From Hemileia vastatrix (Eukaryota > Basidiomycota > Pucciniomycetes > Pucciniales > Zaghouaniaceae): a stretch of 64,000 bases of DNA. This document shows, in pieces, positions 1-64,000 of this stretch. The first letter of the stretch is position 1, and every line of letters starts with the position of its first letter. Location of the stretch: NCBI GenBank assembly GCA_030280995.1, contig JASXTE010000007.1, positions 9,763,001-9,827,000 of the forward strand, written 5' to 3'. A program made the position numbers and the translations under genes. The notes below the pieces were generated by a model, which was not told the DNA's origin, made no database searches, and saw only the letters and a program-made list of their open reading frames with translations.

Positions 1-500
1 AATTTGGTGTTCTTAAGCGCCAAATTACATAAAACCCCTCTAGAAATGCTTCTCAGCCCTCTAGCACCAAGGTTGGCGGTCTTCCTGAGGTGGCCAGACC
101 ATTCTGAGACCAGAAAAACAGCGAAAACCTCCAAAAATAACCAAAATACTTAGAGAAATCTACTACAACTACTAAAACCTTTAAAACACATAATTAGGCT
201 ATAACAAAATTAAGACATAAAATGTAGACTAAAATTAGCTCATTCTTATGGTACTAAGCACTTGACTCTAAGACTTAAGGTTAGCCTGTAAAACACAAAA
301 AAAATTAAACAGCTATCTTTTAAAATGAAAAATGAAAAATTATCCCTTTATACTTCAAATCTGAAAAATTTCACAAGATATAAAATATAGAGAAAACCGG
401 GGCTATCCAATGGTAGTGCCCACATCCTGGAAGTCCAAATATTTGCTGAATAAATCCAGAAAAACACCGAATTATTTAACAATGTCATTGAAGACATATC
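1..500. other. AT-rich sequence upstream of copy A, no gene seen
   Basis: No ORF of note, no LTR terminus and no RNA gene is recognisable here. From roughly position 500 the sequence starts to resemble the leader of family-0 copy B (around 18680-18850), so this stretch is either the far upstream leader or LTR of copy A in decayed form, or unrelated flank. The family-0 5' LTR itself is not recognisable. Confidence 0.4.
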
Positions 501-758
501 AAAACAAGGCAAAATAGACCATTAAAGGGCTCGGCCAATGTTGGAAGACCACACCAAGAATTGAACCACACTCCAAAACTTAGGTTCATATATTGGAAAT
601 ATTAATATATATTTGTGGTAATTATATTAATTACTGTTTGTGGGCCACTTTGCACCTTTCATTGTCTATGTATATTTTTACTCAGCACTCTGAAAGTGGC
701 ATTAACTTGCTCATTTTGCAGGGAGAGGTGCCTGGTGAATAAATAAATAAAAATTTTC

Positions 759-1261
759 CTAGTTGACCAAGATAGAACTGTATTATTCTTAGTCCTTGAA
801 GTAATATAAAAATTAAATTAATTATTTTATATTTTTAATTATTTCAGTTGACCTCTGTCCTGATAATTAAAAAATTATATTATTTCCTTAGTAGACTATT
901 GTTCTAGCTGTGAAATAATTATATTTAAAAAAAAGTAAATTGATTATATTAAAAATATTTCAGTTGACAATAAGTCCTGGTAATTATTTATTTTCAGTTG
1001 ACATTAAGTCCTGGTAATTAAAATTATTTTCAGTTGACATTAAGTCCTGGTAATTAAATTTTTTAGTTGACTTTAGTCCTCATAATTATCAACTTTTACA
1101 TTACTAATTACTAAATTATTTTATTATTTCAGTTGATTTATTTTAATCCTGGTTATTAAATTACTCTAAATTAATTAATAATATTTTGATTATTGTTTCA
1201 GTTGATTCTTTCTCCTGAAAAACATTATATTCTAATTATTCCAGTAGATTAAAAAATCCTG
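759..1261 (+). repeat. Leader array of nine bulged hairpin modules (copy A)
   Basis: Nine short units share the pattern CAG-TT-GAY-loop-RTC-CTG: 759-798 (long loop), 845-862, 961-979, 995-1013, 1031-1049, 1065-1080, 1130-1151, 1199-1217 and 1242-1261. In each, CAG can pair with CTG and GAC with GTC, or GATT with AATC, leaving a two-base TT (once TA) bulge on the 5' side. The inner pair changes on both sides together, which suggests selection for an RNA fold. Spacers are A/T-rich. Units are flanked by TTTCAG before and often GTAATT after, which also look like splice sites. The array lies just upstream of the first ORF of the element and recurs in copies B and C. Confidence 0.75.
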
Positions 1262-1365
1262 ATAATTACTTATATATTGAATTTTTTTCCTTTTTTTTCA
1301 TTAAATAAAGTAAAAATAATAAATGATCAAATATTTATTTCCCTCAGTTCAGGTTAACTACAACT

Positions 1366-1497
1366 ATGGCTGACAAAGGTGCTTCTGCTGACCTTGATGA
1401 GGAACTGGACTTAATTGATTATGATGAAGCTTCTTCTGTAAGTTCTCCTTTGACTAAAAAACTGGCTCAAATTAATCAATTACTAGACCAATCATGA
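1366..1497 (+). CDS. Family-0 upstream ORF (uORF), copy A
   Basis: A 43-codon ORF follows the hairpin array directly. Its core, an acidic EELDLIDYDEAxSVSSPLT-type stretch, is shared with the uORFs of copies B (29529) and C (57920), so it is a real conserved segment of the element. It has no domain I recognise. In this copy it stops at a TGA (1495-1497) close to where ORF1 begins. In B and C the same frame stays open much further. The function is unknown; it could be a regulatory uORF or an N-terminal Gag extension. Confidence 0.55.
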   Translation: MADKGASADLDEELDLIDYDEASSVSSPLTKKLAQINQLLDQS

Positions 1498-1504
1498 CAT
1501 GGAG

Positions 1505-1990
1505 ATGCAAGAGATAGAGATATTAGTGGAAACAACTGCTCAGGAGCAAAAGCCTTCAAGAAACCCCCCAGAGGAGCTTCCAAAAGGATTCAAAACAAAA
1601 AAGATGCCCTGGAATCAAAAATTTATCAATCTCTCCACCCACATCAAGTAATTGAGGTCAGAAAATCTCAGGTTAAGGTCAAGAACAGACTCTCTAGAAG
1701 ACAAGGTAAGAAAAATAGAAAACTTTCTTCAAGGGAAAAGAAACCTCCCCATCCCCCAAAGCCCTTCCACAATTGGCTCTCCAGCAACAAGAAAAATTGG
1801 AAGTCTCAAAGTGGCAGTGGGACTGGCTGAACACCCAGTGGGACTAACTGTCCCAACAACAACAAAAACAACAAGTACCTCGGGCAGGTCCTTCAAAAGC
1901 CAATAATTTCAACTCCACACCTCCTCATCCCTATCAGGAGGAAAAAAGAGAAAAAGCAATCACATTCAATTCTCGGCCAAACCATGGTAA
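1505..1990 (+). pseudogene. Family-0 ORF1 remnant, copy A
   Basis: This is the decayed counterpart of ORF1 in copy C (57434-57781). The coiled-coil segment (ENLRLRSRTDSLEDKVRKIE, around 1658-1720) and the Trp-rich KWQWDWLNTQW motif (around 1810-1845) are recognisable but lie in different frames, so at least one indel separates them. It ends near a CATGGTAA where other copies have the conserved Pro-Trp-stop. The frame that carries the Trp motif is out of register with that stop here. The role of ORF1 is unknown; coiled coil plus basic tail would fit a capsid- or RNA-associated protein. Confidence 0.5.
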
Positions 1991-2495
1991 TTCCCTCTAT
2001 TTATTCTTAAGTACCATTTCTTGTTGCTGATTCAGTTCCTTCAGGTAATTTTGGAAAGGAGATGAGACTGTGAGACCAGTAGAGGCTGAGAGTAGTAAAC
2101 AAGTTGCTCAATATTCTAATGTATCTAATCCTATAGTCTTGATTGCTACTTCAATGATAAATCCTGATATGGCTATTATTTATGAGACACTTGAACCTGA
2201 GTTTTATGAGAATCTAGAAAGTTATTCTGTTTTCCTATTGAGAAATACTCCAGATGTAGCTAATATTAATGATCAATATTTGAGAGATATTATTGCTAAA
2301 CAAAATCATATAATGAACAACATGCATTTTATTCAGAAATTTAATAGTTTGTTAACTGAAAATGGTTATCAAGCTTTGAGGATTGAATTACAGAGAGTTT
2401 CTGATGATTTGTTTCATTAAAAAGTAACACATGAAAAGAAAGTTGCTTTATGGCAAAATATCAAGAATTATTTGTCTAAATTAACAGATACTGTT
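1991..2495 (+). pseudogene. gag-pol: Gag-Pol N-terminal remnant, copy A (5' part)
   Basis: The open stretch 2070-2420 encodes a segment matching the start of the Gag-Pol ORF of copies B (30230-30560) and C (57327-56857), including a PDMAIIxETLEPEFYENLES motif and a predicted helical region before the capsid domain. A stop after VSDDLFH (2418-2420) and a frameshift near 2060 break it. The reading then runs into the 5' LTR of element 1 at 2496 and resumes at 9982. Confidence 0.65.
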
Positions 2496-3672
2496 TGTCA
2501 GCCTAAATATCCTTAGTACTGAGTATTTCTTATGCTTAAAATAAGATAACCTTAACTAGATTAAGCTTATATCTTAAAAATAAGGTTAAAATAATAATAT
2601 ATATTATTTTATGATATATATATATAATTATTATTCTATTATATAATTTATAATAGTTTAAATAGCTTATCCATGGCTTAATAATATTTATTAAGGTGTT
2701 AATGTAGTCATAATATACTTATCTTAAGTGATATGAAGTAATTATTGACATACATAAGCTTATATGTATACATAAATCTCATATTCAGTGAAATATGCAG
2801 TATATTATGTATATTTAGGTATATAAGTGGGTTTTAGCCCCTTAATAGCCTATAACCTTTGTTTTTCTGCTTATTTTAGGTCATATGGACGAAATCAGTG
2901 GACTCACAACGCCTACAGAAGCATAGACACCTATATCAGGCGCATACACCCAGTTTGGACAACTAAAATTACTTCCTTGGATGGTTATTCACGGATTTAT
3001 GGGTTGGAAATATGTTTTTGGGTTAATGTGGATGCTTGGGGATGTTATTGGGGGCTTGGACATTTTATTTGTTTCCTTTATATGCTTTTAGTTTCATTAA
3101 ATCTCTTTTTGATCTTTTATTTTACCTGTTTCTTTATGGTATCCGCTTTTATCTGGGATTTCTATTTATGGTATGACTCTGTGTTATTATTAATAGTGAT
3201 GGAGGGTCCTTACTGGAGGTCTGGGTGTTGAAACTGCTTGAAGTGGACGCCATGGGGAGGTGATGGGCCCTCACAGTGCTGTAATTGCCGGGGATAGCAG
3301 TGACATCATCTGGATTGAAGGTCTGTGCACTCCAGTGGATTTGGGTATAAGTAAGGAGGGATTTTGACGGTTTATTATAATCATTCAATTACTACACTTC
3401 AAATAAACACTACACTACAATTATTAACATTCAGAAATATATTATAAAGCCCTTATAAATTGATATTATCTTTATAAAAGCTATAACTATATTTTATTCT
3501 TCTATTTTCCACCACTAGCACGCATTTAAATCCAAGTATTGTGAGTTTAATTTGAGTATAACTATTCTATTAGTCTTCCCCTGAGGTTTAATCACTAAAT
3601 CATTTATTAATAAGTAGTAGGACCATAAAATAACACTATTATATCATACTTATATACTAGACTGTACTGACA
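2496..3672 (+). repeat. 5' LTR of element 1 (family 1)
   Basis: It runs TGTCAGCC...ACTGACA, so its ends are the inverted pentamers TGTCA/TGACA. The same 1177-bp sequence recurs at 8805-9981 and 58634-59810. It is AT-rich with a GC-richer stretch around 2870-3370 that happens to be open in several frames. Confidence 0.95.
3346..3351 (+). promoter_or_regulatory. Candidate TATA box, family-1 LTR
   Basis: TATAAG occurs in the sequence GGGTATAAGTAAGGAGGG. Its context matches the TATAAAAGGAGGAGG of the family-2 LTR at 21028, and both are followed by a run leading into CATTCAATTAC/CATTACAATT. An alternative TATATAAG sits near 2819. The start of transcription is inferred only. Confidence 0.45.
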
Positions 3673-3688
3673 ATTGGGGGTCTTTCCT
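3673..3688 (+). other. Candidate primer binding site, element 1
   Basis: Directly after the LTR comes ATTGGGGGTCTTTCC. The equivalent position reads ATTGGGGACCTTTCC in element 2 and ATTGGGTGCCTTTCC in family-0 copy B. The shared ATTGGG..CTTTCC core next to the LTR is what a tRNA primer site looks like (TGG pairs with the CCA end). I cannot assign the tRNA. Confidence 0.5.
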
Positions 3689-4182
3689 TATATTTTACTT
3701 ATTATTTAGTATAAGCCTTGGGACGTGATTTTTACCTTAGTACAACTCAAAATTAACCAAATATTTGGGTCTGCGGCATATTAGTGGGTCATCATAACTC
3801 ATTGATTGCGGAAAAGAACCCTTATAATAATTGTACTAATTTTTTATTATAAAAATTAGATATTTACAGTAGTAACTGTACCCAATATAAACCCAATTTC
3901 ACTTGGTATTTGGACACCAATATAACACCCAATTAAATTGGTATTTGGCTAAAGCTTGGTAAGCTAATTATTCACCCTTATAGAGGTCTAGTTAAACTTA
4001 TTATTATATTTTTAACAGATTTTTTCGAATTTTTCTTATATTTTATTTAAATAAATAAAGATATAAATTCAGGGTAAGCTCCATTGCTTTTTTATTAGTA
4101 ATATGATTACTAATATCTTTTGTCTACTAATTCCACAGAGTTTTTCCTTTTGTAGACGTAAAATATTGTTATTCTGAACAAT
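3689..4182 (+). other. Element 1 leader, non-coding
   Basis: This is an AT-rich leader of about 490 nt between primer site and ORF1. It contains short self-complementary stretches, for example CCAATTAAATTGG near 3925-3945 and ACAGTAGTAACTGT near 3867-3880, but not the family-0 hairpin array. No ORF is supported. Confidence 0.5.
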
Positions 4183-4674
4183 ATGAGTGCTCCTCAGGAT
4201 AGTGACATCACCATGGAGGGACAACAGTACCCCCAACCAGAAAGCATGAGTATAGAGGAAAAGGACGCCCTCTTAAAAAAGATAACTATCAAAAAGACGT
4301 CTCCTCCTCTTCAGGATCAACTGTCCCATCTGGCCAAACAGGTTCTGAAGCTAGAGGAATCAAAATCTCTCATTTTCAAAGAAGTAGAGCAGTTGCAAAA
4401 CAATTGCAAGGTAGGATTTCAGCAGATGAATCAGGCAATGGCAGAATTAAAGGGAGGCCAGCCCAGTCAATCAAATCAGCAACCCCCTACCCAAGGAGGG
4501 TCCACTCACTCCCAGGAGAAAATCCTGGTAGACAAATGGAAATGGGACTGGTTTCACCAACAGTGGACAAGCCACAGTTGCAACAGGGATCCACCCCCTC
4601 ATCTGACTTCCTCAGCTCACCCTTACAAGGGAAAAAAGCGCCAAAAATCAGGACTGGCAACCATCCCTTGGTAA
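4183..4674 (+). CDS. ORF1 upstream of Gag-Pol, element 1
   Basis: A 163-aa ORF with an ATG start. It has an acidic N-terminus, a predicted coiled coil (about residues 40-85, DQLSHLAKQVLKLEES and following), a Gln/Pro-rich linker, a KWKWDWFHQQW motif near residue 117, and a basic tail HPYKGKKRQK ending in Pro-Trp-stop. The KWxWDW, HPYxGK and final PW-stop are shared with ORF1 of element 2 although the rest differs, which indicates a real protein. Compared with element 3, a 53-nt deletion near the start fuses the uORF start codon region to ORF1. It overlaps Gag-Pol, which lies in the -1 frame. I know no named family; a nucleic-acid-binding or capsid-accessory role is a guess. Confidence 0.75.
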   Translation: MSAPQDSDITMEGQQYPQPESMSIEEKDALLKKITIKKTSPPLQDQLSHLAKQVLKLEESKSLIFKEVEQLQNNCKVGFQQMNQAMAELKGGQPSQSNQQPPTQGGSTHSQEKILVDKWKWDWFHQQWTSHSCNRDPPPHLTSSAHPYKGKKRQKSGLATIPW

Positions 4675-7622
4675 GTAACTTACCCTCTCAGATTAGACAT
4701 AATACTGATAATTACAATATAGGTAATTCTATTGATGTTAAATCTGTACAAAAAATAGAGGAGGATTTAAGAAATTTAGGTTTTAGAGTAGATACACCTG
4801 ACTTGTCTTTTATCCATAATAACAGTACTATATACAATGATAATACAGTTAATCCTCAGTTGCAACCACCTACTAGTGAGATGAGAAGTTCACAGGAGAG
4901 TGAGAGAATTGAAAAGGAGGACATGGAATATTTTAACAATAATCCAACTGTCCATAGAATTGTTTCAGCATTGTGGAATAGAATGACTGATTGTGAGGAA
5001 CAGACAGTTAAGCTCACTAGTGATACAATTTCATCCTTAACATTGAACATTTCTCAATTAGCAACACGTAATAAAGAATTAGAGAAAGAACATTTGTCTC
5101 TAACTCTTAAATATGATTCATTGAGTAATAAATATAATGACCTTTCAAACAAATTTTGTGAGTTAGAAAAATTATATGAAACACACTTATTAAAAACTGA
5201 ATCAAGAACAAAGTTATCTTTTGCCCAGACAAATCAAAGTGTCTCTGAGTTGCTACAAAGATTAACTAAAGTTGAGATTGAAACTGCCAATCTACTAATG
5301 AACCAGGATAATCATAAGTATAATCAATATAATAATAATCCTTTCATTGGCAAAAGTGAATCTCATTCCTTCCCTGTACCACCACAATTAAAACCATCTG
5401 GTGGTAGTGTCAAATCTGAAAATGTAAGTCACAAATCCGTGCAGGAAGAAATACAAGACCATTTATCAAAAGTAAATGAGTTGTTGAATTTACCTAAGAT
5501 TAGTGAGATAAAATCCAATCAGAAGAACTGGCCTAAGATAGATCAGTACCCAACTTATGATGGGGAAGCCAGCTCTGATTGGCAACATTTTATTCAAAGA
5601 ATTGACAACTTGAAATTCTCATATAAGTTACCAGATGAAGAGATAACATCAAAATTAATTTCTTTATTTAAGGATGTTGCTTTATTATGGTTTGAAGCTG
5701 TCTTAAGTGAGGGTAGAGACTACTCTTGGGCTGAATGGAAACAACTTATTGAAAAACAATTTGGAGGTTCTAAATTCAGGCTTACTCAGCAGAGACTGTA
5801 TGAGAAGACTAGGTATAATCCGTTGAATGGTGACAAACCTATGGTATTTTTAATGAATTTAAACAAAATATTAAAAGCCATTGAGCCTCATATGGATTTT
5901 AACTTATGGAAAGATAAGATAATATACAAATTACCTATATCTGTCAGAGACATTGTTGTAGCTAGAACATTAAATGTTACTGAATATTCTGACTTTATTA
6001 ATATTTGCAATGAAATATTATTAAACCATAAGTATGAATCAAGGTATTCCACTTATAAGCAAAATGTTGAACCTGTAAAAACTCAGAATTCAAAAACACT
6101 TCAGGAGAAGCAGAAAAAACCTACTGCACCTGTAGTACCTAAAAAGTATGAAACAAATACTTGTTATAAGTGTAACAAACCTTGGGTAAAAGGTCACAAA
6201 TGTGAGAAAAACATAAATATTGTTGAAAATCAACGTGAATCTGAAACTGAAACTGAAAAAAGTAAAGAATCAAGTGATTATGACAGCAATATCTCATATA
6301 GTGATGAAAATGAAGTCTGTATGTTGGAAGATGATTTGTCCATCTTTGAAAATCCAATATTAAATATGGACTCAAATGAATCTTTAATGAATTTTGAGGA
6401 TGCTGAAATCATTAAGGATATACAAGCTGATAACTTTAGAATGACACCTATCACGGTTCCAGCTATCATTTCTGGTGAAAATGTTAATATAGTATTAGAC
6501 ACAGGAGCTGCTGGTTCAGTTGTTTCCACTAATACATTACAGAAAATTGATAGTGAATATAAGTTTAAGCTTGAACCACTTCAGAATAAAAATTGGAGAG
6601 GTTTTGGATCAGTACTACACCCCATTGGTAAATACAAAGCTGCTGTTTTCTTTAAACACCAACATGGTTATGTAAGGGTAACTTGTGACTTTGTAGTAAT
6701 GGATAATACAAATTGTAGTAACTGTTTTATCATTGGAAATGATATTCTGACTAAATTTGGTGTAAAATTAGACCCTGCTAATAACAATTTTACAATTGGC
6801 ATGAATGGTAAAAGGAAATTTAAAATAAATTCTTTTAACACAGTCTTACACATTGAGTCAGTAACAAATTCCCCGTCTAAAGGAAGAGAATCCAATGAGT
6901 TGGAACTTCTGGAAACAGAAATTTCAAAAGCATCATTTGGCACTCAGATAAGTGAAACTGAGAAAGATAATATTTTGGAATTAATTAAAGCTTTTCCAAT
7001 GGCTTTTGCACATGGTACAAATGAACTTGGCCTTGTAAAAGATCATGAAATGAAAATTAGTTTAACCTGTGATATGGATAATATTCCTGCTAGTCTTAAA
7101 AAGAAACCATACCCTGCTTCACCCATTTATGGCATTTATATTGTAGATCTTGAGGATGAATTTATGCAATCAATTCTTGATAATTATAATTCAGATCCTG
7201 ATTTAAGTAAATTAACTACAATATTAAATGATCCATCTAATGCTTCAATGAATGTTTTAATAAAAACATTACCAGATAAGTATAAAGAGGCATTAGAGAA
7301 AGGAAAATTTTCCATTGAGGATGGTTTTATATATTACAGGAAAAAATTAAGTAATGTAATTGTAATTCCCCCTTCAATGAAGGAGTTAATGTTAAGTATA
7401 TGTCATGATGATATATTAGCAGGTCATTTTGACTACCATAAAACATTAACCAGAGTAAAAAACAGAGCTTGGTGGATTAACATGTCTGAGGATGTTCAGA
7501 AATATGTTGAAACATGTGATTCTTGTCAAAAATCTAAAAGATTAACAGGAAAAAGAGCTGGTTTATTACAACAAATTGAGCAACCAAAAGCTCCATGGGA
7601 AATCATTAACATGGACTTGTAA
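4404..7622 (+). CDS. gag-pol: Gag-protease-(RT/RH deleted)-integrase N-terminal polyprotein, element 1
   Basis: This is a long ORF in the -1 frame relative to ORF1. The first ATG is within ORF1, and entry by frameshift near 4630 is more likely. It has a predicted coiled coil (about residues 200-290), a capsid-type Gag domain (about 375-545, NWPKIDQYPTYDGE onward), a zinc knuckle CYKCNKPWVKGHKC (587-600) and an aspartic protease with VLDTGAAGS (Asp at 699). At residues 907/908 the sequence jumps from KKPYPASP to IYGIYIVD, skipping about 434 codons present in element 2, so RT and RNase H are gone while the frame is kept. The integrase HHCC zinc domain follows (His 1001, CDSC 1038). A 1-nt deletion near 7615 ends the frame. 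Confidence 0.88.
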   Translation: MQGRISADESGNGRIKGRPAQSIKSATPYPRRVHSLPGENPGRQMEMGLVSPTVDKPQLQQGSTPSSDFLSSPLQGKKAPKIRTGNHPLVSNLPSQIRHNTDNYNIGNSIDVKSVQKIEEDLRNLGFRVDTPDLSFIHNNSTIYNDNTVNPQLQPPTSEMRSSQESERIEKEDMEYFNNNPTVHRIVSALWNRMTDCEEQTVKLTSDTISSLTLNISQLATRNKELEKEHLSLTLKYDSLSNKYNDLSNKFCELEKLYETHLLKTESRTKLSFAQTNQSVSELLQRLTKVEIETANLLMNQDNHKYNQYNNNPFIGKSESHSFPVPPQLKPSGGSVKSENVSHKSVQEEIQDHLSKVNELLNLPKISEIKSNQKNWPKIDQYPTYDGEASSDWQHFIQRIDNLKFSYKLPDEEITSKLISLFKDVALLWFEAVLSEGRDYSWAEWKQLIEKQFGGSKFRLTQQRLYEKTRYNPLNGDKPMVFLMNLNKILKAIEPHMDFNLWKDKIIYKLPISVRDIVVARTLNVTEYSDFINICNEILLNHKYESRYSTYKQNVEPVKTQNSKTLQEKQKKPTAPVVPKKYETNTCYKCNKPWVKGHKCEKNINIVENQRESETETEKSKESSDYDSNISYSDENEVCMLEDDLSIFENPILNMDSNESLMNFEDAEIIKDIQADNFRMTPITVPAIISGENVNIVLDTGAAGSVVSTNTLQKIDSEYKFKLEPLQNKNWRGFGSVLHPIGKYKAAVFFKHQHGYVRVTCDFVVMDNTNCSNCFIIGNDILTKFGVKLDPANNNFTIGMNGKRKFKINSFNTVLHIESVTNSPSKGRESNELELLETEISKASFGTQISETEKDNILELIKAFPMAFAHGTNELGLVKDHEMKISLTCDMDNIPASLKKKPYPASPIYGIYIVDLEDEFMQSILDNYNSDPDLSKLTTILNDPSNASMNVLIKTLPDKYKEALEKGKFSIEDGFIYYRKKLSNVIVIPPSMKELMLSICHDDILAGHFDYHKTLTRVKNRAWWINMSEDVQKYVETCDSCQKSKRLTGKRAGLLQQIEQPKAPWEIINMDL
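4629..4638 (+). promoter_or_regulatory. Candidate -1 ribosomal frameshift site, element 1
   Basis: In the ORF1 frame the codons AAG GGA AAA AAG present two overlapping slippery heptamers, G GGA AAA (4629-4635) and A AAA AAG (4632-4638). A -1 slip enters the Gag-Pol frame, which is open here. The homologous place in element 2 reads G GGA AAG in the same phase, and element 3 is identical to element 1. The ORF1 stop is 34-36 nt downstream. Confidence 0.55.
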
Positions 7623-8691
7623 CAGGTTTGCCAATAGCAGGGCATAAGAGTTATAACTCCTGCTGGGTAATTGTAGATAGATTTACAAAGATGTGTAAAT
7701 TTATTCCTACCCACAAAGAGGTTTCTGCAAAGGACTTAGCTTTTTTATGGTGGACACAAATGTTAAATACAGCAGGTTTCCCCAAAGCAATAGTTTCTGA
7801 CAGAGATCCTAAATTTACTTCTGAGTTCTGGACGTCACTTATGGATGTTTCAGGGTGTCAATTAAAACTTTCTACAGCACACCATCCACAAACTGATGGG
7901 CTAGCAGAAAGAATGATACAAACCTTAGAAGATATGATAAGAAGATACTGTGCTTTTGGTCTTAATTTTAAAGACAATGACAAATTCACGCATGATTGGG
8001 TAACCCTTATCCCAGGTTTAGATTTGCATATAATAGTACAGTACATTCTGTCACTGGCAAAAAGCCATTTGAGTTATGGTTGGGTTATGTACCTAATACC
8101 CCTGCTAAAACTCTTAATAAGTTACCTAGATTGGATATTCATCCAGGTACTAAATCTTTTCTTCAGATGCAGGAACTATGCAGAAAACATGCTCAAGAAT
8201 GTATAAATAAGGCTTTTGAGTATGAAAAGAAAAGATGGGATAAAGCCCATAAAGAACAAATGTTCAAAGAGGGTGATGAAGTCCTTATTTCAACGCTACA
8301 TTTCAATTTAAATGGTAATGTTAAATTGAAGGATCCATTCATTGGACCATTTGTAGTTAAAAAGATGGTTGGTAATAATGCTGTTGAGGTTATTCTATAT
8401 GCACCATATGATAGAAAACATCCAGTATTTCCTATTTCTCTTATAAAACCATACCATTCTAATGATACTGCTCTCTTTCCAAGAAGATCAGGAAGGCATA
8501 AACAGCAACCTGAAGAAATAGTGGAAAAAGCAGAAATTGAAAAGATACTTAAAAAGAGACACCTTACAAAAGAAAAGGGAGTTGAGTATCTACTAAGATT
8601 TAAAAATAAATCAAGTGAATATGACCAGTGGATTCCAGAAAATGAAATCTCTGATCTTAAAAATCTCTTGAAAACATTTAAATCTAAATAA
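7623..8691 (+). pseudogene. gag-pol: Integrase core and chromodomain, frameshifted, element 1
   Basis: This continues the polyprotein in two further frames. Positions 7628 to about 8020 hold the DDE core: VDRFTKMCKFIPTH, SDRDPKFTSEFW, and the TDGLAERMIQTLE block with the catalytic Glu. A second 1-nt deletion near 8020, relative to element 2, moves the reading to the frame of 7996-8691. That frame holds the rest of the core, a GPFVV/KPYH-type C-terminal domain and a chromodomain (about 8540-8670, EYLLRFKNKS...WIPENEIS). The two single-base losses are in short homopolymer contexts, so sequencing error is possible. Confidence 0.85.
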
Positions 8692-8792
8692 TACTGTTCA
8701 TTCAGTATATGTATTATAAAAATTATTTTTTATTTTTTATTTCATTCCTTAAGATTAATTAAAATGTCTTAACATTTTTTATTGTTTTTTTT

Positions 8793-8804
8793 GGGGTGAG
8801 GGAG
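8793..8804 (+). other. Polypurine tract, element 1
   Basis: GGGGTGAGGGAG lies directly before the 3' LTR after a T-rich run, the usual place for plus-strand priming. Element 2 has GGGTGGGCGAG at the same place. Confidence 0.7.
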
Positions 8805-9981
8805 TGTCAGCCTAAATATCCTTAGGACTGAGTATTTCTTATGCTTAAAATAAGATAACCTTAACTAGATTAAGCTTATATCTTAAAAATAAGGTTAAAA
8901 TAATAATATATATTATTTTATGATATATATATATAATTATTATTCTATTATATAATTTATAATAGTTTAAATAGCTTATCCATGGCTTAATAATATTTAT
9001 TAAGGTGTTAATGGAGTCATAATATACTTATCTTAAGTGATATGAAGTAATTATTGACATACATAAGCTTATATGTATACATAAATCTCATATTCAGTGA
9101 AATATGCAGTATATTATGTATATTTAGGTATATAAGTGGGTTTTAGCCCCTTAATAGCCTATAACCTTTGTTTTTCTGCTTATTTTAGGTCATATGGACG
9201 AAATCAGTGGACTCACAACGCCTACAGAAGCATAGACACCTATATCAGGCGCATACACCCAGTTTGGACAACTAAAATTACTTCCTTGGATGGTTATTCA
9301 CGGATTTATGGGTTGGAAAGATGTTTTTGGGTTAATGTGGATGCTTGGGGATGTTATTGGGGGCTTGGACATTTTATTTGTTTCCTTTATATGCTTTTAG
9401 TTTCATTAAATCTCTTTTTGATCATTTATTTTACCTGTTTCTTTATGGTATCCGCTTTTATCTGGGATTTCTATTTATGGTATGACTCTGTGTTATTATT
9501 AATAGTGATGGAGGGTCCTTACTGGAGGTCTGGGTGTTGAAACTGCTTGAAGTGGACGCCATGGGGAGGTGATGGGCCCTCACAGTGCTGTAATTGCCGG
9601 GGATAGCAGTGACATCATCTGGATTGAAGGTCTGTGCACTCCAGTGGATTTGGGTATAAGTAAGGAGGGATTTTGACGGTTTATTATAATCATTCAATTA
9701 CTACACTTCAAATAAACACTACACTACAATTATTAACATTCAGAAATATATTATAAAGCCCTTATAAATTGATATTATCTTTATAAAAGCTATAACTATA
9801 TTTTATTCTTCTATTTTCCACCACTAGCACGCATTTAAATCCAAGTATTGTGAGTTTAATTTGAGTATAACTATTCTATTAGTCTTCCCCTGAGGTTTAA
9901 TCACTAAATCATTTATTAATAAGTAGTAGGACCATAAAATAACACTATTATATCATACTTATATACTAGACTGTACTGACA
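8805..9981 (+). repeat. 3' LTR of element 1
   Basis: Same 1177-bp sequence as 2496-3672. I noticed differences at only a few positions (for example ccttaGg versus ccttaGt near the start, and Gaaagatg versus Gaaatatg). Candidate TATAAG at 9655-9660. It is followed by the CTGTT duplication at 9982. Confidence 0.95.
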
Positions 9982-12900
9982 CTGTTTTTATCTGTTTCCA
10001 TGAGCTAGAGGGACATAATTTGAACTTAAAAAGATTGCTTTAAAATCATTAATCATTACAAAATAAGAACCAGTTATCTTTTACAACCATAAATGAGAGT
10101 TTATCTAGTATTCCCAGAATTAAGAGAAGGCTAACAACCATTGAAGAGAAATTAAATTCATTGTTACATGATATAAAGTTTTCTGAAATTTCTTTGAAAG
10201 AACATGTGGTGAAGGAAACCCCAATCATAACTGTTCCTAGTTCATGCAAAGAAAAATTAGTTCCAGAAAAACCTTTTGATATCACTGAGTTTCCATCAAA
10301 AATTGATGATGCACCTGGATCATCCACAGAAGGATTAAACAATGAAATTACTTCCCAATTAGAGAAATTAAAGCTACTTCTCACTTAGAAACAAGCTTTT
10401 AATAAGGAGACTACTTCAAATTGAAAGAATTGGCCAAAACTTAACCAATATCCAAAATTTGATGGTGACTCTTCCTCTGATTGGCAAAGGTTCATTTGCA
10501 GGATTGATAACTTAAAAAATTCTTACAAACTCACAGATGAGGAGATTGTGTCAAAATTAATTTATTTTTTTACCAATGTGGCCCTAATGTGGTATGAATC
10601 TGTTCTCTTGGATAAAAATGACTACTCATGGGAAGATTGGAAAAGATTAATTAAAGCACAATTTGGTGGTGCCAAGTTTAGGATAGCTCAAAAAATGCAG
10701 TATGAAGAAACTAAATATAGCTCCTCTACCAAAAAACCTCATTGAGTTCCTGATGACACATGTGAAAAACTTGAGGGAAACGGACCCAAATATGGATTTT
10801 TAATTATGGAAGAACAGGATCCTCTATAAATTACCTATGTCTTTGAGAGACTTGATACTTTCTAGGAATGAGTTCTCAAAAGAACCTTCTTCTTTCATTA
10901 ATACTTGTAATGAGATCCATCTAAACAACAAATATAATGCTAGAAAATTCATTACTAGAACTCTTATGGAGAAAACCCCAATTACCAACAGAAACCTCAG
11001 GAAAAGGTTGGTAAACCTTCTGCCCCTGTTGCACCCAAAAATTGTGCAACAAACACTTTCTTCAAATTCAGAAAGCCTTGGCAGAAAGGCCATGTTTGTT
11101 AAAAGAAGATAAATCTTTTTTAGCAAACAGAGGAACATGCTTATGACACAATAGCACTGGATGAAACTTCAAGTAATTGTGCCAGCAATATTTCATATGA
11201 ATCCCATCAGGAAATTTTGATATTTGAAGAGGATATCCATTATTTGAATAATATTAATATTGAGAATAATGATTTATCTACAGGGGAGGATTCTGAGATC
11301 ATAAAAAACTATGAGGACATTTCAATTATTATTTCTTCTCTAAAGGCTCCATTCTTGATAAATGTAAATACCATTTAGCTTGTCTTAGATTCTGGAACTG
11401 GAGGAAGTGTATTATCTGAAAAAGCACTTGCTTCAGTGAAATAAGATTATAAATCAAAACTTATGCCTATCATTTCTGAGAATTGGAGAGGTTATGGCTC
11501 TGTTTAATCCCCCATTGATAAATACAAAGCCACAGTATTTTTTAAATATAACCATGGTTTTGTAAGAGCTATATGTGATTTTTTGTCATGAAAAATGATA
11601 ACTTAAGTAGTTGGTTCCTTGTGGGAAATGAAATTTTGACCAAATATGGAATAAAAATAGATCCTTCAAATAAATGTTTCACAATGGGGATGAATGGGAA
11701 AGAGAATTTAAAATTTCCTTCCTCAAGAAATTATTAACACCAGGATTGAACACATGTCATTCTTTAGTCTAATATAAAGGAAGATCTAAAAAGAAATGCC
11801 TGCCCTTATGTCTGAAATTTAAAATGCTTTTTTAGGAGAACAAATTTCTGGTGAATAAAAAGATTCAATCATTAAATTGATAAAATCTTTTCCTATAGTC
11901 TTTGCTCATGGGTCACATAAATTAGGATTGGTAAAAGAAGAAATGAAGCTTTCATTATCTTGCCCATTAAATGAAATACCACCTAGTTTAAAGAAGAAGC
12001 CATATACTGCCACTCCCACAAAGAGAAAAGATATTGAAGACAATATCTCCACCCTTTTAAAAATGAATATTATTTAAAACGTTGTTAAAACACCTAAAAA
12101 ATGTGTTATATCACCTGTCCTAATTTCTTATGAGAAAGACAAATCCAGGTTATGTGGTGATTATAGAGCATTGAATATTTATACTGTTGATGATATCTAT
12201 CCTTTACCTAGAATTAGCTCAATAAATGCTACCCTACAAGGTTCTAAATATATCAGCTGTTTGGATGGTAATAAGGAATATCACCAGGTACCTGTTGAGA
12301 AGAATTCTCAGAATTTTCTGATGATTGCTACTCATATGGGTATTTATTAGTATGTTAGGATGCCAGTTGGCCCAAAAATTCCTCTTCAGTTTTTCAAAAA
12401 TTTATGGATAACACATTCCATTAAGAAATAATTGAAGGATGGCTGTTGGTTTACATTGATTATATCATCATATTCTCTAAAAAATTTGAGGACCACCTGA
12501 GCCACCTGTGTAAAGTGTTCCATAAGATGGATGAGATAAATATGACACTTTCTTTAAAGAAATGAAAAAATTGGTTTTCATTTCTTAAAAGTGCTTGGTC
12601 ATGTTGACTCAGTGATACAGATATGTGTTGAAAAAAAGAAAGTGGCAGCCATACAACCGTTGAAGGCTCCTACCATAGTTAGAGAGCTCCACAGTTTTTT
12701 GGGAATGTGTGGATACTATAGACAGTATATTAAAAATTATCAAGTCATAGCATTACCTCTTACCCAATTGACTAGGAAAGATTTTTCTTTTGTCCGGAAT
12801 AGTGAAAGACAAAGAGCTTTTGACACTATGAAACATTGTTTGATTTCAGCACCATTTCTTGCTTTACCTGACTTTTATCAACCATTATTTTATACACTGA

Positions 12901-13082
12901 TGCCAGTTTTTTTGGTCTTGGTGCTGCCCTTCATCAGAAACAAGTGATGAATGATGAATTATCAGAAGTAGAAATTTGTTATATTTCAAGAACCTTGAGA
13001 AATAGTGAATTGAAATATGGTGCCACTCAACTAAAGTTTTTGGAAGTAGTATGGACTCTAGAGAAGCTACATTATTATCTGG
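9982..13082 (+). pseudogene. gag-pol: Gag-Pol remnant, copy A (3' part)
   Basis: Family-0 sequence resumes exactly after the CTGTT repeat. In order one can see: coiled coil and linker (to about 10390), capsid Gag domain (about 10430-10960), a corrupted zinc knuckle (about 11050), protease VLDSGTGGS (about 11385), RT (about 12000-12560), then connection and RNase H up to 13082. Stops and frameshifts occur throughout; the longest open pieces are 10548-10745, 10837-11112, 11877-12077 and 12591-12947. The RT active box reads YIDY instead of YIDD. The sequence ends abruptly at LHYYL, followed by unrelated DNA. Confidence 0.85.
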
Positions 13083-13733
13083 TGTAGGTAGACTCTTACA
13101 GTTGCCTTGCTGTAAGAAAAATCCAAAGGATTTGGATAAAGCAAAGAAAAACCTGTCCTTCAATGTAAAATAAGGGTTGTTAAAATAACTAGGCTCTCTT
13201 GTCTACTTGAATTGATTCAAATATATGAAACTCTTATTTATAAATGCTTATTGAAATTTAGAAATAGCAGCTGTTGAAAAAGAAATACTGATGACAAAAA
13301 TTAAGGTGTACCAGTGAAAGATCTGAAAAGATAGACTTATATTTTTATAAAAAGATTTTATTTTCAATAATTTAACGATAAAAAAACAAGTCCCTGAGAT
13401 GGAGACCTTTCTAATGATACCCTATATGTGATGAAAATATAATTTTTGTGTTGTATTTCAAAAGTGTTATAAAAATATAAATGTTATAAGGGTATTATAG
13501 TTTTATTTAATTTTGTTGAGAAATAAAAAATATGAAGGTGGTTGTTAATTATTATTCAAAAAGACCCTTCTAATCAAAAATAATGAGACAAAAACATATA
13601 GGATACTAAGATTCCCCCCTTTCTATCTGATTCTCCTACTCCAGACCTTTCTAACAATACCCTACATGCATAGGATCCACAATAAACTATTGATCTAATA
13701 AGCATAATAAATTCTAACCAAATTTTTCCACAG
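13083..13733. other. AT-rich intergenic, no gene seen
   Basis: No supported ORF. A short motif, AGACCTTTCTAA then ATACCCTA, occurs twice (near 13402 and 13643), so this may be the edge of a dispersed repeat. A 7-bp stem (CTTACAG/CTGTAAG) sits at 13094-13117 just after copy A ends. Confidence 0.4.
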
Positions 13734-13990
13734 TCACCAAACTTTAATACAGTGTCCAAACTTTGGTACAGTGACCAAACTTTGGTACAGTGACCAAACT
13801 TTGGTACAGTGACCAAACTTTGGTACAGTGACCAAACTTTGGTACAGTGACCAAACTTTGGCACAGTGACCAAACTTTAACCCAGTGTCCAGACTTTCCC
13901 ATTGTGAGAAAATTTTGCCACAATGAGCTAATAGTGAGCTAAACTTGCCATAGTGAGATAATTTTGCCACCATGACCAAACTTTACCACA
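13734..13990. repeat. 19-bp minisatellite
   Basis: The unit ACCAAACTTTGGTACAGTG is repeated near-perfectly about six to seven times between 13755 and 13880, with more degenerate units on both sides to about 13990. Because 19 is not a multiple of 3, the repeat is open in several reverse frames (ORFs near 13574-13979), which are artefacts. The unit holds the palindrome CCAAACTTTGG. Confidence 0.85.
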
Positions 13991-14964
13991 ATGACAGAAT
14001 TTTTCCAGTACACTACTTTTGCACTGGAAAATCACCAGAGCAAACCAGAGCGCACCAGAGAGCACTGGAGCACTGGAGCTTGGTGGCCATTCCATCAGCA
14101 CACCATATCCACCAATAATACTATAAGTCCTTAAATCAAGTAAAACAGTTCCAAAATTCCAAATATCCAGCTTTATAATCTAGAAAATTGCTACTAATCT
14201 TCAAAAATAAACATAAGTGGCATACTCAGATGTGGAATGCCACATCCTCCCTCCAATATGGAATGTCCTCATTTGTATTCAATTTTTAATTGATATAAAT
14301 TTTTTTTCACCTATTTGTTGATAGTCTTTGATAATGATGTGGAAAGAGATCCAAGAAACATCTTTTCTGAAATTATATGTTTGGCAATTTTCAATCATTG
14401 TCCTTTTGCTGGTCTTCTATAAATTTAACTTTTTGTCTTCTTCTATGGCTCTTGATATTAATCATAATAAAAAATAATAATAATATAAATAATTTTGTGA
14501 TTATTCCACTACTGAGAGCAAGGTTTGAATCCCTTCAGACTCCCATATACCAGTCTTCCATCTATGTCACAGCATGAGAGAGTGGATCTCCCTAATGAGC
14601 TGAATACTCTTGATTCCATTCTCATAGGTCCCCCCACTGAGCCAAATTCTATGATTCCAATCTTGTCATGAGGTCCTCCAAGCTTCACACCAAAAAAAAC
14701 CTAACACTGAGGCTCTAAAAAAAATCAATAATAAATCCAACTACCATCCTGACTTCTAATTCCTTCATCACAATTTTCATCCATTTGCTATTAGGTAACC
14801 TTTAACAAAAATTTTAGCCAGGCTTCCAATATTGAATTTTAATCTTTTTGAAAATGTTAAAGCGCCACAAATTTCACCTAATAAAACCATCATGCCTTCT
14901 TAGCATAATTACCACCTAAATTTTTTCATCCTAAAGCTTACAACACCTAAAACCAACAATAATT
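13991..14964. other. Intergenic, no gene seen
   Basis: AT-rich sequence with a short CACCAGAG/GCACTGGAG-rich patch at 14025-14095. I see no coding, LTR or RNA feature. Confidence 0.4.
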
Positions 14965-15330
14965 GAATGTCCAGTTTAAAGTCTTTGTGAACAGCCATAA
15001 TTTAAGATGATTGAATTGAGTTTGACCAAATAGATTGTCATTCCAGTTTAAAGTCTTGGTGGATAAAACATTTAATCAATTTCCAGTTTATAATCTTAGT
15101 GGACTAAAGATTGTTTACGTGCATAAATTCTTCCTAATTAAGGCCTAGGCTTGACCAAAGATTGAATAATTTTGGTAATCCAGTTTAAAGCCTTGGTGGA
15201 CCAAACTTCTGATCAATAGAAAATCCAGTTTAAGGTCATAGTGAACCAAACATTTGATGAAATACCAGTTTAAGGTCGTGGTGGACCAAACATTTAATGA
15301 ACTACCAGTTTAAAGTCATGGTGGACCAAA
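14965..15330. repeat. CCAGTTTAAAGTCTTGGTGGAC minisatellite, left block
   Basis: About seven degenerate units of roughly 40-80 bp share the core CCAGTTTAAAGTC followed by TTGGTGGACCAAAC (for example 15042, 15178, 15222, 15263, 15302). The last unit is cut after GTGGACCAAA at 15330, where the inverted terminus at 15331 begins. A related block in the same orientation follows the matching terminus at 49165. Confidence 0.7.
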
Positions 15331-15375
15331 CACCACGGGAAATCTGGAGGTGAACTGCTAGCAGTTCCCTCTATT
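15331..15375 (+). repeat. Left terminal inverted repeat
   Basis: Starts CACCACGGGAAATCT and contains the palindrome GAACTGCTAGCAGTTC. It pairs with 49121-49165. Confidence 0.6.
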
Positions 15376-16624
15376 TGAAACTATCAGCAATTTGTCAGGA
15401 AACTGTTGGGAAACCATCCTGAAACTGTCAAAAATATGTTTTTAAATCTGATGAAAAAACATTGAAAAAATAAACTGTCACAGATTTAATCCAGAACAAT
15501 CCCTCATTGAGCAGAGCTTAGGAACCACATTGAACATCAGTTAATCTCAGGTTTGGCAAAAGTTTGAACAACATCACTTAGAATACCTTAATATTCAAAT
15601 ATTAAACTTGAATATATGTAGCGTGTATGATATAGATGCATATGCATTTGAATTTGCATGGTGGATACTTATTGCATGTTAAAAATTGATGTGAAATGCC
15701 AATCTAAAGTGTATGCATAATGACTATGAAGAATAAATATGCATAAAAATATGCATAGTGATTATGCATAAAAAATATGCATATTGAATATGCATAAAAA
15801 TATGCATATTGAATATGCATAAAAATATGCATATTGAATATGCATTAAAAATATGCATATTGAATATGCAAAAAAAGGTGCATATATGTATATAAATAAA
15901 ATATATTAATATGCATATAAATGTGTATAATGAATATTCATATCCATATCCATAAATATGCATAATGATTGAAAAATGCAAAAAAATGATGCTTCAATAG
16001 TATATTTTATGCATATATATATGCAATATGAATTCATATTGCATACAGATAACACTGGCAAACCAACTTGACCAAAACTCATACTAAATTTTCATTCTGG
16101 ACTAAAGGTGTGAGGGAAGGAAGAAAACAGTCCGACGTTAGAAAAATGCTACATGCACTCATTTTGTAGCAGAGCAAATGAGAAGTGCTGAATTATGGTT
16201 TGTGCCAAAATTTAGTATGATATCATAATTTTATTTAATTGTTTTCAATATTGAAAAGACTTTAGGTCGGTTGGTATGGATCTAGCTGTGACAGGGTCTA
16301 ATCTAATTATTTTAACAATTTCTTAATAATTAATGGGTTTTAATACAAATACAGGTTGTATTTTTTGTGGGATATTGGATATGATAAGGTCTTTTCTAAA
16401 AAAAACTGATATTGTTCAAAAATATTCCTGAATCAGATGTGGGATAATCACTACAAAAAATTGTAGTACTGTGGGCAATAAAATATATGCACAAGCAGTA
16501 AAGAAAGGACTGAGTGAACCCTTTTTGTGCAGTGGGAATCATTAGAGTGGAATTGTGGATGAAAAATATAATTCATTATTACCATTTTATTTAATCAAAA
16601 AATTTATAATATTAAAAAGAACTA
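15376..16624. other. AT-rich non-coding region with a TATGCAT-type tandem repeat
   Basis: No gene. Between about 15735 and 15965 a 25-bp unit (ATATGCATAAAAATATGCAT plus ATTGA) is repeated about five times, then decays; each unit carries ATGCAT palindromes. The reverse-strand ORF over it is a repeat artefact. Confidence 0.7.
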
Positions 16625-17841
16625 TTGATTAATTGGTATTTGAACTTTGTGCCTCACTCATATTTATCATTTGATTGATTTTTTGTCACCATTATGTTAT
16701 TAATATTATAAGTATAGCAAAAACTCGTGTGCCCAACGCATACCGGGTGATGTTACACCTTTTATAATATTATTAAATAAAGGTAAAAAAATATGAAAAT
16801 GATTTGTTTTACAAAAAATAAATTGATATCCAAAAGCAATATGAGGGATAAAAAGGTAAAATTAAAGAGATCAAATATGAAATAAGAAATTAAAGTAAAA
16901 TTCCTGTCATCAAGAGTAAGTAGACATGATGGGGTGAATGCCCACCAGTGGCACTAAACTTGGGCTATAATTTCTTTTTTGTAAAAATAAAAAAAAAATA
17001 CACTTGAGCTTCACCAAAACTTCAGGATGACAATTTCGCCATATCAAACAACTTCTAGTGCAATTATTTAAGAAAAATTCATTTTCATTGCAATAGAGAG
17101 AATTGATCACATCAGACTGCATGTGACCAAAAGTGTCCAGCAAAAGTTCGGCCAAACTTGTGCTGGACACTTTTATGATGGAAAGTAGCTAGGGTAGAAT
17201 TTTTCTTCAGTTCATCTGGTATTTCTTATAAACATGTCCACTGGTATTTGATCTTTGTGCCTCACTCATATTTATCATTTGATTGATTTTTTGTCACCAT
17301 TATGTTATTAATATTATAAGTATTGCAAAAACTTGTGTTCCCAATGCATACCGGGTGATGTTACATCTTTTATAATATTATTAAATAAAGGTAAAAAATT
17401 ATGAAAATGATTTGTTTTACAAAAAATAAATTGATATAAAAAAGCAATATGAGGGATAAAAAGGTAAAATTAAAGGAAGCAAATATAAAATAAAAAATTA
17501 AAATAAAATTACTGCCATCAAGAGCAAGTATACATGTTGGGGTGAATGCTCACCAGTGGCACTAAACTTGGACTATAATTGATTTTTTGAAAAACAAAAA
17601 AGTGCCAATCTGAGGTTTAATAAAATTCAGCAGAACCATTTAGCCATATCAAACAACTTCTAGTGCAATGATTGAGAGAGAATCAATCACACCAGACTGC
17701 ATGTGACCAAAAGTGTCCAGCACAAGTTCGGCCAAACTTGTGCTGTACACATTTATGACAGAGAGTAGCTAGGGTAGAATTTTTCTTCAGTTAATCTGGT
17801 ATTTCTTATAAACATGTCCATTGGTACTTGATCTTTGTGCC
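16625..17841 (+). repeat. Palindrome satellite, left part (two units of about 595 bp)
   Basis: Two tandem units share CTTTGTGCCTCACTCATATTT (16640 and 17238; a third start at 17831 is cut by copy B). Each unit has a hairpin-forming core near 17145-17175 and 17714-17755: AGTGTCCAGCAC..AGTTCGG then CCAAACTTGTGCTG.ACAC. The same satellite forms the array at 43430-47850. Copy B inserted here. Confidence 0.85.
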
Positions 17842-18623
17842 TGTCAGCCAGGATACTAAACTTAACCGGTAAAATAATTAATTATTTTACTGAGTTGAAG
17901 CCATGCCCCTTCTTCTTACTAATAGTTTATTATCTACTTAAGTATTATTTAAAATTAACTAGTTAAGTACAATAAGTAATATAATTAATTAGTTTAAATA
18001 AAATCTCCCTTACAATTTTACTCCCTAACACCGTGCTCAATGGTATAAGTCAATGGGAATAGAATTTAATAATATAATTATAATAAAAAAACTTTAAAGC
18101 AATTATATTACCTCAGTGAGAGATCTGGAATCCCGTGAAAGTAATATAATTAATTAACTATTGCGTAATTAATTGTGACAGTCTAAGAAACTCAAAGTTT
18201 ATTGTTAATAAATTTGATTCCCTTGTTGATTTACCAGTTTTTTTATTTCTTATGTCATATATGTACTCCTTTTAGTCATCCTTTTCCTCAGTATATGGTG
18301 TAAATTACATATATTTTATTCCCTCATGTTTTGCCTATAAAAGGCCTCTTACTTTGTGATTTTAAAAACATTCCTTCATTACTTTACTTTATTATTTACA
18401 CTTACAATACAACACTTATTTCTATATTTTATAACATTAGTATTTACAATATCGTAATTTTAGATTATAATCTATATTAATATTTAGGATCTACCTCTTA
18501 TATTTGAGTAAAACAATCATATTGAATTAGAAATACGTACTTTTTGTTGAGAGACCATTAAAACCCATAAAACCCTTGTAAAAACCTCGAACCAATCTTC
18601 TAGACCAAAAGAACCCCTTAACA
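17842..18623 (+). repeat. 5' LTR of copy B (family 0)
   Basis: Runs from TGTCAGCCAGG to CCCCTTAACA, immediately followed by the primer-site-like ATTGGGTGCC. About 782 bp. The reverse complement of much of it recurs at 51293-51877 and 50582-51292. TATAAAAG at 18336-18343 is a good TATA candidate. Confidence 0.8.
18336..18343 (+). promoter_or_regulatory. TATA box in family-0 LTR
   Basis: TATAAAAG in TTGCCTATAAAAGGCC. The same context is kept in the two family-0 LTRs near 50.8 and 51.35 kb on the minus strand (TGCCTATAAA). Confidence 0.6.
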
Positions 18624-18978
18624 ATTGGGTGCCTTTCCAAAGTATTGATGGCACAAAATTGTTTGAGGTGTATATTAAAGGGACCATCGGTGTTCAAGTA
18701 CCTTTAAGGATGAGAGAGCGACAGAAACAACAAATGTCATACGTCACGTGACAAAACTTTTTTCTTAAAACGGGAATCAAACTGCACTCAAAAATTAGGT
18801 TCATATACTGACTAAACATCATATATATTGTGGTAATTATTGATATTACTATTTGCGGGTTACTTTGCACTCTTCATTTGCTACGTTTTTCCTTTTACTC
18901 AGCACTCTGTAAGTGGCATTAATTTGCTCATTTTACAGGGGAAGTTGTCTGGTAATTTGGATTTAATTTTATTATTAT
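18624..18978 (+). other. Copy B leader, first part, with primer-site candidate
   Basis: ATTGGGTGCCTTTCC at 18624-18638 sits right after the LTR like the primer sites of the other families. The rest is AT-rich leader shared with copies A (from about 500) and C (58400-58633), including the conserved stretch CTTTTACTCAGCACTCT near 18891-18908. Confidence 0.55.
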
Positions 18979-19238
18979 CACTACGCAATATAGGGGGTGG
19001 ACTTGCTAGCAAGTCCCCAACCTGAACTCAGACTGAACTCAGATGGAACTCAGACTGAACTCAGACTGAACTCATACTGAACTCTACTTGAAGACCCACA
19101 AAAACTGTTATGCTGAGTGGTGTTCATCCCTGATTGTATGGTTCCTTTGTCAATAGCTCAATGTGTGTTCAATCTGTGGTGAATTTGAGTCCAAGGTTGC
19201 GGACTTGCTAACAAGTCCGCCCCCCGTATTGCGCGGTG
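18979..19238. mobile_element. 260-bp CACTA-like MITE
   Basis: It begins CACTACGCAATATAGGGGG followed by TGGACTTGCTAGCAAGTCC and ends with the inverted counterpart (GGACTTGCTAACAAGTCC, then GCCCCCCGTATTGCGCGGTG). The inner half of the left TIR, GGACTTGCTAGCAAGTCC, is itself a perfect palindrome. TAT flanks both sides (18976-18978, 19239-19241). The corresponding place in copies A and C lacks it, confirming insertion. The interior has about six units of ACTGAACTCAG. No coding capacity. Its termini resemble those at 15331 and 49165. Confidence 0.85.
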
Positions 19239-19257
19239 TATATTTTTTTTATTTTTC

Positions 19258-19777
19258 CTGGTTGAAAATAATAGAGCAATAGTGTTCTTAGTCCCAGAAG
19301 TAATAAACAATTATATTTTAATAATAATTATTATAATTTTCAGTTGACATTTTGTCCTGATTAATTTAAATTTTATTTGTTCCAGTTGACAAATTGTCCT
19401 GAAAATAAAAATTTTTTATAATTAATAAAAATTCATATTTAATTACTTCAGTTGACATTAGGTCCTGGTAGTTAAGTGATCAGTTCAATAAAAATTTTTT
19501 AATAAAAATTCATATTTAATTACTTCAGTTGACATTAAGTCCTGGTAGTTAAGTGATCAGTTCAATAATTTTTTTTAATTAATAAAAATTCATATTTAAT
19601 TACTTCAGTTGAAATTAAGTCCTGGTAATAAATTAGTTGATTTAAATCCTGAAAATAATTAATTAAAATTATTAATAAACATTTTTTAATTTATTTCTTC
19701 AGTTGATTATATTATAATCCTGGTTTTAAATTATTTTTGAATTAATAAATTAATTTTATTTAGTTGATTTTTATCCT
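19258..19777 (+). repeat. Leader array of bulged hairpin modules (copy B)
   Basis: Nine units: 19258-19297 (CTGG...CCAG, long loop), 19341-19359, 19383-19401, 19449-19467, 19526-19544, 19606-19624, 19635-19651, 19700-19722 and 19762-19777. Stems pair CAG with CTG and GAC with GTC, or GATTAT with ATAATC (19700 unit), or GATTT with AAATC (19635 unit), always with the TT bulge. The first unit is CTGG/CCAG here but CTAG/CTAG in copy C, a compensatory difference. Three central units sit in tandem repeats of about 80 bp. Confidence 0.8.
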
Positions 19778-19861
19778 AATAAGATTTTTATTTTTATTAT
19801 TTTTTTATTTCTGTTAATTAAAAATTTAAAATAAAGACTAATTCATCTTATTGTCTCTTTT

Positions 19862-21360
19862 TGTCATTCTGTATATCTCCAGGACTGAGTAAAAAGTGAT
19901 TATAAATTATGTTAAACACATGAACTATACATGGGAACAATAAATAAGAGTACACAAATAGTATACATAAGTAAAAATATGATAATACACAAAAAATGCC
20001 ATTATAACACCTTATATACACGCATATATCCACCTTTTATAGGTCTTATGTACTTAATATTAAGTTGGAATATTTTAGGATAATCTTAAGAGCCTTAAGT
20101 ATAAGGCTACATAATTTTTAAGTACACTTAAAGCTGTTATATTCATTGTTTTATGCAAAAAACAAGAAATGCGCTTTATTTCACTTAAAAGTTGACTATA
20201 TGCGCTATAAAATTGAGAATATCAAAATTGCGCTTTGACAGATCAATTGGGCTCAATTAGAGCTATTGATTTGGCTATTTAAATGCATAAAAATAACACT
20301 TTTCAAATTTGGTGTTTTTTATGCCAGAAATGGCTTCTGTGTACTGGCCACATACTGCCTGCTTTTTTCCCATGTGAATAGCTTCATTTTTAGCAAAGTT
20401 AGATTTTTCACACTATAATTACCCCACATTCTACGCCCACTGTGGGGAAACACACTAAAAAAGGCGACAGGCGCTTATTTAGTGTCCTAGCTTAATTAAT
20501 AATGCATTGACCTTGTTTATATGCACTAATTTCATTAATAACATCACTATGGCACTTTATTTCATCACCACGCTTAAATTCGCCTAATTTTAGTCAAGGA
20601 TTTACCTGTGAAAGTGCCTGCCAAGAACTGAATGTAGTTACCCCACATCTCACGCTCTTTTTTAAGTTTTTGGGTGGTTTCTCAGTCAATTTTGGTTATT
20701 TTTGAATGGGAATTTCACGTAGTATAATGTCAGGATAAGCCCCATTATTTCTACAGTAAATCCTCCTTATTATTAAGCTATTATTAACCTTAAAAAGTCC
20801 CCTTTAGTCTTTTATATCATTGTTTTATACGCATATACTCTCTTTTTGTCTTTTTCTTTAATTTTGATGGATCTCCCTTATTATTACAGTATTTTGGCGG
20901 TTGTTACTTGTCTAATTATGTCATGGGTCACTAGGGATGTTGATGGGAAGGTCTATTAGTTGTTTTGAGGCGTCATTAACTGTGTATTGGATGGTATATC
21001 AAGGGATTTATTGGGGAACTCAGTGTGTATAAAAGGAGGAGGTTTTTGGGTCTTGTTTCTACATTCTTTATCATTACAATTTAACCAATATAACCAAATC
21101 AATTACAATACATATCAATTAGTACTTCTATAAGACTTTTGAATAGTATCTGAATTATATAATCTATTTTTCTACCAACTACTAAGATTGTAAGCCATAT
21201 ATAATAATAGTGAGAATTATAGTACTGAGACCTTTATATTTGATTATATTTTATAACTTAGTGGATTAAAACTACAGTATTCATATAGGACCATTAAAAT
21301 CTTCTAGACAACTGACTATTCAAGCTAGTTCACGTCCTTTTACTTGAACTTAGCCTGACA
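19862..21360 (+). repeat. 5' LTR of element 2
   Basis: Runs from TGTCATTCTG to TTAGCCTGACA. The 3' LTR has TGTCAGCCTG at the start, so the AGCC of the terminus is mutated here. TATAAAAG at 21028-21035 is the likely promoter element. A recurring GCGCT motif appears several times around 20170-20235. Confidence 0.93.
21028..21035 (+). promoter_or_regulatory. TATA box, family-2 LTR
   Basis: TATAAAAGGAGGAGG, conserved in the 3' LTR at 29168-29175. Confidence 0.6.
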
Positions 21361-21945
21361 ATTGGGGACCTTTCCTCAATAATTCTGTTATAATCCAGTA
21401 AGTGAAATTTTCAAAGAAGGTACACGTAAATAATATCCCTATAGAAATATTTGGATAATTACAACAGGTTGGGGTCACTTATATAGTGATTTCAGAAAAA
21501 GAAGCCCTGTTATATAATAAAATTGTGATATTGAATCATCAATTTTACCACTAATTTAACACATAATTTTTCTTAGTTGGAATCTGTCAATAGACCAATT
21601 AAATTTGTGATCTTTGCAGATGATAACCAATTAAACTGATTAATTGTTTTCTTTTTACAGGACTCTTAATCCCTTTTTTATTGGTTTGTAAAATTCATTT
21701 ATTATTTGGAAAGAATCTTACTAACAAATTTTCTTTTTAAATATAAAAACACGGCTACATATTGTAGACCAGTTAAATCAAGTGGCCACATAAAAGCATA
21801 TTTGAATTTTGGCACTTAAAGATTCACTTAAATATCAATAAGTAAGCAATAAAATTGTCTTCAGTGGTATTAATAAATAATGATTAAACTCCTTTTTGAA
21901 GTTTTTCATATCTAAACTTTCAATTCTCTAAAATTCCACGTAAAA
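21361..21945 (+). other. Element 2 leader with primer-site candidate
   Basis: ATTGGGGACCTTTCC (21361-21375) follows the LTR directly. The remaining leader of about 570 nt is AT-rich and non-coding. The family-0 hairpin array is not present. Confidence 0.55.
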
Positions 21946-22065
21946 ATGTGTGACAACAATGACATTGTAAGTAATAAGGCAAAACCTTATAACTTAAGAA
22001 CTAGAGCTGAAAGACCTGTTACAGGACATCCAAATGGAGGGTCAAGAATCACCAGTAACAATTAA
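21946..22065 (+). CDS. 39-aa uORF, element 2
   Basis: ATG to TAA, 39 codons, including the motif PYNLRTRAERP. It overlaps the start of ORF1 (22034) by 32 nt in another frame. The element 3 uORF (60321-60440) is also exactly 39 codons, carries AYNTRSKANKL at the matching place and also overlaps ORF1. The shared length, motif and overlap suggest a real uORF or a short regulatory peptide, although frame relations to ORF1 differ between the families. Confidence 0.5.
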   Translation: MCDNNDIVSNKAKPYNLRTRAERPVTGHPNGGSRITSNN

Positions 22066-22483
22066 AAACACTCCACCAATGTCCATGGAGGAAAAGGAAA
22101 AGCTCTTAAAACAAATGTCAATAAAGAAGTCCAAAAACACCTTACAAGAGCAAATTCACTCCCTCTCAACCCTACTGAATACACTAACAATAAGAGTAAA
22201 CAATATGTTAGACCAGATCAACAATCTGGAGAAAAGGGCGGCACAGGGCTTTATAGAAGTCAACCAGGCTCTAGTGGATATAAGGTCTCATCAACAACCA
22301 GTGGCACCAAATACCACAGCAACACCTCCAGTACCAGAAGAGGACCAAAAGATAACTGTAAGCAAATGGAAGTGGGATTGGTATTCCCAAAACTACAACA
22401 GTCCTCCTCAACAGGGATCCAGCACTCACCCTTACAGGGGAAAGCCAAGGAGAGGCAGGGGAAATGGAATAAGACCGTGGTAA
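22034..22483 (+). CDS. ORF1 upstream of Gag-Pol, element 2
   Basis: 149 aa, intact. Acidic start, IEKK-type N-terminal helix region shared with element 1 (MSMEEKEKLLKQMSIKKS), a predicted coiled coil (about residues 40-85), KWKWDWYSQNY at about 113, then HPYRGKPRRGRG and a terminal Pro-Trp-stop. It is homologous to 4183-4674. Gag-Pol overlaps in the -1 frame, with a slippery heptamer at 22438. The intact state in an otherwise damaged element hints at a shorter target or at constraint. No known family is recognised. Confidence 0.75.
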   Translation: MEGQESPVTIKNTPPMSMEEKEKLLKQMSIKKSKNTLQEQIHSLSTLLNTLTIRVNNMLDQINNLEKRAAQGFIEVNQALVDIRSHQQPVAPNTTATPPVPEEDQKITVSKWKWDWYSQNYNSPPQQGSSTHPYRGKPRRGRGNGIRPW

Positions 22484-23340
22484 GTCATCCATCTTCTCAG
22501 GATCAATTATATAATCCTAACAATGAATTACTTATAGGTAATGAAATTGATAGAGAGTTATTGGATATAATTGATAAGGATTTAAAAAATTATTCATTTG
22601 AAAATAACATGTTAGACTTGTCTTTAAATGAGGACAATGTACATAGTTTTATTGATCACCAGGAAAATACTATTAATATAAAAATGGAATCAAATGAATT
22701 AAAACTTGACCCTGATGATGAATCTTCTGAATTGGAAACAGAAAAAATTGAATATTTTCTAAAAGAAAATCCAATGGAATCAAAAATAATTAGTAAATTA
22801 TTATTAAGAATTGAACAATTGGAAGAATTCTCTAGAGAGTCCAACAATAATACAGAAAGTGTATTATTAAACATCACACAATCATTGAGTACAACAGCCA
22901 ATAAGTTAAAAGTTATTGAGAATTCAAATAATGAATTGATCAATGAAAATAAAAGATTAAATTCTGAGATTAAAAATTTAGAAATTAAATTAGAACATTC
23001 TCAGAATATTATGGCCACCATAGAGGGACGTGTAAAATTGTCTTTTTCAAATGTAAATGATACCTCAACTCATGTACCTGTGATAAAAGATAGGTTACAA
23101 AGAGTAGAAATTGAAGTAGCTAACATTTTGAAAAATACTGAAACAATAAAAGATAATACCTCTTATGTAGAAAGAGTACCAGTTTTTATAAAACACTCTG
23201 ATGATAAACCAATGATGGAACATGAACATAGTGTCATGGGCTCTGAGAATATAAAATCAGTAAAAGATGAAATAAATGATCATCTTTCTAAAGTAAGTGA
23301 ATTAGTCAATATTCCTCAGGTTAGGGAAGCAAAAAACTAG
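22366..23340 (+). CDS. gag-pol: Gag-Pol N-terminal region, element 2
   Basis: Open in the -1 frame of ORF1 for 324 codons. It holds an Asn/Glu-rich region and a long predicted coiled coil (about residues 140-220, KVIENSNNELINENKRLNSE), as in element 1 residues 200-290. It ends at a TAG just before the capsid domain because of a frameshift; a second frameshift lies near 23432. The true start is probably the frameshift at 22438 rather than the first ATG. Confidence 0.75.
   Translation: MEVGLVFPKLQQSSSTGIQHSPLQGKAKERQGKWNKTVVSHPSSQDQLYNPNNELLIGNEIDRELLDIIDKDLKNYSFENNMLDLSLNEDNVHSFIDHQENTINIKMESNELKLDPDDESSELETEKIEYFLKENPMESKIISKLLLRIEQLEEFSRESNNNTESVLLNITQSLSTTANKLKVIENSNNELINENKRLNSEIKNLEIKLEHSQNIMATIEGRVKLSFSNVNDTSTHVPVIKDRLQRVEIEVANILKNTETIKDNTSYVERVPVFIKHSDDKPMMEHEHSVMGSENIKSVKDEINDHLSKVSELVNIPQVREAKN
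22438..22444 (+). promoter_or_regulatory. Candidate -1 frameshift site, element 2
   Basis: Codons AGG GGA AAG in the ORF1 frame give the heptamer G GGA AAG, aligned with G GGA AAA of elements 1 and 3 (after TAC A.G). A -1 slip enters the Gag-Pol frame. Confidence 0.55.
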
Positions 23341-26300
23341 CCAAAAGAACTGGCATAAGTTGAATCAGTACCCTTCTTTTGACGGGGATTCAAAATCTGA
23401 TTGGCAACAATTCATACAAAGAATTGATAACTGAAATTTTCATACAAATTACCTGATGAAGAAATTACTTCAAAGTTAATATCTTTATTTACAGATGTGG
23501 CCTTATTATGGTTTGAATCTGTATTGAGTGAGGGAATTAATTACTCCTGGAATGAATGGAAGGCACTAATTGAAAGGCAATTTGTTGGCCCAAAATTTAG
23601 AATCACTCAACAAAGATTGTATGAAAAGGCCAAATATAATCCAAATGCTGGAGATAAACCCATGGTCTTCTTAATGAATTTAAAAAAAATCATGAAAGCT
23701 ATGGATCCAAAAATGGATTATGAAGAGTGGAAAGAAAAAACAATATACAAGTTGCCTATATCAGTTAGAGACATTATTGTAGTTAGAACTGAAACTATCA
23801 GAGACACCTCTGGATTCATAAATATATGCAATGAGATATTATTAAACCACTAGTATGAAACCAAGTATAGTAATTACAGACAAAGTGTTGACGTGGTAAA
23901 ACCTACTACAAGTAAGTTACCAGTGGAAAAGAAAAAACCTTCAGCTCCCCTTTTCCCTAAGAGACAAGAAAATAACACCTGTTACAAATGTAATGAACCT
24001 TGGGTTAAGGGTCACATGTGTAAGAAGAGGATAAATGTTATTGAAACTTCACGGAATTCTGAACCTAGTAATCATGAAGATGAGAATGTGGAATCTAGTG
24101 AGGATTGCAAAAGTAACATATCTTACAGTGATGATGAAAATGAGATATTTGTATTAGAACAGGATATAATGTTCCTGAATGATGCTATACCTCATAAAGA
24201 CACATCTTTAACATCCATAGAGGAAGCTGAAATAATAAAAGATGTATCTCATGATAATTACAAAATAACACCTATCAGAGCACCTATTATCATATGTGGA
24301 AAAGAAATGAATGCCATTCTTGAAACTGGGGCTGCAGGTAGTGTAGTTTCAATTAATACATTAATGAAACTTGATAGTAAGTACCAAGAAAAACTAGAAC
24401 CTGTTCAGACAAAGAACTGGAGGGGTTTTTGTTCAGTACAAAATCCAATTGGCAAATACAAAACTGCTGTATTCTTTAAATATAATAATGGATATGTTAG
24501 AGCAGTTTGTGAATTTGTAGTAATGGATAATAATAATTGTAGTGATTGGTTTATTATTGGCAATGATTTATTGACAAAATTTGGCATTAAACTAGATCCT
24601 GCAAACAGTTGTTTCACCATAGGCGTGAATGGTAAAAGAAAATTCAAAATATGTTCTGAAAATTCAGTATATGCCATTTCTCCTAGAGAGGAACAACTAC
24701 AAGGTGGAAGAACCAACAATGAAGTGGTTGAATTGGAAAATGAAATCCAAAAGGCATCTTTCAGTCCTCAACTCTCAAAAGTTGAAGAAGAAGATATTTT
24801 GAGATTGATTAAATCATATCCTATGGCATTTGCTCATGGTTCAAATGAACTAGGATTGGTCAAAGACCATGAGATGAAAATCTCTCTAAGCTGTGATTTG
24901 GATAATATTCCTGGCAGCTTAAAAAAGAAACCTTACCCAGCATCTCCTGCAAAAAGGAAAGATATTGAAGACAATATAAAATTGTTGTTGGGAATGGGTA
25001 TTGTTGAAAAAGTGGACACAACACCTAAGTATTGTGTCATTTCACCAGTATTAATCTCTTATGAAAAAGATAAGGCATGATTATGCGGTGATTATAGAGC
25101 TCTGAATACATACACAGTAGATGATATTTACCCTCTACCAAGGATAGCTTCTATCCATGCTACCTTACAAGGAGCAAAATATATTTCCTGTCTGGATGGG
25201 AACAAGGGTTACCACCAGATTCCCGTGGAAAGAAATTCTCAAAATTACTTATTAATAACCACACATATGGGTATATATAAGTATGTGAGAATGCCATTTG
25301 GCCCAAAGAATGCGCCTTCAGTCTTCCAAAAATTGATGGATAGTGTTTTTCATAAGGAAATGGTTGAAGGATGGCTATTGGTCTATATTGATGACATCAT
25401 AGTGTTTTCAAAAACATATGATGAACATTTAAATCACCTGAAAAGAGTCTCTCAAAAAATGGATGAAATTAATATGACTATTGCATTAAAGAAATGTAAG
25501 TTTGGATTTCAATCCTTGAAAGTACTTGGACATGTTGTATCTGGATTACAAATTTCTGTTGACCAGAATAAGGTGGCAGCAATAAAAAACATTGGGATAC
25601 CCAAAAATGTAAAAGAGGTTCAAAGTTTTTTGGGTATGTCTGGATATTATAGACAATATATTAAAAACTATCAATCCATTGCAGCTCCTTTAACAACATT
25701 AATCAGGAAGAATGAGGCTTTCATTTGCAATAATGAAAGACAACACGCCTTTAATAAATTAAAGGAATGTTTAATGTCAGCTCCAATATTGGGACTGCCA
25801 GATTTCACCCTACCTTTTATCTTTTACACTGATGCAAGCTTCACAGGTTTAGGTGCTGCTTTACATTAGAAACAGATAATAAATGGAAAATTATCTGAAG
25901 TAGTTATCTGTTATATATCCAGAACCTTAAGAAAAACAGAATTAAGGTATGGTGCCACACAGCTAGAATGTTTAGCCGTGGTGTGGGCTTTGGAGAAACT
26001 TCATTACTATCTGGAAGACCAGAAGTTTGAACTTATAACAGATTGAAGTGCAGTAAAATCATTACTAAACATGAAAACACCTAATAGGCACATGTTTAGA
26101 TGGCAACTAGCTGTACAAGAATACAGGGGAAGAATGACAATCACTCACAGAGCAGGAAAATTGCATTCAAATGTGGATTTATTATCCAGAAGTCCTTTGC
26201 CAAATGATGCTGACAACCCAGCTTATGTACCTGAAAATGAGGTTATACATATAATTGGGATTTATATAGTGGATTTAAAAGAAGAGTTTATGCAAACTAT

Positions 26301-27846
26301 ATTGGAAAATTATTCATCTGATAAAGATTTGTCTAAACTATCTACCATTCTTAACGATCCAACAAATGCCTCCATGAGTGCATTAATTAAGACCTTGCCT
26401 CCAAAGTATAAAAATGTGTTGGAAAAAGGTAAACTATCAATTGAAGATGGATATATATATTACAGGAAAAAGTTAAGCAATGTAATAGTAATACCACCTT
26501 CTAAGAAAGAGTTAATGTTGAGTACCTGTCATGATGACATCTTAGATGGTCATTTTGATTTTAACAAAACATTAACCAGAGTTAAAAATACAGCCTGGTG
26601 GATAAACATGAAGGAGGATGTACAAAAATACATTGAAACATGTGACTCTTGTCAGAAATCTAAAAGATTAACTGGGAAGAGAGCTGGGTTGTTACAACAA
26701 ATAGAGCAGCCAAAAGTTCCATGGGAAATTATAAACATGGATTTTGTAACTGGCTTGCCATTAGCAGGAAAAGAAAGTTTCAATTCTTGCTGGGTAATAG
26801 TGGATAGATTAACAAAAATGTGTAAGTTTATCCCTACCCATAAAGAGGTATCTGCTAAAGACTTGGCGTTACTATGGTGGACTCAGATGATGAATACTGC
26901 TGGGTTCCCCAAAGCCATAATCTCTGACAGAGATCCTAAATTTACTTCAGAGTTCTGAACATCTTTGATGCAAGTATCAGGTTGTCAATTAAAATTGTCT
27001 ACAGCACACCATCCACAAACTGATGGGCTGGCTGAGAGGATGATACAAACTCTAGAAGACATGATCAGAAGATATTGTGCCTTTGGATTAGAATACAAAG
27101 ACAATGAGAAATTCACACATGACTGGGTAACATTAATTCCTGGCCTTGAATTTGCTTATAATAGCACAACTCATTCTGTAACAGAGAAGAAACCATTTGA
27201 ACTCTGGCTGGGATACGTACCAAATACCCCAGTAAATCATTTAAATAAATTACCAAGGTTGGATATACACCCTGGCACTAAAGCCTTTATTCATATGCAA
27301 CAAATGTGTAGAAAGCATGCAGAAGAATGCATCCAAAAAGCATTTGAATATGAAAAGAAAAAGTGGGACAAATCTCATAAAGAATTTGAATTCAAAAAGG
27401 GAGATGAAGCCCTCATATCAACACTACATTTTAACTTACAAGGTAATGTTAAATTAAAGGATCCCTTTGTAGGAACTTTTGTAGTAAGTAAAATGGTTGG
27501 GAATAATGCAGTGGAAGTCATATTATATGCTCCATATGATAGTAAACATCCAGTTTTCCCTATCTCATTATTGAAACCTTACCATGCAAATGATCCTGAC
27601 TTATTTCCAAAAAGAAGGGGAAGGCCTAAAAAGCAACCTGAAGAATTTGTGGAAAAAGAAGAGATTGAAAAAATACTCAAGAAAAGAATTCTTACTAAAG
27701 AAAAAGGAACTGAGTATTTACTAAGATTTAAAGGGAAATCAAATGAATTTGATAAATGGATACCTGAAAAAGAAATTTCTAATTTATCCACCCTTCTTAA
27801 AAATTTAAACAGAAATAAACTTCTGTTCAACCAGCTGAGGGGTTGA
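23341..27846 (+). pseudogene. gag-pol: Gag capsid, protease, RT, RNase H, integrase, chromodomain, element 2
   Basis: After two frameshifts (23330-23440) one frame carries the rest, interrupted only by stops at 23853, 25080, 25869, about 26045 and 26958. Domains in order: capsid (to about 23850), zinc knuckle CYKCNEPWVKGHMC (23980-24021), protease, RT with YIDD at 25384-25395, RNase H (about 25815-26090, TDAS), integrase with HHCC (about 26528-26660) and DDE core (26745-27060), and chromodomain (about 27660-27800). The protease active box reads LETGA: the catalytic Asp is Glu at 24322-24324. This is the reference for the RT-RH block missing from element 1 (equivalent to 24949-26250). Confidence 0.9.
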
Positions 27847-27989
27847 AAAACCAGTACTCATAATATTTTATTATGTTTTATTTCTTTAAAGTATAATCTT
27901 TAATGCTACAGAATTAATCTGAATACATGAAAGTTACAAATAAATAAATAAAATGTATAACTTATCATTTTTTTTTATTGTTTTTTTTT

Positions 27990-28000
27990 GGGTGGGCGAG
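27990..28000 (+). other. Polypurine tract, element 2
   Basis: GGGTGGGCGAG after a T run, directly before the 3' LTR. Confidence 0.65.
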
Positions 28001-29500
28001 TGTCAGCCTGTATATCTCCAGGACTGAGTAAAAAGTGATTATAAATTATGTTAAACACATGAACTATACATGGGAACAATAAATAAGAGTACACAAATAG
28101 TATACATAAGTAAAATTATGATAATACACAAAAAAATGCCATTATAACACCTTATATACACGCATATATCCATCTTTTATAGGTCTTATGTACTTAATAT
28201 TAAGTTGGAATATTTTAGGATAATCTTAAGAACCTTAAGTATAAGGCTACATAACTTTTAAGTACACTTAAAGCTGTTATATTCATTGTTTTATGCAAAA
28301 AACAAGAAATGCGCTTTATTTCACTTAAAAGTTGACTATATGCGCTATAAAATTGAGAATATCAAAATTGTGCTTTGACAGATCAATTGGGCTCAATTAG
28401 AACTATTGATTTGGCTATTTAAATGCATAAAAATAGCACTTTTCAAATTTGGTGTTTTTTATGCCAGAAATGGCTTCTGTGTACTGGCCACATACTGCCT
28501 GCTTTTTTCCCATGTGAATAGCTTCATTTTAAGCAAAGTTAGATTTTTCACACTATAATTACCCCACATTCTACGCCCACTGTGGGGAAACACACTAAAA
28601 AAGGCAACAGGCGCTTATTTAGTGTCCTAGCTTAATTAATAATGCATTGACCTTGTTTATATGCACTAATTTCATTAATAACCTCACTCTTGGCACTTTA
28701 TTTCATCACCACGCTTAAATTCGCCTAATTTTAGTCAAGGATTTACCTGTTCAAGCGCCTGCCAAGAACTGCATGTAGTTACCCCACATCTCACGCTCTT
28801 TTTTAAGTTTTTGGGTGGTTTCTCAGTCAATTTTGGTTATTTTTGAATGGGAATTTCACGTAGTATAATGTCAGGATTATCCCCATTACTTCTACAGTAA
28901 ATCCTCCTTATTATTAAGCTATTATTAACCTTAAAAAGTCCCCTTTAGTCTTTTATATCATTGTTTTATACGCATATACTCTCTTTTTGTCTTTTTCTTT
29001 AATTTTGATGGATCTCCCTTATTATTACAGTATTTTGGCGGTTGTTACTTGTCTAATTATGTCATGGGTCACTAGGGATGTTGATGGGAAGGTCTATTAG
29101 TTGTTTTAGGCGTCATTAACTGTGTATTGGATGGTATATCAAGGGATTTATTGGGGAACTCAGTGTGTATAAAAGGAGGAGGTTTTTGGGTCTTGTTTCT
29201 ACATTCTTTATCATTACAATTTAACCAATATAACCAAATCAATTACAATACATATCAATTAGTACTTATATAAGACTTTTGAATAGTATCTGAACTATAT
29301 AATCTATTTTTCTACCAACTACTAAGATTGTAAGCCATATATAATAATAGTGAGAATTATAGTACTGAGACCTTTATATTTGATTATATTTTATAACTTA
29401 GTGGACTAAAACTACAGTATTCATATAGGACCATTAAAATCTTCTAGACAACTGACTATTCAAGCTAGTTCACGTCCTTGTACTTGACCTTAGCCTGACA
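28001..29500 (+). repeat. 3' LTR of element 2
   Basis: 1500 bp, TGTCAGCCTG to CCTGACA, homologous to 19862-21360, with TATAAAAG at 29168-29175. Followed by the CTTTT duplication. Confidence 0.93.
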
Positions 29501-29528
29501 CTTTTCTTCATTTCAGTTAAATCTTAAA

Positions 29529-30035
29529 ATGACTGACCAAAGTGGTTCTGCTGCACATGAAGAGGAACTAGACTTGATTAATTATGATGAGCCTACTTCT
29601 GTAAGTTCTCCTTTAACAAGAAGAATTTCTCAGATTAATAAATCCTTGCCCCAAACAGGATGCAGAGATGGAAGAAGTGGAAATCCTAGTAGACACAACT
29701 CAGGATCAGAAGCCTGTGATAAACCCACCAGAAGAGCTTCTAAAAGGCTTCAGGATAAAAAAGACTCCATTGCCTCAACAGATAAAGAATCTGTCAGCTC
29801 ACATAAAGTAGCTAAGGACAGAAAACTTGAGACTAAAGGCAAGGAGAGATGCTCTGGAAGAAAAGATGAGAAGTATAGATATCTTTCTTCAAGAGAAGAA
29901 GAAACCTCTTCCCCCCAGGGGTCAACAACAATTGGCTCCCGAGTCCAAAGAGAAGGTGGAAGTGTCCAAGTGGCAGTAGGACTGGTTAAACACTCAGTGG
30001 GACAACCTGTCTCAAAACCAGCATCAGTTACCTAA
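29529..30035 (+). CDS. Family-0 uORF, copy B
   Basis: 168 codons from ATG. The first 45 residues (acidic, EEELDLINYDEPTSVSSPLT) match copies A and C. Beyond about residue 46 it overlaps ORF1 in another frame. Copy C keeps the same frame open for 199 codons with moderate similarity, so a dual-coding overlap is possible, but the conserved coiled coil and Trp motif lie in the ORF1 frame. No domain recognised. Confidence 0.5.
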   Translation: MTDQSGSAAHEEELDLINYDEPTSVSSPLTRRISQINKSLPQTGCRDGRSGNPSRHNSGSEACDKPTRRASKRLQDKKDSIASTDKESVSSHKVAKDRKLETKGKERCSGRKDEKYRYLSSREEETSSPQGSTTIGSRVQREGGSVQVAVGLVKHSVGQPVSKPASVT

Positions 30036-30144
30036 TGCAGGTCCTTCAAGACCCATCCAGGTCAACCCCACACCTCCTCACCCCTATCAAGGAGGCGAAA
30101 AAAGAAGAAAGCCCAATATTGTCATACCCAGAAAACCTTGGTAA
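29668..30144 (+). pseudogene. ORF1 remnant, copy B
   Basis: Starts MEEVEILVDTTQDQKPVINP as in copy C. It has the coiled-coil segment (LRTENLRLKARRDALEEK), the Trp-rich motif (KWQ-stop-DWLNTQW) and the tail HPYQGGEKRRK ending in Pro-Trp-stop at 30142-30144. Two nonsense codons interrupt it, one before the coiled coil (about 29810) and one inside the Trp motif (about 29977). The end layout matches ORF1 of families 1 and 2, so ORF1 is common to all three families. Confidence 0.65.
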
Positions 30145-31078
30145 GCCCCTCTATTTATTCTCAAGTGCCATTTTTGTAGCTGATTCTGTTCCTTCAGGTA
30201 AATCTGAGAGGGAAGAAGAAACCTTGAGGCCAGTAGAGGCTGGGAGCAGTAGACAGATAACTCATGTATATAATCCATTACTTTTAATTTCTACTTCAAT
30301 GATTAACCCTGATATGGCTGTAATTGATGAAACTCTTGACCCTGATTTTTATGAGAGTCTGGAAAGTTACTCAGTTTCCTTATTAAGAAACACTCCAGAT
30401 GCAGCAAAGATTAATGATGAGTACTTGAGAGATATTATTGCAAAGCAGAATCATATTATGAAAAATATGCAATTAACTCAGAAGTTTAATGGTTTATTAA
30501 CTGAGAAAGGGTATCAATCTTTAGGGAGTAAATTGCAGAAAGTTTCTGATGATTTGTTTAGCTATAAGGCAACTCATGAAAAGAAGATTGCTTTGTGGAA
30601 AAATATCAAAAATGATTTGTCTAAATTAAAAGATACTGTATCTATCTATTGTGAAGAGCTGGAGATAGATAAGATGAATCTGAAGAGATTGAATCACCAT
30701 TATTCATCTTTTCAAAATAAAAATCAGTTATCTTTTGCAACTATCAATGAGAGTTTATCTAGTCTTCCAAGAATGAAAACAAGACTAACAACCATTGAAG
30801 AAAAATTGAACTCATTGTTGAATGACCAGAAATATTCTGACATTTCTGTGAAGGAACATATAGTGCAGGATGCTGAAACATTACCTGTGGCTAGTTCATC
30901 AAAAGTAAAAATAGCTCCAGAAATGCCTGTTGATACCACTGAGTTTCCATCAAAAACTGATGATGCACCAGGATCTTCAACAGAAAGATTAAACAATGAG
31001 ATTACATCCCAATTGGAGAAGTTACAGCTGCTTTTTACTCAGAAACAAGCTAGTACTATGGAGACTCCTTCAAATTAA
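30035..31078 (+). CDS. gag-pol: Gag-Pol N-terminal region, copy B
   Basis: 347 codons open. It includes the PDMAVIDETLDPDFYESLES segment, a predicted coiled coil (about residues 150-265) and the linker up to the capsid domain, where a stop (31076-31078) precedes the NWPKLDQYPTFDGD motif. Frame relation to ORF1 is +1, unlike the -1 of families 1 and 2, so the expression mechanism must differ. It lacks a clear own start; the first ATG lies within ORF1. Confidence 0.7.
   Translation: MQVLQDPSRSTPHLLTPIKEAKKEESPILSYPENLGKPLYLFSSAIFVADSVPSGKSEREEETLRPVEAGSSRQITHVYNPLLLISTSMINPDMAVIDETLDPDFYESLESYSVSLLRNTPDAAKINDEYLRDIIAKQNHIMKNMQLTQKFNGLLTEKGYQSLGSKLQKVSDDLFSYKATHEKKIALWKNIKNDLSKLKDTVSIYCEELEIDKMNLKRLNHHYSSFQNKNQLSFATINESLSSLPRMKTRLTTIEEKLNSLLNDQKYSDISVKEHIVQDAETLPVASSSKVKIAPEMPVDTTEFPSKTDDAPGSSTERLNNEITSQLEKLQLLFTQKQASTMETPSN
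30141..30197 (+). other. Intron-like segment at ORF1/Gag-Pol junction, copy B
   Basis: GTAAGC donor overlapping the ORF1 stop, CTGAT branch-like motif near 30180, TTCAG acceptor at 30197; 57 nt, a normal fungal intron length. Copies A (1987-2044) and C (57267-57324, minus) have 58-nt versions with the same donor, CTGAT and CCTTCAG. Whether it is spliced is unknown. The downstream Gag-Pol frame is open through it in copy B. Confidence 0.35.
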
Positions 31079-34000
31079 AAGAATTGGCCAAAACTTGACC
31101 AATATCCTACATTTGATGGTGATTCTTCTTCTGATTGGCAACAATTTATTTTCAGAATTGATAACTTGAAAAACCCTTACAAACTCTTAGATGAGGAAGT
31201 TGTGTCTAAGTTAATTTCTTTATTTACCAATTTAGCCCTTATGTAGTATGAATCTGTCCTATTAGATGGGAATGATTACTCATGGGAAGATTGGAATAAC
31301 TAGATTAAAGCACAATTTGGGGGCTCCAAGTTTAGGATGGCTCAACAAAGGCAGTATGAGGAGAATAAATACAGTTCTTATACTGATAAACCTATTAATC
31401 TCTTAATGGAACTTGTTAAAATCTTAAGAGCTATGGACCCAAAAAAGGAGTTTGAGTTATGGAAGGACAGGATCCTTTATAAATTACCAATGTCTCTGAG
31501 AGACTTGATAGTGGCTAGTACTGAGTTCTCCAGAAAGCCCTCTTCTTTCATTAATACTTGCAATGAGATCCTTCTAAACAACAAGTATGATGCCAGAAGA
31601 TTAATACCTAGGACCCCTTTGGAGAAACCCTCCACTTATCAACAGAAACCTCTGGAAAAGGTTGGTAAACCTTCTGCACCTGTTGCACCAAATACGTATG
31701 CAACAAACACTTGCTTCAAAGGCAAAAAGCCTTGGCGGAAAGGCCTTGTTTGTGACAAGAAGATAAATCTTGTAGAACAAACAGAGGAGCATTCTGATGA
31801 CACAGTAGCACTGGATGATACATCAAGTGATTGTGCCAACAATATTTCATATGAATCTCAACAAGAAATTTTGATGCTGGAAGAAGATATTCATTATTTA
31901 AAAAATATTTATATTGATAATAATGCTTTATCTACAGTTGAATATGCTGAGATCATAAAGAACATTGAGGATAACTCAATTCTTATTGCCCCTCTCAAGG
32001 CACCAGTCTTTATTAATGGAACCAGCATAGAAGTTGTTCTGGATTCTGGAGCTGGAAGAAGTGTAGTTTCTGAAAGAGCACTTGCTTCAGTGGATCAAGA
32101 CTATAAATCAAAACTGATGCTAATCTTTTCTGAAAATTGGAGGGGTTATGGCTCTGTTTTTCCCCCATTGGTAAATACAAAGCCACAGTGTTTTTTAAAT
32201 ATAACCATTGTTTTTAAGAGCTATTTGTGATTTTTTGTCATGAAAAATGATAAGTTAAGCAATTGGTTTATTGTAGGGAATGATATTTTAACCAAGTATG
32301 GCATAAAATTGGATCCCTCAAACCAATGTTTCACAATGGGGATGAATGGGAAGAGAAAATTTAAGATTTCCTCCCCTAAAAAATTATTGAAAGCAGAATT
32401 GAACACATGTAATTATGTGGTTCAATGTAAAGCAAGATCTACAAAAGAGATGCATGCCCTTTTGTCTGAAATTGAAAATGCCTCTTTTGGAGAAAAACTT
32501 TCTGGTGAGGATAAAGATTCAATCATTAACTTGATAAAGTCTTTTCCTATGGCCTTTGCTCATGGGTCACATGAACTGGGATTATTTAAAGAGGAAATGA
32601 AACTTTTATTGTCTTGCTTATTAACTGATATACCACCTAGTTTAAAGAAGAAGCCTTATCCTTCTTCTCCCACAAAGAGAAAAGATATTGAAGACAATAT
32701 CTCTACCCTTTTAAAAATGAATATTATTGAAAAGGTAGTTGAAACACCTAAATATTGTGTTATCTCACCTGTCCTAATTTCTTATGAGAAAGATATATCC
32801 AGGTTATGTGGTGATTATAGAGAACTAAATACTTATACTGTTGATGATATTTACCCTTTACCTAGTATTGGCTCTATACATGCTACTTTACAGGGTGCTA
32901 AATATATCAGCTGTTTGGATGGTAACAAAGGATAACACCAGGTACCTGTTGAGAAAAATTCTCAGAATTTTCTGATGATTGCCACTCATATGGGTATTTA
33001 TAAGTATATTAGGATGCCGTTTGGCCCTAAAAATGCCCCTTCAGTTTTTCAAAAAGTCATGGATAACACATTCCATCAAGTGATAATTGAAGGATGGCTG
33101 ATGGTTTATATTGATGATATTATTATATTCTCAAAAACATTTAAGGACCATCTCAACCACCTGTTTAAAGTATTCCAGAAAATGGATAAAATCAATATGA
33201 CACTTGCCTTGAAGAAATGTTAATTTGTTTTCCATTCTTTAAAAGTTCTTGGTCATGTTGTTTCAGGCTTACAGGTTTGTGTTGACCAAAAAAAAGTGGC
33301 AGCCATACAACAGGTGAAGGCTCCTACTACAATTAGAGAGCTCCAAAGTTTTTTGGGAATGTGTGGATACTATAGACAGTATATTAAAAATTACCAAGTC
33401 ATAGCTTTACGCCTTACCCAATTAACTAGAAAGGATGTTACTTTTGTCTGGAATAGTGAAAGACAAAGAGCCTTTGACACTATGAAACACTGTTTGATGT
33501 CAGCACCAATTCTTGCTTTACCTGACTTGAATCAACCATTTGTTATGTACACTGATGTCAGTTTCATTGATCTTGGTGCTGCCCTCCATCAAAAACAAGT
33601 GATATATGATAAAGTTTCAGGAGTAGAAATTTGTTATATTTCAAGAACCTTGAGAAATAGTGAATTGAAATATGGTGCTACTCAATTAGAATGTTTAGCT
33701 GTAGTGTGGGCCCTATAAAAGCTTCATTATTACCTAGATGACCAGAAATTTGAACTTGTCACTGACTGCAGTGCAGTTAAATTCCTTTTAAACTTGAAAA
33801 CACCAAACAGACATATGTTCAGATGGCAGTTGGCTCTTCAAGAATACAGAGGGAGAATAACAATTATTCATAGGGCTGGTATTGTTTACTCAAATTTTGA
33901 TATCTTATCTAGGTTACCTTTACCAAATAATGACTCTAATCCTGCTTTTGATCCTGAGGATGAAATTATTCATATTCATGGGATATATGTGGTTGATATG

Positions 34001-35170
34001 GAGGAAGAGCTATTACAGCTTATTTGTATTCATATGAGAAGGACACTGACTTGAAAATTTATGCACCATATTAAATGATCCAAAGAATGCTTCAATACAG
34101 GCATTAATTAAAACCCTTCCACCAAAGTACTAGAAGGCTTTGGAAAAAGGTAAATTTTCAATTGATGAAGGTTATCTATATTATAGGAGAAAGTTGAGTA
34201 ATGTTATTGTTATTCCTCCTTCTATGAGAGAAATCATCTTAAAATTTTGTCATGATGACATACTAGCTGGACATTTTGAACTTGAAAAAACAATGATTAG
34301 AATTAAGAACACTGCTTGGTGGGTTTATATGTCTGAAGACACAAAATTATATTTTGAGTCTTGTGATTCTTGCCAAAAATCAAAAAGATTAACTGGTAAA
34401 AGAGCAGGATTAATGCAACATATTGAACCTCCTGATGCACCATGGCAGATAATAAACATGTATTTTGTAACAGGATTACCAATTGCTGCTAAAGACAGTT
34501 ATAACTCTTGTTGGTTTATTGTGGACACATTCACAAAAATGTGTAAATTTATCCCTACTCACGAGGATGTTTACACTAAAGAATTAGCTTTCTTATGGTG
34601 GTCTCATATGTTTAATACTTCTGGTTTTCTTAAAGCCATACTCTCTGACAGAGACCCTAAATTTACTTCTGAATTTTGGATGTCTCTGATGGATGTTTAT
34701 GGTTGTGATCTGAAACTTTCTACTGCCCACCATCCACAGACTGATGGTTTAGCTGAAAGAATGATTCAGACTTTAGAGGAAATGATTAGAAGGTATTGTG
34801 CCTTTGGCCTTGATTATAAAGATAATGACAGATTCACTCATGATTGGGTTACCTTACTTCCTGGGTTGGAATTTGCTTATAATAACACTGTTCCTTCTGT
34901 TACTCAAAGAAAGCCTTTTGGGCTCTGGCTTGGATATGTTCCAAATGCTCCTGCCCGAATTCTCAATAACAAAATACCTAAATTGGATATACACCCTGGT
35001 GTAAAGTCTTTTCTTCAAATGCAACAACTATTCAGAAGTCATGCTCAACAATGTATTGAAAAATCATTTGAATATGAGAAGAAGAGATGGGACAAATCCC
35101 ATAAAGAATACACTTTTAAAAAGGTGATGAATTGTTGATTTCTACAGTCCACTTCAACTTAAAAAGTAAT
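31079..35170 (+). pseudogene. gag-pol: Gag capsid to integrase remnants, copy B
   Basis: Stops near 31245 and 31303, then open 31337-32230 (capsid end, zinc knuckle with a Cys lost, protease VLDSGAGRS near 32039). A frameshift near 32155-32220 precedes 32240-32935 (protease end, RT fingers). Stops at 32935, 33223 and 33718 separate RT with YIDD (about 33110) and RNase H. After a frameshift near 34020, integrase 34140-35138 contains HHCC and the DDE core. The sequence ends at 35170 where element 4 begins, so chromodomain and 3' LTR are missing. Confidence 0.85.
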
Positions 35171-35944
35171 TGTCACCGGACGACCTACGCACAAGGTCGA
35201 GGATGTTCCTGAAAGTGAGATGAGGGATTTAGAAACCTCTTCGAAGCACAGAGGAATGATTCAAGGAAGTGGTTTGAAGGTTACTCGAAGTAAGAGCTAC
35301 AGGTTCGAGGTTCGTTTGAGAAGAATTATAAAATAGTTTCAAAGGTAATAAGAATTCTCAAGATCTCACGAAGGGTTGGAAAATCAATAATCAAAGATTT
35401 AGGATTTAGAAATGAATATTGAGAAAATAAAAGAAAGATACAATAACAATGATTTAACCCTAAATATTTTACCACTATTAATGTAAATACGATTTATAAT
35501 TTAATTCTAAGGAATATCAAACCAAATACCCAACCCCTTTTATATCCTTTGTTCCTCCTCGCATTGACCTCCCTTCCATTGCACCATTCCCATTCCATTG
35601 ACCATTACTAACATACACTTAGACCCTCTTCGCTAAATATTTGTCTATGCTCAATTTACCCCTTTTTAATTAATTAACAAAACTTTAATGAAAAACTACT
35701 ACTGTACTATTTTGTTGAACCTAGCGCTGTGCGTCGCTTATTGAAAAGGAGACTAAGGCAACCTATTGGGAGATTGACTAATTTAGATTTAGAGTTTAGG
35801 CTAGCGCAGTTAAATAGTAAGTACACAAAGGAAAATCACAGTTGCTATGGAGAATTGCTTTCTGCGCTTCGAGTATAGATTTAGGACTCGATATTATTGA
35901 TTTAATGAGCTGTTTTCGCCTCGAGTGTCACGTGGCGCGTGACA
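35171..35944 (-). repeat. 3' LTR of element 4
   Basis: Certain from 35171 to 35721 by match to 42821-43371. Extension to 35944 is inferred from the inverted ends TGTCACC / GCGTGACA. The terminal part contains GTCACGTGGCGCGTGAC (35927-35943), which has a CACGTG E-box core. Confidence 0.7.
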
Positions 35945-36053
35945 GATGCCCGGGTATAAAAATTGCAAACTCTGTTGAGCTTGAGCCATCTTCCCACACT
36001 AGTTTCCCTTGTTCTATAACTTTTTTCTCACTTATTAATTTCCCTTTTTTATA

Positions 36054-37011
36054 ATGAACTGCCCTACTCCCACACCTAGGCCTCCACACCCTAAAGCGGA
36101 TGGGGGAATGATTACGCGACAATTTTCACAAACTTGCATGGCTTGTGAAAGCATGGAATATTTTTGTTTCGAAAGTACGGCAACTCGAGGCCCTTGCCAG
36201 AAATGCGAGTTTCGCTGTTGGCGATGAGTGGCGTGCGATGCGTTGACGAAGAACGCAGAGATCGAACAACGGTTCACCAAGACCAAGTTTTGGGTAATCC
36301 CTAAAACAAAAGAGGTGGTCAAAGACATTTGGGATGTCTCGATTGAAGATGAACAATTGGTGGGGGAAAATGATAAGGAGCTAAATAACGAGATCACAAC
36401 CTGGGTAACCCAGGACACGAGTTCGAAGGGAGGTGTCGAGGAAGAGGTCGACGAGTTGGTGGAGGAAGATGAAGATGAAGTCCCTGTTCCAGGGCTGGCA
36501 CCCAAGAAACAACAGGTGGTCATTGAAGACGACGAGGAGGAAAGAGAAGCAGAGGTAGAGGTGGCGCCAAGGTTATTCTTAGAGCCTGACCCCATCTTTG
36601 AGGTAAGTTTTCAATTTGTTATTATTTTTTTTAAGGATGAGGTTACTGATGAGTTTTGTTTAGACATCGAATACCCTTGAAGACCCGATTGGGGAGCCTG
36701 CGCCGCTCTTACCAACTGAGGAAAACCATCCGGCTACGGATGTAGTCGAAGAACCTGAAGACACACTGGACCAGGTGTGGTCGAAGAAACCTCGTCAAGG
36801 TCGACGGGTGAGGTTTGCAGAAGAGTTGTGTGGGGAGGTCAACACAATTATTGACGCTGCTTCCTTCAACGTGGCAGAGGAACTCTTGGAGATTGGAGAG
36901 GTGGTTCCGGTAGGAGAGGAGGAGGTATTTGAGAAATGCAGGAAGGAGATAAGGGTAGTTTTGGAGAAAATGAAAAGATTGGTTCGAGAAAAATTAAAAG
37001 AAAAAATTTGA
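36054..37011 (+). pseudogene. Opposite-strand spliced gene in element 4, Zn2Cys6-like cluster
   Basis: Exon 1 is 36054-36602 and exon 2 is 36664-37011, joined by a 61-nt intron (GTAAGT donor, CTGAT branch-like motif, TTTAG acceptor) that keeps the frame. The N-terminus has Cys at residues 28, 31, 38, 48, 51 and 55 (spacing 2-6-9-2-3), with another Cys after an in-frame TGA at 36225-36227. This is close to the fungal Zn2Cys6 cluster, though the last spacing is off. Then come an acidic central part (about 36430-36560) and a basic helical C-terminus (KCRKEIRVVLEKMKRLVREK). TATAAAA at 35957-35963 lies upstream. It runs against gag-pol, between pol and the 3' LTR. A DNA-binding regulator is a guess; the TGA suggests this copy is broken. 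Confidence 0.55.
36603..36663 (+). other. Predicted intron in the element 4 antisense gene
   Basis: GTAAGT at the start, TACTGAT about 15 nt before TTTAG at the end, 61 nt. Removing it joins two frames that share composition (acidic, Glu/Asp-rich) and gives an ORF to 37011. Confidence 0.6.
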
Positions 37012-37934
37012 AATGAAAAGGAGATGTAAAGAAGTAGAAAAATTTTTATTTTAGTTTTATTTTATTTTATTTTTTTTTAGTGTAGGTGAATATTATTAAT
37101 TTTATAAGATTTGGGAGAGAGAGAAAAAGGAAAAGAAAAAGAAGTTTTAAAATAAAAATTTTTTAGAATTTGAAAGAAGAAATTTAAAGAAAGAAAAAAG
37201 TTGTTTAATTTGAAGGAAGTTTTAAGGTTTTAAAAGGAAAATTTTATGTATGAAAAGAGAGAGAAAAAGAAACGGTTGGTAATTGAGATGAGTTTATTAT
37301 ATTGAGAATTTAATGAAAGTAGAATTTTTTTTTTTTTTTTTTTTAGGAAATTTTAGTTGAAAAGAGAGGAAGAAGAAAGAAAAGAAAAAAACAGAATTTA
37401 GAATTTAAAGAGAATTTGAAAAGAAGAATCATTTGTTCGAAGAATTATTATAGGGAGATTTAGAGGTTGAAGTTAAGTTCGAGGAAATGGTCATGCTGTA
37501 CAAGATTTGATGGTTCGAAGAAAAGAAAATTTTTAAAGATAGAATAAATTTTTAGAGAAGAAAATTTTAAAGAGAATTTTAAATTTAAGAAAAAAATGTA
37601 TTTTAGAGAATTGAAAAAGAGAAAAGAAAGAAAATATTTAGAGAGATTTAAGAGTTTTTTATTTTAATTTATTATTTATGTTTATTCTTTTTTTTTTTTT
37701 TATATTGTTTATGTTTATTCTATTTATTTTATTTTATTTTTATTTTATTTTATTTTATTTAATTTAATTTTACTTTTGATTTTACTTTTAAATGGTTTTT
37801 AGAGAAAAATTATATAGAAGTAGAAGATAGAAAAAGAAGAAAGAGAAAAGAGAAAACAAGGTTAAGAAATTTAAGAGGTGTTTAGATTTTAAAGAAAGAA
37901 AGAAAAAGAAAAGAAAATTTAAATAAAAGAAATT
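37012..37934. other. Purine-rich low-complexity stretch, no gene
   Basis: Long A/G runs on the + strand (AGAAAGAAAAAG-type) with T-rich patches around 37680-37780 (TTTATTTTATT). It lies between the antisense gene and the pol stop codon. No coding evidence. Confidence 0.6.
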
Positions 37935-40900
37935 TTAAGGTTTTGGTTTTAAAGGATATTTCAAATGAAAAGATTTTAGGATTTCAGGGGCGTTAGAAAC
38001 ATTGATGGCTAGTTCCCAGGATGTTTTGTCTGAGTCATTGAGGAAACCTTCCCATTCCACAAGGTATTGAAGTTTCCCCTTGCGTATTCTTGAATCAAGG
38101 ATATGACTTACTTCCCACTCTAGATGATCTTCTACTTCGACCGGTTCCGGAGGGGGTTGGTCCTTGCCTGGGTATATTTCTCAAGCCAGTTCCAGGAGAG
38201 ATACATGGAAAACAGGGTGAATCGCCTTCCATTTAGGAGGCAACTTGAGTCGAAATGCAGTTTTAGAGACTTCAGAGTCGATTTCGAATGGTCCCAAGCA
38301 CTTTTCAGCCAGTTTCTTTGATGGTCGTGTTGTTCGAATGTTTCGTGCGTCGAGCCATACTTTGTCGCCTGGTTTAAAGGAAGGAGAAGATTGTCAATGT
38401 TTGTCGGCCTGTTCCTTGTATCTTCGAATCGCTGATTCCAAATTTGTTTTAAGTTCTTCTTGAAGTCATGATATAGTTTTAAGATAATGTTCCGCAGGAT
38501 AATTAGTTCCTACATGGATTGAGTTGAATCGAGAATGTCGTCCATAAATGGTTTCGAAGGGATATTGACGTGTCGAAGAATGAGTCGAGTTATTATAAGC
38601 AAATTCGGCAAATGGTAACCATGTGGTCCAATCGTCTTGTTGGTAACTGACATACATTTGAAGATATTGTTCGAGGATTTGGTTAACTCTTTCTGTTTGA
38701 CCATCGGTTTCAGGGTGATAGGCCGTGGAGAGGTTCCTTGTGATATTGAGTTGTTGACACAGTTGGGTCCAGAATGTGGATACAATCAATGAGCCTCTAT
38801 CTGAAATAATATCATTTGGTAAGCCGTGTTTAGAAAATACATATTCTAGAAAAAATTTTGACAAATCTTCTGCTGTAGCAGTAGTAGTGGTTTTAATGAA
38901 AATAGACATTTTTGAAAATCTATCTACTATTACTAATATAGCATCAAAATCATTAGAAATAGGAAGTTGAGAAATGAAATCCATCGATAAAGATTCCCAA
39001 GGTTTAGAGGGAATAGGAAGTGGTTGAAGAAACCCATGCTTCCGGTGATGGGGAGCCTTATTCCTATTACATTCGTAACAAGCTTTTATATAGGCCTTGA
39101 TTTCCCTGGTCATACCTGGCCAGCAGAAATCCCTCGCTATTAACTGGTAGGTTTTATCAACCCCAAAATGACCAGCTAATGGAGAATCATGTCTACTGTT
39201 GAAAATCCATAATTTTATCTCATTGTTGTTGGGTATGACTACTCTACCTTCGAAGACTAATAGGCCTGATTCAATACTAAATCTTTTGGCCCCTTGCTTT
39301 GAGTGTATTTTGTCTTTTAACCCTAAACAATATTCGTCCTTCGACTGAGCTTCGAGGATGTTGGATAGTGGATTTTGAAAAGATTGAATTTTCATCAAAT
39401 TAAGTTGATGAGTTGTTAACATTGATTCGTTGAAGATTGATTGCACATTTTCTGGGTTCTTGTCAGCAAATGCGTCCCCCCACTGTGGGTAAACATCGTC
39501 CCAACGTGACAAGATATCTGGGACAATGCAGTTTTTTCCTGGGCGATAGGAAATAGAGAAATAAAATTCAGAAAAAAATTCAGCCCACCTGGCTTGACGC
39601 CTGGTTAACACTTTAGAAGACATGAAGTATTTCAAAGCATTATGATCTGTTAAGATTTGAAAAGGACTATCTAGGCTGAGAAGAAAAGAAAACCATTTTT
39701 AAGACAATGGATAATAGCTAAAAGCTCTTTGTCATGAATTTCATAATTTAATTCTGCTGCAATGAGTTTGCGTGACTCAAAAGCAACAGGGTGAAACAAA
39801 TTTGTTTCAGGATTTAATTGGGAGATGACCCCTGCAATAGCATAATCGCTCGCATCTGTATCTACTATTGTCGAGGAAGAAGGATCAAAATGTCTAAGAA
39901 TTGGGGCTGTGGTGAACGCTGTTTTTAGTGCTTCAAATTCCTTTTGTGCTGTAGAAGTAAAAACAAAAGGAATGTCTTTTCTAAGAAGAGAAGTAAGATT
40001 GGAAATGGTTTTAGAGTAATCTTTAATAAATCTTCTATAGAAGTTTGCAAAACCTTAAAATCCTTGGAGAGATTTAATGTTTTTGGGCTCAGGCCATTCC
40101 AGGATTTTCTGGACTTTTTTGTCATCCATGACTAAATTGTCAGTGGACAACGTAAAACCCAAAAAATCAATTGATTTGAGGTGGAATTTGCATTTATTAT
40201 GCTTGGCGTAGAGACCATGATCTTGAAGATGATTTAGGACCTGTCAAACATGATGAATATGTTCATCTAGTGTTTTCTAGAATATTAAAATATCATCTAA
40301 ATAGACGACTACAAATTTTTCAACAACATCTTGAAAGATATCATTAACAAAAGTTTGAAAAGTTGAAGGTGCGTTACATAATCCAAAAGGCATAACTAAA
40401 TATTCAAAACTACCAAATCTAGTGTGCATTGCAGTCAGTGGTTCATGACCTTCTGCAATGCGAATCAGATTGTAAGCTCCTCTAAGATCAATTTTAGAAA
40501 AGAAATTAGCACCATTGAAAAGGGTAAGAAGTAATGACATAGGAGGAACAGGATATGCATTCTTCTTCGTGACTGTGTTGAGCTTTCTATAGTCAACTCA
40601 CAACCTAAGACTACCATCCTTCTTTTTTACAAAGAGGAAAGGGGAGCCGGTTGGAGATTTACTGGCTCTGATGAAACTTTTGGCTACATTCTCTGCAATG
40701 TAGTCTCGAAGAACTTGAGATTCGTCCCTCGATAAAGAATAGACAGGACCTGCCGGAGGTACTGGGCCTATTAACTCTATTTGATGGTCGTAGGGTCGAT
40801 GAGGTGGTAACTTATCGGCCTTGCGGATTGAGAAAACATCAAGGAAATCGTGGTATATTTCCGGTAGAGTTGATTTGGTTGTCCTCTTCATCTTCGAGAG

Positions 40901-42748
40901 AATCTGTCGAGGGGATACCTGTATTGAGAGAGCAGAATTGGATTACTTCGAGGCAATTTAAATCCTCTTCGAGTGAAGTCATTGAGCTAGAAGGGTTAGC
41001 CAATTGCTCATTTAGAGAAAGATCAGATGCTTGCAAGTCATCTGGCAGAGATTTGTCCTCTAGCAGGACGTTGTCAGGCGGGTTGTTTAACTCCCTATTG
41101 ACCTGCATTGAAGAATCAGAAATATACTTAGAGCGTGGGGTGATCAATCCCTTAGTCCAATCAATTTCGGGATTCCAATGTGTTAAAAAGTCATGGCCAA
41201 GAATGGTATTGTCCATCCTTGGGGCGTCCAAGACTGATAATTCCCACTTGAAGGGGGGAAAGTTCGGAAAGTTGAAAACCCATAAAACTTTCTTACTTAC
41301 CCAATATTTGGGTTCCTCTGATTCGATCAAAAAGATTGGAGTTCAATCGACATCTGTAAATGTTAGTTGAAGCTTCTCGACAAAATATAAACTAAGAAAA
41401 GAAATTGATGCTCCAGAGTCTATAAGACAACTGAAGGGGATATCCTCCTTAAAAAGAATGAATCTCAAGCGGTTTAAGGCAACTACAGTCCTTAAGACAT
41501 GGAGGTTCTGTGCACTGGGAGAGATAAGATAGTTTGCTTTCCACACAAGTAAACTATCTACTAGTTTTTTGACTTCAAACTAGTACCTTCTCTTTCCTTC
41601 AACTTTACACAGTCATCCAAATTGTGCTTACCCCCACAATACATACATAATTCATTATCTGCTCGTCTTTTCCTCTCAGCTTCTTTAAGTTCCCCTTTAG
41701 GATCCAGTACTTTGCTGATATTGCCTGGGGTCGAGCCTTTTGGTCGAGGTTTATCCTTTCCCTTATTGGGTTTGGATTGAGTCGAGGAGGATTGATTTGG
41801 TCATGGGTGTGAAGAAGGTCCCGATTTAAAATTTAGGCCTTGAGATTTGTTGGCATATCGACGATGTTGAAGTCATCCTTGATAAACGCCGTCAAGTTCG
41901 AGGGTTCGATCCATTAAATCCGTTAAAGTAGTCATCTTCTGACCGTGAAGATTTAATTGATCCAGAATCCTCGAAGGAAGTCCTTTCTTGAAATGATATT
42001 TAAGGGCAGCATCATTCCAACCTACTCGAGTTTGAAGTGCTCTGAAGTTCGAGATATATTCAAAGGCTTTACCATTATCACTCATGCGAAGAAAATCAAG
42101 TTCAATTTCTGTGTTGTCCGTTTCATTAGGGTCCCCAAACAACGTAAAAAGTTGGTCTTCAAACTTTTCCCAATTATTGATAAGTAAGTGGGTTTCTGTC
42201 AAAGAAAGCATGAGCAGTTAAGGTTCGAACCATCTTGCTGCTTTCCCGGCTAGGAATGAAGAAGCGTAAACAAACTTTGATCGTTCGCTGTTAAAGGTTT
42301 GAGGGTCATTATGTAACAGTAGCTTGCAGGTTTGCAAGAAGGGTCGCAATCTGTCAGGGTGATCTCCGTCGAATTTGTCAGGAGATTTCATAGAAGGAGT
42401 TTTGAACTTAGATCCCTCTGAAGACGTTGGATTTGAAAGGGTTTTCATGAAAAGTCTCATGAAATCTTCCAGAGAATTAGATGGTCCAGGTTCTGAGGAT
42501 AGACCAGAAGGGTGATTGGCTGGGGCGGATGGTGTCTCGTGCATTGTATCCTCTCCTTCTTCTTCATCACTAGAATACTCAAAATCTTGTGGGATGTCTT
42601 CTACAGATTGAACTGAATGTTGCCGTTCCCTAAGGTTGAGTGGTTCCAAAGAGTGAGTGCGGGAAACAGACCTTGTGGCTGTTGGCCTGCCCCTAGTGCG
42701 AGCTCTAGTAGTAGTGCCTGGAGGAGGAGTGCGTTGAACTGGTTCCAT
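37935..42748 (-). pseudogene. gag-pol: Gag-Pol of element 4
   Basis: Read from 42748 leftward: Gag with a basic start and capsid region (42748-42218; a TAA near 42215, then the same frame to 41873), CX2CX3HX4C zinc knuckle (about 41650-41609), protease with DSGAS (about 41415), linker (41330-40839), RT from 40891 with YLDD at 40303-40292, RNase H (to about 39600), integrase 39635-38466 with HHCC and DDE (SDRGS, TDGQTERVNQ), then C-terminal domain and chromodomain (about 38125-37985, LQYLVEWEGF), ending with TAA at 37937-37935. At least six stops or frameshifts break it. One stop replaces a Cys in the RT RLxVDYRKLN motif. Confidence 0.9.
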
Positions 42749-42820
42749 TTTAAAAATTTAAAAACACCTAAAAGGAAGTAGTAGTGCAAAGAATGAGAAC
42801 TACGGAGAATTAAATTATAC

Positions 42821-43371
42821 TGTCACCGGACGACCTATGCACAAGGTCGAGGATGTTCCTGAAAGTGAGATGAGGGATTTAGAAACTTCTTCGAAGCACA
42901 GAGGAATAATTTGAGGAAGTGGTTCGAAGGTTACTCGAAGTAAGAGCTACAGGTTCGAGGTTCGTTCGAGAAGAATTATAAAATAGTTTCAAAGGTAATA
43001 GGAATTCTCAAGATCTCACGAAGGGTTGGAAAATCAATAATCAAAGATTTAGGATTTAGAAATGAATATTGAGAAAATAAAAGAAAGATACAATAACAAT
43101 GATTAAACCCTAAATATTTTACCACTATTAATGTAAATACAATTTATAATTTAATTCTAAGGAATATCAAACCAAATACCCAACCTCTTTTATATCCTTT
43201 GTTCCTCCTCGCATTGACCTCCCTTCCATTGCACCATTCCCATTCCATTGACCATTACTAACATACACTTAGACCCTCTTCGCTAAATATTTGTCTATGC
43301 TCAATTTACCCCTTTTTAATTAATTAACAAAACTTTAATGAAAAACTACTACTGTACTATTTTGTTGAACC
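42821..43371 (-). repeat. 5' LTR of element 4, truncated
   Basis: Matches 35171-35721 with few differences. Ends at GTTGAACC (43371), where satellite-flank sequence begins, so the first roughly 220 bp in element orientation are missing. The junction also coincides with loss of the 3' part of copy B. Confidence 0.85.
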
Positions 43372-46300
43372 CAAGGTGGATAATTCAGCCTTACCAAACT
43401 ACTTTAATGTATTTGTTTAGCATTTTTTTTAATTTAATTTCCACAGAGTGAATTGATCCCATCTGACTGCACCTAAACAAAAGTGTCCAGCACAAGTTTG
43501 GCCGAACTTGTGCTGGACACTTTTATGATGGAGAGTAGCTAGGGTGGAAGTGTTTCTCAGTACATCAGTTTTTTGTTTTTCACATTTCTATTGGTTTTTT
43601 AACTTTTTTTTATCATTCATATTTATCTTATAATTAATTTTTTGTCACCATATATATTATTAATGTTTCTAGTATAGCAAAAACCTGCATGCCAAATGCA
43701 AAATTGGTGATGTTACACCTTAAATAATATTATAATATAAAGTTAAAAAAAGATGAATATGTTTAGTTTTTAAAAAAATAAATTGATATTTAAAATTAAA
43801 AAGAGTAATAGAAAAAGTAAAATGAAAATAAATGGGATCAAATGCAAAATAAAAAATACAAGTAAAATTTTTACTATCAAGAGCCAGAAGTGGTGTTGGG
43901 ACAGTTGGGGACCCCTAGGTCAAGACTTGGTCTAAACTTACTTTTATGTATAGCTAACAAATTTTGACCTGAGGTTTGGACAGACTTCCAGGGGAAAATT
44001 TTACAATATTAAACATTCTTTACTTCAATAATTGAGTGAAATATCACTTTCATTGCCATAGAGAGAATTTATCTCATATGACTTCATGCAACCAAAACTG
44101 TCCAGCACAAGTTTGGCCAAACTTGTGCTGGACACTTTTATAATTGAGAGTAGGCATACAGCAAATCTTCTTAAACTCAAAAGGGATTTCTAATAAACAT
44201 TTCCACTGGTATTTGATCTCTCTGTGTCATTTAAATTTACCATTTGATTAATTTTTTGTCATCATTATATTATTAACGTTATTACTATAGTAGTAACTTG
44301 TGTGAAAAATACATACGAGGTGGTGTTCCACCTTTAATCATATATTATTAAATAAAGGTATAAGAGTATGAAAATTATTTTTTTTAAAAATTAAAAATTG
44401 ATATCCAAAGCAAGATGAGCAATAAAAAAGTAAAATAAAAGGGATAAAATAAGAAAAAAAAATCTAAGGAAAATTCCCACTATCAATAACAAGTAGAGGT
44501 GTTAGATCAAATGTGCACCACCAGGGCTAAACCTGGACTATATTTTCTTTTTTGTTAAACCAAAGAAAGTGTCCTGATGAGTTTTAAAAAATCATCAGGA
44601 GGACATTTTGGCAATATCAAACTACTTATTGTGCAATGATTGAGCAAAATGTCATTTGCATTTCCATAGAGTAAATTTATCCCATGTGACTGCATGCAAC
44701 CAAAAGTGTCCAGCACAAGTTCTTCTGAATTTATGCTGGAAACTTTTATGATGGTGAGTATCTAGGGTGCAGGTCTTCTTCAGTTCATCAGGTATTTCAT
44801 GTAAACAAATCCACTTGTATATGATATTTCTGTGTCATTCATATTTATCATTTTATTCATTGTTTTTCACCATTATACTATTAATGTTATTAGTATTGAA
44901 AAAAATTATAAGCCAAATGCATACTAGGAGATGCTACATCTTTAATAATCTTATTAAATAAAAGAAAAAAAAATATGAAAAGTATTATTTTTACAATAAA
45001 TAAATTGATATTTGAAAGCAAAAAGAGGAATAAAAAAGTAAAATAAAAGTGATTAAATATGAAATTAAACATTCAAATAAACTTTCTGCCATCAAAGAAA
45101 ATTTGAGTTTTCAGACCAAAATTGCACCACCAGTTCTAGATTTGGAATATATTTTCATTTTTTTAAATTAATAAAAGTGTCCACCTGGGGTTTTCAAAAA
45201 AATCAGGAGGATAGTATAGCAGTATAAAACTACTTCTTGTGCAATGATTGATCAAAAATTCATTTTAACTTCCATTGAGTAAATTTATCCAATCTGACTG
45301 TATGCAACTAAAAGTGTTTAGCACAAGCTCATCTGAACTTGTGCTGGACACTTTTATGATGGAGAGTATCTAGGGTGCAAGTCTTCTTCAGTTAATCTTA
45401 TATTCATTTTAAAAATGTCTATGGGTATTTGATCTTTCTGTGTCATCCATATTTATTATTTGATTATTTTTTAGTCACCATTATATTATAAATGTTTTTA
45501 GTATAGAAAAAACATGTGTACTGAATTTACACTGTGTGATTTTACAACTTTAATAATATTATATAATAAATGTAAAAAAATGTGAAAGTTATCAGTTTTA
45601 CCAAAATAAAATTGATATTTAAAAGCTAAAGGATAAATAAAAGGGTAAAATTAAAATTAAAGAGAACAAACATGAAATAAAGATATTAAGTATAATTTCT
45701 GCTGTCATGAGCCAGTAGAGGCTTCAGAAAAAATGGGAACCATCATAGATTAACATGGATCAAATTTACTTTTTACCAAAGTAAAAAATTGTCTACCTAT
45801 CGTTTAGACGAACTTCCAGGGAACAATTTGTCCATATAAATCTACTTTCAGTGCAATAATGGAGTGATCATTCAGTCTCATTTACATAAAAAGAATCGAT
45901 TGCATCTGACGGCATGCAACCAAAAGTTTCCAGAACAAGTTTGGCCAAACTTGTGCTGGACACGTTTATCATGGAGAGTAGCCAGGGTGCAAGTCAATTT
46001 AAATCATCTGGGAATTCTTATAAACATGTCCACTGTTATTAAATCTTTGTGCCTCACTCATATTTTTCAATTGATTGATTTTTTGTCACCATTATATTAT
46101 TAATATTATCAGTATGGCAAAAACTTGTGTGCCAAATGAATACTGGGTGATGTTACACCTTTTATAATATTATTAAATAAAGGTAAAAAAATATGAAAAT
46201 GATTTATTTTACAAAAAATAAACTTCTATCCAAAAGCAATATGAGAGGAATAAAGTAAAATAAAAGAAATCAAAGATGAAACTTAAAATCCAAGTTAAAT

Positions 46301-47850
46301 TCCTGCCATAAACAGAAAAAAGAGATGTTGAATCAAATTAGCATAATTAGGGCTAAACTTGCACTAAATTTTCTTTTTTGTAAAAATAAAAAAAAAATCC
46401 ACTTAAGCTTTACCAAAACTTCAGCATGAAAATTTTTCCATATCAAACTACTTCTAGTGTAATTTTTTATCAAAAATTTAGCTTCATTTCCATAGAGAGA
46501 ATCGCTCCCATATGACTGCACCTGACCATAAGTGTCCAGCTTAAGTTTGGCCAAACTTGTGCTGGACACTTTTATGATGGAGAGTAGCTAGGGTTGAATT
46601 TTTCTTCAGTTCATCTAGGATTTCTTACAAACATGTCTACTGGTATTTTATCTTTTTTCCTCACTCATAAATATCATTCAATTAATTTTTGGTTGCCATT
46701 ATATTATTGATTTTATAAGTATAGAAAAAACTCATGTGCCAAATTCATACCAGGTGATGTTATGCCATTTATAATATTATTAAATAAATGTATAAAAATA
46801 TGAAAATAGTTTATTTTAAAAATTATTAATTGATATCCAAAAGCAATATTAGGTATAAACAATTAAGTTAAAGTGATCAAATATGAAAAAAGAAATCCAA
46901 GTAATATTCCTACTATCAAAGGCCAGTAGAGGTTTTGAAGCAAATAAGAGCCATCAGGGATAAATTATACTAAATTGACTTTTTTTTAAAGATAAAAAAT
47001 TGTGTACCTGCGGTTTGTATGAACTTTAGGTAGAAAATTTGGCTATGTAAAACTACTTCTAGTGAAGTTTTTTATCAAATATTTTTTTTCATTTCCATGG
47101 CGAGAATTGATCTCATATGACTGCACCTGACCAAAAGTGTCCAGAACAAGTTTGGCCAAACTTGTGCTGGACACTTTTTTGATGGTGAGTATCTAGGGTG
47201 CAGCTCTTCTTCAGTGCAACTGGTATTTTTTTAAAACATATCCACTGGTATTTGATCATTCTGTTTTATTAATATTTTATCATTTGATCAATTTTTTGTC
47301 ACAAGTATATTATTATTTTTATTAGTATAGCAAAAAAACATGTGCCAAATGCTTACAGGGTGATGTTAAACCTTTAATAATTTTATTAAATACAGCTAAA
47401 AAATTATGAAAATGATTTGTTTTACATAAAATTAATTGATATCTAAAAGAAAAAAAGGGATAAAAAGAAATAGGTTGAATAAAATGGATTTTATATGAAA
47501 TTAAAAATTCAAGCTAAATGCCTACTTTCAAGGCTCAGAAGAGGTGTTGGATAAAATGGGCATCATCAGGAATAAAATTGTACTTAATTTGATTTTTTGA
47601 AAAACTAAATGAAGTTTTCAACTGATTTTTTTCCAATATTTAGTTGGACACTTTGTCTATATCTAATTACTTCTAGTACCATGATTCACCAAATTAAATC
47701 CTCATTTTTATATGCAGAATTGATCCTATATGGCTGGACCAGGGCAAAGGTTTCAACCACAAGTTTGAGAATTCTTCTGGTGGACACTTTTATGATGGAC
47801 AGTAGTAGGGTTCAAGTCTTCTTTAGTTAATCTAGTATTCCTCATAAACA
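43372..47850 (+). repeat. Palindrome satellite, right array (about 7.5 units of ~607 bp)
   Basis: Hairpin cores recur near 43490, 44105, 44710, 45312, 45925, 46530, 47135 and 47745, so spacing is about 600-615 bp. The best copies read AGTGTCCAGCACAAGTTTGG then CCAAACTTGTGCTGGACACT, a perfect inverted repeat of 40 bp (for example 44100-44137). A second, weaker inverted motif (CCACCTGAGGTTT...AACTTCAGGAGG) lies about 100-150 bp before it. Each unit also has a conserved GTAGCTAGGGT and CATATTTATCATTTGATTGA. Short ORFs in it are chance. It is the same repeat as 16625-17841. Confidence 0.88.
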
Positions 47851-49120
47851 TTTACAACTTATTTTCGACCAAAAATCAGGTGGAAAATTTGTCCATATCA
47901 AATTACGTCTAATGCCATGAATGACTAAAAATTGATTCTCATTGCCATATAGAGAGTTGATCCCATATTACTTGATCTGGAAAAAGTGTCACCACAATTT
48001 TTGATAAATTAAGTTTGAAAATTTTATGATGGAAATTAATTGCAATTCTTCTTCATTTCATCAAGTACTCCTCATAAAAATTTCCACCTGTATTTTGGCT
48101 AAACTTCAGGTGGAAACTTTGGCCATATTAAATTAATTCTAGTTCCATGTTGATAAAAAATTGATATTTATTACCATATATAGATATTAAACCCATCAGA
48201 CTGTGCCTTTTCAAAAGTGTCTACCTGAATTATGGCTAAACCTCAGTTGGAGAATTTTATGATGCAGAGTAGCTAGGGTAAATGTATTCTTCAGTTAATT
48301 TGGTATTTATAATAAATTTATCCTCCTGAAGTTTAGCCTAACTTCAGGTGGAAAATTTTGGAAAGCACCAGTTGGTCACTATCTATCAAAAAAGAGTTCA
48401 CCAAAATTTTGGCTAAACTTGTGGTGGACCCCTTTGATCAGCCACAGTCAGATGAGATCAACTTTTTAGATGGAAATGAGGATGATGTTTTGGTCAATCA
48501 TGGAAATAGAAGTAGTTTGATGTGGCCAAATTACCCCCCTGAAGGTCAGACAGACCTCACAAGGACACTTTTTAGCAGGGAGTAACTGAGAAAAATCCAT
48601 TTATCAGAAGGAAAATCTTTTATTGGATAGATTCCAAGGTTTCATACTTGTGTAATATGGTCAGTATTAATTTTGAAAGTGTCTGTCAAAGCAATTTCAT
48701 TGACCATCATGACACATTTTTTTTTAAAGTTTCAAACTGCGTTATGCAGTATTAAAGTGCCACATAGTATAATTAAGGTCTATTAAGTGCCCTCCTATGA
48801 TGCCTAAATTTATAATTTAATATCTTACATAAAAAATTTTTTATATAAATTCATCAAAATTTTATTTTATTATCAAATTTAATAGAGCAAGTATCCTGAA
48901 TTATTATATATTCATAAGCTTAGCTTAGATCAATTTGTGCTCAATTTGTGCTCAACAGAGGACCAAAATCAAATTCTGGAGGATCAACTTGTGCATAAGT
49001 TGGAATCAGTTGATATTCTGTCTATAATCAATCTGAGAATAAATGTTAAAATAAATCTAATTTACTTATGTTTATAAAGTATTCATTAACCTGGCATAAT
49101 TAAGGGTCACTCTAAATTTA
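47851..49120. repeat. Degenerate satellite-derived repeats and AT-rich sequence
   Basis: To about 48590 shorter copies of the second inverted motif recur (AACTTCAGGTGGAAA near 47875, 48108 and 48337) with GCCATATAGAGA pieces. The ORF 48358-48585 lies here and has no support. From 48590 to 49120 I see no structure. Confidence 0.55.
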
Positions 49121-49165
49121 AAGAGAGGAGATTGCTAGCAATTCACCCCTAGATTTCCCGTGGTG
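49121..49165 (-). repeat. Right terminal inverted repeat
   Basis: Reverse-complement counterpart of 15331-15375, ending AGATTTCCCGTGGTG and holding ATTGCTAGCAAT. AAA follows at 49166-49168. Confidence 0.6.
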
Positions 49166-49580
49166 AAAGATTTGATTGATACCAACTTATATAAAAAATT
49201 CCTTTCCCCGAAAAAAATAACCATAAAATCTTGAATGTTGTTGAAATTCAGTGAAAGTCTTGAAGGACTAACAGATCCCAAAATTAAAAAAAAAAAACTT
49301 AAAGAAAGTCTGGAAAGTTAGCCGTTTTAAAGCCTTGGAGGACTAACAGATTGTAAAATAACTAATATAACCCTTTAAAGAAAGTCTTGTATAATAGCCT
49401 GTTCAAAGTCTTGGAGGACTAACAGATCCCAAAATTCAAATAAAAACATAAAAAAGGTCTTAAAAGTTAGCCAGTTTAAAATCTTGGAGGACTAAAAGAT
49501 CCCGAAATTCAAATAAAACCTTAAATAAAGTCTTTAATGTTATCCAGTTTAATGTCTTGGAGGACTAACAGATCTTGAAG
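49166..49580. repeat. GTCTTGGAGGACTAACAG minisatellite, right block
   Basis: Five units at about 80-bp spacing share CCAGTTTAAAGTCTTGGAGG-type cores followed by ACTAACAGATCCC (near 49255, 49335, 49410, 49485, 49555). Core and orientation match the left block at 14965-15330. Confidence 0.7.
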
Positions 49581-49811
49581 TAGGATCTAATTTTGCTTGA
49601 GCTCCAATTGACCCTTTTTCCTATATAAAATATACTATAAAAGAAATAAACCCAAAGATAAATTTAAAATTAATTTTTAAAAAAATTTGAAAAATATTTG
49701 TATGTTTATATATTTATCTTTATTTTATTTTTTTAATTAATTATTTATTATTATATTTTTTAATTTAAATTAATTGTAATTTTATTTAATTTTTATTTTA
49801 TTATTCTTTAT
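49581..49811. other. AT-rich, no feature
   Basis: Low-complexity A/T sequence grading into the microsatellite; nothing else seen. Confidence 0.5.
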
Positions 49812-50550
49812 TATTTTTATTTTTATTTTTATTTTTATTTTTATTTTTATTTTTATTTTTATTTTTATTTTTATTTTTATTTTTATTTTTATTTTTATTT
49901 TTATTTTTATTTTTATTTTTATTTTTATTTTTATTTTTATTTTTATTTTTATTTTTATTTTTATTTTTATTTTTATTTTTATTTTTATTTTTATTTTTAT
50001 TTTTATTTTTATTTTTATTTTTATTTTTATTTTTATTTTTATTTTTATTTTTATTTTTATTTTTATTTTTATTTTTATTTTTATTTTTATTTTTATTTTT
50101 ATTTTTATTTTTATTTTTATTTTTATTTTTATTTTTATTTTTATTTTTATTTTTATTTTTATTTTTATTTTTATTTTTATTTTTATTTTTATTTTTATTT
50201 TTATTTTTATTTTTATTTTTATTTTTATTTTTATTTTTATTTTTATTTTTATTTTTATTTTTATTTTTATTTTTATTTTTATTTTTATTTTTATTTTTAT
50301 TTTTATTTTTATTTTTATTTTTATTTTTATTTTTATTTTTATTTTTATTTTTATTTTTATTTTTATTTTTATTTTTATTTTTATTTTTATTTTTATTTTT
50401 ATTTTTATTTTTATTTTTATTTTTATTTTTATTTTTATTTTTATTTTTATTTTTATTTTTATTTTTATTTTTATTTTTATTTTTATTTTTATTTTTATTT
50501 TTATTTTTATTTTTATTTTTATTTTTATTTTTATTTTTATTTTTATTTTT
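49812..50550. repeat. (ATTTTT)n microsatellite, about 740 bp
   Basis: The 6-bp unit ATTTTT is repeated without visible interruption for about 120 units; more than ten consecutive 60-base stretches are identical. Such purity over this length suggests recent expansion, or an assembly-estimated length. Confidence 0.97.
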
Positions 50551-50581
50551 TATTTTATTATTTTATTATTATTTTTTTATA

Positions 50582-51292
50582 TGTGGTGAAATTTCGGTGA
50601 GTCTCTTGGTCTAGAAGATAAATCATAATAAGAGGTAAATTCAAATATTAATATAAATTATAGATTGGAATTATGTTAATGTAAAGACTAATGATATAAA
50701 GTATAGAAATAATAGTAGTATTGTAAATGTAAAAAGTAAGGTAATGAAGGAATGTTCTGAAAAGCATTAAAGTTAGGGGCCTTTTATAGGCAAAACATGA
50801 GGGAATAAAAAATACTGAATTTACACCATCTACTGTAAGAATGTGAGAAAAAAGATGACTAAAAGGAGTACATATATGACATAAGAAAATAAATGAATTG
50901 TTACGTCAACAAGGGCATCAATTTTATTAGCAATAAAGTATGAGTTCCTTGGACTGTCAAAATAAGTTACATAACAATTAATTAATTATATTACTTTCAC
51001 AGAATTCCAGATCTCTCAATGAGGTAATATAATAATCTTAAAGTTTTTTTATTATAATTTTATTATTAATTTTATTCCCAATTAACTTATACTATTGAGC
51101 ATGGTGTTAGAGAGTAAAAATGTAGGGGACATTTATTTACATTAATTATTTATACTACTTAATGTACTTAAATAGTTAGTTATAAGTAATTTTTAAGTAA
51201 ATAATTAATTTTTAGTTAGAAGAAGGGGCGTGGCTTCAACTCAGTAAAATAATTAATTATTTTACCAGGTAAGTCTAGTAGCCTGGCTCACA
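50582..51292 (-). repeat. Family-0 solo LTR next to copy C
   Basis: On the minus strand it runs TGTGAGCCAGG...TTTCACCACA, 711 bp, with TATAAAAGG in the middle and similar order to 17842-18623. Its start abuts a truncated second LTR at 51293. No target duplication is seen; its far side is the microsatellite flank. Confidence 0.75.
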
Positions 51293-51877
51293 TATTGTAA
51301 GTATGGTAAAATAGTAAGGAATGTTTTTAAAAGCACAAAAAGTGAGGGCCATTTATAGGCAAACATGAGGGAAATAAAGACACAGAACTTATGCCATCTA
51401 CTGCAAGGATGTGAGAAAGGAGCTGACTAAGAAGGAGTATATATATGACAAAAGAAAAAAATAAGTTAACTGGTACGTCAACAAGGTCATAATTTTCATT
51501 GGTAATAAATTATGAGTTCCCTTGGACTGTCACAATTAATACAACTCATTTGAGTTATATATATTGATTTCAGGGAAATACAGATCTCTCAATGAAGTAA
51601 TATAATATTTTTAAGGTTTTTTATTATAATTTTATTATTAATTTTTATTCCCAATCAACTGCATTATTGAGCGCGGTGTTAGGGAGTAAAAATGTATAAG
51701 ACACTTACTAAAAATAATTATTTACACTACTTTATATAATTAGCTTAGTTAGTTGTAAGTAATACATAAGTCAATATTGAATAATTAATTATCACTAAGA
51801 ATTTTAAAAAAGGCATGGCTTTACCTCAGTAAAATAATTAATTATTTTACCAGGTAAGTCTAGTAGCCTGGCTGACA
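51293..51877 (-). repeat. 3' LTR of copy C, truncated
   Basis: On the minus strand it starts TGTCAGCCAGG at 51877 and follows the copy B LTR as far as CTTACAATAT, then is replaced by the solo LTR at 51292. About 585 of roughly 780 bp remain. Confidence 0.8.
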
Positions 51878-51888
51878 CTCTCTCATTC
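51878..51888 (-). other. Polypurine tract, copy C
   Basis: GAATGAGAGAG on the minus strand, directly before TGTCAG of the LTR. Confidence 0.55.
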
Positions 51889-51931
51889 TAAAAAAACAAT
51901 ATAAAAAATTCTATAATTTTTTCTTTTTATA

Positions 51932-54900
51932 CTATTTTAGTAGAGTAGGAAGATTAGATATCTCCTTCTCAGGTATCCAAGAATCAGATTCAGATGATTT
52001 ATTCTTGAATCTCAATAAGTATTCTGTACCTTTTTCAGCAGTGACTATTCTTTCATTCAGAATTTTTTCAATTTCTGCTGTTTCAGTGATTTCATTTCGG
52101 GTTTTCTTTGGTCTTCCCCTCCTTTTTGGAAATAAATCACTATTGGATGTGTAAGGTTTCAGAAGAGATATTGGAAAAACTGGATGTTTTCTGTCATATG
52201 GGGAATACAAAATAAACTCAACTGCATTATCTCCAATCATTCTTCTGACAACAAATGGACCAACAAATGGGTCTTCTAATTTGTTATTTCCTTGTAAGTT
52301 GAAGTGGACTGTAGAAATCAAACTTCATCACCCTTTTGAAAAGTGCATTCTTTATGGGATTTGTCCCATCTCTTATTCTCATATTCAAATGATTTTTCAA
52401 TACATTTTTGTGCATGATTTCTGCAAAGTTGTTGCATTCGAAGAAATAACTTTACACCAGGATGTATATCCAATTTATGTATTTTGTTATTGAGAATTTG
52501 GGAAGGAGTATTTGGAACATATCCAAGCCAGAGCTCCTAAGGCTTTCATTGAGTAACAGAATGAAAAGTGCTATTATAAGCAAATTCCAACCTAGGAAGT
52601 AAGGTAACCCAATCATGAGTGAATCTGTCATTATCTTTATACTCAAGGCCAAAGGCACAATACCCTCTTATCATATCCTCTAGAGTCTGAATCATTCTTT
52701 CAGCTAATCCATCAGTCTGAGGGTGATGGGCAGTAGATAGTTTCAGATCACAACCACAAACATCCATCAGAGACATCCAAAATTCAGAAGTAAATTTAGG
52801 GTCTCTGTCAGAGATTATGGCTTTAGGAAAGCCAGAAGTATTAAACATTTGAGACCGCCATAAGAAATCTAATTCTTTAGTGGAAAAATCCATGTGAGTA
52901 GGGATAAATCTACACATTTTAGTGAATCTGTCCACAATAACCCAGCAAGTGTTATAACTGTTTTTTCCAGAAATAGGTAATCCTTTTACAAAATATATGT
53001 TTATTATATGCCATGGTGCATCGGGAGGTTCAATATGTTTCATTAATCCAGCTCTTTTACCTGTAAATCTTTTTGATTTCTGGCAAGAATCACAAGATTC
53101 AACAAATAATTTTGTGTCTTCAGACATAGTAACCCACCAAGCAGTGTTCTTAATTCTGATCATTTTTTATTCAAGATCAAAATGTCCAGCTAGTATGTTA
53201 TCATGAAAAATTTTCAAGAAGATTTTTTTCATAGAAGGTGGAATAACAATAACATTACTCAACTTTCTACTATAATATAGATAACCTTCATCAATAAAAT
53301 ACTTCCTTTTTACAAATCTTTTTGGTACTTTGGTGGAAGGGTTTTAATTAATGGTTGTATTGAAGCATTCTTTGGATCATTTGATATGGTGCATAACGTT
53401 TTTAAGTCAGTGTCCTTATTATATGAATCCAGAATAAGCTGTAATAGCTCTTCCTCCATATCAACAACATATATCCCATGAATATGAATAATTTCATCTT
53501 CAGGATAATAAGCAGGATTAGAGTCATCATTTGGTAAAGGTAACCTTGATAACATATCCAAATTTGAGTGAACAATACCCGCCCTATGAATAATTGTCAT
53601 TCTCCCTCTGTATTCTTGAACAGCCAACTGCCATCTGAACATATGTCTGTTAGGTGTTTTCAAGTTTAAAAGGAATTTAACTGCACTGCACTAAGTGACA
53701 AGTTCAAATTTCTGGTCATCTAGGTAATTATGTAGCTTTTCTAGAGCCCACACTAAAGTTAAACATTCCAATTTAGTAGCACCATATTTTAACTCACTAT
53801 TTCTCAAGGTTCTTGAGATATAACAAATTACTACTTCTGATACTTTATCATTTATCACTTGTTTTTGATGGAGGGAAGCACCAAGACCAAAAAACTGGCA
53901 TCAGTATATAAAACATATGGTTGATTAAAGTCAGGTAAAGAAAGAATAGGTGCTGACATCAAACAGTGTTTCATGTTGTCAAAGGCTCTTTGTCTTTTAC
54001 TATTCCAGACAAAAGCAACATCCTTTCCAGTAAATTGGGTAAGGGGTAAAGCTATGACTTGGTAATTTTTAATATACTGTCTATAGTATCCACACATTCC
54101 CAAAAAACTCTTTAGCTCTCTAACTTTAGTAGGAGCCTTCACCTGTTGTATGGCTGCCACTTTGTTTAGGTCAAAACATATCTGTAAGCCTGGAATAACA
54201 TGACCAAGAACTTTTAAAGAATGGAACCCAAATTTACATTTCTACAAAGCAAGTGTCATATTTATTTCATCCATTTTTTGGAACACTTTAGACAGGTGGT
54301 TGAGATAGTCCTCAAATGTTTTTGAGAATATAATAATATCATCAATATAAATCATCATCCATCCTTCAATTATCTTCTGATGGAATGTGTTATCCATAAC
54401 TTTTTGAAAAACTGAAGGGGCATTTTTAGGGCCAAATGGCGTCCTAATATACTTTTAAATACCCATATGAGTAGCAATCATCAGAAAATTCTAAGAATTC
54501 TTTTCAACAGGTACCTGGTGATATCCCTTGTTAACATCCAAGCAGCTTATATATTTAGAACCTTGTAAAGCAGCATGTATAGAGCTAGCTCTAGGTAAAG
54601 GGTAGATATCATCAACAGTATAAGTATTCAATGCTCTATAATCACCACATAACCTGGCTTTATCTTTCTCATAAGAAATTAGGACAGGTGAGATAACACA
54701 ATATTTAGGTGTTTCAACTACCTTTTCAATAATATTCATTTTCAAAAGGGTAGAGATATTATCCTCAATATCTTTTCTCTTTGTGGGACAAGCAGGGTAA
54801 GGCTTTTTCTTCAACCTAGGTGGTATGGCAGTTAATGGAAAAGATAATGAAAGCTTCATTTCTTCCTTAACTAATCCCAGTTCATGTGACCAATGAGAAA

Positions 54901-57327
54901 AGGCCATAGGAAAAGATTTAATCAATTCAATGATTGAATCTTTTTCCTCACCAGAAAGATGTTCTCCAAAAGAAGCATTGTCAATTTCAGACATAAGAGC
55001 ATGTGTTTCCTTTGTACACCTTCCTTTATATTGAATCACAGAATTACATGTGTTCAATTCTGGTTTTTACAATTTTTTGGGGGAGGAAATCTTAAATTTT
55101 CTCTTCCCATTTATCCCCATTGTGAAGCATTGATTTGAAGGATTTAATTTTATGCCATATTTGATTAAAATTACATTTCCTATGATAAAACAACCTCTTA
55201 AATTATTATTTTTCATGACAACAAAATCAAAAATAGATCTTACAAAACCATGGTTATATTTAAAATACACTGTGGCTTTGTATTTACCAATGGGGGACAA
55301 AACAGAGCCATAACCTCTCCAATTTTCAGAAATGATAGGCATCAGTTTAGATTTATAGTCTTGATCCACTGAAGCAAGTGCTTTTTCAGATACTACACTT
55401 CCTTAAGCTCCAGAATGCAGAACAACTTCCATGTTGGTTCCATTGATCAAGACTGGTGCTATGATTCGGGCAATTACAATTGAGATATCCTCAATGTTTC
55501 TTATGATCTCAGAAACCTCAACTGTAGATAAATTATTATTATCAATATCAATAGTTCTTAAATAAGGAATATCTTATTCCAGCACAAGATTTCTTGTTGA
55601 GGTTCATATGAAATATTTCTGGCACAATCACTTGAAGTATCATCCAGTTCTATTGTGTTATCAGCCTGATCCTCAGTTTGTTCAACAAGATTTATCTTCT
55701 TGTCACAAACATGGCCATTCTGCCAAGGCTTGTTGCACTTGAAGCAAGTAGTTGTTGCAAACATTTTTGGTGCAACAGGGGCAGAAGGTTTACCAATCTT
55801 TTCCAGAGGTTTCTGTTGGTAAGTGGGGATTTCTCCAAAGGGGTCCTAGGAATGAATCTTCTGGCATCATACTTGTTGTTCAGAAGGATCTCATTGTAAG
55901 TATTAATGAAAGAAGAAGGTTTTCTTGAGAAATCAGTCCTAGCCACTATCAAGTCTCTCAAAGACATTGGCAATTTATAAAGGATCCTGTTGTTTCTTAA
56001 CTCAAACTCCATATTTATGTCCATTTGCCTCAAGATTTTTACAAGTTTTGTTAAGAACTCAATAGGTTTATCAGTAGAAGAGCTATATCTAGTTTCCTCA
56101 TACCTCCTTTGTTGAGCTATCCTGAACTTGGAGCCACCAAATTGTGCTTTAATCAATTTTTTCCAATCTTCCCATGAGTAGTCATTCCCATCCAGGAGAA
56201 CAGATTCATACCACATTAGGGAAACATTGGTAAACCAAGAAATTAACTTTGACACAATTTCCTCAGCTGGGAGTTTGTAAGAATTTTTAAGTAATCAATT
56301 CTGCAAATGAATTTCTGCCAATCAGAAGAAGAATCACCATCAAATGTTGGGTAGTGGTCAAGTTTTGGCCAATTCTTTTGATTTGAAGGAGTTTCCTTAG
56401 TAACAGCTTGTTTCTGAGTAAGGAGCATCTGTAACTTCTCTAGTTGTGCAGTAATCTCATAGTTTGATCTTTCTGTTGAAGGTCCTGGTGCATCATCAAT
56501 TTTTGATGGAAACTCAGTGGTATCAACAGACATTTCTCAATCTAATTTTACTTTAGATGAACTAGAAACAGGTAAACTTGGAGCATCCTGTACCATATGT
56601 TCCTTCAAAGAAGTTTCAGAATATTTTTGATCATTAAAAAATGAATTCAATTTTTCCTCAATGGTTGTTAGTCTGGTTTTCACTTTTGGAAGACTAGATA
56701 AACTCTCATTGACCTTTGCAAAAGATAGCTGGGTTTTTTTTTGAAAAGATAAATAATGATCACTCAATCTTTTCAGGTTCATCTTATCTACCTCTAGCTC
56801 CAGGCAAAAGGTAGATACAGTATCTTTCAGTTTAGACAAATCATTTTAATATTTTTCTATAAAGCAAGTTTCTTTTCATGGGTTGCTGTGTAATGAAACA
56901 AATCATCAAAAACTCTCTGTAACTCACTCCTCAATGCTTGATAACCCTGTTCAGTTGACAAAATATTACATTTCTGAGTTAATTTCATGTTGTTCATGAT
57001 ATGATTTTGTTTAGCAATAATATCCCTCAAATATTCATCATTAATTTTAGCTACATCTGGAGTGTTTCTCAATAAGGAAGCAGAGAAACTTTCCAGATTC
57101 TCATAAAACTCAGGTTCAAGTGTTTCATCAATAATAGCCATATCAGGATTTATCATTGAAGTAGCAATTAGAACTAAAGGATTAGATACATTTGAAATTT
57201 GAGTAATTTGTCTACTGTTCTCAGCCTCTACAGGTTTCACAGTCTCATCTCCTCTTCCACAATTACCTGAAGGAACTGAATCAGTTACAAGAAATGGTAC
57301 TTGAGAATCAATAGAGGGGCTTACCAA
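51932..57327 (-). pseudogene. gag-pol: Gag-Pol of copy C
   Basis: Leftward from 57327: N-terminal region (57327-56857, 56839-56537), capsid (56533-56243 and 56255-55692), zinc knuckle CFKCNKPWQNGHVC (about 55750), protease region (about 55430-55067; the active box is corrupted to LHSGA), RT 55057-54491 and onward with YIDD near 54340, RNase H (54160-53680), connection 53663-53310, integrase HHCC and DDE core 53163-52546, and C-terminal domain plus chromodomain 52321-51932 (EYLLRFKNKS...WIPEKEIS). At least eight stops or frameshifts separate these pieces. Confidence 0.87.
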
Positions 57328-57920
57328 GGTTTTCTGGACATGATCATATTTTTTTTCTTTTTCTTCCTCCTTGATAAGGGTGAGGAGGTGTGGGGTTGAC
57401 TTGGCTGTGTCTTGATGGACCTGCTTGGGGAAATTAAGTCTGTTGATTTTGAGACAGGTAATCCCACTGAGTGTTCAGACAATCCCACTGACACTTGTAT
57501 ACTTCCACTTTCTCTGGCTGCTGGGGAGCCAATTGTTGAAGATCCCTGGAGGGAGGAGGTCTCCTCGCATCTATCTTTCTTACCTTTTCCTCTAGAGAAT
57601 CTACTCTTGACCTCAATCTCAAGTTTTCTGTCCTTAATTCTTTTATGTGTGTTGAAAGGTGCTTTTCTGGTTGAGGTAGTGACATCTTTTTTATTTTGAA
57701 GCCTTTTGGAAGTTCTTCTGGGGGGTTTATTACAGGTTTCTGTTCCTGAGTTGTTTCTACCAGAATTTCCACTTCCTCCATCTCTACATCCTGGTTGGGT
57801 CAATGATTGATTAATTTGAGAAAATTTTCTAGTTAAATGAGAATTCACAGAAGTAGCCTCATCATAATCAATTAAACCCAACTCCTCTTCACGTGCAGCA
57901 GAAACACCTTGATCAGTCAT
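57321..57920 (-). CDS. Family-0 uORF, copy C
   Basis: 199 codons from ATG at 57920, with the conserved acidic start (EEELGLIDYDEATSVNSHLT). It stays open across ORF1 and finally reads the Pro-Trp-stop because of a length change in an A-run near 57350. The first 45 residues are supported by copies A and B. The rest may be an overlap artefact or a true dual-coding stretch. Confidence 0.45.
   Translation of the reverse strand: MTDQGVSAAREEELGLIDYDEATSVNSHLTRKFSQINQSLTQPGCRDGGSGNSGRNNSGTETCNKPPRRTSKRLQNKKDVTTSTRKAPFNTHKRIKDRKLEIEVKSRFSRGKGKKDRCEETSSLQGSSTIGSPAARESGSIQVSVGLSEHSVGLPVSKSTDLISPSRSIKTQPSQPHTSSPLSRRKKKKKNMIMSRKPW
57434..57781 (-). CDS. ORF1, copy C
   Basis: 115 codons, starting MEEVEILVETTQEQKPVINP. 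Leucine-zipper-like coiled coil (TENLRLRSRVDSLEEKVRKI, about residues 50-70) and the Trp motif YKCQWDCLNTQWDYLSQNQ near the end. It stops early compared with copy B and lacks the HPYxGG tail in this frame. It overlaps the uORF in another frame. Confidence 0.6.
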   Translation of the reverse strand: MEEVEILVETTQEQKPVINPPEELPKGFKIKKMSLPQPEKHLSTHIKELRTENLRLRSRVDSLEEKVRKIDARRPPPSRDLQQLAPQQPEKVEVYKCQWDCLNTQWDYLSQNQQT

Positions 57921-58018
57921 TTATTAAATTTAACTGAAATGAGGGAGGGAGACAATAAGATGAATTAGTTTCTATTTTTACTTTTATTTAAAAAAAATAA
58001 TAATAAAATAAAATTCTT

Positions 58019-58372
58019 CAGGATAAAATCAACTAAAATAATAATCAATTTATTAATTCAAAAAAATTTAAAACCAGGATTATAAAATAATCAACTGAAG
58101 AATAAAATTTAAATTTTTATTAACAATTTTATGATAATTATTATCAGGTTGTAGATCAACTGAGAAATAAATCAATACCAGGAATTAATGTCCACTGAAA
58201 TATTAAATATGAATTTAAAAATTTTATTATTATGAAAATTTGTCAACTGGAACAAATAAAATTTTAATTTATCAGGAAAAAAGTCAACTGAAAATTATAA
58301 TGAATAAATTTTTAAAAAATAATTTATTACTTCTAGGACTAAGAACACAATTACTCTATCATTTTCAGCTAG
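58019..58372 (-). repeat. Leader array of bulged hairpin modules (copy C)
   Basis: Minus-strand units of the same type as in A and B, for example 58097-58075 (CAG-TT-GATTAT...ATAATC-CTG), 58035-58019 (GAT...ATC) and 58372-58333 (CTAG...CTAG, long loop). Some middle units are degraded. It lies between uORF and element 3. Confidence 0.7.
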
Positions 58373-58633
58373 GAAAAATAAAATAAATAATAAAAAATTT
58401 CATTCCAATTTACTAGACACCTCCCCCTGTAAAATGAGCAAATTAATGCCACTTAGAGAGTGCTGAGTAAAAGTAAATACGTTGTAGACAATACTATAGT
58501 ACCAGCTATAGGCCTTGACCAAGGGAGTTGGAGAAAAACCAGAGAGAAAATCCCCTTTCCCTTTAGAAAAATAGAGTGAGATTTACTTGCTAAAGTAAGT
58601 TGGTTCCTGTTTTCTAAAGCTCCTTTTTAACAC

Positions 58634-59810
58634 TGTCAGCCTAAATATCCTTAGGACTGAGTATTTCTTATGCTTAAAATAAGATAACCTTAACTAGATT
58701 AAGCTTATATCTTAAAAATAAGGTTAAAATAATAATATATATTATTTTATTATATATATATATAATTATTATTCTATTATATAATTTATAATAGTTTAAA
58801 TAGCTTATCCATGGCCTAATAATACTTATTAAGGTGTTAATGGAGTCATAATATACTTATCTTAAGTGATATGAAGTAATTATTGACATACATAAGCTTA
58901 TATGTATACATAAATCTCATATTCAGTGAAATATGCAGTATATTATGTATATTTAGGTATATAAGTGGGTTTTAGCCCCTTAATAGCCTATCACCTTTGT
59001 TTTTCTGCTTATTTTAGGTCATATGGACGAAATCAGTGGATTCACAACGCCTACAGAAGCATAGACACCTATATCAGGCGCATACACCCAGTTTGGACAA
59101 CTAAAATTACTTCCTTGGATGGTTATTCACGGATTTATGGGTTGGAAAGATGTTTTTGGGTTAATGTGGATGCTTGGGGATGTTATTGGGGGCTTGGACA
59201 TTTTATTTGTTTCCTTTATATGCTTTTAGTTTCATTAAATCTCTTTTTGATCATTTATTTTACCTGTTTCTTTATGGTATCCGCTTTTATCTGGGATTTC
59301 TATTTATGGTATGACTCTGTGTTATTATTAATAGTGATGGAGGGTCCTTACTGGAGGTCTGGGTGTTGAAACTGCTTGAAGTGGACGCCATGGGGAAGTG
59401 ATGGGCCCTCACAGTGCTGTAATTTCCGGGGATAGCAGTGACATCATCTGGATTGAAGGTCTGTGCACTCCAGTGGATTTGGGTATAAGTAAGAAGGGAT
59501 TTTGATGGTTTATTATCATCATTCAATTACTACACTTCAAACAAACATTACACTACAATTATTAACATTCAGAAATATATTATAAAGCCCTTATAAATTG
59601 ATATTATCTTTATAAAAGCTATAACTATATTTTATTCTTCTATTTTCCACCACTAGCACGCATTTAAATCCAAGTATTGTGAGTTTAATTTGAGTATAAC
59701 TATTCTATTAGTCTTCCCCTGAGGTTTAATCACTAAATCATTTATTAATAAGTAGTAGGAACATAAAATAACACTATTATATCATACTTATATACTAGAC
59801 TGTACTGACA
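58634..59810 (+). repeat. 5' LTR of element 3 (family 1)
   Basis: 1177 bp, TGTCAGCC to ACTGACA, same as 2496-3672 with a few substitutions. Candidate TATAAG at 59484-59489. Confidence 0.95.
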
Positions 59811-60320
59811 ATTGGGGGTCTTTCCTTATATTTTACTTATTATTTAGTATAAGCCTTGGGACGTGATTTTTACCTTAGTACAACTCAAAATTAACCAAAT
59901 ATTTGGGTCTGCTGCATATTAGTGGGTCATCATAACTCATTGATTGCGGAAAAGAACCCTTATAATAATTGTACTAATTTTTTATCATAAAAATTAGATA
60001 TTTACAGTAGTAACTGTACCCAATATAAACCCAATTTCACTTGGTATTTGGACACCAATATAACACCCAATTAAATTGGTATTTGGCTAAAGCTTGGTAA
60101 GCTAATTATTCACCCTTATAGAGGTCTAGTTAAACTTATTATTTTATTTTTAACAGATTTTTTCGAATTTTTCTTATATTTTATTTAAATAAATAAAGAT
60201 ATTAATTAAGGGTAAGCTCCATTGCTTTTTTATTAGTAATATAATTACTAATATCTTTTGTCTACTAATTCCACAGAGTTTTTCCTTTTGTAGACGTAAA
60301 ATATTGTTATTCTGAACAAT
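59811..60320 (+). other. Element 3 leader with primer-site candidate
   Basis: ATTGGGGGTCTTTCC at 59811-59825, then a leader nearly identical to that of element 1; no coding evidence. Confidence 0.55.
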
Positions 60321-60440
60321 ATGAGTGCTCCCCAGGATAGTTTAAGTGAACAGCCTGCTTATAATACCAGGTCTAAAGCTAATAAACTTTCCAGGACATC
60401 ACCATGGAGGGACAACAGTACCCCCAGCCAGAAAGCATGA
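60321..60440 (+). CDS. 39-aa uORF, element 3
   Basis: 39 codons with the motif AYNTRSKANKL, starting at the same ATG that element 1 uses for ORF1. It overlaps ORF1 (60404) by 37 nt. Same length and motif position as the element 2 uORF. In element 1 a 53-nt deletion (after GATAGT) removes most of it and puts its start in frame with ORF1. Confidence 0.5.
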   Translation: MSAPQDSLSEQPAYNTRSKANKLSRTSPWRDNSTPSQKA

Positions 60441-60865
60441 GTATAGAGGAAAAGGACGCCCTCTTAAAAAAGATAACTATCAAAAAGATGTCTCCTCCTC
60501 TTCAGGATCAACTGTCCCACCTGGCCAAACAGGTTCTGAAGCTAGAGGAATCAAAATCTCTCATGTTCAAAGAGGTAGAGCAGTTGCAAAACAATTGCAA
60601 GGTAGGATTTCAGCAGATGAATCAGGCAATGGCAGAATTAAAGGGAGGCCAGCCCAGTCAATCAAATCAGCAACCCCCTACCCAAGGAGGGTCCACTCAC
60701 TCCCAGGAGAAAATCCTGGTAGACAAATGGAAATGGGACTGGTTTCACCAACAGTGGACAAGCCACAGTTGCAACAGGGATCCGCCCCCTCATCTGACTT
60801 CCTCAGCTCACCCTTACAAGGGAAAAAAGCGCCAAAAATCAGGACTGGAAACCATCCCTTGGTAA
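60404..60865 (+). CDS. ORF1 upstream of Gag-Pol, element 3
   Basis: 153 aa, starting MEGQQYPQPESMSIEEK; nearly identical to 4183-4674 from that point, with coiled coil, KWKWDWFHQQW, HPYKGKKRQK and the final Pro-Trp-stop. The slippery codons GGA AAA AAG are at 60821-60829. Function unknown. Confidence 0.75.
   Translation: MEGQQYPQPESMSIEEKDALLKKITIKKMSPPLQDQLSHLAKQVLKLEESKSLMFKEVEQLQNNCKVGFQQMNQAMAELKGGQPSQSNQQPPTQGGSTHSQEKILVDKWKWDWFHQQWTSHSCNRDPPPHLTSSAHPYKGKKRQKSGLETIPW
60820..60829 (+). promoter_or_regulatory. Candidate -1 frameshift site, element 3
   Basis: G GGA AAA (60820-60826) and A AAA AAG (60823-60829) in the ORF1 frame; the -1 frame is Gag-Pol. Confidence 0.55.
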
Positions 60866-63800
60866 GTAACTTACCCTCTCAGATTAGACATAATGCTGAT
60901 AATTACAATATAGGTAATTCTATTGATGTTAAATCTGTACAACAAATAGAGGAGGATTTAAGAAATTTAGGTTTTAGAGTAGATACACCTGACTTGTCTT
61001 TTGTCCATAATAACAGTACTATATACAATGATAATACAGTTAATCCTCAGTTGCAACCACCTACTAGTGAGATGAGAAGTTCACAGGAGAGTGAGAGAAT
61101 TGAAAAGGAGGACATGGAATATTTTAACAATAATCCAACTGTCCATAGAATTGTTTCAGCATTGTGGAATAGAATGACTGATTGTGAGGAACAGACAGTT
61201 AAGCTCACTAGTGATACAATTTCATCCTTGACATTGAACATTTCTCAATAAGCAACACGTAATAAAGAATTAGAGAAAGAACATTTGTCTCTAACTCTTA
61301 AATATGATTCATTGAGTAATAAATATAATGACCTTTCAAACAAATTTTGTGAGTTAGAAAAATTATATGAAACACACTTATTAAAAACAGAATCAAGAAC
61401 AAAGTTATCTTTTGCCCAGACAAATCAAAGTGTCTCTGAGTTTCTACAAAGATTAACTAAAGTTGAGATTGAAACTGCCAATCTACTAATGAACCAGGAT
61501 AATCATAAGTATAATCAATATAATAATAATCCTTTCATTGGCAAAAGTGAATCTCATTCCTTCCCTGTACCACCACAATTAAAACCATCTGGTGGTAGTG
61601 TCAAATCTGAAAATGTAAGTCACAAATCCGTGCAGGAAGAAATACAAGACCATTTATCAAAAGTGAATGAGTTGTTGAATTTACCTAAGATTAGTGAGAT
61701 AAAATACAATCAGAAGAACTGGCCTAAAATAGATCAGTACCCAACTTATGATGGGGAAGCCAGCTCTGATTGGCAAAATTTTATTCAAAGAATTGACAAC
61801 TTGAAATTCTCATATAAGTTACCAGATGAAGAGATAGCATCAAAATTAATTTCTTTATTTAAGGATGTTGCTTTATTATGGTTTGAAGCTGTCTTAAGTG
61901 AGGGTAGAGACTACTCTTGGGCTGAATGGAAACAACTTATTGAAAAACAATTTGGAGGTTCTAAATTCAGGCTTACTCAGCAGAGACTGTATGAGAAGAC
62001 TAGGTATAATCCGTTGAATGGTGACAAACCTATGGTATTTTTAATGAATTTAAACAAGATATTAAAAGCCATTGAGCCTCATATGGATTTTAACTTATGG
62101 AAAGATAAGATAATATACAAATTACCTATATCTGTCAGAGACATTGTTGTAGCTAGAACATTAAATGTTACTGAATATTCTGACTTTATTAATATTTGCA
62201 ATGAAATATTATTAAACCATAAGTATGAATCAAGGTATTCCACTTATAAGCAAAATGTTGAACCTGTAAAAACTCAGAATTCAAAAACACTTCAGGAGAA
62301 GCAGAAAAAACCTACTGCACCTGTAGTACCTAAAAAGTATGAAACAAATACTTGTTATAAGTGTAACAAACCTTGGGTCAAAGGTCACAAATGTGAGAAA
62401 AACATAAATATTGTTGAAAATCAACGTGAATCTGAAACTGAAACTGAAAAAAGTAAAGAATCAAGTGATTATGACAGCAATATCTCATATAGTGATGAAA
62501 ATGAAGTCTGTATGTTGGAAGATGATTTGTCCATCTTTGGAAATCCAATATTAAATATGGACTCAAATGAATCTTTAATGAATTTTGAGGATGCTGAAAT
62601 CATTAAGGATATACAAGCTGATAACTTTAGAATGACACCTATCACGGTTCCAGCTATCATTTCTGGTGAAAATGTTAATATAGTATTGGACACAGGAGCT
62701 GCTGGTTCAGTTGTTTCCACTAATACATTACAGAAAATTGATAGTGAATATAAGTTTAAGCTTGAACCACTTCAGAATAAAAATTGGAGAGGTTTTGGAT
62801 CAGTACTACACCCCATTGGTAAATATAAAGCTTCTGTTTTCTTTAAACACCAACATGGTTATGTAAGGGTAACTTGTGACTTTGTAGTAATGGATAATAC
62901 TAATTGTAGTAACTGTTTTATCATTGGAAATGATATTCTGACTAAATTTGGTGTAAAATTAGACCCTGCTAATAACAATTTTACAATTGGCATGAATGGT
63001 AAAAGGAAATTTAAAATAAATTCTTTTAACACTGTCTTACACATTGAGTCAGTAACAAATTCCCCATCTAAAGGAAGAGAATCCAATGAGATGGAACTTC
63101 TGGAAACAGAAATTTCAAAAGCATCATTTGGCACTCAGATAAGTGAAACTGAGAAAGATAATATTTTGGAATTAATTAAAGCTTTTCCAATGGCTTTTGC
63201 ACATGGTACAAATGAACTTGGCCTTGTAAAAGATCATGAAATGAAAATTAGTTTAACCTGTGATATGGATAATATTCCTGCTAGTCTTAAAAAGAAACCA
63301 TACCCTGCTTCACCAATGAAGAGGAAAGACATAGAGGATAATATTAAAATGTTATTAAAAATGAACATTCTTGAGAAGGTTGAAACTACACCAAAATATT
63401 GTGTAATATCACCAGTGCTGATTTCTTATGAACAAGATAAAGCAAGACTGTGCGGTGATTATAGAGCATTAAATACATTTACAGTAGATGATATTTATCC
63501 CTTGCCAAGGATTGCCTCTATACATGCTACCCTTAAAGGTGCTAAATATATAAGTTGCCTAGATGGAAATAAAGGGTACCATCAAATTCCTGTTGAAAAG
63601 AATTCACAGAACTTTTTGTTGATAACAACACACATGGGAATTTATAAGTATGTCAGAATGCCATTTGGACCAAAGAATGCTCCATCAGTATTTTAAAAGT
63701 TAATGGATATAACATTCCATAATAAAATGATTGAGGGATGGTTAATGGTATACATTGATGACATCATAGTGTTCTCTAAAAATTTTGATGAACACTTAAT

Positions 63801-64000
63801 CCATTTAAGGAAAGTATTTCAGAAAATGGATGAAATAAAAATGACCCTTGCATTGAAAAAATGTAAATTTGGGTTTGAATCTTTAAAAGTGCTTTGTCAT
63901 ATTGTATCTGGCTTACAAATATGTGTAGAGCAAAATAAAGTGGCTGAAATAAAGAATATTGGCATTCCTCAAAATGTGAAGGATGTACAATCTTTTCTTG

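Follow-up and report, generated by a model that had tools for sequence, protein, structure and literature searches.

Do the short units repeated between the LTR and the first ORF of a fungal retrotransposon family work as hairpins in the element's RNA, work as protein-binding sites in its DNA, or record tandem duplication alone? We analyzed a 64,000-nucleotide stretch of Hemileia vastatrix (contig JASXTE010000007.1, positions 9,763,001 to 9,827,000; hereafter the window), where a sequence-only reading had described such modules as covarying bulged hairpins.

The elements and their leader units

The G+C content of the window is 32%, and nested LTR elements make up most of it. Self-comparison identified E1, with LTRs at 2496-3672 and 8805-9981 and a second copy from 58634; E2, with LTRs at 19862-21363 and 28001-29503; and E3 on the minus strand, with LTRs at 35171-35721 and 42821-43371. 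The same comparison identified copies A, B, and C of family 0, which are old copies of one Ty3/gypsy family: A runs from base 1 and is broken up by E1, B has an inferred 5' LTR at approximately 17843-18624 and is broken up by E2 and E3, and C runs from 58633 downwards on the minus strand. The leader of B (18625..19861, plus strand) extends from the likely LTR end to the E2 insertion, with that end (18624/18625) placed by inference because the ACA-ATTGGG junction is common to B, E1, and E2. An ORF of copy B at 34134-35138 matched Integrase_H2C2 (E 4.6e-16), the family 0 pol DNA matches E1 and E2 at approximately 65-78%, and a chromodomain, as carried by chromoviruses, is present in E1. A protein search with the 308-aa ORF of copy B found no relatives. 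The E3 ORF at 38466-39698 (minus strand), which encodes integrase domains, had 5432 relatives; among the 120 listed, the top match had 62% identity, and the named ones were nearly all from the rust fungus Austropuccinia psidii MF-1 (best 58% identity), a genome with 33.8% G+C and more than 90% transposable elements, mostly Gypsy, according to PMC8063080. Copy B is flanked on both sides by tandem repeats of approximately 608 bases (16632-17842 and 43379-48358), and at 49695-50576 units of 6 and 12 bases form a long T-rich array.

We identified 26 units in the family 0 leaders, 10 in A, 9 in B, and 7 in C, at the places where the modules had been reported; 23 are short and 3 have a long loop, and all are in element sense. 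In copy A (plus strand), the long-loop unit 1 (759..798) has a CUAG/CUUG outer stem with one mismatch and is followed by unit 2 (845..862), with all six core pairs; unit 3 (889..906), with a UAG/CUA outer stem and a UA bulge; units 4, 5, and 6 (961..979, 995..1013, and 1031..1049), covered by the pair table and the covariance model described below; unit 7 (1064..1081), with a broken outermost pair; unit 8 (1130..1151), with GAUU/AAUC; unit 9 (1199..1217), with its third inner pair broken (GAU/CUC); and unit 10 (1242..1261), with a UA bulge. Copy B (plus strand) begins with the long-loop unit 1 (19258..19297), which has a CUGG/CCAG outer stem and an AGAGCA/UGUUCU inner stem, and continues with units 2 to 5 (19341..19359, 19383..19401, 19449..19467, and 19526..19544), likewise in the pair table and covariance model; unit 6 (19606..19624), with its third inner pair broken (GAA/GUC); unit 7 (19634..19651), with a U-G outermost pair; unit 8 (19700..19722), with GAUUAU/AUAAUC; and unit 9 (19761..19778), with a UAG/CUA outer stem. 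In copy C (minus strand), the long-loop unit 1 (58333..58372) has a CUAG/CUAG outer stem and a CU bulge, unit 2 (58273..58290) has a broken third inner pair, unit 3 (58232..58249) has 3 of 6 pairs broken, unit 4 (58179..58197) has a broken third inner pair and a UG bulge, unit 5 (58145..58162) has a broken second inner pair, unit 6 (58075..58097) has GAUUAU/AUAAUC, and unit 7 (58019..58035) has a U-G outermost pair. The outer stems of the long unit thus differ between B and C as the sequence-only reading had it, and 1 of its 11 predicted pairs is changed on both sides.

The leader array is real and family-specific. A strict motif, AGTTGA-N2..16-TCCTG, matched the window 16 times, always in the leaders of A, B, and C and in element sense, whereas 100 dinucleotide shuffles averaged 0.63 matches, with no more than 3 in any shuffle; modules are therefore not equally common outside these leaders within the window. 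A looser pattern gave 24 matches, 20 in family 0 leaders and 4 outside, and the leaders of E1, E2, and E3 had no array by eye and no strict-motif match. At the curated threshold, Rfam had no match in the window, and at E up to 5 the B leader had a single sub-threshold mir-11 match, outside the array. Among IMG/VR viral contigs, the single-unit pattern was found in at least 120 stretches, with one match each in the 80 listed, and the two-unit pattern in 44; among 163 loci, L158 and L137 had five unit matches each, at 50-51% G+C. A literature search, including PMC12210899, found no such leader hairpin array, a result that leaves absence from print unproven.

The tandem periodicity is 36 bases in A and 77 bases in B, which indicates that the arrays expanded separately. 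Such periods are expected of an AT-rich leader minisatellite, in which the units would resemble one another by ancestry alone and their pairing would be a functionless by-product of the founding unit, a reading that we consider unlikely. The short units of A total 172 bases; those of B are richer in G+C (55/154 bases) than the sequence between the B units (28/301). This property, together with the leader position, also fits the main rival to an RNA reading, a DNA array bound by protein in the manner of the gypsy insulator, which according to PMC2374998 is a cluster of short, near-constant cores with short AT-rich spacers in the leader. The family 0 array shares this design, tandem short cores and AT-rich spacers in a Ty3/gypsy leader, but its motif is unrelated and bipartite, with complementary halves at a variable distance, and host and protein differ. 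The Su(Hw) core consensus, YRYTGCATAYYY (PMC2374998), was not found in the units, whose consensus CAGTTGAC..GTCCTG lacks TGCATA. We rate the DNA array as rather doubtful; if it were true, the gypsy insulator would have a counterpart in a fungus.

Base pairing and change between copies

The proposed fold, CAG, a UU bulge, GAY, a loop, RUC, and CUG, was recovered with all six pairs in 16 of the 23 short units, and standard pairs occupy 129/138 cells, compared with 26-65/138 after a shift of the 3' partner by 1 or 2 bases. At the outermost position, 17 units have C-G, 2 have U-A, 2 have U-G, and 2 have a broken pair; the second pair is A-U in 22 and broken in 1; and the third, just before the bulge, is G-C in all 23. 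Above the bulge, whose first base is always T (23/23) and whose second base is T in 20/23, the first pair is G-C in 21 units and G-U in 2, the second is A-U in 22 and broken in 1, and the third is C-G in 10, U-A in 8, and broken in 5. These last five lie at 1199, 19606, and the C units 58290, 58249, and 58197, which lost the pair by the same uncompensated G to U change. The reported alternation of GAC/GUC with GAU/AUC, and the extended GAUUAU/AUAAUC at 19700 and 58097, are present in the sequence. We rejected the GAUUU/AAAUC stem claimed at 19635, since its ten bases would have no room for a loop; what can form there is GAU/AUC, closing a loop of 4 bases.

Constant letters, AGT.GA and TCCT, would explain these data under a DNA array without any RNA folding. 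Against such an array, the two halves lie at variable distances, 5 to 11 bases from GA to UC, yet loops stay at 3-6 bases and the intervening letters tend to complementarity: the interior letters gave 28 contiguous inner pairs compared with 11.9 after shuffling, and in A and B only, 22 compared with 9.3 (P 0.00005, for units that are related and not independent). The six core pairs also include 4 G-U and 0 A-C cells, as expected of element-sense RNA, but these cells are few.

We then compared the units with each other and between copies, taking orthology from the whole-leader alignment, in which A7 and B7 may be paralogous; when 21 units, unequal in length, were aligned with MAFFT, gaps were misplaced, and this alignment was left out of the counts. 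When the 3' letters were re-dealt among units, the outermost pair reached its observed pairing with a frequency of 0.039 and the third inner pair with a frequency of 0.0038, figures that are no clean probabilities because the units share ancestry. The remaining core pairs hardly vary, which makes the test uninformative for them, and neither the next pair outward (1.0) nor the fourth inner pair (0.78) gave a covariation signal. The third inner pair is U-A in 8 units, all of them in the 3' part of the arrays (units 7 to 10), and these may therefore trace to one inherited change, which is what the minisatellite reading would have for the pair types in general.

Between A and B, 41 of the 48 pairs in 8 orthologous units were unchanged, 1 had a single change and still paired, 3 had a change with a break, and 3 were double changes, all compensated (permutation mean 0.38, P 0.0024). 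These compensated changes argue against both the minisatellite and the DNA array. Between A and C (6 units), 1 of 3 double changes was compensated and 8 pairs were broken (P 0.17), and between B and C (6 units) there were 0 double changes and 6 breaks. Unit 9 has a different outermost pair in each copy: C-G (A), U-A (B), and U-G (C). Deamination of CpG is an unlikely source of the double changes; the arrays hold no CpG today, and earlier CpG is possible.

The arms of A and B are identical at 82/96 (B-defined) or 86/108 (A-defined) positions compared with 166/251 in the spacers, contrary to what a minisatellite would give, and the A-defined arms of A and C at 62/84. The minisatellite reading gains from copy C, where pairs break freely (a broken pair in 4 of 6 short units) and arms decay like spacers, with B-C identity of 61/72 in arms and 181/216 in spacers and thus no excess arm conservation. 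The claim that compensation points to selection on RNA structure accordingly stands in part: compensation between A and B exceeds permutation and a pair-aware model performs better, but pairing is not kept in C, the inner types may stem from one change, and predicted folding is weak. Covariation was assessed on three copies, too few for proof, and the evidence for RNA pairing is limited but real.

Pairing-aware model and predicted folding

We trained a covariance model on 8 units of equal length, for which E-values are rough. In the window, 19 leader units ranked first (E up to 0.033), of which 8 had served for training, 2 duplicated a training sequence, and 9 were new, and the first outside site followed at E 0.045. 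With pairs, the sites at 1128, 19698, 58073, and 19759 had E-values of 0.00031, 0.0003, 0.00032, and 0.0035, compared with 0.065, 0.096, 0.11, and 5.4 without pairs. The short units missed or ranked low were A3 (absent), B7 (E 1), C5 (1.9), and C3 (3.7).

Best folds of 36-base pieces reached -0.6 to -6.3 kcal/mol, and the hairpin was absent from the best fold in 7 of the 23 short units (A3, A7, B4, B6, B7, C3, and C4); A9 and C5 formed variants of the hairpin, and B9 and C2 formed five of its pairs. Fold z-scores of the arrays, from 60 shuffles each, were -0.87, -2.58, and -0.92 in sense and -2.28, -1.81, and -1.41 in antisense (A, B, and C, respectively), and the array-free control leaders E1 and E2 had sense z-scores of -2.83 and -2.66 (60 shuffles each), so the arrays fold no better than these leaders. 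For the short units of A and B in 60-base flanks, predicted occupancy of the hairpin exceeded 0.3 in 6/17 at 37 C (A4, A6, A10, B4, B5, and B8) and in 5/17 at 20 C, with 0.002 for A unit 3 at 37 C; occupancy in sequence context is thus predicted to be mostly low.

Weak hairpins would suit a translation or splicing element, in which ATG-free pyrimidine-YAG sequence aids ribosome scanning or the units act as splice-site decoys. The array regions of A, B, and C hold 1, 0, and 2 ATGs compared with 9.4, 7.9, and 7.4 expected, and CAT is not depleted there. We nevertheless regard this explanation as improbable: the array-free leaders are also ATG-poor (1 compared with 6.5 expected in E1 and 2 compared with 9.1 in E2), so ATG scarcity does not explain the units, and GT follows CTG in just 10 of the 23 short units, a count on which we also set aside each unit as a mini-exon.

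A candidate RNA address and its possible partner

The reading we put forward, tentatively and with somewhat less than even confidence, is that the units form a series of RNA hairpins to which a basic protein of the element binds, perhaps to mark its genomic RNA. Small hairpins in the leader of the element transcript would have been tandemly multiplied and kept under selection while the A and B lineages were active; this selection is supported in part, because the units pair, changes between A and B are compensated, orientation is single, and A-B arms are more conserved than spacers. In each unit the 2-base bulge has a G-C pair beneath it and G-C and A-U pairs on its upper side, an arrangement that could hold an arginine. 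A basic protein that binds several hairpins jointly would mark the genomic RNA of its element, with packaging the most likely purpose. To our knowledge, the selection of genomic RNA by fungal Ty3/gypsy elements is poorly understood, and a compact hairpin with a constant bulge core, present as 6 to 9 short units per copy, offers a directly testable RNA address. Retroviral packaging signals are leader stem-loops that Gag may read, and the array resembles them in its leader position and stem-loops; it differs in having many near-identical units and no zinc knuckle pattern in family 0, a pattern also not found in E1 or E2.

In the arginine sandwich of HIV TAR and 7SK, as described in PMC6189040 and PMC11885821, a bulge pyrimidine makes a base triple with the A-U pair located two positions up, and the pair preceding the bulge serves as the base. 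TAR requires its first bulge U and tolerates deletion of the last, and the bulge of HIV-2 TAR is UU. The units show this layout of bulge pyrimidine, G-C, and A-U above, with T as the first bulge base in 23/23 short units, A-U in 22/23, and a Watson-Crick pair, G-C, below the bulge in 23/23. The G-C below the bulge resembles that of the fully preformed 7SK mutant, and the UU bulge that of HIV-2 TAR (PMC6189040, PMC11885821); a constant first and a free second bulge base are shared as well. A DNA site would likewise have constant letters. Unlike TAR and 7SK, with one or few such sites in a long stem, the array consists of many short, weak leader units; the resemblance is one of sequence layout, no common ancestry is claimed, and an arginine-bearing partner is here only a candidate. 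The narrower reading, in which arginine-sandwich hairpins arrayed in the leader form a TAR-like address for a K/R-rich protein from a frame overlapping the coiled-coil frame of the first ORF, seems to us very improbable. Under it, the genomic RNA would both encode and bind its marker protein, and a TAR-like element would have evolved independently in a fungal retrotransposon.

The candidate partner is the product of the first ORF after the array, a second, basic frame of 168 aa in B (29529..30032, plus strand) and 199 aa in C (57324..57920, minus strand), with K+R at 30/168 and 39/199 residues; the product of C had no relative in a protein search at E up to 10. Overlapping frames were identified from 1366 on in A and at 4183-4700 in E1 and 22034-22500 in E2 (all plus strand), where the coiled-coil frame encodes 163 aa in E1 and 149 aa in E2. 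The second frame is offset by +2 and lies open along the coiled-coil frame in all five elements, with longest runs of 110, 123, 139, 139, and 129 of 140 codons in A, B, C, E1, and E2, compared with synonymous-shuffle means of 54.5, 42.9, 47.7, 46.4, and 56.5 (P 0.005, 0.001, <0.001, <0.001, and 0.002, respectively). As a control, P was up to 0.02 in 2 of 130 tests on window ORFs, and one of these two was again the E2 overlap, viewed from its other side. Variation in the coiled-coil frame is greatest at its third positions, so the openness of the second frame may reflect tolerance more than selection. Because E1 and E2 carry comparable overlapping frames, also with basic products, and have no array, the frame is a weaker candidate for a partner specific to the array; in E1 the second frame continues into an ORF of 1138 codons.

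The first ORF after the array runs for 24 codons and then, in B, meets a 58-base stretch at 29601-29658 with GTAAGT and ACAG ends, removal of which would lead into the coiled-coil frame. Its GTAAGT is kept in A and not in C, and E2 has a comparable 58-base stretch at 21967-22024. Judged from their sequence, both stretches, in copy B of family 0 and in E2, are likely introns close to where the coiled-coil ORF begins. The coiled-coil frame of E1 has its own ATG at 4183, with no intron needed or present.

Two further features of the leaders were observed. In B, an insertion of approximately 260 bases with 79-base inverted ends, probably MITE-like, lies at 18979-19240 (plus strand) and is lacking in A and C. 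Upstream of the array, a block of approximately 48 bases, with no match in IMG/VR, is near-identical in A (675-722, plus strand), B (approximately 18892-18941, plus strand), and C (58473-58425, minus strand); it holds CACU-N5-AGUG and ends in TTTTRCAGG, and could represent either a 3' splice site or another RNA element.
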